This document shows, piece after piece, positions 1 to 64,000 of a stretch of DNA of 64,000 nucleotides. Source of the DNA: Apostichopus japonicus (taxonomy: Eukaryota; Echinodermata; Holothuroidea; Aspidochirotida; Stichopodidae); contig NC_092572.1 in assembly GCF_037975245.1 (NCBI RefSeq), positions 7,331,501 to 7,395,500 on the forward strand, in the 5' to 3' direction. The notes beneath the pieces are model-generated. The model was given only the letters and a program-made list of their open reading frames with translations, was not told the DNA's origin and searched no databases. How positions within the stretch are numbered: position 1 is the stretch's first letter; each line of letters begins with the position of its first letter. The position numbers and the translations under genes were made by a program.

Positions 1-339
1 TCTTTACCTTTTTTAATTTTTATGATCATAATCCACAGATCATTTTTGGCATCCTGTATTACAGACTTGTAGTAAGTTCGTACTTGTTATCCGTTGTGGA
101 TTTGTACTCGTAGCACTAAGTTCGTATTGTTATTGTGTTATTGCATATCCGCTGTGGATCTGTACTCGTAGTACTTGTAGTAAGTTCTTAATCATTCTTA
201 CCCCCTGTGGATTTGTACTTGTATTAATTCTCGGGACATTATGAAAATCTAGTACAAATACTTAGTACAATAGTAACTATACTCGTACCCGTGCTTAGAG
301 CCTTGTAATTATCTTCGTACTCATCACAAAGGGGTATTC

Positions 340-560
340 AACTAGTACTCAGTGTACTCATGCTGTTGTACTCAGTGTACTCATGCTGTTGTACTCAGTG
401 TACTCATGCTGTTGTGTGTACTCATGCTGTTGTACCCAGTGTACTTATGATATTGTACTTAGTGTACTCATGCTGTTGTATGTACTCATGCTGTTGTACC
501 CAGTGTACTTATGATATTGTACTCAGTGTACTCTTGCTGTTGTACTAAATGTGAGCTTCT
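340..560. repeat. 23-bp minisatellite
   Basis: A unit of about 23 bp, GTACTCATGCTGTT followed by GTACTCAGT, is repeated in tandem with small variants. Related GTACT-rich words are scattered from about 60 to 650. Any reading frame here is a translation of the repeat (tyrosine, serine, valine and leucine rich), so no gene is called. Confidence 0.85.
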
Positions 561-561
561 C

Positions 562-2129
562 TTCGTACTCATCCCAAGGGGCGTTCTACTTATACTAAGT
601 TTACTTATGCTGTTGTACTTAGTGTACTCATGCAGTTGAACTCGTACTACAAGTTTGGTTGCAGGAACTAAAATGCGTTAGTAAATCTGATAAAATTGTT
701 ATTTATTACCATACAATTGGTCCACAATTTCAACTTTTTATACTCTCTAAGTGTCAATCGAACAGGAAGTCTTATATAGTTATTAGGTTAAACTCAGATA
801 ATGTTATATATTAAAACCAACGGATATCTATAAACGTCTTTACACAACAAATGCAATATGAAGAAAATATGTACCGTATTGTGAGGGAAATAAATCATGA
901 AATCGATTTTTATTTCCATAATATATTTCGTCAATTTGTTAACGCCGAAGATTGATGCAGAGTTGGTAAGACTTTCTTGTTTTCTTTGACACTGAAAATA
1001 AGCGCGCGATACCTCACATGATATGAAGACAGGGTTCACACCAATAAATTGTCTTAAAATTAATGTGGGAATTAAATGCTCAAAGACAATTAGCTTATGT
1101 ATGAAACCACGGAGACTACAGTTTTTGGTGTTTTTGTTTTGTTTGACTTTCATAAACACTGAACGGTCGCGAATATTCACCCGCCAGCCGGACGAATAAG
1201 ACAGTGCGCTCTTACTATCTGCCTGAGAGCCGAACAAAAGTAGGAAGTGTGCCCTCACTATTTTGCCCGGTGGCCGGTGCAATAATGAATTCGCGTAACC
1301 TTATTAGCCCGACAGTCGAGTAAATGAGACATTCTCCGCTTACTCATGCTTAATCTTGCTGTCATATATGAATCTATACATTCGTCATTGTTTCTCGTCC
1401 GACCGCTGGATGAATAAAGTATTGCGCCAACACTGTCATAATCGTAAAATTGAGCACTCTGATTGTAAGTAGTCGCTAGCGGGCGAACACTATAATAAGT
1501 GATACATCCTCATTCGTCCGGCTGTTGGGGAAAAAAAAGACAAGCCGAAACTGAATGCATGGCAACACAACATGATATGAAGACAGGATTCACACCAACA
1601 ATTTTTTTTTAAATATAAGTAGATGCTCAGTGTTCACTTGAAATTTCTCTTTTTTGTTAAGCCTGGGTTATCCAATAGGCAGATGGGACAGGTGCCTATT
1701 GGGCCCCTAATATCAACGTTCCCTCACGTTTAAGGGTAGTTTCTGTAAAATTTCCGAAAATGACGGCACGTGCGAGTAACGGGAGCCAGCAAACTTAATA
1801 AAAGTAGGAGGGGAATTAATAGGGAATAAAGTATATAAAACCTTTAAGTGTCTAGAATCTAGACCCTTACCTAGAACCTTACAAAAATCTAATAGGAAAA
1901 ATGTATATGGAACTAATGGCCGCCCGGTCCTCCGTATACAGAGTGGGGCACAGCTTCCTTACGAGAATCCAATAGAAAAACTGCATACGTAAACGATAAT
2001 TCTAATGGCCGTCCGGTTCTTCGCATACACGGTGTGTGCGCTAACGCTTAACAAACTGGGCATAAACTTGCCAATAGTTATCGCTCAGACCGCCGTCCCG
2101 TGCAATGATAGCTGTCGCCTGAACCTCAA
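562..2129. other. Intergenic, minor repeats only
   Basis: No gene is supported. A 13-bp inverted pair (CAGCCGGACGAAT at 1185-1197 and ATTCGTCCGGCTG at 1512-1524) may mark a small decayed element. The phrase ACATGATATGAAGACAGG occurs twice, about 560 bp apart. Two degenerate direct copies of about 85 bp, sharing AATGGCCG(C/T)CCGGT, lie near 1885-2035. Confidence 0.4.
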
Positions 2130-3420
2130 AATCTATGGAACGCCAAAAGGACCACGGTGACATGTACCACTACTAATTCGAAGTGTACTACTACTAATTT
2201 GGAGTGTACTGCATCTAAAATGTCACGTACTACTACTAATTCGAAGTATACTACATCTAACATGTCGCGTACGTCTACTAAATTGGAGCGATGGCGCTAT
2301 GCACAATCTTTCCGATACCATGTCATCTAGTTGCGCATATGCATTAAAATAGTGATGAAGAGAACATATTTACTCTGTTGATTCAAATTACTATTTTACA
2401 GTTTATACCTTTAAGGTCTGTGGCAAATAAAAAAATAGAATATAGTAAGGCACAGCTGGGGAATCAAAAGCATTTTTGACATTTCAATGACGGGGAAATT
2501 GCTGCTTGCTAAAAATTGGGTGTATAACAATTTCAAGAGTTAAAAACTAAAGCTATATTAAGCACATTCTTGGGGATCGATGGTTCCACCTGCTGGGGCT
2601 TCGAAATCTTGTTGCTTTGCCACCACTGGATTTTATTTTGGTGATACCCAATGATCACAGACAATGGTGACTATAGTATTAATATTGTAGGCAAGGAGAA
2701 GGGGAACATTCCTACAGGAAGCCTGACACGTACATGTATACTCCTAGTCCTACGCATACTAAGCTCTGCATACACACATTACTGTGCCAAAATCTAAATT
2801 TAAACGGTAACTTATATTTAGGCTCTTAAGTTTAAGTCTTTCTTTCTCAATTGTAAGTCACGTCTCCTCTTCACAGTGTTTTCATTGACACTCAGCCATT
2901 TGTCAATTTGCGAAACCCATCTTTACATATTCCTCCACTATTTCATCTATTTCAAATGAAATTTTGAACATTTAATTTTGTTATGATTGTATCTTATGCA
3001 GGATTGCAGGTGTGATTCCCGCTTTTAATTGGGTCAAAGTCTAGTCGTCGATAAGTTTGCATACTTCGGCACAAAGATTGAGCATAGCGCCATCGCTCCA
3101 AATTAGTAGTAGTAACTTCCGTTTTAGAGGTAGTGGTATTGACATCAGTAGTAGTACGTGACAATTTAGATATTGTACATTTCAAATTAGTAGTACATTT
3201 CGAATTAGTAGTAGTACGTGACATTTTAGATGTAGTACACTTGGAATTAGTAGTAGTACGCGACATTTTAGATGTAGTACACTTCTAATTAGTAGTAGAA
3301 CACTTCGAATTAGTAGTAGTACGGGACATTTTAGATGTAGTACACTTCGAAGTAGTAGTAGTACACTTCAAGTTAGTGGTGGTACATGTCACCGGGTCCT
3401 TTTGGCGTTCCATAAAGATT
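2130..3420. mobile_element. Foldback-type element with tandem-repeat inverted arms
   Basis: The left arm (about 2130-2318) and right arm (about 3072-3420) are inverted copies. Both begin at TATGGAACGCCAAAAGGACC on their own strand, continue through short tandem units rich in TACTACTACTAATT and ATCTAAAATGTCACG, and end at GGAGCGATGGCGCTATGC. About 750 bp of unrelated AT-rich sequence lies between. Long internally repetitive inverted arms are typical of foldback DNA elements. No transposase frame is seen and a target-site duplication could not be fixed. A threonine/serine-rich frame on the minus strand is the repeat itself. Confidence 0.7.
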
Positions 3421-3581
3421 CACTCTCCTTTTATTCTTCTCCAAGACTCCTCACCTTCGGTTACTCGCGGCATCTCTTCTCCTTCGTTCTTCTCAGCGTC
3501 TCCTCTACTTCGGAGCGTTACTTTTATACGACGGAGTCACTGGGTCGTTCCGTCACGTGATAAAATTCCCAATTCAGACTC

Positions 3582-3945
3582 TTGAGAAGACCCGGCAGAA
3601 CCAGAAATGTTTACAAACCCCGGAACATGGTGCTAGCCTGTATCGGCTTGGTCCTTTCATCTCGGGTTCCGCGCGTACTGCGACCTACTTCCCAAGCCTT
3701 TGAACAAACCGACCCGTCTGCCGCCGTAACGTTCGATGAAAGCGGACCGACTGCTAAGTCGGTGAGAAATTCCGGCACAACCAGCAATGTTTACAAACCC
3801 GTTGGTTGTTAGCCTGTATCGGCTCGGTCCTTTCTTTTCGGGTCCCGCCCAAGCCACGAGTTGCTTCCCAATCCTTTGAACAAGCCCTCTCCGCTTACCG
3901 CAAAGATCGATGAGAGCGGACTAAGTCGCTCGTTCCCACCATAGA
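3582..3945. repeat. Two tandem copies of a ~181-bp unit
   Basis: The unit starting GAGAAGACCCGGCAGAACC at 3582 recurs with divergence at about 3763. Shared words include AATGTTTACAAACCC, TAGCCTGTATCGGCT, TTTGAACAA and GATGA(A/G)AGCGGAC. The region is GC-richer than its surroundings. A TATATAAAC word near 3951 follows the second copy and could be a promoter of a decayed element, but that is weak. Confidence 0.6.
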
Positions 3946-5108
3946 GATATATAAACCGAGAAGGCACAATTGAATCTAACTTCTTTTAGACGAACTCCAC
4001 TTGAAGATCTATGACAAATCGAAGGCGCTGCAAATTACGTCATCAAAAAAAATAATAATAATGCCTGCATTACACACTCCGACTAATTAAGGTATGGATA
4101 TGAACTTTTGGGGAAAGAGGCTGTAGCGACCAAAGCATTTTTAAGGGAAAGGGCTGCAATTTGGTCATTACAGCCGACCCCTATGTAGGCCGAATTTTAA
4201 ACTTCAAATGTAGCACTCTGAGGCATCAATTTAGTACAAGTAGCTCTAAACGTAAGATTATACTAATAAAAAATAACTAACTCCAAAATTCCTCCGGCTG
4301 ACTTAGGTAGTGACTTGAACCTTATGGGAGGGACAGATGTTTATGAAATATTTTATAAAGAATGATCGCTGCCGTGGGGTACTTGAAGTCAACGCATGGT
4401 TTGAAAATAAATTCAGGAGTCTAATGGTGCATTCTGAGGCATATTAAGATCACAAAAGTTGGTCTACGGAGGTAGACCTATAAACGCAAGGTTTTGCTAA
4501 CACATACTTTGTGTGAGGTTGAAAGAGGGGGGGGGGGGATGCTCCAGTAGCAGTGGGCCAATTCTTCCCTGGCAGAATGCAAAAATCGACCGAACCATAA
4601 TCCACTGACTAACGAATCGGAGGCATGGCCAACCCCCTTGCGCACGCCACTGGCGTGAGAGTCTCATGCAATACTGACGTTGAGAACATTCAAGAGAACA
4701 GCTCAATATGCTTCAGTGACACACATACATCATGCAGAACATGTTGAAATAAACACCAGCATATACGTAATGGGTGATTGATGCCATTTTGCAGAGGTAA
4801 AGCAAATGTTTTAATGGATAAGAATGGTAAAGTAGATTAAGCTGAAAATGTGGACACCAACGACTTCGACGTTCCTATGTAATTGGATTTAAGGACAGTC
4901 CATTGCATGGGTGTACAAATGTCGCTGTGCTAACTTAATACATGGAAAAGATAAAGTTGTTGATAAAACTTATTCATGACTATGTATATATGCACACTAA
5001 ACAATAAAATCCTCGAGTAAACAGCAAGGGCAAGAAGGTCATAACTCATTAACCAATGAATCAGTTGTATGTCTAAAAACGTTTTGCCAGTACACAGTTG
5101 CTCTAGGC
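3946..5108. other. Intergenic, no gene seen
   Basis: AT-rich sequence with one poly-G run near 4530. No splice-flanked coding exon or structured repeat was recognised. Confidence 0.5.
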
Positions 5109-5612
5109 CAGGGTTTGCCTAACTTTATCTCCCCACGAACCCCTTGTGGATGTCAGAGTTTTCCACGAACCCCCAACTTTTTGAGACACGATCTGATCAT
5201 TATTATACTATAATACGGATAAGAGTGCTTCGTAAAAGATCAAGTCTCATAGTGTAATATTGTAATGAAAGAAAAACAAGAGATGAACAGATATTTATTT
5301 GGAAACTTCTAGCTCTAATCACGAATTGTATCAAGCATCGATCAACCATCACACATAATGGACGGATGCTCCTGTTTTTTATAACATGCACGGTACGGTA
5401 CTACTATGGCAAAATATGCGTATGGAACGCAAAAAGAGTTTGTCGATAGATACGACTTTTGTACATCACTAACTAACATGATATATCAGAATTTAGTTCA
5501 ACAAAATGTACTCTAGTTTTGACTTTCATACCCGTCTCACGAAACCCCTGGGATGGCCTCACGCAGTAACGCACTCCCTGGGGGTTCATGCACCCCAGTT
5601 AGGGAACCCCTG
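5109..5612. mobile_element. hAT-like MITE, 504 bp
   Basis: The ends are imperfect inverted repeats: CAGGGTTTGCCTAACT at the left and the complement of CAGGGGTTCCCTAACT at the right (14 of 16 match). They are flanked by 8-bp direct repeats CTCTAGGC (5101-5108) and CGCTAGGC (5613-5620), with one mismatch. A CAGGG start and an 8-bp target duplication are hAT-superfamily hallmarks. There is no transposase, so it is non-autonomous. Confidence 0.85.
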
Positions 5613-5620
5613 CGCTAGGC

Positions 5621-7003
5621 CCAATCCATAGGCATTAATCCCGTGAGTAACGCACGCTAGACCGTTGATTAACCCCTTATTTCTTCATGAGCTATCAAGC
5701 ATTGTGAGCACATCCACTTCTTTTTTCTCACAACATGATCCATGAACAATAGCAATTAATAAACACAGAATCCTAAGTGAAAATAAAAACCCCATTACAT
5801 TTCCAATTGAAAAGAATGTACAAAATGTGAGTAAACTCAATAAGTGACCATATCAAAATGACGTCACTGTATTAAGACATGTATTCCAGGAAGTGCACGA
5901 AATATTGTCAACGAAGTTACTAAAGATGAACAAAACTGGAAATGAAACATTGGATCAGTTTCATTAATGAATACTGTTTTCTTGCTGTCAGTACCTAAAT
6001 GGAAAGATTGCAGTAGAGCCTACATACAGTCGATTCCCATCTGTGTAGAAAATCAAAAGAAAATTATTTAGATACATTGATTGACGAGGTTGTGTGGAAA
6101 ACGTTTGATCAAATCAATGTACTAGTAATGAACATGCAACGTGCTTTTCTGTTCCCGAAGAAAATGTTACAACACTGGAAACCCCCTACACGATAACACA
6201 AATTCACTGCAAAATATTCTGTTATATTTTGATAAGTTGAGACTTTTCACTTCTTAATGTTCAAACAATTGATATTGTTTATTATATATTTTTACTTTGT
6301 TTACATATAAAATGTCAATGCCTGTTTCGTAACGAATATTTCAAACACGAAAAAGTTGCCAATTTGAGTTTAATCTTAGTTGTCTGCATAACTGTGTAAC
6401 TTTAAGATATAATTGTTTACGCAAATTCGAAATTGTACCTAACCGTTCCGTTTGGGCGGCAGTAGAAAAAAGGACTTATCAAAAGTCTTCGTCATGGATA
6501 CGCTGAGGCATCGTGTTGTTGTAATCCCTTGCAAATCGGAAAAATATGTAATACTTTTTCATTTCTGAACTTTGGGATTGTTTGATGATATACCCCACTG
6601 TAGGCGTTTGCTTACATATTGCACATGTAGGCAACAAAGTAAACTACTACGTAAAGAAATAGAAATGCTCGCGGTTTGTTTGTAGTGAGACTTAGTAGTT
6701 ACAACCAACTTGTAGCTACAACCATCGTGGCCATTCGGTGCTAGCGTAAAATTGGCTGTGCTTAAATGACAACTTTACATAAATTCTCCAAAATACTGCC
6801 AGACATCTTTATCTGAACCAAATTTATTAGCGACGGTCACGTTTTGTGTCGTAGGATATCATTGTGTCATACATCAACTAGATTTTCGGCTCCTTAGATT
6901 TCGTTTTTGTAAGAGGATTTTAGCCAAATATTTATATAGTTCCGCCCGAATGAATATTCTTGCAGCCAAATCAAAATAAATGGCTCTGACGATGATAACA
7001 CTG
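5621..7003. other. Intergenic, no gene seen
   Basis: AT-rich sequence with no coding exon recognised. A GGGCGTATCCAGG word at 7006 begins the MITE-like repeats that follow. Confidence 0.45.
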
Positions 7004-7199
7004 CAGGGCGTATCCAGGATTTTCCAATAGGGGGGGGGGGGCGCCAGGCATGAATGATCGCCGTCCTGGGGGATGGGTCTAAGGGGGAGAGGTGTACAAT
7101 TTTTGCTTTCAAAGAAGGGCTGAAATGCAAAATGGTGTCATATGCATGGGCGGCGATCCGTACTTCCAAGTGGGGGGAGGGGGGGGGGGATATGACCTT

Positions 7200-7310
7200 G
7201 TTGACTATCTAAGCGTAGCGCCACCATGAGTTGGCGCGAAGCGTACAAGAAAATTTTGGGATTAACAAACCCTCTAGATGGCCGGAAACGGCACTTCCCG
7301 AGGTTTCCAA
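7200..7310 (+). repeat. Copy of dispersed MITE core
   Basis: It shares words GCGCCACCATGAGTTGG, AAGCGTACAAGAAAAT, GATGGCCGGAAA and CACTTCCCGAG with the interior of the 654-bp element at 44433-45086. Poly-G tracts sit just upstream, as in other copies. Its ends could not be defined. Confidence 0.65.
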
Positions 7311-8049
7311 GCGGCATATACCCAACTTTAAAATAGGGATGTCATGTCCGAAATATCTCATAATCAGGATCCAAAATACTTTTTTTTTTAAATTTCTGGT
7401 GTTATTTTGGGAAAATTGCCCCTGTCAATCTTGTTTCAGGCGCAACGTTAGAATGTTCGAGAGCTCTGTTATATTATTCGATGAAGAAAATGGCCTCATG
7501 CAGGCTATTATAGGCCTATACACATGCAATACACAATTACACATAGTTACATTCCTAGGTACCGATTGCTAGGGCATCCAGGTGAAACGTGTATTAAGCA
7601 TTACCCTGGTTACATGAGATTCTCAGCTGTTCGAGGGAACATGTACGTGTGTAGGCCTACTATAGGGCCTATATGAATACTATGAGGGTGCATATATGTA
7701 CTATATCAATACCGTGGGCGCAATAATACATTTTGTTGTTATAGGGCCAATGAAGCCTACAGTCAACTATTCTTGCTTTATAAAGACGCTTTATTTGAAA
7801 AGATCGCACTGCGTTTATGGTAGGCGAGAAATGAAGCTAAAAAAGAGCCGTACATTAACGAAGATGCATAAATGTAGGCATGAAAATATTCTTATCCCTG
7901 GCATTTGGTGGGGGGGGGGGATATGGTGCATTACGTCCCCTTCCACCCATTTTCATGGGGGGATATATCCCCCCATAATTGGTATGGCAGATCAGAGTGG
8001 GGCCATCTATCACAATTATCGGGGGACGTTTGGTAGGTCAAACTACACT

Positions 8050-8160
8050 ACGCGCCACCATGGTTGACGCGTAGCGTAATGAAGAAAATTTGTTAAAATG
8101 CGTCCCAGATTACAGGAAATGGCACTTCCCGAGCTTGAAAACAAGACTCCTGCCATGCCA
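8050..8160 (+). repeat. Copy of dispersed MITE core
   Basis: GCGCCACCATGG, a GCGTAGCGTA word, GAAAATTT, then CCCAGATTACAGGAAATGG and CACTTCCCGAG follow the same order as the core at 7200 and 44870. A poly-G tract and a CCCCTTCCACCC stretch lie upstream. Confidence 0.6.
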
Positions 8161-9035
8161 GAGTAGCCCGATTAATCTTCTGAAACACATTTCTGAAGTA
8201 TGTTTCATTTTGGTTCTTTATTTTTTGCCCTTTTTTTTTGCGCCGTGAATATTGGTCCGGCTCCGACGCCCCTGCCATAATGTTGCAAAAAATGTCATCT
8301 ATGGACAACCAATATAGAAAAACCTCATTCAACCCCTAACAGACCGGTCAAAATTACACGAGAAGAGGGAAGTATGATGAATGTTGGTAAGGAAATTTTC
8401 AAAATTTCAGACACAGTTAATTTATTGGTGTACAAATATTAAACCCTCTTATAACGGCTACTATAAAACTTGGTTGAAGGAAATGAAAAAAATAGCAGAT
8501 ATTTCCGAACACTACACACATAGGCGTAGGAGGCGGGGGGGGGGGGGGGGCTCCTACTGAAAGAAAAATAAATTGCAATGATGTAGCTAAAGGAAATGAA
8601 AATATATCTCCTCGATAATTAAAATAAACTCCTAAGCTTGGCCGACTAATTTCGCCATTACTAATGTAAAAGAGAATTTGACATAATTGGACCTCCATGC
8701 TTTTTCTCCATCTACATAAGACATTTCGTTGTTCACATTAGCATCCCGCGGTATACTGCGCAATTTCCACGGACCGTACGGTACACAATGGCATGCGATG
8801 TAATAACCGATGCTTGCTTATATTATATTGACATTAACATGTTGAACGCGCGAGGAGCGCGCGAAAAATTTAGGTTATATTTATCGGGCAAGTCGTTACA
8901 GCCCCCCCCCCCCCCCAATCAAATTGGGTTCCTATGACTACACACATCGACAGTTTTGAGGCTGTTCATCCTGGAACCGCCATTTTTATGCTCACTGATA
9001 TGATGTGATATCTATTGTTTGCGTTACAATTTGAA

Positions 9036-9750
9036 CAGGTGCGTAGCGAATAATTTGCCAAGGGAGGGGCGAAGCCTGTAGGCAAACTATCTAAGCTTCG
9101 CGCCACCACGAGTTGACGCTAAGCGTACAAGAACATTTTGGCCGAAAATGCCTCCCAGATAGCTGGAAATGACACTTCCCATGCCTTGTAAGTTGCATCT
9201 AAGCATTTTCTATTTTGAAATTACTAGCGATATCATCAAAAAAATATGCTCGGGGGGGGGGGGGGGTCGCCCCCTTCCCGAAATGCGAAAAAACTCGGTC
9301 GAGTTCGAGACCAGCCACAGTTGGTTTAATAGCACAATTGTTTAAGGTATCCATGCACACACGCGTTATGTTAAAGACCATATATAGTATTTATGTAGAT
9401 ACATTAGTGAGAGAGGAAAAATGGAAACGTCAAAATGGAGTTGTCGGTGTAAGGGGTAGGGTGAGGCGCACGCCCTTCCGAAGTCCTCGATCCATCACTA
9501 GCTACCCGGTCATGTGTATATAATAGGGATCAGCGATGTAATGATGTCACTGTCCCTCTTTCTCTTCCCGGTGTCTTGGCGTTTTTCTTTTGCTCCCTCC
9601 TTTTCTCTCCTTCTTCTTTTTCTTTTCCCTTCCTTCCTCTCCTCCTCCTCTTTTCCCCCTCTTTTTCCCTCTTTTCTTCTCCTTTTTTTTCTCTCCTCTT
9701 TTTCTTACCCGGAGGCGCGCGCCCCCATCGCCCCCCTGGATACGCACCTG
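9036..9750. mobile_element. Possible MITE containing a pyrimidine tract
   Basis: The left end CAGGTGCGTAGCG (9036) and the complement of the right end, CAGGTGCGTATCC (9738-9750), are inverted with 11 of 13 matches. Inside are another copy of the GCGCCACCACGAGTTGACGC core (about 9098-9190), a poly-G run, and a nearly pure C/T tract at about 9550-9712. No target duplication was found, so the borders are tentative. Leucine/serine/phenylalanine and lysine/arginine/glutamate frames over the tract are artefacts. Confidence 0.45.
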
Positions 9751-11679
9751 ATTATGCCTTAGCGTCACACACATATACCCACCTACACAAACTCACCCAG
9801 TTGAACACATCGGTTCTTGATGCTTTCAGCATATAAACCATCATCTACAAGCAGAAATTGAAAGATCAAGAAATACATAACACTTTAGTGTAAATATTTA
9901 AACTTGAGTTCGCTGAGGTAAACTTTAATATATGATAAAGTAGACTAGTCTGTTTACCTTGCAAATATACGCCTGCTTTGATCAATCAATAATTGAGTAT
10001 TATGGTTAAGGTTCATATATATGACATATGAATTTTAGTTGTTGTGATCATCCATCACGACCACTTTATAGCCCTTATATCAATGTCCCAATCCATTTAC
10101 GACAGGCATATTTCATTAAGTACTTTGAAGTATTTTTTCCTACTCCATCATTTATTACACCCTTTAACCATAGATTAACTAACAGACAGTTATAGTTGTT
10201 TAGTTTCTCTTTATAAATTTCAATTTACACAACGAGCTAGTAAAATAAGAACTTGTACTTTAGAGCATTGCAAATTTAGGGGAAAAACACTTGGTAAATG
10301 GCGACAAAGTTCAAACCGTTTAGCTTTGAATAACCTTTGTATGTTTGTGATATATTTTTTCAAAGATATTTGACTTATGGTTATTACTTTTTTAATAGCT
10401 TGGTTATAACCGTATAGATATGTCGGAGATTAGTAACTGGAACTTACATGGCTGTAACATCAACAGCATAACTCTCATGATCGGTGTTCTATATCAATTC
10501 CAAGACATAATCATTTTACTTTTTACTTTAGGATAAAACTTTTATCATGGAATATGCGATCAGTTACCACAGTAAGTGTTTCTCTCAAATTATCAATAGA
10601 ATGTTTTATTTGTTACTTTTTCATATTATAAGTTTAAAAGAACATGGCGAATACTTTTGTCAAGAATTGATCAAGTCAGATAAAAAACTAAGATCATGTA
10701 TGAACGTTTCGTTCAAATTAGTTATATATATATAATGGTAACGCAACAGATCATGAAAGCTTCAAGTTGGTATTGCTTAGCCTATCATGGAATAAATATT
10801 ATCATGTTTAACATCGTTTCACCTCTTATTAAGTGCTCTGACATGTCTCACATAACTTGAAACCATTGATTTAAATGTACTTCCTCCATTTTCCACAGTA
10901 ATGACGTGGGTCATATTCGTTGGCATTGTTGTGACCACGCCTGAACTAAAAACAGGTTCGTTTACTTTTTGTATAAGTTTTTTAAACGAACCTAACCATT
11001 CCTCCAAACATTATACTACAATCGTCGCTTTCAAATAAATGTCCGACGTCCAACTTCTTGACACAAAGGATTTCAATTTCTAATGGTTCCTGTACAAAAC
11101 TTTACAGGCTGACTTGGATATTGTAAACATATTTTAGCAAACAGTAATAATAACATTATCGACTTTTTCACATCAAATTTGAATATTACTCTAGACAATC
11201 CTTCAAAGTTGTAGTGCACTCAAACATTATCATCAAACAAGAACAATGATGTGAAAATAGATTTGATCTGTATTTTCTGTATAACGATGATATCCTTCTG
11301 CATTGGCCTGGATGCACTGAAATGATAGCAGATAAACATGTTTCTTTATTTGAAAAATGGTGTCCTTTCAATTTATATTGTGGTACATATATGCAGGCAG
11401 GGTAAATGTAAAAACTACTTTAGATAAGTTCCAAATGCCTGGAAAGTCATTAATTACGATCATGATGTTATATAAAATGTAAGTGGAAAAATAACCGATT
11501 CGTAAAATGTTGCAATTTGTCTGATGATATGTGAAAAAATGCCGCAACATATAATATCTATATTATTTACTTAAGGTAATATGCAAAGTACAAATAACGC
11601 CATACTGTAAGTCCAAAAACCAATGTCGACCTACTCATTCGTTATTGGTTATAAACATTATATTAAACGTATCTTTCAG
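9751..11679. other. Upstream region of gene A1
   Basis: AT-rich, with no exon confidently seen. A first exon with a signal peptide for A1 would be expected here, but no hydrophobic start followed by a convincing donor was found. Confidence 0.4.
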
Positions 11680-11982
11680 AGTTCCATTGCCCAGATAATC
11701 TTCCTCTAACACTTGGAAGAACAAATTTCATCGACTGTAAAATACCGACACATTACCAATCTATCTTTTGGTATTCACCGGACGAGGGCCTAATGACGAG
11801 TTTTTCAAACGGCGAGAAAGGAGGAAACGGCTACAAATCCGGACATTTCGATATTCTTGCCGATGGAACGCTTGTGATTTACAATACCGGCATTGATGAT
11901 CTCGGAACATATTATGTGGGCGTCACTTATAGTGATCATGTCGTTCAATATGCCAGCGTTTTAAAGACACATAATGGAACAT
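11680..11982 (+). CDS. A1 exon a: V-like Ig domain
   Basis: The acceptor is ATCTTTCAG and the donor ACAT/GTAAGT; phase 1-1, 303 bp. Landmarks are FIDCKIP (first Ig cysteine), IFWYS (core tryptophan), NGEKGGNGYKSGHFDIL, and DDLGTYYVGV, where the usual second Ig cysteine after the tyrosine pair is valine. It resembles the exon at 17266, which shares NGEKGGNxYxSGHFDIL. Confidence 0.8.
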
Positions 11983-14900
11983 GTAAGTAAATTTGTTCAT
12001 GATTAAAAATGTTAATGAGTAAAACTGTTTATGAAGTAAGCAGCGATGCGGGGATTGTCGCAACTCAAGTAGACGGGTAAAGATGAGCCAAGGGTCTCGA
12101 CTGGATATCTTTCTACAGAATTATTTTCCCAAACAAATTAACGATAACCATTTAAATGCACATTTAGGATACAAAATACAAAGCTTAATAATTCTCAATA
12201 ATAGTTCTCAATAATTGGCTTCAGTGAGACGTGGTTAAGTGACCAAATATCACCTTTGTTACAAATAGATCAATATACTTTTATAGAAAGTCACAGGGAT
12301 AGCAAGAGAGGTGGTGGTGTTGGTCTTTTTATATCGAATAATTATACGTTTGTAAAAACGACTGACATATCTTTTTTCAAGAAGGCGATAGAAAGCATTT
12401 TCATAGAAATAGCAATGAATAAGAATAATATAATCGTTGGAGTAGTCTATAGACCTCCACAGGGTTTGACATCTACATTCAATGAATATATAAATATTAT
12501 ACTCAATTTAATATCTAGTGAGAACAAACATGGTTATATCATGGGGGATTTTAATATTGATTTACTAAATAATGGAACTTCTGACTTCATAAACACTGTG
12601 TTTTCAAACAATTTTTTCCCTACAATTTCCAAGCCTACTCGAGTAAGTGGAACCGTGGCCTCACTTATTGACAATATATTCACCAACAATATTACTGATA
12701 TCACGCCTGGCATACTACTAACGAATATAAGTGACCACTTCCCCGTTTTCATTCAAACTTCAGTAGAACAGAGTAAATCTGATTCTGGCTACTACGCTAG
12801 GAACTATTCCGTCAAGAATACTACGTATTTTAATAATTTAATACATAATACCGACTGGAATTTCATATGTTTTATTGAGGACGTGAACGTAGCTTATTAC
12901 AATTTCATTACAGTTTTTCAAAATATTTATGATGAATGCTTTCCATATATTTATATCAGTAACTCAAAGCGTCGTAAAAAGCGTCATCCTTGGATAACGA
13001 CTGGTATTTTACAATCAATCAAACGTAAAAATAAACTCTATCGTAAGATGTTGAAAAACCCCAATATGGACAATTCCGACAAGTTTCGTACTTACCGTAA
13101 TAAATTGACCCACATTATTCGTATTTCGAAAACTCGGTATTATTCTGATAAGTTCAATAGTTGCAGTGGCAATTCTAAACATACTTGGGCAATAATCAAT
13201 GATGTATTACATAATAGAAAAAGTAAGTCGTCTATTCCCGACACGATGAAAGTCAGCAACGGTAAAACCAATGATCCTAAGCAGATTACAAACGCATTCA
13301 ATGATTTCTTTATAAATGTTGGGCCCAACTTAGCGTCAGATATTCATAGTGACACTAATCCAAATCATTACCTGAGAAATTCAAATCCTTCAACCCTTTA
13401 TATGTCTCCTGCAAATGAGAGTGAAGTATTTAAAGTTGCACTTGCTTGTTTGAAACCAGATAAATCTGCCGGCTTCGATGGCATAAAGCCTTCAATACTA
13501 AGAAAGGTGTTACATTACGTTGTTCACCCTCTGACTCACATTATAAATTTATCCTTAGCAACTGGTACTGTCCCAGATCATATAAAAATTGCGAAAGTTA
13601 TCCCTGTTTACAAAGAAGGGGATCATGATGTTATAGGTAATTATCGCCCAGTTTCTGTACTAACAGGCTTCTCTAAAATCTTTGAAAGAATAGTTCATAA
13701 TCGTATTTATAATTTTATCAGTAAACATGATATTATGTTCAAAAGTCAATATGGGTATCGGCCAGGACACTCAACCGAACTTGCTTTGACTGAGGCCCTG
13801 GAGGTATTGTATGATGCCATAGATAATAAAAGGATTTCCGTCGGTGTATTCTTGGACTTGTCCAAAGCGTTTGATACAATTGATCACCGTATTTTGTTTA
13901 TGAAATTGTCACATTATGGCATAAGAGGCACAGGACTAGACTGAATTAGAAGCTATTTATCAAACAGAAAACAATTTACAAATTGTCTTCATACGGATTC
14001 TGATTGCATGAATGTTGTTTGTGGGGTTCCACAAGGATCTATATTGGGGCCCTTGCTTTTTATAATATATGTAAATGATATTTGTCATGTGTCAGATAAT
14101 TGTACTATCATATCATTCGCTGATGATACTAATATTTTTTTCTCTGGCTTGGATCCTGTGGAAATGAGGGCTAGAGTTTGTCATGTGCTTGATGAATTTC
14201 ATGCTTGGTTTTCAGCTAACAAACTTTCTTTAAATGTAGGTAAGACAAAATATGTTGTTTTCAATGAAGGTAGGAATAGGAATATTCTGTCTGACATACA
14301 GATGCATGGTAGTAGTCTAAAAAAAGTGTGTTCTACCACTTTTCTAGGGGTAACTATTGATTCTGGTCTGACATGGCGTCATCACATAAATACAATATCA
14401 ACAAATATTTCTCGTGGCGTTGGGATTCTTTCCAAATTGAAGCACTACTTACCAAAACATATTCTTCGTTCTTTATATTTTACTTTAATTTATCCTCACC
14501 TTACTTATTGCATTACAGTTTGGTCTGGCACGGCTGCTTATAACATTAAGAAACTTTTTGTACTTCAAAAAAGGGCTATTCGACATATATCTTCTGCCGA
14601 CTATAACGATCATACTAGTAAATTATTTGCCTCACTTAAGCTACTGAAATTACCGGACCTTGTGAAAGTTCATCTTGCTACATTCGCTTATCGATCTACT
14701 AATAGGTATAATCCGCCCACATGTAAAAATTTATTCACTGTTAATAGGGAAATCCATGATTATAATACAAGACAGGCTGGTCACATACATAGACTTTTTC
14801 CCCATAGTAACCTGGGTAAACAGAGTATACGTTATCGGGCAAACACTTGCTGGAATTATCTACTTAATCATCATGATCATATACAAATGATTCTCAGTCA

Positions 14901-17900
14901 CCACGTTCCTTTAAAAGTCAATTAAGCGAGGTTTACATAAGTGATTATTGATCCATAATACTTTTTAGAAATCTTTGTTTGTTTATATCGTTAACACTGA
15001 TAACTTAATTATTTTCCTTCTTTACGGAGTGGCTCTACTCGATAAGCCTTTCAGGTTTTTAGATCACTTCCTTTCTCTTTATACTCAATTTCATATCTGT
15101 AAACGTTTGTATGACATACAATGTACCGTATATTGAGAAAAAACAAATAAATGAAATGAAAATGAAATGAAAAAACGTACCTCATTGGGCTCATTACACA
15201 CTATTAAGATCGAGTTATTGTTGGGATAAGTCTGAATACACGCAACGTACATACGCCCGTGGCGCGTGGCTTTTACGTTGAAAGTGCAGTTTTTCCTTTT
15301 CGGGTTAGAACTGTGGAGTGCCCGAACGAGATCTCTGCTCAGCAGTACAAGCTTATGGGCTGAGCCTAACAATGCTACAGCCTACATTCCCGAGTTGACC
15401 CCAACAATTCTACCATTCAGCCTTGGTTGGTTGCACAGAGGATGGGACGATTCTTAACCAGAATGCAAAACGCATTGAAGTTTCGATGACTTCATTGCAA
15501 TAGACTTCTGCCAGAAATAGCTAATACAATATAAATGGTCCGATGTAAAATTACTCTATGGCATGGTAACCACACAGGCCAGTCTATTTTAGGTGGCTAT
15601 ACACACCTCCACCAAAAACAGTAGGGTTCTTGCACTCAATGTGATGCATCTACTCACCAAGTATGAGAAGAATCCACGATTCCCATGGTTTTTTATCATG
15701 TAAAAGGGTTTATCTCCTGCCTCCTGGTGACCTCACAAGCAACAGGATTGTTATACTCATATTGCAACTCCATATACCATGTATGAAAAGTATCCATGAT
15801 AATATTTACCATGAGAAAACATGTTGTAAAGGTTTTCATTCCTCGACACTGAACTATTTCTAAACGTACTCGCTGTTTGTCGACAGTGACTTAAACTCTA
15901 CTCGCCAAAACGCAAAATTCACTGCAGGCCACTATGACTGATGTTCACGTCTCCATAGTGCAGATCTACAACGTCAATACTTTTTACGCAGATACACAGA
16001 TACACAGTGCCACGTAATCGCATATTGAAAACTATGTTTCTGTGCAGTATGAAATTTAAATTTGTTTCCACCAAAAATAAGTGATGAACAAAGTAAGACA
16101 TGTCGCAGAATCATAAATAAGCAGCAGTAGGCCTAATGTAGGGTCTGAAAAAACACAAATAAAGCAACTGTAAAAACATACCTACGAAGAGAGCTTGGCT
16201 CCTGTTACGTTAGGGCTGCTATAGTACTATAGGCATACACTATACAGTAGCTAGGTGTGCGCGAGTCCTAAACCCATACAGTACCTCACTGTGACTTTCA
16301 ACCGCTACTCAATTATCGCGGTTTGTACATTTTTCCAATTATTTATCTTGTCTTTCAGTTGCAGACTAAGTGTGCAAAAATTATCTATTATTCCATTACA
16401 CAGCCTAAATCAAAGCGATCTTTTACGCAATGAAAATCGCAAATGAGAGATCAGCTATCTTCCACTCGAACTGGATTTGAATAATGAGCTTTGAAAAACA
16501 CATGGCAGCAATAAAAGCAAATCTCTACACATTAATAAGGTTTTGTAATTTTTGATGCGAATTGTGAAAGATGGCATGTCCAAACCTGTCGAACAATCAT
16601 ACAATGGGGCTCGGAACCTCTTCAAAAACTGCTCATGCTCAGGCCCAGTTAACGTTTATTTGAACGGTTCATCTACCGACTAGGGATAGACGAGTTCTAC
16701 TCAAAAGAATGTTAGTTACAGGCAACGTTGCTAGCCTAACTTTTGTAGCGTTTACGGACTTTTCAGAACACACACAACTCAGCATCTGTTTATTGCGCAA
16801 TTTGACCTGGTAGGTCAAAAATAAGTTTTAAAATGTTATCTTTAGAAATTTGTTCATTTGTTCTTATTTAATTGTCATTTCCCTCCATTTTTGAGTGTTT
16901 GAATTGATTAAACTACCAACATTTAAGACCAAACGATACTGCTTCATTCGTATTTTTTCAATTTTAATGTTCGTCAGAAGAAAATGCTGTTTTACATGAG
17001 GTGACTATTACGTCATTCAGGAAAAAAGATCAAGGGAGGCATAAGGAGGATTAAATACAGATCAGCAAAAATTAGCGAAAAAATGCTGTTTCCTAGCACT
17101 TGTGAGGGTCATTTATGAATGGAGATAAAAACGAGGGTACCCGGTCTTAAATTTGATTTGAGACCTCTGATGACGTCATCATCGGTCTCAAATCAAATTT
17201 AAGACCGGTTCCCCTCGTATTTATTCCCTAAATAAAACTTTTACATACATCGTTTGACTTTACAGATGAATCGGATGATTTCGATTGTCTTAGCCCGCAG
17301 TTTCTTCGCATTGGCAGGGCAGGTTTCATCCATTGCAATATACCGCCAGGCTTTCTGTCAATCTTTTGGTCACATTCATTGGATGACATCCAGTCGTCAA
17401 CTGCTTTTATTGACAATGGCGAGAAAGGAGGGAACGCCTACAACTCAGGACATTTTGATATTCTTGAGAACGGGGCATTGGTTATTAACAATGTCGCAGT
17501 CGATGATGAAGGACTATACCAGGTTGATGTTATTGACCGTACCGCATCTGTTAGGAGGGCTCAGATCATCATACATGCAACAGGTGAGCTGAACTAGTGT
17601 GTAAATGGCTTGAAATGAGTAACTAGAGTTATATAACATGAGCTATACTGCAAATGCGCAATTGGATCTTTCATTAAGAATTTTTTTTGAACAGAGATGT
17701 GTACGACTAAAGAGGACCATGTTTCTATTTATAATAATAAATATTACTAATATTACTATTACTAAAAAATCAAAATACATTCGAATAAAAAGTCAAAGTG
17801 ATAAATACGATGAAAACATTAAAAAAAAGACTAAACTTTGCAGAAGCTAATTTGCTTGTTCGGTTTTGCTCGTTCGGTTTTTTGTTGACAGGGAGATTTA

Positions 17901-20900
17901 TAAACAAGAAAAAAAAACTTTGACGGTAAAAATCTGACATTAAAGAAATTAGTCATGTAATACTAATGATAATGATAATGTGCGACGTAAGCTCTTATGA
18001 ATATAATATCTGGACAGGTTTGCATTCACAAAGTGATGTTCAGTGTATTAATGAGGAAGCCCAAAAGACAAAATCTTACTTTTCATTGATTACGGTAAGC
18101 TGCGGTAAGCTGTGGTAATGTTTGAGGGGAGGATGGTGTACCCAGAAATTTTCGACAGTCGATATATTATATAATGCAAAATTGTGCAACTTTAAGATGA
18201 ATTTTTGCTTTTTTTTCTCACATATATAAAACATAATTTTCATATTTGAGATGTGGAAATGAAAATATCCAACCTCTGAAGAAATTAGTCATAATTCAAC
18301 ACAAACCTTATCCTCGATCTTCACTCAATGTTTAAATTAGAGACTAATGTGTCTTTTATGGCAATATAAGTGATCAAATTTATTGTTTGAAATCAATATC
18401 TTGCAGTACTTTGGCAGATTAAACGTTAATACCGATACGGATACTAAATCATCTTTAAATCAACAGAAAGTTGTCATCGTTTCTATGAATAGGGCTTCTG
18501 AAGCAACGAAAGCATTAACTCTACCGAGCTACACTCGTAACGACAAGCCCATGTTCATTACTGTATTTACGCTTTGTTGGCTATCTAACGATCAAAATGT
18601 TTAGCGTCTAACAATAACATGGAGTTGATGATTAGATGGGCCATCCTCTCAGTAAAATATTGAAGGATACATCCTGTTTCCTGATCTTGTAACCTTGTTT
18701 CAAAATTTAAAATGCATTTCGAATGAACACTTTCTTAATTAACCATCATTTTTCGTATGGAGGAGAAAATGTACTTTCTGGCACATTGATATCTATAACA
18801 TCGAGGGGGGGGGGGTGAGGGTGTTAAGGGGGCGAGGGTGAATACATTGGCCATCCCTTCTAGACAAATTTTTGAGGATACATCTCCCATCGCAACGGGA
18901 TCCACTCCCAAGGTCTGTCGTGTATATTTCAAAACATGATATACGGTTAGCAACTAGTTTGAATCAGAGTACAAACTGCTGTATTAATTTCATATTCGTA
19001 AATATTTTCGATGCGCTACATCTGGTAAGAAAATAAAGATAGTAATCACAAAAACGATCAATGTTATACAATGTTCAACGCATTTTATACCAAACAATTC
19101 CTTCTTCCTACATTTACTTGCAATCAAATTCAAACATTTTTTTTCATTACAGCTACGCCTGATCAAAAGCATCCATTTATTAGTCTTTGTAGAAAACGTC
19201 ACCAGTGTTTGAAGACTTCACACAACAGAGTAAACTTAACATGTAGTTTCCACAAATCAAGACCAGCTGTTGATTTAAGATGGTTTACTTGGGATTCAAA
19301 CGGAAGCATTGAGCTCAATACCACACAAGTTGTATCAGTTGAAAATAATCAGTTGTATAGTACAAGAACGGATTTTCTGATTTCTGAGTCATCCAACCTC
19401 TTTGATATGTATTCATGCCGGGCTTCTGGCCCTCCCCTGTCACCGGCAAATGTTGAGTCATTCATTTTAATTCATAACACTCAAATGACAAGTAAGTTTC
19501 AAGGCGTTCATATAGAACAAGTAACATTGTTATTGTATGGGAGCGCCAGTCTGTCTTGTCACAAAACGGACAATGTGATATCTGAAATTGTTCTTTGGAA
19601 AGCAGGGAAGTCATTCTCTACGCTTAATGAAATTGCCCATTCCTATTACATCGAAAATCATCGACAACGCTATTCAAAGGCCGAATTAATGTTTGATGAT
19701 CACACTGGCGATATTAAAGTTCGAGATGTAACGCAGAGAGACCACGGAACTATCTATATGTGCTTCTCAAGCGTCAATGGAAGAGAAGCTGCAACTGCAT
19801 ACTCTATCTTTGTAATAGGTGAGATGTTTTTTCAATGTTTTTAGGTAGGAATATTCTATACTAACATCGTTATGACTGAATTGAGAATAGAGAAGTTATC
19901 TTCAAAGCACCACTATTAGTTTCAGACAATTATGTAACGTATTTGGTATACATGAGAGCAATGGCTTAGCCAGGGGTGCGGTGGGGGGGGGGGGTGCTTG
20001 CATGGGTGGACAAAAACTTTCGAAAAGAAACTAGATAACCATAGTTTATTATACAAATAGGTTAATTGTCTTTACAGCACATTGTCAGTGGCGTATCTAA
20101 ACATGGGAGGTGGGTGGGAGAGGTTGTAACCAGGTGCACCCGAGTGGTCTTTGTCTTGGTAAAAACTTACAACTTGCGGAACATAGAATATAAATAGATG
20201 CTTTATCCCTAATATGATTTCAATATGATTTATACAATGTTTTCAGAGACAGACATACCTTCAAAATAACGTACCTTACAGAAGCGGAACAATGGTGTTG
20301 TTGGGATTATACATCCCATTTTCAACCTCAAACAAAACTTCCAAAGGACGTCTAAACACAACATATATACATTTATTTAAAGTCTTAATATGCCTCATAT
20401 GCACCACTTGACGTCTTAAAGTTGAACTTCTGGGGAGGGCCCCAATGCAGTCTGCTTTATAGATACCGAACTACCATGGTTCCATGAAAGGTCATATCAT
20501 AACACGCATTAACTCAAGTTAAATGCTCTGAATCTTAAAATGATGAAAACAAATCATCCGTTTTGATTACAGTGTTACATCATTATATCAAGTACTGTGA
20601 ATAAATTTGGATTGACAGACCCAAAGAAACCACCATTGGTTTGTGTCAAATCATACACATAGAACAATTTCGTTACAGAATGATATTGCAACATTCTTCC
20701 ATAGAATAAAATTACAACGTGTTTGAATTACATTGTATAACATACGTTTATTCGGTCTCAATTCATTTTTATGGTTTCTTGTAGTTCCGCCATCTCCACC
20801 ATATATCAGAATTGTCGGTTGCAGTGATACAGTGTCCAGCTGTCAAAAACGTGGGCGTGAAGGCAAAATCGTCTGCAAGGTTTCAAATGTGTTTCCAAAT

Positions 20901-21471
20901 GTTACTTTGCAACCGAGTACATCAACACCACCGGATCGTGTAAAGTTTACAAACATCATACAAAAAGAAGACAAAAACGGCGACAACTATGATATTACCC
21001 TTGTGTTCAATTATACCGTTGGCAGTACTTTTTGTAATGTTGACGTGCCCATAACGTGTATAGCTGTCGGAGAACCTGCTTTGACGTTTCCGTCCCAAAG
21101 AGATGTATTTGTAAAAGGTTAGTTTCTGATGATGATTTCCAGTCATGAATCTTTTATTAATATACAAACAGAATGCTGTTTTTTGACATCATCCAGGTTA
21201 GGTTAACCCATCGCCGAGTATCTGTTGTTGTTGTAATGTTTTCATAAAAGAACTGTGGTATTTTACTATAAAAGAAGAACATTAGACTACAATTCTTCCC
21301 ATGCTCTTATTTTACGCAGAAAACTGTGTAACAAGTGCCATCTGGTCCGAAGTGGCGATAACGGAAAGATCTGATGTCCAACCGTCTACTATGTCGTCGC
21401 TAAAGATAACGGCCAAGTTGACTATGAATATTACGTGTTTGGTGACCGTGCTCTTCATAACTTATGTATAA
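11680..21471 (+). CDS. Gene A1: multi-Ig-domain protein without kinase (partial 5')
   Basis: Five exons with AG/GT borders are all compatible in phase 1: 11680-11982, 17266-17583, 19153-19818, 20785-21117 and 21320-21471. Together they encode about 590 residues: two V-like Ig domains, a double Ig exon, another Ig-like domain and a short tail ending in TAA at 21469. No kinase or long membrane segment follows. The last 13 residues are hydrophobic (ITCLVTVLFITYV), so the product could be secreted, weakly membrane-held or lipid-anchored; I cannot decide. The signal-peptide exon was not found. The first Ig exon is separated from the rest by a LINE, and whether both V-like exons belong to one transcript is inferred. 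A close paralogue, A2, lies at 42281-46363. Function is not recognised; Ig architecture suggests extracellular binding. Confidence 0.7.
12205..14925 (+). pseudogene. LINE endonuclease-reverse transcriptase with one in-frame TGA
   Basis: The endonuclease and RT motifs stay in one frame across the whole span except for one TGA at 13942-13944, in a place where the related copy at 25.4 kb has a tryptophan codon. All other RT landmarks, including the FADD catalytic box near 14122, are intact. There is no methionine near the beginning because the 5' part is missing. It acts, or once acted, in target-primed reverse transcription. High sequence integrity suggests a fairly recent insertion. Confidence 0.85.
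12205..15175 (+). mobile_element. 5'-truncated CR1/jockey-like LINE, nearly intact
   Basis: It encodes an AP endonuclease (GFSETWLS, VVYRPP, GDFNIDLL, SLIDNIF, SDHFPV) and a reverse transcriptase (KSAGFDGIKPSIL, NYRPVSVL, DLSKAFDTIDH, GVPQGSILGP, FADDTN), followed by a C-terminal region to TAA at 14923-14925. The 3' end is a short tail of AAATGA-type repeats near 15142-15172, typical of this LINE group. The coding strand opens at 12205 without the first endonuclease strand, so the 5' end is truncated. It sits in an intron of A1, in the same orientation. Confidence 0.9.
15176..17130. other. A1 intron, no exon seen
   Basis: AT-rich intron sequence after the LINE tail. Small open frames lack splice borders and domain features. 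Confidence 0.5.
17131..17218. repeat. Near-perfect palindrome, 35-bp stems
   Basis: The left arm 17131-17165 and right arm 17184-17218 are inverted copies with a few mismatches, centred on a loop that itself holds GATGACGTCATC. Similarity continues weakly outward to about 17112 and 17235. It ends about 50 bp before the next Ig exon. A small foldback MITE or a hairpin-forming intron element are the likeliest explanations. Confidence 0.85.
17266..17583 (+). CDS. A1 exon b: V-like Ig domain
   Basis: The acceptor is GACTTTACAG and the donor CAACAG/GTGAGC; phase 1-1, 318 bp. Landmarks are FIHCNIP (first cysteine), SIFWSHS (tryptophan) and DDEGLYQVDV, where the second Ig cysteine is again replaced by valine. 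Its second half is almost identical to the truncated exon at 42281-42540. Confidence 0.85.
17593..18540. other. Intron insertion absent from paralogue A2
   Basis: Directly after the donor of exon b the A1 intron carries about 950 bp with no counterpart in A2. Similarity resumes at CGACAAGCCCATGTTCATTA (18540), matching 42551. Clear inverted ends were not found. The content is AT-rich and non-coding. Confidence 0.6.
19153..19818 (+). CDS. A1 exon c: two Ig domains in one exon
   Basis: The acceptor is TTTTCATTACAG and the donor AATAG/GTGAGA; phase 1-1, 666 bp and fully open. Domain one has NLTCSFH, LRWFTW and FDMYSCRA. Domain two has SLSCHK, IVLWKAG and DHGTIYMCF, so both keep the two cysteines and the tryptophan. 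The A2 counterpart at 43141-43806 is exactly the same length. A GTAAGT word lies between the domains, near 19493. Confidence 0.9.
20785..21117 (+). CDS. A1 exon d: cysteine-rich Ig-like domain
   Basis: The acceptor is TTTCTTGTAG and the donor GTAAAAG/GTTAGT; phase 1-1, 333 bp. It begins PPSPPYIRI, then has KIVCKV, FPNVTLQP and VPITCIAVGEP. Additional cysteines occur near its start and at FCNVDV. No clear core tryptophan follows the first cysteine, so it is a divergent Ig-like module. The paralogue is 45669-45998. Confidence 0.8.
21320..21471 (+). CDS. A1 terminal exon
   Basis: The acceptor is TTTTACGCAG, phase 1. It encodes about 49 residues from NCVTSAIWSE to a hydrophobic end and TAA. The A2 counterpart (46188-46363) shares the first part, but its tail is longer and different. 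The short hydrophobic end could be a lipid-anchor signal or chance. Confidence 0.7.
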
Positions 21472-22639
21472 TGTTATAACATTTAAATGGTTAGTTTTTC
21501 ATACAAGTATACGCTGTGGGGCGGATAGTCTCTTATCAGTGTGGTCATAAAAATGTATCATAATTTCTCAAGTTTATTAATGTTTTAGTTGAATTACTAA
21601 CGTTTTGTGTGATACCTGTCAAATTAAAACAAATGAACATGAAAACAATGTCTGTCAGTCTGTTAACAATTAATCAAAATGTCTGCTTATGAGTATAGAA
21701 AAGATTTGTAGTAGAGAAAACAGTATGAATATTTTGCATTTATTCTTTACCTTTGTCAAGTTGCACAGTTATATACCGTATCGTGTCAATCGTTAACAAT
21801 GAAGTTTTTTATTTCCTTTAATATGCACATAAGCAGGAAAAGTGTTTATATAGTTATTGTTTATGAGAGTGTTCTACGCACTAGGATGGCATAATTTCGT
21901 AACAGAGAATTTTCATCTTTCCCACTCTTATACTGACTTTTCATTGTTTTGAACTTCTTTTTGGTAGACCATTTCCAACAACGGTTTCGTTGAATGAAAT
22001 ATCTAAAACTGAAATACAGAAGACCTCGGAACAAGACAAATAGAGAAAATGCGGCGGAGCGACGTACCCAGTGCTATTAACAGATGATGTGCTGATTCAA
22101 AGCTGTTTTTACCTTTCCCACCCTCTCTCTTGACAACACTCATTCGATTTTGACACTGGCTGTTTCTGGCTTTGGTTTCCGCTATGGTTATGATGCTCTA
22201 GTTATTGCTACAGCTATCGTAGCTATTGCTATAGCTGTGACTACAGACTAAAGGAAAACAAATATGTCTCCAAGGAAGGCTAGAAGAGGACCAACCAAGC
22301 TCTTCTCCAGGAACGCAAGAAACACATAAAGGTGACATCTGCATGGTCCCATGACGGAAAAATTCTAGAACGCGTGACTGTTAATGGTACTGACCACTCG
22401 AAGCGTATATAAATAGGCAACTTAATGATATTTCCAACGGTGATCGTAATGAAAACTCTTGTGATGGTAAATTCTTTAAAGAATACCATGATAAAGTTGA
22501 TCATGAACATTATGTATATAGCACTGTTTTCAGTAAATGAAACATTGAGACCTAATTATATGGTTAGAAGCGAAAATGGTTAGAGGCAACAATTTTCAAA
22601 TTTCTATTTCTATTTCTATTCTTAAGTTTTTCTTTCTTT
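21472..22639. other. Downstream of A1, no gene seen
   Basis: AT-rich 3' flank with no further exon recognised. An AGCTAT(A/C)GTAGCTATTG-type internal repeat occurs near 22200-22235. Confidence 0.5.
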
Positions 22640-22752
22640 TTTTCTTTTTGGGGAGTCTCCTACTTTGTTAAGCCTTGCAGGCTTTATAGGAGACTTCCCG
22701 TCACACTGTAAATTGTGATGAAACAAATAAATATACAAATACAAATACAAAT
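22640..22752 (+). mobile_element. LINE 3' end remnant
   Basis: A short hairpin-prone stretch (GGGGAGTCTCCTAC and TAGGAGACTTCCC around CCTTGCAGG) is followed by GTAAATTGTGATGAAAC and an (ATACAA)n tail. This arrangement resembles the 3' end of CR1-type LINEs; no coding part is attached. Confidence 0.55.
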
Positions 22753-22754
22753 TT

Positions 22755-25700
22755 CAATTGTTCACCTTAATATAAGAAGCCTTTCTAAGAATTGCCAAAG
22801 TTTTGTTGCTTACCTGGATTCTATTACACGTTAGTTTGATGTAATACTGCTATCTGAATTAGGAAAAAGTGATGTAAGCTATTTCAGTAAGATACTGACA
22901 GGTTATGACCTTGAATTTGAACGATCTTCTTCTTCATTTATAATAATATATGTGATTTCAACTAGCTGGAAAGTGGTAATTTTAATTTTTTTTACCATAA
23001 TAGTCGTAGCCTTAGTAAAAACTTTGAAACCATCGTTGATTATCTCTCTTCGCTCAACCATGGTTTCACTCTTATAGGGTTGACTGAAAATTGGTTCAAA
23101 TACAATATATCTCCCCTCATCAAATTGATGCTAATAATTTAGTCGAGATTCATCGGCCAAGTAAAAAAGGAGGTGGAGGAGTTTATTTATTTATTAGTGA
23201 TCATTTCATGTTTGATCGTTGAGAGGATATTTCTGTATATAAAGACGATATACGGTTGTGTACCGCCCTTCCAATGGCATCTCGTTGCTACTTAATAATT
23301 ACCTTTATAATGCTCTAAGTAAGGTTTCGTCGGAAGTGAAGTATTGTTTCATAATGGGTGACTTTAATATTGATCTCTGTAAACCAAAATCTGTATATTT
23401 TCTTAATAGAGTATCTTCATGTGGTTTTGATCCAACCATAAATATGCCAACCAGAATTACAAACACTAGCATGTATTTAATTGAGAATATTTTTACTTAT
23501 GTAGACAGTATTGATAGGAATGTTATGGTTGAATCTGCTGGTATACAGATCATCTACCAATATATGCATTTCATTAACTGTACTTTCTATACTATATATT
23601 GTCACTTTATTACAACGTAATTTCCATTTTGCGTTCATAGCGCTTTTAAAATTTAAAATTTTTCACATTTTATATATATATTTTAAATTTTTAGAATTTG
23701 TTTCTTTCATTTTCGTTTTTCCATTTGCAGTTTTTACACAATTTATTGTCAGATTTTATATAACAAATTTCTACCCTTTTTATACCTTACATTATCCATA
23801 TATATATATTTGTATATCATGTTTGTATGTATTTTACAGAGAGGTTATCGCCCCCTCACAGGACGTGGTAATGACGTAAATACTGTAGTATTTTAATATG
23901 TAAAAAGACTAAGATTCCAGACTTCAGAGAGTGTAGTTCAGCCTGATACACGCCAGCAATACACTCCAAAGCTTATATTCTACAATCATATCTATGTCTG
24001 GAGATTCTCTTTATCTGTTGTTCATTGTACCTATTTAATAACGGAGCCCAAACCAGTTGAGCCGGAGCACCCCACGTAACACTAACTATCTTGGTGCTTA
24101 CATCAAGGAGGACACAGTTATAAGCGATCCAAAAAAAATTGTCCAAGGACGGCGGAACCGGGGGGCACAGGGGGCACGTGCCCCCACTTTTCCTCAGGTT
24201 AAAAATGAGCCCTTTTTTTACATAAAAATTGAGGTGTCCAAAGTTAGCAAGAGGCCAGGGAACCAGAAAGAACACTCGGGAAGGGCCGTTTTCGGCCATC
24301 TGAGGGGTTTGTAAAACCAAAAATGTTCTTGTACGCTCCGCGCCAACCGATGGTGGCGCTCCGCTGACATAGTCGTGCATACAACTTTGCAAATCCTGGC
24401 TACGCCCCTGACTTTTAGTGAATTTCGGTGGGTCAAACTCAAAGCTATTTCGAATGGAAAAAAATGTTAAGGTATTAACAAGAAAACTCTAATTCGGAAG
24501 ATTCCTACATTAGCAACTAGCATGATTTCACCTCATTTTGTCTCAAAAGAAAACTTGTTTTTTGTTTCCCAATTTGCACTTTGCACATTGGATATTGCAG
24601 TGCTAGTATGCATATTTTCCTTGAAGGTGGGGGCGTTGTGGAGTGATGTGTATACGCAAATAAGATAATACAATAAGAGTTATAAAGGGTACTAAATATA
24701 AGACTGCATCAGACCAATCGAATTTCTGCAAAGTGCCCTTGGCTGTCGGTGCCCCCCCCCCCCGATTAAAAGTGCTTCCGCCGCCCTTGATCTTGTACCT
24801 TCACTTGCGGACAAAATACCAAATTCTAATACTACTAGCAAAAAGTTTATTTAAATCAGCAAATGTAGATTCCGCATATACTTTCTCCAGTCAGCGTAAA
24901 TGAGCTTATAAAAGTGGTAAGTGAGCGTCTAAATCCTAAAAAAAAGTGCTGGTTATGATGGTTTTAGAGCAGCCATTGTTCGTTGTGTACTTCTTTTCAT
25001 CGCCGAGCCACTTACATTTACATTAATACTTCGTTTTTAGGGAAGTTTTGACTGATAAATTGAAAGTAGCTATGGTAATTCCTCTCTACAAACAAGGTTT
25101 AAGAATAAGTTAATTAAACATTGTCCCATATCTGTCCTACCCTGGCTGTTAAATATCTTAGAAAAACATATGTAAAAAAGTGTTTACTCGTTCATTCACA
25201 AACATAATAATGCTGTCAAGTTGTCAGTATAGCTTCCGTCCCGGCCGCTCTACAGAACTTGCTCCTTTATAGACACCATGGACAAACTCAACAAAGTTTC
25301 ATTTCAAAATAACTCCCATTGGGAATTTTCTCGACTTGTCAAAGCTTTTGACACCATTGATCATGAAATTCTCCTTATTAAGCTATCAAATTATGGCTTC
25401 AGAGGGGTCTCACATAGCTGGACTAGAAGCTATTTATCTAACAGAGAGCAATTCACCTTTTTTCAGGGCGTTTACTCTGAACTAAGTTAGGTAACATGTG
25501 GTGTTTCTAAAGGTTCCATTCTTGAACCCCTTATCTTCATCATGTATATAAATGACTTAAAGAATGTTTCACTGGTTTTGTTTGCTGACGACACAAATAT
25601 CTTCTTCAGTGAATCTAACTCACATCGCCTGGAGGTGCTGGTGTGTCGTGAAATTAAGCTATATTTTGATTGGTTTGCTGTTAATAAACTCTCACAATAA

Positions 25701-25990
25701 CTCTCAATTAAAGCAAGTTATATGGTCTTCAATGACCTAACCAACCTGGGTAGTTTTCAGATTAACATTTCCATTGATGGTAAATCTTTGCATTATACTG
25801 ATAATGTAAAATTCCTCGGTGTCTATATTGATTATATTCTATGGTGGAGTGATTATATATGTAATGTTGCATCTCAGATTGCTAAAGTCGTTGGTATACT
25901 AGGAAGGCTGAAGAACGTGCTCCCTAGAAATGATCTTCGTAATCTTACTTTAATCTACCCTCTCCTTAGCTACCGTACGGTTATTTGATC
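22755..25990 (+). mobile_element. Decayed CR1/jockey-like LINE, interrupted
   Basis: Endonuclease fragments are LNIRSLSKN, GLTENWF, RPSKKGGGGVYLFIS and MGDFNIDLC (22755-23590). RT fragments resume after an interruption: KSAGYDGF (about 24945), RPGRSTELA, LVKAFDTIDHEIL, KGSILEPL, FADDTN and VKFLGVYID (25230-25990). Several stops and frameshifts are present, so it is dead. It is related to, but more decayed than, the LINE at 12.2 kb. The interruption at 23.6-24.8 kb includes a MITE. Confidence 0.85.
24144..24789 (-). mobile_element. hAT-like MITE, inverted copy of the 44.4-kb element
   Basis: The ends are CAAGGACGGCGGAA and the complement of CAAGGGCGGCGGAA. The interior matches 44433-45086 in reverse, including CACGTGCCCCC, the GCGCCA core near 24340 and GGCTACGCCCCTG near 24401. 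The flanking 8 bp do not match each other, so the target duplication has been lost or the ends were rearranged. Confidence 0.8.
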
Positions 25991-26029
25991 TAGTGCTAGT
26001 CGTTCTCAACTGAACAGGCTAAATGTTGA

Positions 26030-26545
26030 TTGATCGAAACTGGTTACCAGTCTGCAAAGGACTGAATTCAAGTCACTAGTCATCACATACAATATTATAA
26101 ATGGCACCACTTCTCACTATCTCAGCACTCTGGTCAGTCGTACGTCTCTTCCCGGCCTTTGTAGATTGCCAATCGTACCCTACAGAGGAACAGGCAGTTT
26201 GTGGAAATCCAGCTGGGGCTTGGCAGCTTCTTTTGCTTACTTTGCACCTGATCTCTGGAAAGCACTCCCAAATGACATTAGGACATCATTATCATTAATT
26301 GTTTTTAAATCATTTCTGAAGATGAAACTTTTACAGAAACGTTTAGAAATTAAAACTTCGTGCATTATAACACTCTTGTCATGTTGTTTTGATAATTTTT
26401 TAGTCATTTGTATACTTTTAAGCGAAGGTTCTCTCGCTTTCTGCTTCATTTGTTCGCTGTATCAATTGTGTGGTTTGTTGTGAAGTGATTTGAGACCATA
26501 GTTTGATGTAAGACGAGAATAAAATTATTATTATGAAATGAAAAT
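26030..26545 (+). mobile_element. LINE 3' end shared with 52.2 kb
   Basis: The sequence from about TTCAAGTC to a TTATTATTATG tail encodes an RT C-terminal stretch (FAPDLWKALPNDIR, then a serine/leucine-rich helix). It matches 52195-52740, not the LINE just upstream, so a different family is joined here. Because both duplicated segments carry it, it predates the duplication of genes B1 and B2. Confidence 0.75.
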
Positions 26546-28283
26546 AGTTAAAATAAATTGGTTGATTTGTATATAAAATGATAGACATGTTTGTTATATA
26601 AAAACACTGGCAATTGACCTCACCAAAAACAAACATGTCAGATTTGGAGTTAATCGGACAAAGCGACAAACGTGCATTTTTAGTAAGTTGCTGCACGTTG
26701 TTACTTGTACGGAAGATGACGTGGGTATGATTATTTCACATGCAAAGTGTATGGATTCGCGCAACGTGCCCCGTATCAGCTGGTAAACAATGAAGCCAGA
26801 AAACAACATACTACATTATATTTATAATATGGACGCTTTCTTTCCACGTTCTATAATTTCATTTTTCGAAAAAAAAGCTCATAAATATATGCAAATTCTT
26901 TAAATAATTTACTTTTTCTCTAAAGTTTAAACAGAAACTTAAAAATATACGTTGCAGAAAATACAAGTACCTAGTGCATGCACAATTAAAATTTGAAGAT
27001 GCCGCTTGTATGTAAATTAGGCACATGGCTCATCCTACCATGCAAACAAACAACTAAAATCATGCCCGTCGAGCCACGCCAGATAACATATCGTAAATCA
27101 AATTTAAGAAATTAAAATGTAGATCTGCTGTATTAACGACTTCAAAGTAATAGATTTAACTTTGCAAAATAATTGCATAATTCATTTCTGTGTTCTTCAA
27201 ATAGCGAACATACACTCTTTTACTAATGAAGCTATCCATGTATTTCTGTTGAACATTGAATACTTCTTTACTTTATCGTACTTTTTGTTTATACACTTTC
27301 TTATTTATATGGAATTCTTTCTTTTTGATGAAATGAAAGCAATGATTTGTTTATGAAGTCAAGGCTCTTGGTGCCTCATCATAAGTCATTATTGATGTAC
27401 GTGAACGAAATATGTGTTTTGAAAGAGATCCATTATTATTTTAGCTGGCTACACCGTGGACTTACGTGTTGGCGGGGTAGTTGAACTGATTGAAACTTTA
27501 TGCAAACAAAAATATATACAATACTGACAGCGAATTTTACAACAAAATTCCAGCCAAAAGTGACGACCTAGTCCTTTCGGGTGCCCATGATTACCTTACG
27601 TAGTGGGCTCAACTGCTGTCTATGCAATGTAAGTACATATTACATACAATCAGCTAAACACAAATGTGACGAAGTACAATCAAGAAAAATAAGAAGGAAG
27701 AAAACTAAAGCAAGCAAAAATAAGAAGCTTTTGCCCAGTCTCCCAAAAAGGGTCTTTTATGTCTGGATCAGATAACATTGAAATTGTTAAGCATTTTATA
27801 TGTTTTTTTTCTTGTATAATGCATACGTTTTATTTTCTGAAATCGTTGTTAAATAGTTAATTGAACACATTTTTACATAATTTGCTTCTACATAGAGTGA
27901 AAATTAAACTTTATTTATGCAATTATCGTCCTAATTTGACATGTGTGCTAAGAAGGTCATAGGACAAGACGGGTTATTAATTATTGAGAACGTCTCTTTG
28001 TTTTATATTTCTATAGGTTACAGGTTCCACTTTCACTTATTTGTTGAATGTATTTCCAGTTACGCACCATCTTTAAGCTAATCCATGCTTTCTATAACCT
28101 ATAACACTGTTAGAAAAAAAACTTTTACGTTGCCGTTAGTTGTTCAGAATTTTGATGTTACAACTTTCACATTTATTGTGGCTATTCAAAGTAGGCATGC
28201 AAACAGAAACAAAACGTTATGAATACCATTATTTAAGATTTAAATAACTATTGGTTTATATCTTGTTTAATGCTTTCATACAG
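26546..28283. other. Duplicated 5' flank of gene B1
   Basis: Non-coding, but clearly similar to 52760-54088, for example ACGGAAGATG(A/G)CG(T/G)GGTATGA. No exon was recognised. Confidence 0.6.
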
Positions 28284-28403
28284 GAAGAACGGACTATGTT
28301 ATAAGGGAGACGACTCAATCATTTAAACTGACGACCTGAAGACAGACGTGTTGAGCTGCGCTAAGTCGCTACCTATTAAATCAAGCAGTCACCTTTCGAA
28401 ATA
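28284..28403 (+). other. Probable 5' UTR exon part of B1
   Basis: TGCTTTCATACAG at 28271-28283 looks like a splice acceptor, and the following 120 bp to the ATG are well conserved with B2 (54089-54207). A GTTATAA word at 28298 is an alternative core-promoter reading. Confidence 0.4.
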
Positions 28404-28458
28404 ATGGAACAGCAATATGTAACAACTCTTCAGCTTTTGTTACTATTTGTAATAACCG
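28404..28458 (+). CDS. B1 exon 1: signal peptide
   Basis: The ATG at 28404 is followed by [18 protein letters not shown], a short hydrophobic leader. The donor is ACCG/GTATGT, phase 1. The same start and length occur in B2 (54208), which supports this start. Confidence 0.85.
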
Positions 28459-31400
28459 GTATGTACTAACTTCTGGATACTATGTTGATAATCTCTTCTA
28501 CTATTTTCTATTTGCATGTATTCAAGACAAAAGAGTTAATTGTATTTCTTTTACATTATTTATTGAAGGATATCTGTCTTTGTGCGATGCGAGTTGTGAA
28601 AACTACAACCAAATGGAAGGTGAAGACATCTACCTGGAATGTGAAGTTAGCAGAATAAACGTTAGCATTTGGAAAAAAGACAACAAAACCTTACTTGTTG
28701 GCGAAAAAATCTACCGAAACATCCCAGGGTTAGAAGTATGGAAAAATTATACTCTACAACTGACGGGGGTAACTTTTACAAATGAAGGATATTATGAATG
28801 TATGGAGGATCGCAACGTGATAAAGTCGTACTGCGTTTCCATATACAGTAAGCAAATTTACATAAATCAGTAATGCTTTAGATAGAACGTAACAACTGTG
28901 TTAGTTAGATACGTTGGTTGTAAATAAAGTTTAACTTAACGTAACGAAGAGCAACAACATATTGACTTACGAAAGCAATGTAATTTTTCAAACGAACTCA
29001 AATGAAATATTTCCATCGAGAGAATGAAGTTATTAGTTCAGGTGACTCAATATTGATTTGAAACAACTTATTGGGATGGTACTTTGATGTTACTGTGCGC
29101 AGTTAAATGTTTTCGCCCTCTTAGAAAGTACTTTTGTTCGATTTCAAGTGTAAGAGTAGGTGTACTTATAGTGGGGTGATGTGCATTGCATCTTAGTACC
29201 AAAACCGATAACGTAATATGCAATAAAGGATAGCTAATTCATTAATATTATTTACACACACACCCACACACACATAAATATAACCCTTCGAACAGAGGTC
29301 AGGTGCACGATAACCTACGTTATACTAAACAACTTAGGAAGATAACTGGGACTTCCAGGAAAAGAATTGCAACATTACTTCGAGTTTAAATAATTAATAC
29401 AGCGTAACGAATGCATTTCCAAAGTGAATTACTATGCAAGTTAGATTACAATATCATATCAAATATTATCACACACCACTGCAGTTGGATAATCTACAGA
29501 TATTCCGACCAGTTAGCGCAATATTTGCATTATAACGTTCATCAGTTTGTCAGTGTAGAACAACTTGTGTACTGAAGTCTTTGTTTTACCCCCAGAGATG
29601 CAAACGGTTGTCATTTTGATGAATGGTAAAATTGTGGAGACACCAATTTATGCGAGTTCGAAACAAACTATCACCTTACAGTGCGTAGCCTACGGATGTC
29701 GACCAAGGGTAAACCTTGTATGGAAATTGAACTTGGTAGAAATCAACGAAGAAAGTGCTAACGTAGTAGTTTCTCATAATGCAAGTGAGCGAGGGAATGA
29801 CACATATGACATTTTCAGTACTTTTAGATTTTTGGTAGAAGACGATGTTTCAAACATAACTTGCTTCATAAGTGAGGAGATCTTCAACAAGAGAGGATAC
29901 TCTTTGTCGGTAATTGAAGTACGTAAGTATCGGTTTCCACCATTTATTGGTAACTCAAGAGGCTTACAACTGTTCAATATTACTTACATTTTTTAATGCT
30001 ATTACTGGATGTATTTTAACTACGAGAAACATCGTTGCATTTTTTGACAAGTATTTTTTCTTTATACTAATCTTTATTATTGAGAAGCAGTGTGTTTTTT
30101 TGCTGACACATGCATTCATGTTTACGGTATTAATGTATTCGTTGCCACTTATATATAATACAAAATACATTAAGGCAACTTTTAGCTATTCACAAAAATG
30201 TTCCTTAATTGATTTTATTTGGGACTAGTTAAGCATTTTTCATTTTACGTCATCAATTGTTTTTGTCTTCAATAGATGGTCGACATCATCGCATTCTTGT
30301 CGGTGGACTCATAGTCACACTTTTTATCTGCGGAATGATCATGTTTGTTCTGCGCCAATTATGTAAAGGTGAGATTGTTATATTATCTGTATATGCTGAC
30401 AGAGTGCCGTTCCAATTGACTTTCAATAAAACGAAGCCTGCCACTGAAATGATACACTACATATTAAGTGTTGAAGTAGAATTCTTCTTCTTCTTCTTCT
30501 CACGATCGATTATTGTACCCAACAGACGAATAATAATATTATAAAAACTTTTTATTATACAAAGTATCACATCAAGATATCTCATTCATTATAATGCAAC
30601 TAGAATATTAACCCCCCCCCCCCCCAGCTTATAACAACTTAACGCGAGTTCATGTACTCATTGAATGCAGATATTGAAAACAAGCTAAATTATGGCAGTT
30701 CCAATCTGTATGCAAATATGAACATGTATATCGCTCTTATTGATAGATTGGCCATACATTACATTAGTAGTTATATTGAGGTCATCTATACAATAGGCAG
30801 TGACAGTTATTTTACTTGTTTCGACTACTTCAGGAACGCAAAGAGAACTGCTGGTAAACATGAGGTACGTTGATTATTCAATTCATGCTGAGTCTAGACT
30901 ACTATAGTAAACCAAAGCAGAAATATTTTCATTATCGAATTAGACAAGGATTTGACAAATTAAGACGGAATATTTTACAGCAAAACAAACAAGAAAAACC
31001 AAAACCAAAATCAGAAAACAAAATATAAAAAACAGCAATACATTAAAATGTCGTCCTATTACAAATATCCTATTTTTGGTTAATTAATATGATTGAATCA
31101 AGTAAAATGAAAATAGCAACTGATATTGAGATGTTCTCTCTTTGTTTTATTCACTGTTCTAAGAGGAAAACGAGGTGCAAACTTTGAGCCAACTATTATC
31201 TTACGTATCATTACAAAATATGGTAGCATACAGACACATGGTCGAATAAGTTTTATTTGTCTCATTTATCTGAAGTGAAATAGTGAGAATCCGATCCACG
31301 GAAGCTAGTTTAGAAATGAGGGAACCACAGCACGAAGACTTTGAAAACCACAGCAATCACGGTAAATGTATTTCTTTTCATCACTGTTCCCATGTGAAAA

Positions 31401-34400
31401 CACGCTTAAAATCATCCTTTTTGTCATCTGCATACATTTATCATCCTAGTTTCTATAAAACAATGATTTTTTTGTACATTCTGTATTATCTCGTATTTCA
31501 GAGGAGAATTTACTTGTCCAAAGGAGAAACCAGTTATTTGAATGGAACAAAGCTAAAACAATGGTATTACTGCCGTCAAAAGGAAACTTGATGCAGTATT
31601 GGTTAGCCGAGTACGAATTCCCGGAACATCGTAAAGTTATCGCCAGATGTGTCTCTGGTAGCTTCCAATACTTTTAGATATTTCAACAGCTTATTAAAGA
31701 GAGTTGCTTTGTAATTCTATCTTCTACATCTTTGACTGCTACATTTCCAGACTATGGTTAAGCGCCTTTCTAACGTAAAGTAATTCTCAAAAATAACGTT
31801 TATCGCCCATTATGAGCTGTGGCTACTATAAAAAGGATTAACAAGATTATTAATGTTATACTGTTGAAATGTTATTCTCGAAGAAGAAGCAATTATTGAA
31901 GCTATCTTGAGCTTTGCATTCGATGATTTTAAATATGCAATAATATTGTAAAAAATTAGAGAACTCAAGGTTACATCAGTTTTGTAGTAACTCCGCTCAA
32001 AGCAGCTTCAAGTACTGACGCATCGTATCAATCGTTGTTTTTCAGACAAAGCCTTACTGGAAGATGCCTATCACTTTATGGATTTAGCAAGTCAACTTGA
32101 CACGTCTATTACCCATGAACACCTGGTGAAACTCCTTGGCGTATCTATTAATGAAAGTAAGTTAATATTTGCTTAGTATCATTTATTTTAACAGTTTTAC
32201 GAGTAGGAATATTGCTTTACATTAATAATCCACTTCGGCGACAATGCTACTTGACAATAGGTATAATTTAATTCCAAATTAAAACCACCAAGATGAATGC
32301 GTACATTTGATAAAGTTAGCCTTTAATACAGTATTGCTTTCAATTTTGTATCTTTACACAATTTGCATCTTCATCATTTCAATAATTACTTTCCAATAAC
32401 ACCTTTCAACATTTTTCATTCTTCCTTTTACGCAGTACGATCTTACACTTACCATGAATATGTTACAGGTGGTACACTGCGAAATTACCTTCTTAGTATG
32501 TTTGCAAGTGACGAATTGGCAAGCGGTCCACATGGATTCCAAACTAGCAATGCTATAACGCTCTGTATGATATCTAGAGACCTGTCAAGTGCTCTCATCT
32601 ACCTTCACAAAAGAGGGGTAAGAAAATTGTGATAATTGTGATAAAGGCCAATATGAAACAATGTGAAGTTCACGTGACATTGTCTATCTGCAATGTATCA
32701 ATTTCATTTAGAAACCATGCGGTTTCTTAATATGTCGTTGCAAGTTATATGTCATCAAAATCAAACGAATAAAAGGAGAAGAACTTGTTACAATGGACTA
32801 TTCTCAGTAAATAAAGATGAATTATACATCGGCATGTCAGTCTCTTTAATACATGGACAATCCCTGGACGATGACGCTTCCCCTTTTGAATTACTGTAAG
32901 GAGGGATTCTTAACTCACGTTGCGAAGAATCTAAAATCTTGCAAAATATTTCCTTTTTTAAAAGAAAGGTGACGCTTTCTGTGTTCGTAAGTTTTATTTT
33001 CACGGCCCTCTTCCAATGGTTATTTGGTTTTAAATTAATGAAAAGATAAGTTCATGGATAAAGCAGAGTTTAATATCAAGTACCACATAATTATTGGGGT
33101 GACATATATCACAGCAGCATATTTCATAAACATCATATTAAATTGATTAGTAATTTAAACCTTCTTTGTCTGTGAGAATATATTTCTTCACTCATTTGTT
33201 CTACTCTAAAGAAAGCATCGTCCATATAATGTTGGGTAGCTTTTTTTTTTAAATTTACACCTTGAATTCAATTCTCGTGTTATATTTGACAGTACGTTCA
33301 TCCAGGAATATCTGCAAGGAAAGTGTTATTAACCGATCAAGGAGTCAGCAAACTGTATGATTTTTTACCTGTACAATTAGCAAAAGTGAGAGTCGAGTCA
33401 TTGTTGAAAAAGGTAAGTATACTTTCACTGACATTGCATGTTCGCACGACCCTATATCAAATCAATGCCACATATAGCCTTTCTGGAAAAACAGATGTGT
33501 TATTTAAACAACGTTATCAATTCATAGCATACAAGTTAAATAGGTCATTTCCCTGTTTTAAAGTCAAGTTTTATATTGAATAAATAACAGAATAGGGACA
33601 ACTGGATTTCTGTATTCTTCACAATATTATGAAACAATTTATCACAACATACCCAAGCAAACAAAAACACAAAATGATAAATAGTTGTTTATCATTAACA
33701 AATTAGTTGATATTGCTACCGTTGAATTTTACACAAAGGATGACCCTCCCTTGCCGTGGATGGCCCCCGAAGTTTTGTTTTTAGACCAGTACTGCATGTC
33801 GTCGGATGTTTGGTCATTTGCGGTGCTGCTTTGGGAACTTTACAGTTTTGGTAAGTAATTAATTTATTTTGAGCTTTAAGAGAGTAGGGTAGTATATGTC
33901 ATAAGTACAAACGTACATGTTTGTCAATAAATCATACCCACCTTGTCATTATCTGATATAAGATGATTTAAAGTAAAGCGTGCAACTCAACTAGTAACAT
34001 GCAATTATCAACAGCATGTGGGACAGTTTGTTCTAAATTTATAAAGAGACACGTCTTTTGAAAACTATTTATCATCTATTGGCTTACAGAATATTACGAT
34101 ATAATTACCCCCAAAAAATGACCAAATGTGTGGTATATAGACCAAATCTAAATACTCGTTATTATTATAAGACAGAATTTTATCAGACTAAACTATGCAT
34201 CTTGTGTGTTGAAAACAAAATGCAAGACTGTAAATTGATCGGTAAAAGTAACGTTAGTAATGATTGGATATTGTTTCCCTCTAGGTGCAACTCCGTACAA
34301 AGAAATGACATCAGACGAAGTAGAACGATGTATCAGGCAATGTAAATACCTTGATTGTCCCATCTCATGTCCTGGTTCCGTGTAAGTGAAACAATAAACT

Positions 34401-35078
34401 CTTCTTAAAGTATCTAGTACTTGTCTTATTGTGAACAAAGCCTATATGGTAAAGGTGGTAACCCTGACCAACAATGTATGACACTGTACCAATTTGGTAA
34501 CAAAAACGGTAAAATGTATTAGGAACCTTTGATTGGAAATTTGAGTACAAACTGTTTAGTTTGAGGATTAATTGTAAATATGTCAACTTGTTAACTTTTG
34601 AAAGTCATCGGCGAGATACCTCATAAGGTAAGCTTACTTCTGGAATTCGCTCTTTATAATTATTTTTTTAATATGTTGTTCATTTAGCTGAGACCTAGCA
34701 ACGCAACAAATAGCCTACCCTAAGGTAGAAGTATGTAATATATTTCACGTCGGGCTCAACATCTCGCATTCACGAGAATTGACGCCAAAACTATGTTCAA
34801 TCTCTTCTGAAAAATTTCCGGATTTTATCAGTGATCCTTTTTTACAACGTCACAATCTGTTCTGAATGTTGTTATGACTGTTGCGATATTCTGCTTAAGT
34901 TTGTGTTGTTTAAATATCATTGTAAGTAAAAAACACCTCAAATGCCGTTCATGTTTATCATACATTAATTTAAAGATACGGTATAATGATCTCTTCTTGG
35001 GAAAAGGACTCGTCGAAAAGGCCATCTTTCGATAAAATTTTCTCGATGCTAGATGAAAATGCACTTTTTTATGAAGAT
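28404..35078 (+). CDS. Gene B1: Ig-domain receptor with tyrosine-kinase-like pseudokinase domain
   Basis: Thirteen exons join without a stop to about 580 residues: 28404-28458, 28569-28847, 29596-29922, 30276-30368, 30834-30864, 31288-31361, 31502-31657, 32046-32156, 32436-32617, 33293-33412, 33739-33850, 34285-34381 and 34976-35078. Order: signal peptide (1-18), Ig (about 19-111), Ig (112-220), membrane helix (about 227-246), juxtamembrane, kinase-like domain (about 300-575). The C-lobe has clear tyrosine-kinase features ([28 protein letters not shown]). Catalytic sites are altered: the beta-3 lysine site reads VIAR, HRD reads HPG, the loop asparagine is lysine, and DFG reads DFL. It should therefore not transfer phosphate, and may signal as a scaffold or act as a decoy (inference). 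The final exon after 35078 is unknown; reading on would end at 35114. Confidence 0.85.
28569..28847 (+). CDS. B1 exon 2: Ig domain 1
   Basis: Acceptor TTTATTGAAG, donor ATACA/GTAAGC, 279 bp, phase 1-1. The sites YLECEV, VSIWKKD and NEGYYECME give the canonical two cysteines and tryptophan. Several further cysteines occur at both ends (LCDASCE, SYCVS). Confidence 0.9.
29596..29922 (+). CDS. B1 exon 3: Ig domain 2
   Basis: Acceptor TTTACCCCCAG, donor GTAC/GTAAGT, 327 bp, phase 1-1. Landmarks are [17 protein letters not shown] and [10 protein letters not shown]-glycosylation-type sites occur (NAS, NDT, NIT). Confidence 0.9.
30276..30368 (+). CDS. B1 exon 4: transmembrane segment
   Basis: Acceptor GTCTTCAATAG, donor GTAAAG/GTGAGA, 93 bp, phase 1-1. 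It encodes [20 protein letters not shown] flanked by RHHR outside and RQLCK inside, a single-pass type I arrangement. Confidence 0.85.
30834..31657 (+). CDS. B1 exons 5-7: juxtamembrane and start of kinase N-lobe
   Basis: Exon 5 is 30834-30864 ([10 protein letters not shown], phase 1 to 2). Exon 6 is 31288-31361 (phase 2 to 1, using the acceptor AATAGTGAG). Exon 7 is 31502-31657 and ends at the less usual donor CTCTG/GTAGCT. The glycine loop expected in kinases is weak (SKGNLMQYW), and the lysine site reads RKVIARCVS, arginine replacing the ATP-binding lysine. Exon 6's acceptor is chosen because the neighbouring one gives a stop. Confidence 0.75.
32046..32156 (+). CDS. B1 exon 8: kinase helix C and beta-4
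   Basis: Acceptor GTTTTTCAG, donor GAAA/GTAAGT, 111 bp, phase 1-1. It encodes a helix-C-like stretch followed by [10 protein letters not shown], matching the kinase motif H-x-N-I-V-x-L-L-G. Confidence 0.85.
32436..32617 (+). CDS. B1 exon 9: kinase hinge to helix E
   Basis: Acceptor TTTTACGCAG, donor AGGG/GTAAGA, 182 bp, phase 1 to 0. It encodes the hinge [13 protein letters not shown], typical of receptor tyrosine kinases, then a short insert and [11 protein letters not shown] leading to the catalytic loop. Confidence 0.85.
33293..33412 (+). CDS. B1 exon 10: degenerate catalytic loop and DFG region
   Basis: Acceptor TATTTGACAG, donor AAAAAG/GTAAGT, 120 bp, phase 0-0. [12 protein letters not shown] aligns with the kinase loop VHRDLAARNVLL, so the catalytic aspartate is glycine and the metal-binding asparagine is lysine. 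KLYDFL replaces K(I/L)xDFG. The B2 copy has the same replacements. Confidence 0.9.
33739..35078 (+). CDS. B1 exons 11-13: kinase C-lobe
   Basis: Exon 11 is 33739-33850 ([29 protein letters not shown]), exon 12 is 34285-34381 (GATPYKEM, then CPISCPGS) and exon 13 is 34976-35078 ([20 protein letters not shown]). These match the tyrosine-kinase APE, DxWS(F)G and helix I elements; the usual glycine after WSF is alanine. Exon 11's acceptor (TTACACAAAG) is chosen to keep phase 0 with exon 10. Confidence 0.85.
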
Positions 35079-36914
35079 GTAAGTATCATGTTTATTTCTT
35101 TTCTTTTTTCTTAATTTTTGATTTTCTAAGTTTAAAACGCAAGTCTGAAAGTATAACGTTGTTGTTATTGCTACTTGGAATATGAATTGGTTGCAATCTG
35201 CTCTTCATGTTTACTATTAAAGAAGACACAAACTCAATCATCCTCTTTAACTCCTATGATAGAGAATGCTATTCCGTTCATTTGTTTATTTCTTATATTA
35301 AATCACAATGATATACATTTGTCAATACATAGTTATATAGCAATGAGGCAGTGGGGCCCTGAAAAAATAAGTCTTCGAGTCCTGACATTATGAACAATTC
35401 TCGAGAACATCTAAGGAAAGTTTATTCCTAATGTAAGATATGTTACTTTAGAAGTAGTATCTGGGAGCTGCCATTTTGTAACTAATGAGGAAAAACACAA
35501 AACATCCAAACACATGTAGCTCAAAGATTTTCAAATTCATTGCTTGAGTTGTTAGTTTTGTGTATGAAGGGACATGAAACCTGTGTTATCTTCTACTTTT
35601 TTAAAACTGTTGCGTTAGTTGTTACTTACGGTAATTCCAATTGATGGTTGTGTTGACGTCTCCTTGATTGCGAGACAATGCCCATACAATTTAAGTCATC
35701 GTGTGATGCCACACCCATGGATAGCTTAAAAAGTTTTTGTTGGTATATTAGGCGGTAATTGTTTTTTTTTTTTTTTACAAGAAAGAGAAGAAATGATAAG
35801 GTAACTTCTGTAAACATACAATCTTTAGTACACGAAGTAAAATAACAGATTCATGACAACATTTGTGGTTTATAAATGTTATTTGCTCGGTTTTATATCT
35901 ACCGGACAGGAAGAAAGGACAAGCAAAGATGTTACTTCGAACCATATTTACTTCTCTTTAGAGGCACACAGGGAAGACGATTACACATAACTATTGCGCT
36001 CTTCGGATACTTCTTGCACCGCTAAACAGTCAGACTAGTTCATATAGGTATAACACAGCAATATAATTGAAACAGCGGAGGTCAGTGATGATTGTAGGCT
36101 ACACAAGTGTAGTTAACACCTCAAGGTTATATGTCTGCATTTATTCAACTTGTGTGAACTTACCACTCACAACTAGATGCATACAATCTCACTTGTAACA
36201 TATAAGTGATAAATAACAGCCTTCTTTGACTTTTGTAAGAAAGCAGCTTCAATTTACGTTCTTAATCAAACCCTTCTTTTGCTATGAATTATAATGTGTA
36301 AAATGGCCCTCCTTTCATTGAAAAATAATTAAGGTCTCTTGGATGCTCGCTATTTGAAATGCTGAACAGAATAAGGTTAACAGTAAAATGCAAAGCTTAC
36401 TCTCCATACGCATAATAAATATAAAAACAAAGGTCAACCCAGTCAACACAGAACCATCTATTTGTAAAACAAAATGTAGATATATACGTTTTATGCATTT
36501 ACATTTATGTTGCAAAACTTTGAAAAACAATGAATAATCAATTACTTAAAATGTTTTCCTTGTTCCCTCCGAAAGAAAGTGATATACTAGCGTTTAATAA
36601 CATTATAGATAAGATAAAGTGGGGTACTTGGAATGCACACATTTTCCTTCATTTATTTAGTTTAATTGTTTTATGAACACGTATTATGAATATAATGAAA
36701 TCGCAATACTATTTCAATGTTAATGCTAAAGTAAATTTTGGCACATCGTTGCGAGAATCATAAAAAAAACGTAAAAACTACACTTTGGTAGGAATTTGAA
36801 ACAAATCTTATATTCTACTTCTATGTGATACATTTTGTTCTTTATCGACATATTCTAATTGTAAAGCTGGTTACTACAAATATATAAGAATGTATTAAAG
36901 ATTCCGAAGAAAAG
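35079..36914. other. Downstream of B1, no exon seen
   Basis: AT-rich sequence in which a terminal B1 exon may hide. Nothing with a domain signature was recognised. Confidence 0.4.
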
Positions 36915-37048
36915 GTTTCGAACCTCTAGACATAGTCTAGTGTTTAGGGTGTCCACATATAACGCGGGAGGCCCGGGGTAAATCCCGGTGGAGGCTTGAA
37001 GTTTCTTCACCGTTCTGCGTTTTCCAACTCAATACTATTCCAATTATA
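36915..37048 (+). mobile_element. Decayed tRNA-derived SINE
   Basis: It shares GGTTTCGA(A/G)CCTCTAGACATA, TTAGGGTGTCC, GCGGGAGGCCCGGG, CCCGGTGGAGGCT and TTCTTCAC(C/T)GTTCTG with the better copy at 55.5 kb. The A-box region is partly deleted and the B box is mutated. An (AT)n tract follows in both. Confidence 0.75.
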
Positions 37049-37076
37049 TATATATATATATATTAACATATATATT

Positions 37077-37116
<40 letters not shown>

Positions 37117-37150
37117 ACTATGGACCATAGGTACATATCATGAGTATATT

Positions 37151-37203
<53 letters not shown>

Positions 37204-37205
37204 TG
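37049..37205. repeat. (AT)n microsatellite
   Basis: Interrupted TATATA tract after the SINE. Confidence 0.95.
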
Positions 37206-37902
37206 AGCGATACAGGCTATAAAGGAATTTCAAGCTATAATTAATAAACAACAGACAGCGGTCTTCCTTGTCGCTTTCATCGTTCATTGCCATATTAGTT
37301 TCCATTCTTTCATTTTGAAATTATTATATCATTAGTGTAATTAGCATGTCAGTTATATTTAATGGTACCGTTTCTCTTCATTTGTGCATATCAGCATTCT
37401 TCTTCTTTTCTTCCCTCTGAAATTGAAAGTTTCTATTTCCAGAAATAATAAGGATGGCGTATAAACAGAGAGAATTTTACTATTATATAACGTTTTACAA
37501 TGATTATAAATGAAAGTAAATTATTCCATTGACATGTTGGTATGATGAGGTTCAACAAAATTACTTCCTTGTGTCTTCCTTTTTATTTTGAAAACAGCAA
37601 TGATATTATTATTTGCCATGCAGTTGAAATATACATTAAACCTGTATCATTCTCTACACATTGTAGTGTGTTCTTATTGCGATGCCGATACATACAGTAC
37701 AGCTGTGCCAATGATGCTTCTTGTTATAGCTTTGTACAGCAGATATGTTTATGTTCATATACATTTGTATAAACTAAGACTGAAACTAGTAGTGGGTCGT
37801 ATAGAATCAACATGCAAAACAAAGTTATGTTTTTTTTTTCTCAATTACATATCAGAGCAGTCATATTCATTAGAAAGAATGCAAAACTATTGTTAACAAC
37901 AG

Positions 37903-38099
37903 CGGCCCTGCCCGACCACCTTTTATTGCCAAAACCGGTAAAAATGTTATCATTCAGCGACGACCCAGGGGTTATCAGCCGCCCATCCCATCAAATGTAT
38001 GTTGACAATGTCACTTGGATGTGGTTGCTCATGGGATGCCTGGCTCCGCTTCTTTGTTATAAGTTCAACGATCAATGTTGGCTCAGGAAGCGAAAATAA
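37903..38099 (+). CDS. Possible terminal exon with hydrophobic segment
   Basis: After TTAACAACAG an open frame runs about 65 residues to TAA, with VDNVTWMWLLMGCLAPLLCY near the end and a basic WLRKRK tail. Local base composition is less AT-rich than its surroundings. Its phase (1) does not fit directly on B1 exon 13 (phase 0), so it would need a missing exon or belong elsewhere. Not recognised as a known family. Confidence 0.3.
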
Positions 38100-39089
38100 A
38101 TCATGAGACTGATTCAGAGAGCCACGATGTCCAGTCTCTTAGGATAATTTGCCAAAAATAAGTTTCCTGAAACGCAGCTCATCTAGATATCATTTTTAAC
38201 CCAAGCGTAAGTAACAGACTTTCGGATGAAATAAGGATGAAATATGCGTATTGAAATTCTGAATCCTCTCTAATTTGATTCGTCTCTCAAATTTCCGGTT
38301 CATTCAGTTCAGATGTCATTAGATTAGCTGTCTTGAATTATGTAGAAAGGTAATTTAAATAGTCCCGTCCGCAGGCCTTGGTACGCAATGGGGAGGCGAG
38401 GGGCGTGACCCTCCGTGCAGACTACTGCGCCCCCACCAGAGCCAAGATCATGTAACCTAAAACTTTACATGCCACATACCACGAGGATTGCACCCTCATT
38501 GAATTGTAGGTGTTACTTATGAAAACGTTGGTACTCCTCCGACTCAGATTAGAAACAGATTATTGTTTTGTTTATTAAGACCACCTTGAAGGTAAAATAA
38601 AGAAGTAATTTTGATATGTGTATATTAAAATATATCGTTAATAATATCTTAACGCCCTTCACCATAATCATGGGAGAGATAACATGAACTGGAGCCCTAA
38701 AAATATACTACAATTACCCGGATGGATACGATCCTTGAGGGGACTATGGGACATTGACTTGGTAGATCACAAATTTACTTACACAGTCTCCCGAAAATAT
38801 CAATCCACCGTGCGTTCCGCGTACCACAAGTTCTAGCATTTGAATGTATTTTGTTTAAAAAAATGTTTTTTTTTTATAATATATAACAATCAGTAAAAGA
38901 GCCCTTTTATATAACAATGAAGCTCATGTTCTTTACGAAAAAGGCAGTGTTTGATTCCCTAACAAGGGAAGAAATGGTATGCAGAAAGTTCATGAAAAAA
39001 GGAGCCACGTGAAACTTTATTTTTTTGCGAAACGAATATTCGGTAAGTGCTAATTCTCTCCTCTCCTCAACTGTCCAACTTCACTCAAA
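38100..39089. other. Intergenic, no gene seen
   Basis: AT-rich, with a GC-richer patch near 38370-38460 that looks like an unassigned repeat. It separates convergent genes B1 (+) and D (-). Confidence 0.4.
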
Positions 39090-39257
39090 TCAGAAATTCG
39101 TCACCAAAGCTCATCGTGGTTGGTACTTGACAGTTGAATCCATGGTAACCAGAAGGACAGCCCGATGACCTGCACTGACCTGTCACTCGGTCACATGACG
39201 AATCTAAGCAGTTGCATCTCTGTAAGCAGTCAGCACCGAAGAATCCATCTTTACAAG
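39090..39257 (-). CDS. D exon: laminin-type EGF
   Basis: Acceptor TATGTATTGCAG, phase 1. It reads CKDGFFGADCLQRCNC, SCDRVTGQC and CPSGYHGFNC, eight cysteines in laminin-EGF-like spacing. The frame closes at TGA (39090-39092); a donor before that is possible. Confidence 0.75.
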
Positions 39258-42256
39258 CTGCAATACATAACGACAGACATCAATGAAGAGAAAATAGAAA
39301 TTTCATTACAGAAACAGAAACTAAACTGTAATTCATGACCAAAATGAAACTTTGGGAGATATCATTGAATAGTTTGGTTATGTTAGCAATTTAGAATGGG
39401 GTGGAAGGGCTGGGAGAAATGGGAGGGGGGAGGGTAGTAGCGTGGGATAGTTTTGTTTGGCATTATAAGTTTGTTTCATATTAATAGCAAACTCAAGCGC
39501 GAGGATATATTACTATTTGAAGAGAATGATTAGGTCATCGAATAATTTTGGTAGTGACATTATAGCTTACCAATTAAATTAGATTTCTTTCAGAAAAATT
39601 TAGAGTGGGTTGACGATTAGATTTCTTGAACGATTTACGAGTTTTAGAAAACCTGAAGTTTGCTTGCTCCAGACCTCCCCCCATCCCCCTATTGACTTTT
39701 TCTGCGGACGTCAATGCTCACGTGATGACATTCTTTATTAAGTGACAGCTCTTGTTGTTGATATTTTACAGAATGTTTAGCTTTCTTTTCAAATAATAAA
39801 AAGATAAAAATTGAATCAATGTTCGCATGAGCTTTTGTTCATTCAAAACTTTTATCGGATGAAAATTGGTTTGAATCATAATCGAATCATTCAAGGCGTT
39901 TTGTTAAACTAACAAAAATTAAGTCTATATTTAAGGAAAGGTGGATCTCAAACACGATAGTCAACTGAGAAAAGTAGTCCAAAGTGTAACGGAATTTGAT
40001 TAGTACTGTAACAGCTTAAAGTCCCCCTCCACCCCAAAAGAATAAAAGCAGTCAATTGTTAACCTACGGGTATCACAATTAGTTCCTTGCCATCCACAGC
40101 CGCAGCTGCAACCATAGTTACCACCGAGACAGAATAGGTAACCTTTACACCTTCTGTTTCCGTTCGGTAAGTCGCCACATTTGATGTCCTTACTTTCAGC
40201 AATGGCGAACGGATCTTCAGTGAGAGCGTCTGGAGTTGTTTACGAAAAAATAAAAATATCGGATGAAAATGAAAAGACATTTCAACATTCTTCTATTGTT
40301 TTATTATTGTAATGATAACAATTGGATTAGAACAAACAAGAACCAACGAACTCCTTGGTTAGGGACAGTAATTGTAAGACCTCCTTTTCTACTCCCAATT
40401 CCTCCGGTTTTCGTTTCCTCTTTGGACGCATTCATGGTAACCACGAACACATTTCTTTCTCGTGTTATTCTTTAAAGAATGACGTAGTACATTCATGCAG
40501 AATGCAAACTTACTATGTTCGCAATAGATTCCTCTAAAGCACGGTGGACATTGGCATATGGGTGTCGTGATGCTGCCGCAGATACCTCCATTAACACAGA
40601 GACATGGTACAGTGTCGCTGCAACTTCCTTGGTTTTCAATTTCACCTCTGAGACACACTGATCGGAAAAGTGAGGAGATTTACATAATAGTAGTATTATG
40701 TTACCATCTGCTAATGTCTTAGCCGTTCAAAAAGCAGTCAATTAATTAATTGAAGGGGGTTCACCCTTGGTTCTGCCAAGCAAGATTGTGCCACTTCAGA
40801 GATCTCCCCTTCGGTCATTTAAGGCGGACGCTCACCGGGTTCGTCGCTCCTTCGCCATGACCAATCTTACAATCTAACTATAGTGTATTATAGGGCCTAA
40901 GTAAGTTATTTGTGGAACTACAACCATAGTTGTGCATATACCTGCACGTAGTAACATAATACGATGGGTACACCGTCTTCTCTAATCTTGTTGGTTTCCC
41001 GAAAGGGAAAACGATGGAGTCAGTCTTACCGACCTTACACAATTGTGAGGGGAACCGGGGATTGCAAATCGACAATGACTATAACGCGGAACGCAAAGTC
41101 GGTAACTACTGTATTACGGTTAGATTCGTCCAACACGTCAGTATACACAAACGTTGCACACTAAGCCGAAGCCAAAGTGAATACATTATGTCACACATCC
41201 GGAGTATATGCATGCTAAGTTCTTCAATACCGCACGCGTCAGCTTTCGGGGAAATATTTGATACTGTAGTTTTGGATTCTAGCTCGGTGCTTTGATTGTA
41301 CAAGACATAATCGAGCTTATTTCTCTAAACGAAACCCATCAAAATTCACGAAATGAGGCATGCAATATATCGTGTTACCATTTTGGAAAACCATAAAATT
41401 GCTAACTTAAAGCATTATTGTCCATATCGTGCTTCCTCACCGAAGATTTGGAATTCTCTCTTACCTCATGTCATTATATTTGCAATTTTGAGGTTTTTGA
41501 AACATTATATAAACGTCTTTCTAGCTTTGCCTTTGCATAAAGGTGAATGTGAAAGAACGACAGTTAATAACATATACTGCTAGATACGGCTAAACACATG
41601 CAATTGTGTGACATATTTACATGACTTGTAATGGCGTTCGCAAAGTGGGGTAGTGTTTAGGGAGGGGGATGCTCCCAACCTCATATCGTCAGCTAGGGGA
41701 AAATGGTGGACATTTTGCACTTGTCCCCTCGCCCAACTTTGAAATGACACAAAGTTACAACACAAGTCAAACTCAACGTTTCACCAAGTATCAGCCCGTT
41801 TTAACTACGACCATATACTTCTTCTCTACTTTAAGTCATTATTATACGTCACTGGGATGAATGTTTAACTGCATTTTAAGAATATCTCGTAGTTTCTTCA
41901 AAATCGGTATTTCCTTCAACCCTATGACATTATTTATTCAGGAGTTACTTTGATGTTAGCATTGAATGGATGAATTGATAGGTTAAATTCTTACCTGCCA
42001 AATATACCCGAATATTGATAAACCAACTTCGTTTTTTTTCTTGTGTATCTGTGTAAAGTATAGATACCAGCTCCGTGGATCGTTCGAATGGTAAACCTGG
42101 GCCCTTGATTGACACGGTGTCCATTGCTAAACCATCTAATGGAATTACTTAAGCTTGTCTTTCTCACGCCAAAAGTCAGGGGCCTCTCTAAACTTTCTGA
42201 ATCTCGATTTCTTCGGTAAACAGTAATAGTTGTCATCCCGTTTGTATCTAGATGTG
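39090..42256 (-). CDS. Gene D: Ig plus EGF-type receptor ectodomain (partial)
   Basis: Four minus-strand exons, read from high to low coordinate: 42256-41995 (Ig), 40657-40514 (EGF), 40229-40068 (cysteine-rich EGF-like), 39257-39090 (laminin-EGF-like, running to TGA). The Ig-then-EGF order resembles the outer part of Tie-type receptors and of scavenger-type EGF receptors; no kinase exons are visible on this strand. The Ig exon ends phase 2 with its best donor or phase 1 with a weaker one (exon end 42008), so an exon may be missing before the first EGF. The gene faces A2 head to head, with only about 25 bp between the Ig exon and the A2 breakpoint. Probably extracellular; the ligand is unknown. 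Confidence 0.65.
40068..40229 (-). CDS. D exon: EGF-like
   Basis: Acceptor AACAACTCCAG, donor ACCC/GTAGGT, 162 bp, phase 1-1. It starts PDALTEDPFAIAES and continues through CGDLPNGNRRC and CSCGCGWQGTNCD, a divergent EGF ending. Confidence 0.75.
40514..40657 (-). CDS. D exon: EGF domain
   Basis: Acceptor TTTCCGATCAG, donor CATA/GTAAGT, 144 bp, phase 1-1. It reads CSDTVPCLCVNGGICG then CQCPPCFRGIYCE, a canonical EGF cysteine pattern. Confidence 0.85.
41330..41530 (+). mobile_element. LINE RT C-terminal fragment
   Basis: The frame IANLKHYCPYRASSPKIWNS followed by LLPHVIIF resembles the C-terminal end of CR1/jockey-type RTs (pattern YRxxGPKIWNSLPxxI). No other LINE motifs are nearby. Confidence 0.45.
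41995..42256 (-). CDS. D exon: Ig domain
   Basis: Acceptor TTCATGAACAG, donor GGCAG/GTAAGA. It reads TLTFGVRKTSL-like strands, SIRWFSNGHRV (core tryptophan), FTIRTIHGAGIYTLHRY. The cysteines normally flanking the core are absent, as in the V-like A1 exons. Shadow frames over this exon on the plus strand are ignored. Confidence 0.65.
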
Positions 42257-42280
42257 CTGTTCATGAAAAATATAAAAACC

Positions 42281-42540
42281 TTTCGTCCATTGCAATATAC
42301 CGCCAGGCTTTCTGTCAATCTTTTGGTCACATTCATTGGATGACATCCAGTCGTCAACTGCTTTTATTGACAATGGCGAGAAAGGAGGGAACGCCTACAA
42401 CTCGGGACATTTTGATATTCTTGAGAACGGGGCATTGGTTATTAACAATGTCGCCGTCGATGATGAAGGACAATACCAGGTTGATGTTATTAACCGTACT
42501 GCATCTGTTAAGAGGGCTAAGTTCATCATGCATGCAACAG
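42281..42540 (+). pseudogene. A2 exon b remnant, V-like Ig
   Basis: It begins mid-domain at the HCNIPPGF region, then matches A1 exon b closely through SHSLDDIQSS and DDEGQYQVDV to donor CAACAG/GTGAGT. No AG acceptor lies at the junction, so it cannot splice in its original way. Confidence 0.8.
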
Positions 42541-45500
42541 GTGAGTTGAGCGACATGCCCATGTACATTACAGTATTTACGATTTGTTAGCTATCTAACG
42601 ATATAAAAATGTTTAGGATCTAAGTATAACATGGAGGACATGATTAGATGGGCCATGCCCTCAGTCAAATGTTGGGAGATACATCCCCATTCCCCGATCT
42701 TGTAACCTTGTTTCAAACTTTAAATGAACACTTTCTAAATTAATCATTATTTTTCATATGGAGAAAAATGTACTTTCTTGCAAACTGATATTCATAATAC
42801 TGGGGGGGGGGAGGTGAAGGGGGGATGAGGGTGATAACATTGGCCATCCCCTCTAGTCAATTGTTGGGGATCTACTCCAATGGTCTGGCGTGTATATTTC
42901 AGGCATAGCATGATGTACGGTTAGCAAATCGTTTGAATCAGAGTACTAACTGCCTGTCTCATTAATTTCAAATTCGTAAAACAAAATTGTGCGTTACACA
43001 TGTTTTGGATGCGCTAAATCTGGTAAGTAAATAAAGCTATTAAAGAACAATGTAATTCCATTTTCAACGCATTTTATACCAAATAATTCCTTCGTCCTAC
43101 ATTTATTCGCAATCAAATAGCAAAAATTTCTTTCTTACAGCTACGTCTGATCAAAAACATCCATATATCAATCTTTGTGGAATACGTGACCACTGCATGA
43201 AGACTGTGCACGACAGAGTAGAACTATCATGTAGTTTCCACAAAACAAGACCAGCAGTTGACGTAAGATGGTTTACTTGGGTTTCAAACGGAATCATTGA
43301 GCTCAATACCACACAAGTTGTATCAGTTGAAAATAATCAGTTGTATAGTACAAGAACAAATTTGCTGATTTCTGAGTCATCCAACCTCTTTGATATGTAT
43401 TCATGCCGGGCTTCTGGTCCTCCTCTCTCACCGGCAACTGTTGAGTCATTCATTGTAATTCATAACAATCAAATAACAAGTAAGTTTGAAGGCGTTCAAA
43501 TAGAACAAGTGACTTTGTTATTGTATGGAAGCGCCAATCTATCTTGTCACAAATCTGAAAATTTGACAGCTGCAACTGTTCTTTGGAAATTAGGGCATTC
43601 ATTCTCTACGCTTAAGGAAATTGCCCATTCCTATTACATCAAAAATCATCGACAACGCTATTCAAAGGCCAAATTAATGTTCGATGATCACACTGGAGAT
43701 ATTACAGTTCGAGATGTAACGCAGAGAGATCACGGAACTATCTATATGTGTTTCTCAAACGTCAATGGAAGAGAAGCTGCAACTGCATACTCTATCTTTG
43801 TAATAGGTGAGATGTCTTTTCATTGTATTAAGATAGGACTATCCTATACCAACATGGTAACGACTGAATTGAGAATAGAGAAGTTATCTTAAAAACACTA
43901 CTATTAGTTTTACACAAATATGTAACGTATAATCGGTATGCATGAGCGCAGTGGCCAGAGGTGCCGTGGGAGGGGGGGTGTGGTGCTGGCAGGTGCCGGC
44001 AAAAAATGGGAAAAGAAAACTAGATAACCATTGTTTTTTATACAGGATGGCCTATTTGTCTTTACAGCACGGAGGCAGTGGCAGATTTAAACTAGGGAGG
44101 TGTGGGTGGGGGAGATTGCAAGAGGCGTACCCCATTTTGGTCGTTGCCTAAGTAAACAATTGACAACTTGCGGAACATAGAATGTAAATAGTTGCATTTC
44201 CCATTATTATGATTTCATTCCGATTTATGAAGCGTTCTCACTGGAGCAAATAGGGCCTCTTTCAGATGCGGAACAAGAGTATTGTTATGGTTGTACCTCA
44301 AGCAAAACTTCTAAAGGATGTCTAAACACAGCACAACAATTATACATTTATTATAGTCTAAATAATATATGCTTCGGAACGGACCACTTGACGTCTTAAA
44401 GTTGATGTTTTCCTAGGGAGGGCCCCAAGATCCAAGGGCGGCGGAAGCACTTTCAATCTGGGGGGGGGGGGGCACCGACATCAAAGGGCACTTTGCAGAA
44501 ATTCGATTGGACTGATGCAGCCTTATATTTAGTACCCTTTATAACTCTTATTGTATTATCTTATTTGCGTATACACATCATTCCATCAACCTCCCCCCAC
44601 CCCAAGGAAAATGTGCATACTAGCACTGCAATATCCAATGTGCAAATTGGGAAACAAGGAACAAGTTTTCTTTTGAGACAAAATTAGGTGAAATCATGCT
44701 AGTTGCTAATATAGGGATCTTCCGAATTAGAGTTTATTTCTTGTTAATTTGTTAACCAATTTTTTTTTCATTCGAAATAGCTTTGAGTTTGACCCACAGA
44801 AATTCACTAAAAGTCAGGGGCGTAGCCAGAATTTGCAAAGTTGTAGTCACGACTATCTGAGCGGAGCGCCACCATCGGTTGGCGAGGAGCGTACAAGAAA
44901 ATGTTTAGTTTTAAAAACCCCTCAGATGGCCGGAAACTGCCCTTCCCGAGTGTTCATTCTGGTTCCCTGGCCTCTTGCTAACTTGAAACACCTCAATTTT
45001 TATGAAGAAAAAGGGCACATTTTTAACCTGAGGAAAAGTGGGGGGGGGGCACGTGCCCCCTGTGCCCCCCGGTTCCGCCGCCCTTGCCAAGATCCCATTA
45101 CAAGACAGTCCGTTTTATCGATACCACAGTTAAGCAGACCTTTCATGGTGCCATGAAAGGTCATATCATGCAAGCAATTATTTTAAAGTTAAATGCTCTG
45201 AATCTTAAAATGGTGACAAAATTATGTTTGCCTCTACATACCACAGAGACTAGCAACAATGGCACTGTGAGAAATGTAATATTTGTCGCTGACAGCATTA
45301 GGCCTACATATCGGCTTGATTTGGGATTGCTCGTCAGTTATTTATTACAGTGATATCATGTTAATATACTAAAGTCAGACTCAATTTATGTAGTACTCCA
45401 CAACTGAAATCCTTTATTCACTGTGTCATTCATTATCCAGTTTATTTTTGATGAGCATCTTCCGTCAGTTGAAAGTGGTTTTATGAAGAACGTAAACATA

Positions 45501-46363
45501 CAATTTCATCTGTTGACCTCCATGAATTAGTTTTTAGTTTGTAGAATCAATTTCGTTACAGAATGAAATCGTTACATCCTTCTTTAGAATTAACATTGCA
45601 ACGTATTGGAATTCGATTGTTTAACATACGTTTATTCGGTCTCCGTTAATTTTTATGATTTCTTGTAGTTCCTCCATCTCCACCGTACATCAGAATAGAC
45701 GGTTGCCATGATACAATGTACCGCTGCCTAAAACGTAGACATAAAGGCAAAATAGTCTGCAAGGTTTTAAATGTGTTTCCAAAGGTTACTCTGCAACCGT
45801 ACACAACAGCACCGGATCTTATAAACTTTTCAAACATCGAAACAATAACAGAGACAAACGGCAATAACTATGATGTTACTCTTGTGTTCAATTATACCGT
45901 TGACAGAAAAGTTTGTAATTTTAACGTGCCACTAACGTGTATAGCTGTTGGAGAACCTGCGGTAATGTTTCCGTTCCGCAGAGATGTCATTGTAAAAGGT
46001 AAGTTTCTGATTACAATTTCTGTCATTTCATTAATATACAAACAAAATGTTTTTTATTGACATCATCCAATTAGCTTTCGCCCATAGTCGTGTTGCTATG
46101 TTGTTGTACAATGTTGTCACAATGTTGTCGTATTTTACAGTACTAAACAGTTGATTACGATTCTACCCATGCTCTTATTTTACTCAGAAAACTGCGTAAC
46201 TAGTGTCGCCTGGTCCGATGTGGCGATAACGGAACGAGATAATGTTGAACCGTCCACTGCGTCGTCGCTGAAGACAACGGATAGTTTGACTGTGAAGATT
46301 ACATGTGTAGTGACCGTGCTCTTCCATTTTGTTAACATTCCATTGTCACATTCACTTCTGTGA
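42281..46363 (+). CDS. Gene A2: paralogue of A1, 5'-truncated
   Basis: Exons at 42281-42540 (partial), 43141-43806, 45669-45998 and 46188-46363 match A1 exons b-e in order and phase. The first exon has lost its 5' third and its acceptor: similarity to A1 begins abruptly at TTTCxTCCATTGCAAT (42281). The other exons are open, with good splice sites, and differ from A1 by many substitutions, so they may still be expressed from another start or a fused upstream exon. The end differs from A1: after CVVTVLFHFV it reads 11 more residues to TGA (46361). No kinase follows. Confidence 0.65.
43141..43806 (+). CDS. A2 exon c: two Ig domains in one exon
   Basis: Acceptor TTTCTTACAG, donor AATAG/GTGAGA, 666 bp, phase 1-1. 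ELSCSFH, VRWFTW, MYSCRA, then NLSCHK, TVLWKLG and TIYMCF keep both Ig cores. The internal AAGTAAGTTT word between the domains is conserved with A1. Confidence 0.9.
44433..45086 (+). mobile_element. hAT-like MITE, 654 bp, perfect 8-bp target duplication
   Basis: The ends are perfect 14-bp inverted repeats CAAGGGCGGCGGAA. They are flanked by identical 8-bp direct repeats CCAAGATC (44425-44432 and 45087-45094). The A1 intron has the corresponding site (about 20430-20445, GGGAGGGCCCCAA) without the element. There is no coding capacity. Poly-G runs near both ends are typical of this family. Confidence 0.95.
45669..45998 (+). CDS. A2 exon d: cysteine-rich Ig-like domain
   Basis: Acceptor TTTCTTGTAG, donor GTAAAAG/GTAAGT, 330 bp, phase 1-1. 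PPSPPYIRIDGC, KIVCKVLNVFPKVTLQP and VPLTCIAVGEP match A1 exon d, with one codon fewer. Confidence 0.85.
46188..46363 (+). CDS. A2 terminal exon
   Basis: Acceptor TTTTACTCAG, phase 1. NCVTSVAWSDVAITE matches A1, and the C-terminus diverges to end with LSHSLL and TGA. Confidence 0.7.
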
Positions 46364-47639
46364 TAGGACTGTTTCCTTTGCGAACCCTCATTAACGGGTA
46401 TTTAAACTTTTCGTAAAATTTGAAATTTTTGTTGGCCCAAACAATTATGCATGCACAGGTCACCTTCTTATTCTTATTTAAAGTCACCTAATCAAATCAT
46501 CTTTATCACGTAACGTCGAACAATAACAAACCGCCTTTTATACGCACATTGATTTACTAAGCCTATAATACTAAATGTATAACTGAGCTATGCGTTTTAT
46601 TAATTTCCTTTACACGTAACAATAAATGCTAATCACAACCTCCAAAAAGAAGAAGAACGAGCTCTTAATAGACGTATACAAATATTCTTTACCTGTCTAA
46701 CGCGGGCAAATCATAGGTTAATTAGTTGCAACCAGTACATACTATTAGTGTATTACTAACGAGTAACGTTAATTGGTGTATTAGACGTTTGTGGAACGAA
46801 TCAATCATGGCAAATACAAGGCGTATTAAATGTATTTTAATTGCATCGAACTTCAATTCCGTAACTGGACGTAATCGAAAAGAACTCGGACCTTAACAAG
46901 AATTTGGACCTCTAAAAAACTACTAGTTCTACAAACATATGGAATCCGTTCTTTCTATTCTTTGCTCCTTAATCCGCTTTATAGTCATGGTAGATTGGTA
47001 CTTTTTCCATTACTGCAACTTAAACTATCTAGCGTCATACTTTCATTGTGTTATATTTTGTGCTTTTCATTCCACTGCCAAGTATTACTGACTAAGGTCC
47101 CAGGGGTACGAAAATTCCCATTTTTATCTAGTTAAATAAAAACGGCTCTAAATAATGGTTACGTTCTTCTATGGTATCAAAATGTTCATCGTTGTTTGGA
47201 AAAGAATAATTTGCTTCATATACATTTTTATCCCAAAGTGTGACATCATATAGAACAGACAAGTCTATGTATGCATAGATGTTATTGCGGAAAGGGACGA
47301 TAGCTTAGTTCCCTTTTCACAGAAGACCTTCGCAAGAATCTTCATGTCATTTGAGCTTTATATATTGTATAAATGTATTTATTTTGCATAAAATACACTT
47401 CATGAAAAGTAAGCAACTTCGAAAAAGAATGGAAATAAAACTTTTTAAGCCATGTTAAATCACTTATAAGCATTCTGATCTTTCCACATGCCAATATCTT
47501 GTGAGAACAGTAACATGCAGAACCGTTGGCAAGGGCATTGAGCCATGAATATACCTGGTCAAGCCATATTTCTATATAATATACTAGCTCAGTATTGGTG
47601 GGAATTTGAAAATTTAGAAACAAAAATTAATCTTAATAA
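46364..47639. other. Intergenic, no gene seen
   Basis: AT-rich with no recognised exon or repeat. Confidence 0.5.
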
Positions 47640-48960
47640 ATTAAAAATACTGATGTGTTCACCAATAGGGGAGTGGCAGAGTTGTAAAAATCATTTCTTC
47701 TAATTGTTCAGTTCGTTTATTCTTTTTTACACAATACATAGCAAACGCAGTATACTAAGAACAACTAGTGGAAATATGATAGGAAGTGAACTTGACCATT
47801 AGATCGTTCCCAGAACAAGAAAAAGAAAGTAAACATTTGGAAACAGTACAAATAATAGGACAACCCCTTTCCTATTCCATCCCCAATAAAAAAGAAAAAG
47901 AGTGAACTGTTAACATTATTGATAGAACAACCTCGAGGTAGGGGTATGGTATTGACAGGGAGTTTTCAAATAACAGTTCTTACCAGAAAAGTCTTTTCAG
48001 CTGAAGTATGTTAAAAAATGAGGGAGTATAAGGAATGGTTAGGGCCTACATGATATGATCACTACAGGATAGATTGGAATCAATAATAACGCACAGAGAC
48101 CTTGCGTTATTAATATTTTGGAGTAAAGTACCATTCATACTGACATCGATATCCGTATTTTACTAAAACAAATGAAAATCATGTAATTTTTTTCTATCGA
48201 GATTTAAAGATCATAGTTTATTTATATGTGAATAATGTATCAGCCTGGGTGATCACAAGATGGAACCTTGTGGTACTTCACACTAAACAGGGAGAGCGTT
48301 ATATTGTCTATTACTGTGAAGCGCTGTGTGGTGGACAAATAAATGGAAAACGATGAAAGAGATCCTCCTACCAAGATGGAAAACAAAATGTGATGGTATC
48401 AAAAGGTTAAGAAAGACTATACACTTTTCCTGACATCGAATGCATTGTAGATGTTATCAATTACGTCGGGTAGTGTAAGCTTGTGGAATCCCATGCCCAA
48501 AACAATAGTGCCATGAGGATGTCGCACTTAATAAGAAAGACATTTAAACGATTGTGCATTAATAGTACTAATTTTTTGAATAAAATAATGGCAAGATAAA
48601 GATAGGACGGAAATTGGTAATTAAACTTTCATCACCCTCTTTGAAGAGTGGTATAACATTGGCAACTTTGTAACAATCTGGAGAAAATCCATTTTAAAAT
48701 GAGAAGCTAAAGCTTAGAGTCAACTGGGTAGTAATGTATTAGATAATTTCCTAATAATTATAAAACGGAGGTTATGAAAACAAGAAACTTTGAAGGGCTG
48801 AGAGATGAATAGGCCAACCTAGAAACTTCACATTCGGGCTCAAGAAAGAATAACATTGATGGATTCCGACTGTCTACATACACAGGAGAATGAAACATGT
48901 GAACTAATGAAACTGGATAATGAAGGAACCAGGTGGCAAAATTAGTGTTAAAATCAGTAG
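47640..48960 (-). mobile_element. Decayed LINE on the minus strand
   Basis: Minus-strand translation gives CYKVANVIPLFKEGDE then TNFRP (48690-48600) and VPQGSIL (about 48270), which are RT motifs in the right order, in different frames and with stops between. Highly decayed; the borders are approximate. Confidence 0.6.
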
Positions 48961-50559
48961 CAGGATGTGTGGTTTTGTGATGTCTTTGCTATTGGTACAC
49001 TTAAACTTTGTTTTTGTGGAGGACACCGCTGATAGTATCCAATGTTTTTTTTTTTTTTATGTAATGTGAGACTTGATTGACATGCTATATCTGACTACTC
49101 ATGAACAAAAAATTTTTCCCATGGAAAAATAATTGGGCACTTCATTGTCTAATGTTAAGACTCTACGTAAAATAGCAATACAGGTGGACGCTCTTTCGTA
49201 TATAACTATACATGCCATAGGTTAACAAGCTCGTATCGACCATGAATCTATTTTATCAACTGGGGGGGGGGGGGGCAATAAAGCATGCATATTGAGGCTA
49301 ATTGAAAAGTAGCTCAGATCCACTTCTGAAGTAACCCAGCAACTTAAATACCCCAAACGTACCCCTCAGTAAGAGAATAGAATCGCTTTGGCAATAAGAC
49401 TGATGTGGAGGATACCGTTAAATCTCAACAAAATAAATAGATAAAGTGCAATCGAGCTATACAGTGCAATTGTTATGGAACGTAAAAGGACCAAAACTGA
49501 CGATGAAAATGTGATATCATATGCTAGTAATATAAAGTTACATCATAATATACAGAAGATATGCCATAATATACCAAGTTTACACAATTATAAAATCATT
49601 TTACACGATGATAATAATGAAGTCCACGAATAATTGAATACATGATACTACTAAAACTGCTGACGATATAAAACCCGGCGTAAGCATATCGTATGCATAC
49701 GCAACATCAGGACTCACATATTCAGGTTAAATGATAGTTATAGACTATGGGGCATGGCCTTCCTTGCGTCAGTTTTGTGACCCACCTCAGAGTGAAGGTG
49801 TAACTACTGATAAACTTGGGCGATCCCGTTGGCGGGAAGATATTGTGGAGAAAAATAAGAAAAAAGGCGGATTTTGACCAATCAAATTAATTGTTTAAGA
49901 GGAATTCGGCAGGTTACACTTTTTCAAGCAATCAGAGGGCGCGTACGTTAAGTTCCGACGTAAACATTGGATTTTCAAACATGTAATCTCTTAATGTGAA
50001 AACGGAATGAAAGATGAAGTGTTTTGGCAATATTTCTGGGAATTCGGTTGATATTAGACCATTTCAACAAAATACATGGTTGAAGAACTGCAGTATCACC
50101 AGTCAGTTCATGTATGGAAATATTTAAGTAGTCATCAGGCTGAAATCACCACAAACTTTCGCAAAGAATTTGGAGAAGTTCTAGATACTGCAACAATGAG
50201 GAGCTCAGGATAGACTAACCATACCAAGGCATGAAGGGTTCAACATTAAATATAACATAAGATTATCAGTATTTCACCGACATTTCAAAACAGAGACAAG
50301 ATCTGGCCTTAGAGAGTACAAGAAGTACTACGCCAGTAAATAAAGAAAGACAGAAATCGGTAAGCTACCGATATTAGTCTAAACACGTCAAGCCAAGCAC
50401 AAGCCATACCAGGGCTATACCAAGGTTACTCTCTATGTAGGCTACTATTTCTACTACTAACTATAGCCGAGGCTAGTACCGCAACAAGTTAGGATAACTT
50501 CCCTGTTTCCTGCGTGCCAGAGTAACTTTGATCACTTTCAACAGCTGAGTTGTAATGAA
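48961..50559. other. Intergenic, no gene seen
   Basis: AT-rich with a poly-G run near 49265. Nothing supported. Confidence 0.45.
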
Positions 50560-52740
50560 ATCCTCAACAATATCAAAAAGTCGCGCGTAAAAGCTTGTTC
50601 CCTTGATACTCTGCCAGCGAGTGTTATTAAACAGTACTTATCTGAACTGCTGCCATCAATTACTACGATTGTAAATGCATCTCTGCGAACCTCTAGTATC
50701 ACGTTGAGGACTTAAAGAACTTCTGTCTAGTATCAAACCTCCCTTTCCTTGGGAAGGTTATCGAGCGTGCCGCCATATGTCAGCTCCAAGCATACAACAA
50801 AGATAATGAACTCTACAACAAAAGGCAATCTGCCTATCGTCAGTGCCACAGCGTAGAGACTGCATTGCTTCGTGTAACCAACGATTTGTTTTGTGCTGTG
50901 GATAATCATGGAGAAGCTATCCTTATTCTACTTGACTTATCCGCAGCATTTGACACAGTGGATCTTGATATTCTGCTTGAAAGATTGCAATCAAGATACG
51001 GTGTCTCCGGAAAGGCTCACAATTGGTTTGCGTCATATCTAAAGAACAGAAAACATTCCGTAATTGTCAACGGCGAGGTTTCCGACCCAACTGAACTTAA
51101 ATTGGGTTTCCCTCGAGGTTCAGTTGTCGGCCCTGAAATGTTTGTACTTTATTCTTCACCAATCTAGGTAATCATTATTAGGCATAGCCTGTCCAGTATC
51201 TCCTACGCAGATGACCCACAGCCAGTGGCGTAGCCTGCATACTTTTGTTGGGGGGCAAGGGGGCACACCGTGATGGTTGATGGCAAGAATTACCACGAGT
51301 GGCATCATTGGTCGCTGGAAATACACATGGGTTGCTAGCGCTAGTTTGTAATGGTTAAACAACCGGCCAAATTATTGGCGCTTATTCTGTAGGACGATAT
51401 TGATCAACGGTCTTCGTATGTGGGTATGATGAAGGCCCAAAATGTGTAATATCTCGGTCTGATTACCAAGTTCTGACCTTATGCGAAGTATGAACATGAG
51501 CCCTGAGGTATGAATACTTGTGATTAGAACTCGAAAAAAAAAATAAAAAAGAAGTATTTTGAATACATCACTGGATTTCATTGGGGGCCGGGTGGGGGGG
51601 GGGCAAGACTGTAGCACAAAGCGAATTTGGGGGCATTGCCCCCTGGCCCCCTCCGGCTACGCCACTGCACACCTATACGTGGTGATTACACTATCAAATC
51701 GCAATAGAACTGTGACCAAACTTGAGAATTGCGTTTCGGATATTTGCTTTTGGATGGCGGGTAACAAACTCATGTTGATTGACTCTAAACCCGAGTTACT
51801 CCATGTCACATCGCGATTTGCCAAGAACGTTGTCAATGTAACATCAAAATCGGCAACACTAAAATGTCTACATCAAAAGAAGTTCGCAATCTTGATGTGC
51901 TACTTGATAGTTGTCTTGCCAGTTGAGCAGTCACATACATATTGTGTGTAGGAGGGCGTCATTTGCCATCAGCAGAATTGTCAAGGCACGTCGTTACCGT
52001 GATAAAGCAAATACTGAGAAACTGGTTCATGCGCTCATCTCGTCCCGTTTTCCAGCACCAAGCCAGCACCACGTACAGCAACACATCGATTACCAATGAA
52101 AAGCAACTGATTTACTATACTAAGTCTAGAAACTGAGTTGCTCCGTGTAAGAAATGACATCCTAGATTCTATGGACAATCACAAAGAGTGTATTGAATTC
52201 AAGTCTATAGTCATCACACACAAGATTATAAATGACACTGCCCTGACCATCTCAGCACTCTAGTCAGTCGTCCGGCCCTTCCCGGGCCTTTGCAGATTCC
52301 CAATCGTACCCGACACAGGAACAGGCAGTCTGTGGAGGTCCGGCTATTGCCTGACGGCTTCGTCCAGAAAACGTCTGCTGCACGATCTTTTGTTTATACT
52401 TTGTAACTTATCTATGGAATGCTCTACCAAATGACATTAGGACAGCATCATCATTAATTGTATATAAATCACTTCTGAAATCACACCATTTGTGGAAACC
52501 ATTTCACATTTAAGGCTTAATGCATTATATGGTTATTGTCCTGCTGCTTTTATATAGTTAATCATTTTTATTTTAGTAGCAGTGGATTCCCTCGCTTTCT
52601 GTGTCATTTGTTCGATGTGGACTATCTCATTGCTCTTTTAATATTTTATTTTATCGCTGTATCAATTTTTGGTATTATTGTGCAGTGCTTTGAGATCATA
52701 TATCGATAGGAGACGCTATATAAGAATAAATTAGTATTAT
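50560..52740 (+). mobile_element. Decayed LINE split by a MITE
   Basis: RT fragments are SAYRQCHSVETALL, DLSAAFDTVDLDILL, FASYLKNRKHSVIVNG, SYADD (51201-51215), then after the MITE WMAGNKLML and a C-terminal region. The 3' end (52195-52740) matches 26030-26545. Stops and frameshifts are present. Confidence 0.85.
51223..51667. mobile_element. hAT-like MITE, 445 bp, inside LINE RT
   Basis: The ends are perfect 13-bp inverted repeats CAGTGGCGTAGCC. It lies directly after the YADD codons of the host LINE. The 8 bp on each side are only partly similar (CCCACAGC and CACACCTA), so the target duplication has decayed. No coding capacity. Confidence 0.85.
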
Positions 52741-54207
52741 TAAATAAAACATACTTAAATTAAAATATGAAAAGGTTATTTTTATATGACATGATAAAAA
52801 TGTTTTTTTTTTAATATCAAACCACTGGCATTTAACCTCATCAAAACCAAACATGTTACATTTGAAGTTAATCGGACGAAGTGACTCAAATGCATTTACA
52901 CATTAGGATTTTTAGTAATTTGCTCTTACCAGTACGGAAGATGGCGTTGGTATGACTATTTCACATGCAGAGCGTAGTATGCGTGCGCTCACTCTACCCC
53001 GTATGCTGGTAAAAAAAGGAAGCCAGAAACAACATATTACATTATATTTATAATACCGAAGCTTTCTTTGCACGATCTGTCATTTACTTTGTTGAATAAA
53101 AAGGACTATAAATATTTGCATATTGTTTATAAAGTAACTATCTTCTCAAATGTGAAAAGGAAACTAAAAAATATACTTTTGCAGAGAATAAAAATACCAA
53201 GTACATGCAAAATTTTAATTTCAACAGGCTCATAACTCACAACTAGGATCATGCCCAAGCCGTGCCAGATAAGGAATCATAAATCAGCTTTGAGATATCA
53301 ACATGTAGATTTGCTATAGTATCGAACAAAATAATTCCATGATTGATTTCTGTGTTCTGTGAAAAGCGAACAGACATTCTATTATCATTGGGGATATTCA
53401 TGTATTTGTATGAAATAGAGATACAAACCACTGCGTCAGTCAGCTGCAATGAACTTAATAGAAATACACGATCCATCTATAATACGATTAAAGTATGTTG
53501 AGATCCTTCACAAGATACGAAAAGTTTATGTAACGAAATAAAGGAATGCAGTTCCAATATATGAATCGATTGCGGCCGGATAGGAACGTTTCTCAACTCA
53601 ATGAGAATTATCCGATCGAAATTAATAAGGCGATTAAATCAATATGGAGATTGATTGAACACGTTTTATTTTAATATTTGACATAATTTGATTCTACATA
53701 AAGTGAATATTGAAATTTTAGTGATGCAAATCTCGTCGTCATTTGATGTGCGTGCGAAGTCGGAGGACATGACTAGTTATTAATTATTGAGTCGGCCTAT
53801 TGTTTTATATATCTTATATGTTGCAAGTTCCACTTTCATGTATTTGTTAAATGTATTTCCAGGTACCGACCATCTCAAACCTCATGCATTTTTTCTATAA
53901 CTACTTAGACTGCTAGGAAAACCTTTTACTTAGCAGGTAATTGTTCAGGAATTTGATGTTATAACTTTTATTTTCACATTGATTATGGCTATTCAATGTA
54001 CATTCAACCAGAAAGCAAAAGATTACGAATACAATCATTTGAGATTTAAATTACTATTGGTTTATATCTTGTTTACTGCTTTCATACAGGAGGAACGGAT
54101 TATGTTATAACGGAGACGAATCAATCATTTAAACTGACAACCGAGAGATAGACGTGTTGAGTTGCGCTAAGTTGCTACCTCATAAATCAAGCTTCCTCTT
54201 TTAAATA

Positions 54208-54262
54208 ATGGAACATCAATCTGTAACAAGTCTCAAGCTTTTGTTACTGTTTGTTATCAACG
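54208..54262 (+). CDS. B2 exon 1: signal peptide
   Basis: It encodes MEHQSVTSLKLLLLFVIN with donor AACG/GTAGGT, and has the same length and phase as B1 exon 1. Confidence 0.8.
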
Positions 54263-54370
54263 GTAGGTACTAACTTCTGGATAAAAATGTTGGCAATCTT
54301 TCCTACTGTTGTATATTTGCATGCATTCAAGACAAACGAGTTAAATGTATTTCTACATTATGTTTTGAAG

Positions 54371-54649
54371 GATATCTGTCTGTGTGCAATGCGTGTTGTG
54401 AAAACTACAACCACATGGAAGGTGAAGACATCCACCTAGAATGTGATATTAGCAGAATAAACGTTGGCGTCTGGAGAAAAGACAACAAAACCTTACTTGT
54501 TGGCGAAAGTATCTATCGACACAGCACAGGGTTAGAAGTATGGAAAAATTTTACTCTACATCTTACGGAGGTCGCTTTAACAAATGAAGGATATTATGAA
54601 TGTATGGAGGATCGCAACGTGATAAAGTCGTACTGCGTTTCAATATACA
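54371..54649 (+). CDS. B2 exon 2: Ig domain 1, intact
   Basis: 279 bp, phase 1-1, with both Ig cysteines and the tryptophan ([22 protein letters not shown]). Most differences from B1 are amino-acid changes within the middle of the domain. Confidence 0.85.
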
Positions 54650-55158
54650 GTAAGTAAAGTTACATAAATCAGTAATTTAGATGGCACGTAACAACTGTCT
54701 TATTTAAATACTTCTAGTTGTATATTAAGTTTAACTTAACTTAACCAAGAGCAAAAACAGATTGACTTACGAAATCAATGTAATATTTCAAACGAACTCA
54801 AATGAAATATTTCCATGGAGAGAATGAGGTTATTAGTTCAGGTGATACACTCTGGCTCAATTTTTATTTGAAACAACTCATAGGGGTGGTACTTTTATGC
54901 AACTGTGCACAGTAAAATGTTTTCGCCCTCTTAGGAATTTATTAATGTTCGATATGCAGACAAACGGAATTTCAAGTAAAAGAGTGGGCAGTACTTAAGT
55001 GAGGTGATGCACTTTGCTTCGTAGTACCAAAACCGATAACGTAATAAGCAATAAAGTTTAGCCACGTCATTAATATCATTAACCGCCAATTCAACTCGCA
55101 AAAATAATGATTACCTACCTCCGATATGAACCATTGGAAAACCTATGCATGCATGTTT

Positions 55159-55392
<234 letters not shown>

Positions 55393-55524
55393 TAGGAATC
55401 ACAAATGATTTTCGAGATGGTTAGCATCATGTTTGATCTCTAGAGTAAGGCAAAATATGTCACCAAAAACAGAACTAGTATTGTTCGATACAAGTGTCAA
55501 ACGCCTACAGTGAAATTACGACCT

Positions 55525-55680
55525 TCCTTACCGGTTTCGAGCCTCTAGACATACAGTCGGCGTCCGTGGCCTAGTTGGTTAGGGTGTCCGCGTAGAAAGC
55601 GGGAGGCCCGGGTTCGAGTCCCGGTGGAGGCTGAAAGTTTTTTCACTGTTCTGGATTTTCCTTCTCATTGCGTTTTCATT

Positions 55681-55681
<1 letters not shown>
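55525..55681 (+). mobile_element. tRNA-derived SINE
   Basis: A tRNA-like head at 55560-55632 has an A box (TGGCCTAGTTGG) and a perfect B box (GGTTCGAGTCC). It folds as a cloverleaf with one acceptor mismatch and an AGA anticodon loop. A leader (GGTTTCGAGCCTCTAGACATA) precedes it, and TTTTTTCACTGTTCTGGATTTTCC-type sequence then (AT)n follows. A second copy lies at 36915-37048. Confidence 0.8.
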
Positions 55682-55767
<86 letters not shown>

Positions 55768-55768
55768 A
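55682..55768. repeat. (AT)n microsatellite
   Basis: TATATA tract after the SINE, abutting a truncated Ig exon copy. Confidence 0.95.
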
Positions 55769-55769
55769 T

Positions 55770-56582
55770 GAATGACGGAATATTTAGTTGTGAGTTATGA
55801 ACCCGTTGTACTCATTATATGGAACGTTAGCGAAGACATCTTGACGAGAGTGATAAGGGTATCTGCAATCATCTCACAAGACTCAACTTACTACGTTTCT
55901 TATTTGTAAGTTGCAATAAATGCAGAAGAAATTGCAAACATCACTTGCGAGGGTTTATGTCAACTACAATTATCAAAGGTAACACAAGCCTTTGCGGCAT
56001 TTGGTAATTTGAATTAGGCTACCTGCCATATTGATTTCATTATTGCAGCTTCAATTCACTAAGCTTGTGACAGGTATGGGCGGATGCAGGAAGCGGCTGC
56101 AGGACTGTGTGTAGGCGTTCAGCGATATCATTGATGGTAGAGGGTATTGGAGAAGCCATACCACATAACAATATTTCCTTCTTTTTAAAGTCATACTACA
56201 GCAGTTATTAACACTAATAATCACTTTAAGACATCAACTTAACATCATTATTTATATTGAAATGCTTTTTTTTGTTAATCTTACAGTTAAACCACGAATA
56301 CAGATTTTCGTTCAGGATTCGGAAGTGCTATCTACAGGATTTATGGAAGTTATAGTAGAAGTCAATTTTCACATTGCATGGGTTTGGTCATCAGTCAAAA
56401 GTGAAGCTACGATCAATGTCTGCTTATTCACAAAACCTGTCCACGTATCATCATGAAGAAGGAAATGGCACCCGTCGAATAGAAATAATATGGTTGGTAC
56501 CAATTGACGTCGAACGTGTAGTAACTTCATGTTCGGTTCAAAGAATGGTTTTTTATTTGGTACTCTATACACGGAATTTAAC
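55770..56582 (+). pseudogene. Ig exon pair, copy 1 (broken)
   Basis: The first exon part (55770-56002) begins abruptly at the microsatellite and has an in-frame TAA where copy 2 reads a glutamate codon. The second exon (56287-56582, after TTACAG) has a 5-bp deletion relative to copy 2 near 56380 that shifts the frame. The pair repeats about 1010 bp downstream. Confidence 0.8.
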
Positions 56583-56719
56583 GTACATCTTACATGAAAT
56601 GCGGTTTTCTTTAAAATCCAATGCTTCCTTCATAGATACAATTCCTCAACATCATTCTCCTACCATATTTACAGTTAATCATTCATTCGGATGAGAAGTT
56701 ATTTAATGTTCTCTTTTAG

Positions 56720-57012
56720 GGCCTTCAAATATCTTCATTCTTTACAACGAAAAATGTTGCCGAATACATAGAACTGTTGAATGACGGAATATTTAGTTGT
56801 GAGTTATGAACCCAATGTAACCATTAAATGGAACGTTAGCGAAGACATCTTGACGAGAGTGATAAGGGAATCAGCAATCATCTCACAAGACTCAACTAAC
56901 TACGTTTCGTATTTGGAAGTTGCAATAAACGCAGAAGAAATTGCAAACATCACTTGCGAGGGTTTATGTCAACTACAATTATCAAAGGTAACACAAGCCT
57001 TTGCGGCATTTG
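56720..57012 (+). pseudogene. Ig-like exon, copy 2, one-base frameshift
   Basis: Acceptor CTCTTTTAG, donor CATTTG/GTAATT. It starts PSNIFILYNEKCCRIHRTVE, then the frame shifts near 56780 to SYEPNVTIKWNVSED and ANITCEG. The length of 293 bp is one short of phase 1-1, consistent with a single-base loss or sequencing error. The first Ig cysteine is missing. Confidence 0.7.
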
Positions 57013-57299
57013 GTAATTTGAATTAGGCTACCTGCCATATTGATTTTTCATTATTTCAACTTCAACTCACTCAGCTTGTGACAGGTATGGACGGATGCAG
57101 AAAGCGGCTGCAGGACTGTGTGTAGGCGTTCAGCGATATCATTGATGGTAGAGGGTATTGGAGAAGCCATACCACATAACAATATTTCCTTCTTTTTAAA
57201 GTCATACTACAGCAGTTATTAACACTAATAATCACTTTAAGACATCAACTTAACATTATTATTTATATTGAAATGTTTTTGTTGTTGTTAATCTTACAG

Positions 57300-57599
57300 T
57301 TAAACCACGAATACAGATTTTCGTTCAGGATTCGGAAGTGCTGTCTACAGAATCTATGGAAGTTATAGTAGAAGTCAATTTTCACATTGCATGCATTGGG
57401 TTTGGTCATCAGTCAAAAGTGACGCTACGATCAATGTCTGCTTATTCACAAAACCTGTCCACGTATCATCATGAAGAAGGAAATGGCACCGGTCGAATAG
57501 AAATAATATGGTTGGTACCAATTGACGTCAGACGGGTAGTAACTTCATGTTCGGTTCAAAGCATGGTTTTTTATTTGGTACACTATACACGGAATTTAC
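57300..57599 (+). CDS. Ig-like exon, copy 2, open
   Basis: Acceptor TTAATCTTACAG, donor TTAC/GTACCA, 300 bp, phase 1-1. It encodes VKPRIQIFVQDSEVLST, HIACIGFG, GRIEIIWLVP and VVTSCSVQS: two cysteines, but an unusual core. It has no counterpart in B1. Confidence 0.65.
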
Positions 57600-59394
57600 G
57601 TACCACAAACACGTAATGAAATGCTTTTATTTTTAAAATTTGGAACGTTTTCACTGACACAGAACGGTCGATCAAGCAAAAGATTTACAGTTCATCAAAT
57701 TGTGATGACATATTTAGAGCTTAGGATAAGTCAGAAGTGTATCACAATTTATGATGAACGACCACGATAGATAACATAAATATGTAACATTTCTGTATAA
57801 GCAGCCAAATTAGTGATAAAACGCAAAATTGGGTTCGTCTCACCAACAACAAAGGATGCTTACTTATCGCAATACAACTTCAACCAGTTACAAAACAAAA
57901 ACATCAGCGTTGACATCAATACAATGTCAGGACGGTTACCATTGTAAGATATGTTTGGTTACTTTCCATGAATAGTTCTTAAACTTAAGGTATAATTTGA
58001 GGCATATCGGTTACGCTATATCGTTTTCAAACTTCAAGACACATGGTATGGGTTTGCTATTACATTAATTTAGTGTTACATTAACCATTATTTGGGCGCT
58101 TAAGACTAATATTTACCTATGTTACGGATCCAAGGCAATATCATTCCATAAGAATGATCAAGATATTGTAACGTCACTCCCCTGTCTGGTGGGGCAATCT
58201 TCAAAAGCTGGAGTTGGCGACATGGAGTCTCGACAAAAAGATGGCAATGGAAAATATATTCAAGTTCCCTTGGCACAGTGGTACCGTTTATTCAAACGAT
58301 TTTGTCTGCAAAATCCACCAACGGGCCCTTATTCCTTGGCCTGAGGCACATCTCCTCCGTGTCTCCGTCTAGTCTATGGATCCTTTTATCGCATCAACAC
58401 AGCATCATCCACCACGCATCGCCTCCCCTAAAAACATGCTACTTTCCTCCAACCACGTTCAGCAATGTCTTTCGAACCGGCCCTAAAAGTACATATTTCA
58501 TACTCTCAAATCTTCCGATCTCAAAAATAGGAGTTGTATTCTTTCCGGTCTTATTCTTTCCCTTTCGCTGGAGCGCCTTACGGCGGAAACAGCAATATAC
58601 AAGACATATCGTAACGTATCAGATCGTAGACCTTAGATCCGTTGATGTTGGCATCGGTGAAGATGCGGACTTCTGTCGTCTCGAAATTGTCTGCTTCTTT
58701 GTCGATCGTTGAGGTTGCGAATTCGGAGTATCCGGAGGGTCTCCTTCAGGAAAGCAGGGACATGTTCACTATAGTTCTCACTGGTAGTGTTGAATTTGGC
58801 GTTTGCTTCCATAACGATATCTGAGTAGGTAGCTGCGCTGGTCTGAGCAATGTTGATTGGTGTGGATGAATTTGTAGCAACTGCGATGCTTTTTATAGCT
58901 GGATTCGTGCAAAGGCTGAGTGGGTGTTGACCACCGCACTGAAGACAAGTCTTCTAACTGGTACAGTTGGCTGCTCTGTGGCAGAATGGCAGCTGTGGCA
59001 TTGGGTTGGTTTGAAGGTGTGGTGGATTTGCTGGACGTCCAAGCGACAGTTGCAGATTTAGATACCGTTGGCTATGGCTTTGGACTTCATACTTTGGGTG
59101 TTGAAGGTAACAGCTATTTTTTGGATCGAAATTTGCGTATCTTTTACACGGAAGCGGCTTTCGTTGACTGGCGGTAGATCCCTAGGTTGATGGAGGTAGT
59201 TGAAAGACGTGAAGGTACGTTGATGATGAGAGCTTCCATGTTGTCTCGTTGAGTTCCAGATGAGGAATGACAATGCACATTACCATCAGCTCATTTTTTA
59301 CTAGCCTGAACATTGGCGTAAGTTAAGAGTATTTACTACTTCAAAGAACTCTGCCTCTGAGTTTCGGTCACCAGTCTTCCGGAGACCGGAAAGT
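57600..59394. other. Insertion-derived region of B2 intron, possible retroelement piece
   Basis: No B1 counterpart. A GC-richer block (about 58170-59390) has a minus-strand CLQCGGQHPLSLC motif (about 58903-58955), a C-x2-C-x3-H-x4-C knuckle as in gag of BEL/Pao-type retrotransposons, preceded by a stop. The evidence is a single motif. Repeat of the flanking intron resumes at about 59394. Confidence 0.3.
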
Positions 59395-59714
59395 TCAACC
59401 TTTCGAACAAATGCCAGATGCAAGATTTCTTACGTCATGCTAAACAATTTAGGAAGATAACGGGGATTTCCCGGAAAAGATCGCAGCATTATTTCAAGTT
59501 TACAAAATAAAAACAGCGCAACAAACGAATTTCCAAAGTGAAAATACTATGCAAGTTTGGTTACAATATCATATCAAATATTAACGTGACACACACCAAT
59601 GCAGGGGGTAATCTACAGATATTCTGACCAGTTAGCCCAATATTTGCATTATAACGTTCATCAGTATGTCAGTCTAGAACAACTTCTGTACTAAAGTCTT
59701 TGTTTTACCCCCAG

Positions 59715-59845
59715 TGATGCCAACGGTTGTCATTTTGATAGATGGGAATATTGTGAAGACACCAATGTATGCGAGTTCGAAACAAAATATCACCTTACAG
59801 TGCGTTGCCTACGGATGTCGACCAAGGGTAAACTTAGTATGGTAA
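59715..59845 (+). pseudogene. B2 exon 3: truncated Ig domain 2
   Basis: It matches B1 exon 3 from acceptor CCCCCAG through TLQCVAYGC to the core tryptophan, then reads TAA where B1 has AAA. The rest of the exon, including the second cysteine and donor, is missing by a deletion of roughly 130 bp. The substitution also makes an ATG/GTAAGT donor-like site at 59842. Confidence 0.85.
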
Positions 59846-60264
59846 GTGAACTTGTTAGAAATCAACAAAAAATGTGCCAAGGAAGTAGTTTCAAATAATG
59901 CAAGTGAGCGAAGGAGTAACACATGTATCATTTTCATTATGACGTCAGGCATACCGCTGTTCAATATCACTTAAATTTGTTGATTCTTTTACTGTATGTG
60001 TTTCAACTACGAGAAACATCGTTGCTTTTGTGACATGTATTTTTCTCTATACAAATCTTTATTATTGAAAAGCAGTGAATTATTTGCTAACACATGCATT
60101 CATGTTGAAATTCTTAATGTATTCGTTGCCATTTATATATAATACGAAATACATTGAACTCAAGGCAACTTTTAGATTCTCACAAAAATGTTCCTTGATT
60201 GATTTTATTTGGGACTAATTAAGCATTTTTCAGTTGCGTCATCAATTGTTTTTGTCTTCAATAG

Positions 60265-60361
60265 ATCGGCAACATCATCGCATTCTTGTCGGTGGAGTCA
60301 TAGTCACACTTATTATCATTCTGCGGAATGATCATGTTTGTTCTGCGTCAATTATGTAAAG
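60265..60361 (+). pseudogene. B2 exon 4: membrane exon with 4-bp insertion
   Basis: 97 bp against 93 in B1: CTTATTATCATTCTGCGG replaces CTTTTTATCTGCGG. The frame shifts within the membrane helix and reaches a stop at the end of the exon. Confidence 0.9.
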
Positions 60362-60817
60362 GTGAGATCTTCATGTTGTCTTTTCATGCTGACAGAGGGC
60401 CGTTCCAATTGATTTTCAATAAAACGAAGTCTGCTACTGAAATGATGCACTACATATTAAGTGTTGAAATATAATTACGTAACGTCAAACGATCGAGTAT
60501 TGTACCCCAACAGACGAATCATAATATTATTTGGCAAAAGTTTTTATTATACAAAATATCACATCAAGATATCTCATTTACTATCATGCAACTAGTTTAT
60601 TAAAACCCCCAGCTTATAACAACGTAACACGAGTTTATGTACTCGTTGAATGCAGATATTGAAAACAAGCTAAATTATGGCAGTTCTAATCTGTATGCAA
60701 ATATGAACATGTATATCGCTCTTATTGATATATTGGCCATACATTACATTAGTAGTTATAATGAGGTCATCTATACAATTGGCAGTGACAGTTATTTTAC
60801 TTGTTTCGACTACTTAG

Positions 60818-61634
60818 GAACGCGAAGAGAACTGCTGGTAAACATGAGGTACGTTGATTATTCAATTCATGCTGAGTCTAGACTACTAGTAAACCAAAGC
60901 AGAAAAATGTTCATTATCGAATTAGACAAGGATTTGACAAATTAAGACGGAATATTTTACAGCAAAACAAACAAGAAAAACCAAAATCAGAAAACAAAAT
61001 ATAAAAAAAACAGCAATACATTAAAATGTCGTCCTATTACAAATATCCTATTTTGGTTAATTAATATGATTGAATCAAGTAAAATGAAAATAGACACTGA
61101 TATTGAGATGTTCTCTCTTTGTTTTATTCACTGTTCTAAGAGGAAAACGAGGTGCAAACTTTGAGCCAACTAATATCTTACGTATCATTACAAAATATTG
61201 TAGCATACAGACACATGGTTGAATAAGTTTTATTTGTATTATTTATCTGAACTGAAATAGTGAGAATCCGATCCACAGAAACTAATTTAGAAATGAGGGA
61301 ACCACAGCACAAAGACTTTGAAAACCGCATCAATCACGGTAAATGTATTTCTTTTCATCACTGTTCCCATGAGAAAACACGTTTAAAATCATCCTTTTTG
61401 TCATCTGCATACATTTATCATCCTAGTTTCTATAAAACAATGATTTTTTTGTACATTCTGTATTATCTCGTATTTCAGAGGAGAATTTACTTGTCCAAAG
61501 GAGAAACCAGTTATTCGAATGGAACAAAGCTAAATCAATGGTATTACTGCCGTCAAAAGGAAACTTGATGAAGTATTGGTTAGCCGAATACGAATCCCCT
61601 GAACATCGTAAAGTTATCGCCAGATGTGTCTCTG
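60818..61634 (+). pseudogene. B2 exons 5-7
   Basis: 60818-60848, 61265-61338 and 61479-61634 match B1 in length and phase, and individually stay open. The lysine-site arginine (RKVIARCVS) is conserved. Confidence 0.75.
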
Positions 61635-62021
61635 GTAGCTTACAATACTTTTATATATTTCAACAGCTTATTAAAGAGAGTTGCTTTGTAATTCTATCTT
61701 CTACATCTTTGACTGCTACATTTCCAGACTATGGTTAAGTGCCTTTCTAACGTAAAGTAATTCTCAAAAATAACGTTTATCGCCAATTATGAGCTGTGGC
61801 TATTATAAAAAGGATTAACAAGATTATTAATGTTATACCTTTGAAATGTTATTCTCGAAGAACAAGCAATTATTGAAGCCATCTCGAGCTTTGCATTCGA
61901 TGATTTAAATATGCAGTAATATTGCAAAGAATTAGAGAACTCAAGGCTACATCAGTTTTGTAGTAACTCCGCTTAAAGCAGCTTCAAGTAATGACGCATT
62001 GTATCAATCGTTGTTTTTCAG

Positions 62022-62131
62022 ACAAAGCCTTACTGAAAGATGCCTATCACTTTATGGATTTAGCAAGTCAACTTGACACGTCTTTTCTCCTGAACACCTG
62101 GTGAAACTCCTTGGCGTATCTATTAATGAAA
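62022..62131 (+). pseudogene. B2 exon 8 with 1-bp deletion
   Basis: 110 bp against 111 in B1; GTCTTTTCTCCTGAACACC replaces GTCTATTACCCATGAACACC, shifting the frame to a TGA. Confidence 0.9.
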
Positions 62132-62428
62132 GTAAGTTAATATTTGCTGAGTATCATTTGTTTAAACAGCTTTACGAGTAGGAATATAGCTTTGCATTAA
62201 TAATCCACTTCCGCGACAATGCTATTTGACAATAGGTATAATTAAATTCCGAATTAAAACCACCAAGATGAATGCGTACATTTGATAAAGTAAGCCCTTA
62301 ATACAGAATTGCTTTCAATTTTCTATCATTACACAATTTGCATCTTCATAATTTCAATAATTACTTTCCAATAACACCTTTCAACATTTTTCATTCTTCC
62401 TTCTACACTTACCATGAATATGTTACAG

Positions 62429-62577
62429 GTGGTACACTGCGAAACTACCTTCTTAGTATGTTTGCAAGTGACGAATTGGCAAGCGGACCACATGGATTCC
62501 AAACTAGCAATGCTATAACGCTCTGTATGATATCTAGACACCTGTCAAGTGCTCTCATATACCTTCACAAGAGAGGG
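62429..62577 (+). pseudogene. B2 exon 9, original acceptor deleted
   Basis: Fifteen bases spanning the acceptor used in B1 are absent near 62402. A TATGTTACAG/GTGG site 27 bp downstream would be in phase and skip only the hinge residues, so the exon may still be usable. Confidence 0.75.
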
Positions 62578-63267
62578 GTAAGAAAATTAACAGTGATTAA
62601 GGCTAATATTGAACAATATGAAGTTCACGTGACATCGTCTATCTGCAATGTATCAATTTCATTTAGAAACCATGCGCTTTCTTAATATGTCGTTGCAAGT
62701 TATATGTCATCTAAATCAAACGAATAGAAGGAGAAGAACTTGTTACAATGGACTATTCTCAGTAAATAAAGATGAATTATACATCGGCATGTCAGTCTCT
62801 TTAATACATGGACAATCCCTGGACGATGACGCTTTCCCTTTTGAATTACTGTAAGGAGGGATTCTTAACTCACGTTGCGAAGAATCTAAAATCTTGCAAA
62901 ATATTTCCTTTTTTAAAAGAAAGGTGACGCTTTCTGTGTTCGTAAGTTTTATTTTCACGGCCCTCTCCCAATGGTTATTTGGTTTTAAATTAATGAAAAG
63001 ATAAGTTCATGGATAAAGCAGAGTTTAATATCAAGTACCACATAATTATCGGGGTGACATATATCACAGCAACATATTTCACAAACATCACACAACATTG
63101 ATTAGTAATTTAAACCTGCTTTGTCTGTGAAATATACTCTTCAATTTAACCAACCTTTGTTCTACTCTAAAGAAAGGAGCGTCCATATAATGTTGTTAAG
63201 TTGTCCTCACTGGGTTGCTTTTTTGAAATTTAAACAATGAATTCAATTTTCGTGTTATATTTGACAG

Positions 63268-63825
63268 TACGTTCATCCAGGAATATCTGCAAGGAAAGTG
63301 TTATTAACCGATCAAGGAGTCAGCAAACTGTATGACTTTTTACCTATACAATTAGCAAAAGTGCGAGTCGAGTCATTGTTGAAAAAGGTAAGTATACTTT
63401 CACTGTTAATGCATGTTCGCATGAACCCATATCAAATCAATGCCACATATAGCCTTTCTTGAAAAACAGATGGGTTATTTAAACAACGTTATCAATTCAT
63501 AGCATACAAGTTAAATAGGTCATTTCCCTGTTTTAAAGTCAAGTTTTATATTGAATAAATAACAGAATAGGGACAACTGGATTTCTGTATTCTTCACAAT
63601 ATTATGAAACAATTTATCACAACATACCAAAGCACACAAAAACACAAAATGATAAATAGTTGTTTATCATTAACACATTAGTTTATATTGCTACCGTTGA
63701 GTTTTACACAAAGGATGACCCTCCCTTGTCGTGGATGGCCCCCGAAGTTTTGTTTTTAGACCAGTACTGCATGTCGTCGGATGTTTGGTCATTTGCGGTG
63801 CTGCTTTGGGAACTTTACAGTTTTG
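63268..63825 (+). pseudogene. B2 exons 10-11: pseudokinase loop and APE region
   Basis: 63268-63387 and 63714-63825 match B1 in length and phase with few changes (HPGISARK and DFL retained; LSWMAPEV). Further C-lobe exons would lie beyond the window. Confidence 0.85.
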
Positions 63826-64000
63826 GTAAGTAATTAATTTATTTTGAGCTTTAAGAAAGTAGGGTAGTAAATGTCATAAGTACAAACGTACATGTTTGTC
63901 AATAAATCATACCCACCTTGTCATTATCTGATATAAGATGATTTAAAGTAAAGCGTGCAAGTCAACTAGTAACATGCAATTATCAACAGCATGTCGGACA

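Follow-up and report, generated by a model that had tools for sequence, protein, structure and literature searches.

A putative receptor tyrosine pseudokinase of Apostichopus japonicus and its candidate family of about one hundred loci

Receptor tyrosine pseudokinases are encoded in humans by eight genes, HER3, EphA10, EphB6, PTK7, ROR1/2, RYK and STYK1 (Table 2 in PMC13259870), and their products act, where this is known, through allostery or scaffolding (PMC13259870). Gene 1 of the sea cucumber Apostichopus japonicus resembles these receptors, as described in that source, in combining a receptor tyrosine kinase layout with a kinase domain devoid of catalytic motifs (PMC13259870). It is located in a 64,000-nucleotide stretch of contig NC_092572.1 (positions 7,331,501 to 7,395,500), referred to as the window.

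The preliminary description had proposed a real gene with a clean open frame, and this is borne out by a model of 13 exons within 28404-35078 (Table 1). Its 584 codons contain no stop, an outcome expected at ~7e-19 for random codons of this window's base composition, and all 12 introns are of the GT-AG type with matching phases. The layout comprises a signal peptide, two Ig domains, a single transmembrane (TM) segment and a tyrosine-kinase domain and is that of a receptor tyrosine kinase, with the TM segment and the signal peptide assigned by reading. The kinase-domain profile search proposed earlier recovers PK_Tyr_Ser-Thr at aa 328-574 (Pfam, E 5.9e-47), and the Pfam matches of the ectodomain are Ig_3 (1.4e-8) and C2-set_2 (3.8e-5). 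Against solved structures, the ectodomain gives only weak Ig matches of the cell-adhesion type, such as contactin (4.6e-5) and LRIG1 (1.3e-4). Position 35078, previously given as the gene end, is the final base ahead of a splice donor and not part of a stop codon; therefore, the C-terminal tail lies outside the model, and an exon encoding it was looked for and not found. Read-through of exon 13 to a stop is disfavoured and use of its donor more likely, because copy 2 carries an insertion ahead of copy 1's stop. The neighbour beside gene 1 contains, by reading, four Ig domains and a GPI-like end. Joining A and B (4 + 3 Ig domains) into a single VEGFR-like gene was rejected as the default, since by reading A ends with a hydrophobic tail and a stop of its own at ~21469, and B has a separate signal peptide.

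Table 1. Exons of gene 1 and location of its tandem copy, in window coordinates
Feature	Position	Strand	Basis or remark
Exon 1: start codon, signal peptide	28404..28458	+	Exon model; hydrophobic by reading
Exon 2: first Ig domain	28569..28847	+	Exon model, Pfam
Exon 3: second Ig domain	29596..29922	+	Exon model, Pfam (C2-set_2, Ig_2)
Exon 4: transmembrane segment	30276..30368	+	Exon model; hydrophobic by reading
Exon 5: juxtamembrane	30834..30864	+	Exon model
Exon 6: juxtamembrane	31276..31361	+	Exon model
Exon 7: kinase N-lobe, degenerate glycine loop, Lys to Arg	31502..31657	+	Exon model, CSK alignment
Exon 8: alphaC region without Glu	32046..32156	+	Exon model, CSK alignment
Exon 9: hinge to alphaE	32436..32617	+	Exon model
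Exon 10: catalytic loop HPGISARK and DFL	33293..33412	+	Exon model, CSK alignment, alignment of relatives
Exon 11: WMAPEV and SDVWSF	33739..33850	+	Exon model
Exon 12: alphaG	34285..34381	+	Exon model
Exon 13: alphaH and RPSF, ends at splice donor	34976..35078	+	Exon model
Copy 2: decayed tandem copy, continues past window end	54208..64000	+	Shares HPGISARK and DFL

The four replacements noted at the outset, Lys to Arg (VIAR), HRD to HPG, Asn to Lys (SARK) and DFG to DFL, all hold, as do the intact C-lobe landmarks WMAPEV, SDVWSF and KRPSF. Alignment to CSK shows that the glycine loop is also gone (KGNLM versus KGEFG of CSK) and that the alphaC Glu is replaced by Leu. Gene 1 does not retain the set of residues found in active receptor tyrosine kinases (catalytic Lys, HRD Asp, Asn and DFG). 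Essential catalytic residues are replaced within a receptor tyrosine kinase layout, which characterizes a receptor tyrosine pseudokinase, and the dead motif is also found in the relatives.

When the genome of the window (671.6 Mb) was searched twice for matching kinase exons, ~108 candidate loci emerged, among them 43 with exons 10 and 11 and 52 with exon 11 only. Judged by these matches, gene 1 is a member of a putative family of some 100 loci, beyond the earlier one-gene view. The catalytic-loop exon (exon 10) was read at 26 loci, i.e. gene 1, copy 2, gene 3 (a diverged relative ~23 kb downstream of the window) and 23 further places; 28 places had been fetched, and exon 10 was not located at five of them. 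Half of the fetched places (14/28) were picked by matches outside exon 10, to limit bias toward dead copies, and exon 10 was found at ten of these 14 and is dead in all ten. The HRD Asp, the catalytic-loop Asn and the DFG Gly are absent in 26/26 exons read, which all carry Pro for the HRD Arg and Lys for the Asn, keep the DFG Asp and share the substitute motif HP(G/A)xxx(R/K)K...KLYD. The replacing Pro and Lys are invariant across 20 aligned rows.

A locus on C1 contains two exons related to the Ig exons, together with kinase exons 7-13 in order, and its beta3 Lys is Arg, as in gene 1; the C16 member keeps this Lys (DVIAK, N-lobe frame identified by reading). The glycine loop looks degenerate in all three N-lobes read, and in gene 3 the N-lobe and exon 12 were looked for and not located. 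With the diagnostic motifs cut out, 16 dead rows are split from 10 canonical kinase rows at 100/100, and the sampled members group together in the tree as if they came from one dead ancestor.

Gene 1 is free of lesions, whereas copy 2 carries six: a stop and a 101-base deletion in e3, a 4-base insertion in e4, an acceptor AG replaced by AC before e6, a 1-base deletion in e8 and the loss of the first 7 bases of e9. Between gene 1 and copy 2, dN/dS is 0.31 in the kinase domain (p 0.010; 21 changes, 11 N and 10 S), 0.95 in exons 4-6 and 0.93 in exons 1-3 (ectodomain), the latter not distinguishable from neutral and partly reflecting copy 2 decay. The difference between kinase domain and ectodomain is borderline (Fisher p 0.052), and coding exons 7-11 are barely more conserved than introns (p 0.08). 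Among the pairs of relatives with dS below 1.2, the lowest values are those of L038-L040 (0.19, p 1.2e-5), L039-L040 (0.21, p 1.7e-5), L038-L039 (0.14, p 0.007) and L032-L033 (0.17, p 0.02); these four pairs are not independent, since three fall among L038-L040, and L038 also has a stop. The 17 other pairs range from 0.29 to 0.92, and 13 of them are not significant. Several pairs are significant, consistent with retention under selection, and most others are not. Purifying selection acts on the dead kinase domain in several pairs, and none such is seen on the ectodomain between gene 1 and copy 2.

The preliminary proposal of a retained pseudokinase receptor rather than random decay is supported by the intactness of gene 1 compared with copy 2, the kinase dN/dS of this pair, the dead motif in every exon 10 read and the dN/dS of 0.14-0.21 in four pairs of relatives, and the family is an expanded pseudokinase family rather than simple decay. 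We favour, with a probability of roughly 0.6, the reading of gene 1 as a receptor that crosses the membrane once, has two Ig domains and a dead tyrosine-kinase domain, belongs to a large family and would signal non-catalytically via a partner. The extracellular part would bind a ligand. The kinase-fold domain inside the cell may engage an active tyrosine kinase, acting as a scaffold or as an allosteric partner; the signal would then be independent of the domain's own phosphotransfer. Perhaps the family has a role as an immune or self-recognition repertoire, which would fit its size, its clustered duplication and its loosely constrained ectodomain; this is the weakest step. A bolder and somewhat unlikely version is that a sea cucumber lineage made a kinase receptor into a varied repertoire of ~100 germline recognition receptors, whose kinase fold took on a new role and whose conserved substitute loop HP(G/A)xxx(R/K)K holds a nucleotide or a partner kinase without catalysis, giving an immune or self-recognition system of pseudokinases.

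An old burst of duplicated pseudogenes, spread by segmental duplication and decaying without function, would account for the lesions of copy 2, for the stops in exon 11 of L034 and L038 and in exon 10 of L045, and for the lack of a significant departure from neutrality in most pairs of relatives. Given the lesions in these four members, some of the family is in decay. As an explanation of the whole, however, decay is improbable: gene 1 is intact across 13 exons, the splice sites AG..GT are kept in 18/18 exon 10s and 21/21 exon 11s checked, dN/dS is significantly below 1 for the gene 1/copy 2 kinase domain and some relatives, and the replacing Pro and Lys do not vary. A splice form with other exons that restore HRD and DFG is exceedingly improbable, since scanning positions 28001-40000 for the motifs in three forward frames revealed no such exon, the sole match being HQDI at 30570 inside intron 4, and the relatives read are dead too.

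Nucleotide binding with little or no metal, used as a switch, or an unusual residual activity may be considered because neither the DFG Asp nor the Lys that replaces the catalytic-loop Asn varies (both in 26/26 exons); the beta3 Lys of the C16 member points the same way. The Arg that both gene 1 and the C1 member have at this position argues against it, as do the degenerate-looking glycine loops, and we regard it as unlikely. That the members are decoy receptors, whose Ig part captures a ligand and whose dead domain merely ends or dampens signalling, is consistent with gene 1 having, by reading, no Tyr in its activation loop or juxtamembrane part and with the adjoining four-Ig neighbour. Membrane decoy receptors can dispense with the kinase fold, as FGFRL1 does, and a conserved kinase fold should be unnecessary for a pure decoy, which makes this explanation distinctly unlikely.

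Such a family would offer a natural experiment on the kinase fold without catalysis: ~100 loci, the same three positions dead in 26/26 exons read and at least some members under selection. The aligned family reveals which positions are fixed, and some of the replaced residues are themselves conserved. If expressed in coelomocytes, its members would also constitute a novel type of receptor repertoire among invertebrates. No published description of such a pseudokinase family was found among the matches listed from openly licensed PMC papers, which is weak evidence that none has been described.

Family assignment by kinase sequence was dropped and no kinase family is assigned to gene 1, because its best matches to solved structures tie (CSK 117, FGFR4 116 and BTK 116 bits). 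Its alphaD-alphaE insert has ~20 residues (exon 9 by reading). Exons 10-13 measure 120/112/97/103 nt, and the matching gene 3 exons 123/112 nt. Exons 17-20 of KIT measure 123/112/100/106 nt, sizes that we take to resemble those of genes 1 and 3. Gene 1 differs from the FGFR and PDGFR-VEGFR-KIT receptors (FPVR group) in its loss of catalytic motifs. It shares with this group, placed in the longDE clade in the cited account, the Ig ectodomain (PMC8662651) and the phase-2 intron at alphaH described there, found at exon 12|13 ahead of YGIMISSW (PMC8662651).

The human pseudokinases, as tabulated in PMC13259870, differ from gene 1 in several respects. PTK7, ROR, RYK and STYK1 have an HKD catalytic loop, and HER3, EphA10 and EphB6 an HRN, HRG or HRS loop with an intact GXGXXG; the HPG and SKGNLM of gene 1 match neither pattern. 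The HRD Arg is kept or Lys in all eight but Pro in the family of gene 1, and Lys for the catalytic-loop Asn, typical of this family, occurs in none of them. Likewise, the joint loss of glycine loop, beta3 Lys, alphaC Glu, HRD Asp, Asn and DFG seen in gene 1 is found in none of the eight, which are separate genes and not a family of ~100 loci (PMC13259870). Expanded invertebrate immune receptor families share with the loci described here the many germline copies, the Ig domains and the clustering (PMC13428168), whereas the word 'kinase' does not occur in the main text of that review and the present family carries a kinase-fold domain.

By layout and by the residues it has lost, gene 1 is, as far as its sequence tells, a receptor tyrosine pseudokinase. 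The gene model of the preliminary description holds: rebuilt from 13 exons, it has 584 joined stop-free codons, its 12 introns all have AG/GT borders and the phases agree. A profile search places a Pfam tyrosine-kinase domain at residues 328-574 (5.9e-47), preceded N-terminally by Pfam Ig domains, while exons 1 and 4 read as a signal peptide and a membrane segment; the model ends at a splice donor (35079), and the C-terminal tail is absent from it. The four catalytic replacements claimed for a retained pseudokinase receptor (ATP Lys to Arg, catalytic Asp to Gly, loop Asn to Lys, DFG to DFL) are all present as described, and the C-lobe landmarks WMAPEV, SDVWSF and KRPSF are undamaged. Alignment to CSK adds a fifth change in the glycine loop (KGNLM versus KGEFG) and a sixth at the alphaC Glu, which pairs with Leu. 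The activation segment is without Tyr.

Features of the window and of related stretches
Feature	Position	Strand	Remarks
Gene 1 (copy 1)	28404-35078	+	
Copy 2	from 54208 past 64000	+	final kinase exons in fetched stretch L012
Gene 3	contig C12, about 7.419-7.434 Mb	minus	starts some 23 kb past the window's downstream end
Ig-type gene	11667-11987		V-set plus further Ig exons
Ig-type gene	17232-21469		V-set plus further Ig exons; hydrophobic tail then stop, GPI-anchor-like (by reading)
Ig-type gene	42276-46324		V-set plus further Ig exons
Exons related to V-set-type Ig genes	L016, about 8356-9189		near gene 3
Additional Ig-like exon	55769-56586; 56778-57603		two occurrences in copy 2, not found in copy 1
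Retroelement	12205-14922		endonuclease and reverse transcriptase, two open pieces, one stop between (by reading)
Retroelement pieces	about 23243; about 50697		

The genome searched for relatives comprises 671,581,487 bases in 35 contigs, including the window. The gene 1 kinase as query gave 138 exon matches, the best 133 of 519 candidates being scored, and exons 10 (catalytic loop and DFG site) and 11 (WMAPEV and SDVWSF) of a relative on C16 gave 150 matches, the best 150 of 550 candidates being scored. Merging the two yields at least 108 loci among these best candidates, counting gene 1 and its decayed tandem duplicate, copy 2, with at least 67 on C12, 25 on C16, 6 on C1, 3 on C20, 2 each on C11, C21 and C7, and 1 on C3. 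A locus groups matches at most 3.5 kb apart; in two cases, neighbouring loci separated by 3.8 and 5 kb could belong to a single gene. Among the matches listed, 43 loci contain exons 10 and 11, 13 exon 10 only and 52 exon 11 only, the last mostly not checked singly and possibly including some ordinary kinases. The merge used 84 hand-picked exon-11-type rows of the gene 1 search and omitted its remaining exon rows, rows taken for ordinary kinases (mostly at places already listed for this genome) and the 8 rows of the C16-relative search on C2, C5, C8, C9 and C13. Gene 3, a diverged relative, is absent from both search lists, so further members may be missed. Clustered places on C17, C18, C19 and C21 (L018-L022) have exons with the sequence HGDLAARN...DFG, which retain Asp and Asn; these apparently form a separate expanded tyrosine-kinase family.

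Loss of the catalytic residues extends to every family member whose exon 10 was read. From 28 fetched places, exon 10 was located in 18 of the initial 20 and 5 of the 8 added later; the exons of gene 1, copy 2 and gene 3 bring the total to 26. In all 26, Gly, Ala, Val or Cys stands in place of the HRD Asp, Pro in place of the HRD Arg and Lys in place of the loop Asn, and the third DFG letter is not Gly; the DFG Asp is retained throughout and the HRD His in 24. Family alignment A1 (20 rows) shows no variation at this Pro or this Lys of the new loop. As a guard against favouring dead members, those without catalytic residues, 14 of the 28 places had been chosen by matches to other exons: 13 by exon 11 only and one by exon 11 together with exons 8 and 9. 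Of these 14, 10 yielded an exon 10, dead in every case, and three of the other four have exon-10-like matches, their letters unread, just beyond the fetched stretch in the C16-relative search. A typical active segment as query retrieved only the same dead exons among the family loci.

Copy 2, which lies in the same window, serves as a control. It shares HPGISARK and DFL with gene 1, and the motif loss is therefore older than the duplication. Its exon 3 contains a stop and has lost 101 bases, exon 4 has gained 4 bases, the exon 6 acceptor is AC instead of AG, exon 8 lacks 1 base and exon 9 has lost 7 bases at its start; none of these lesions is present in copy 1. Divergence between the copies, which spans a period when copy 2 was already in decay, amounts to 11 nonsynonymous and 10 synonymous changes in the aligned codons of kinase exons 7-13 (dN/dS 0.31, binomial p 0.010; 0.29 without three deletion-adjacent codons), versus dN/dS 0.93 (p 0.46) in exons 1-3 and 0.95 in exons 4-6. 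Kinase and ectodomain differ at borderline significance (p 0.052), and base differences number 20/673 in exons 7-11 and 108/2372 in introns 5-11 (p 0.08). The duplicated unit (17324-40000 versus 42281-64000 plus L012) is 91-97% identical from about 29960 onward and mostly 75-86% before, apart from one 269-base stretch at 96%, a step that points to gene conversion or to another round of duplication. One V-set-type Ig gene lies upstream of each copy. The C1 locus described below has an exon related to the additional Ig-like exon of copy 2, and gene 3 probably has one as well (by reading).

Gene 3 has a 123-nt exon 10 (HPCIQARK ... DMC); its exon 11, like that of gene 1, is 112 nt long. Of the 169 residues aligned across exons 8-11, 47 are identical, with synonymous sites close to saturated; a search for the N-lobe and exon 12 of gene 3 did not locate them. 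The C1 locus (L049, L043, L050) contains two exons akin to the gene 1 Ig exons and, in order, kinase exons 7-13, with Arg again at the beta3 Lys position (IVARCVS). A frame identified by reading at a C16 locus retains this Lys (DVIAK). At most other loci exons 10 and 11 alone were seen, and a receptor layout there would follow by extension.

In a tree of 17 dead rows plus 12 others, a branch (96/94) separates the dead rows from the rest, with two long rows flagged, gene 3 and a JAK pseudokinase. After the catalytic motifs were cut out, 16 dead and 10 canonical rows split at 100/100, gene 3, the JAK pseudokinase and one of three array rows being left out. Both alignments are short, at 78 and 67 columns, the rows include no close active relative, and branching order within the dead family is poorly resolved. 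For exons 10 and 11, dN/dS is 0.19 for L038-L040 (p 1.2e-5), 0.21 for L039-L040, 0.14 for L038-L039 (p 0.007), and for L032-L033 it is 0.17 (p 0.02). Among the 17 further pairs printed, values lie between 0.29 and 0.92, and 13 do not reach significance. Stops occur in some members (L034, L038, L045). The sampled dead members form a single group, in part under selection.

Enzyme function of the family is very unlikely, because three phosphotransfer residues are absent in every member read. Retained are the APE Glu in the rows of family alignment A2, SDVW in most, the HRD His in nearly all and the DFG Asp in all; judged from these residues, the retained part of the domain is mainly the C-lobe scaffold. 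In the best-supported reading, the Ig part of the receptor would bind a ligand and the kinase fold would signal through contact with a partner such as an active kinase, by analogy with HER3, for which such signalling is described in PMC13259870.

A literature search, covering the longer result lists in part, found no description of such a pseudokinase family; MLKL, met there, is another kind of pseudokinase. The catalytic-loop type of gene 1 differs from those of all eight human receptor tyrosine pseudokinases in Table 2 of PMC13259870. According to PMC8662651, a phase-2 intron at alphaH supports the longDE clade; gene 1 has this intron too, and its kinship with FGFR/PDGFR/VEGFR within longDE is plausible.
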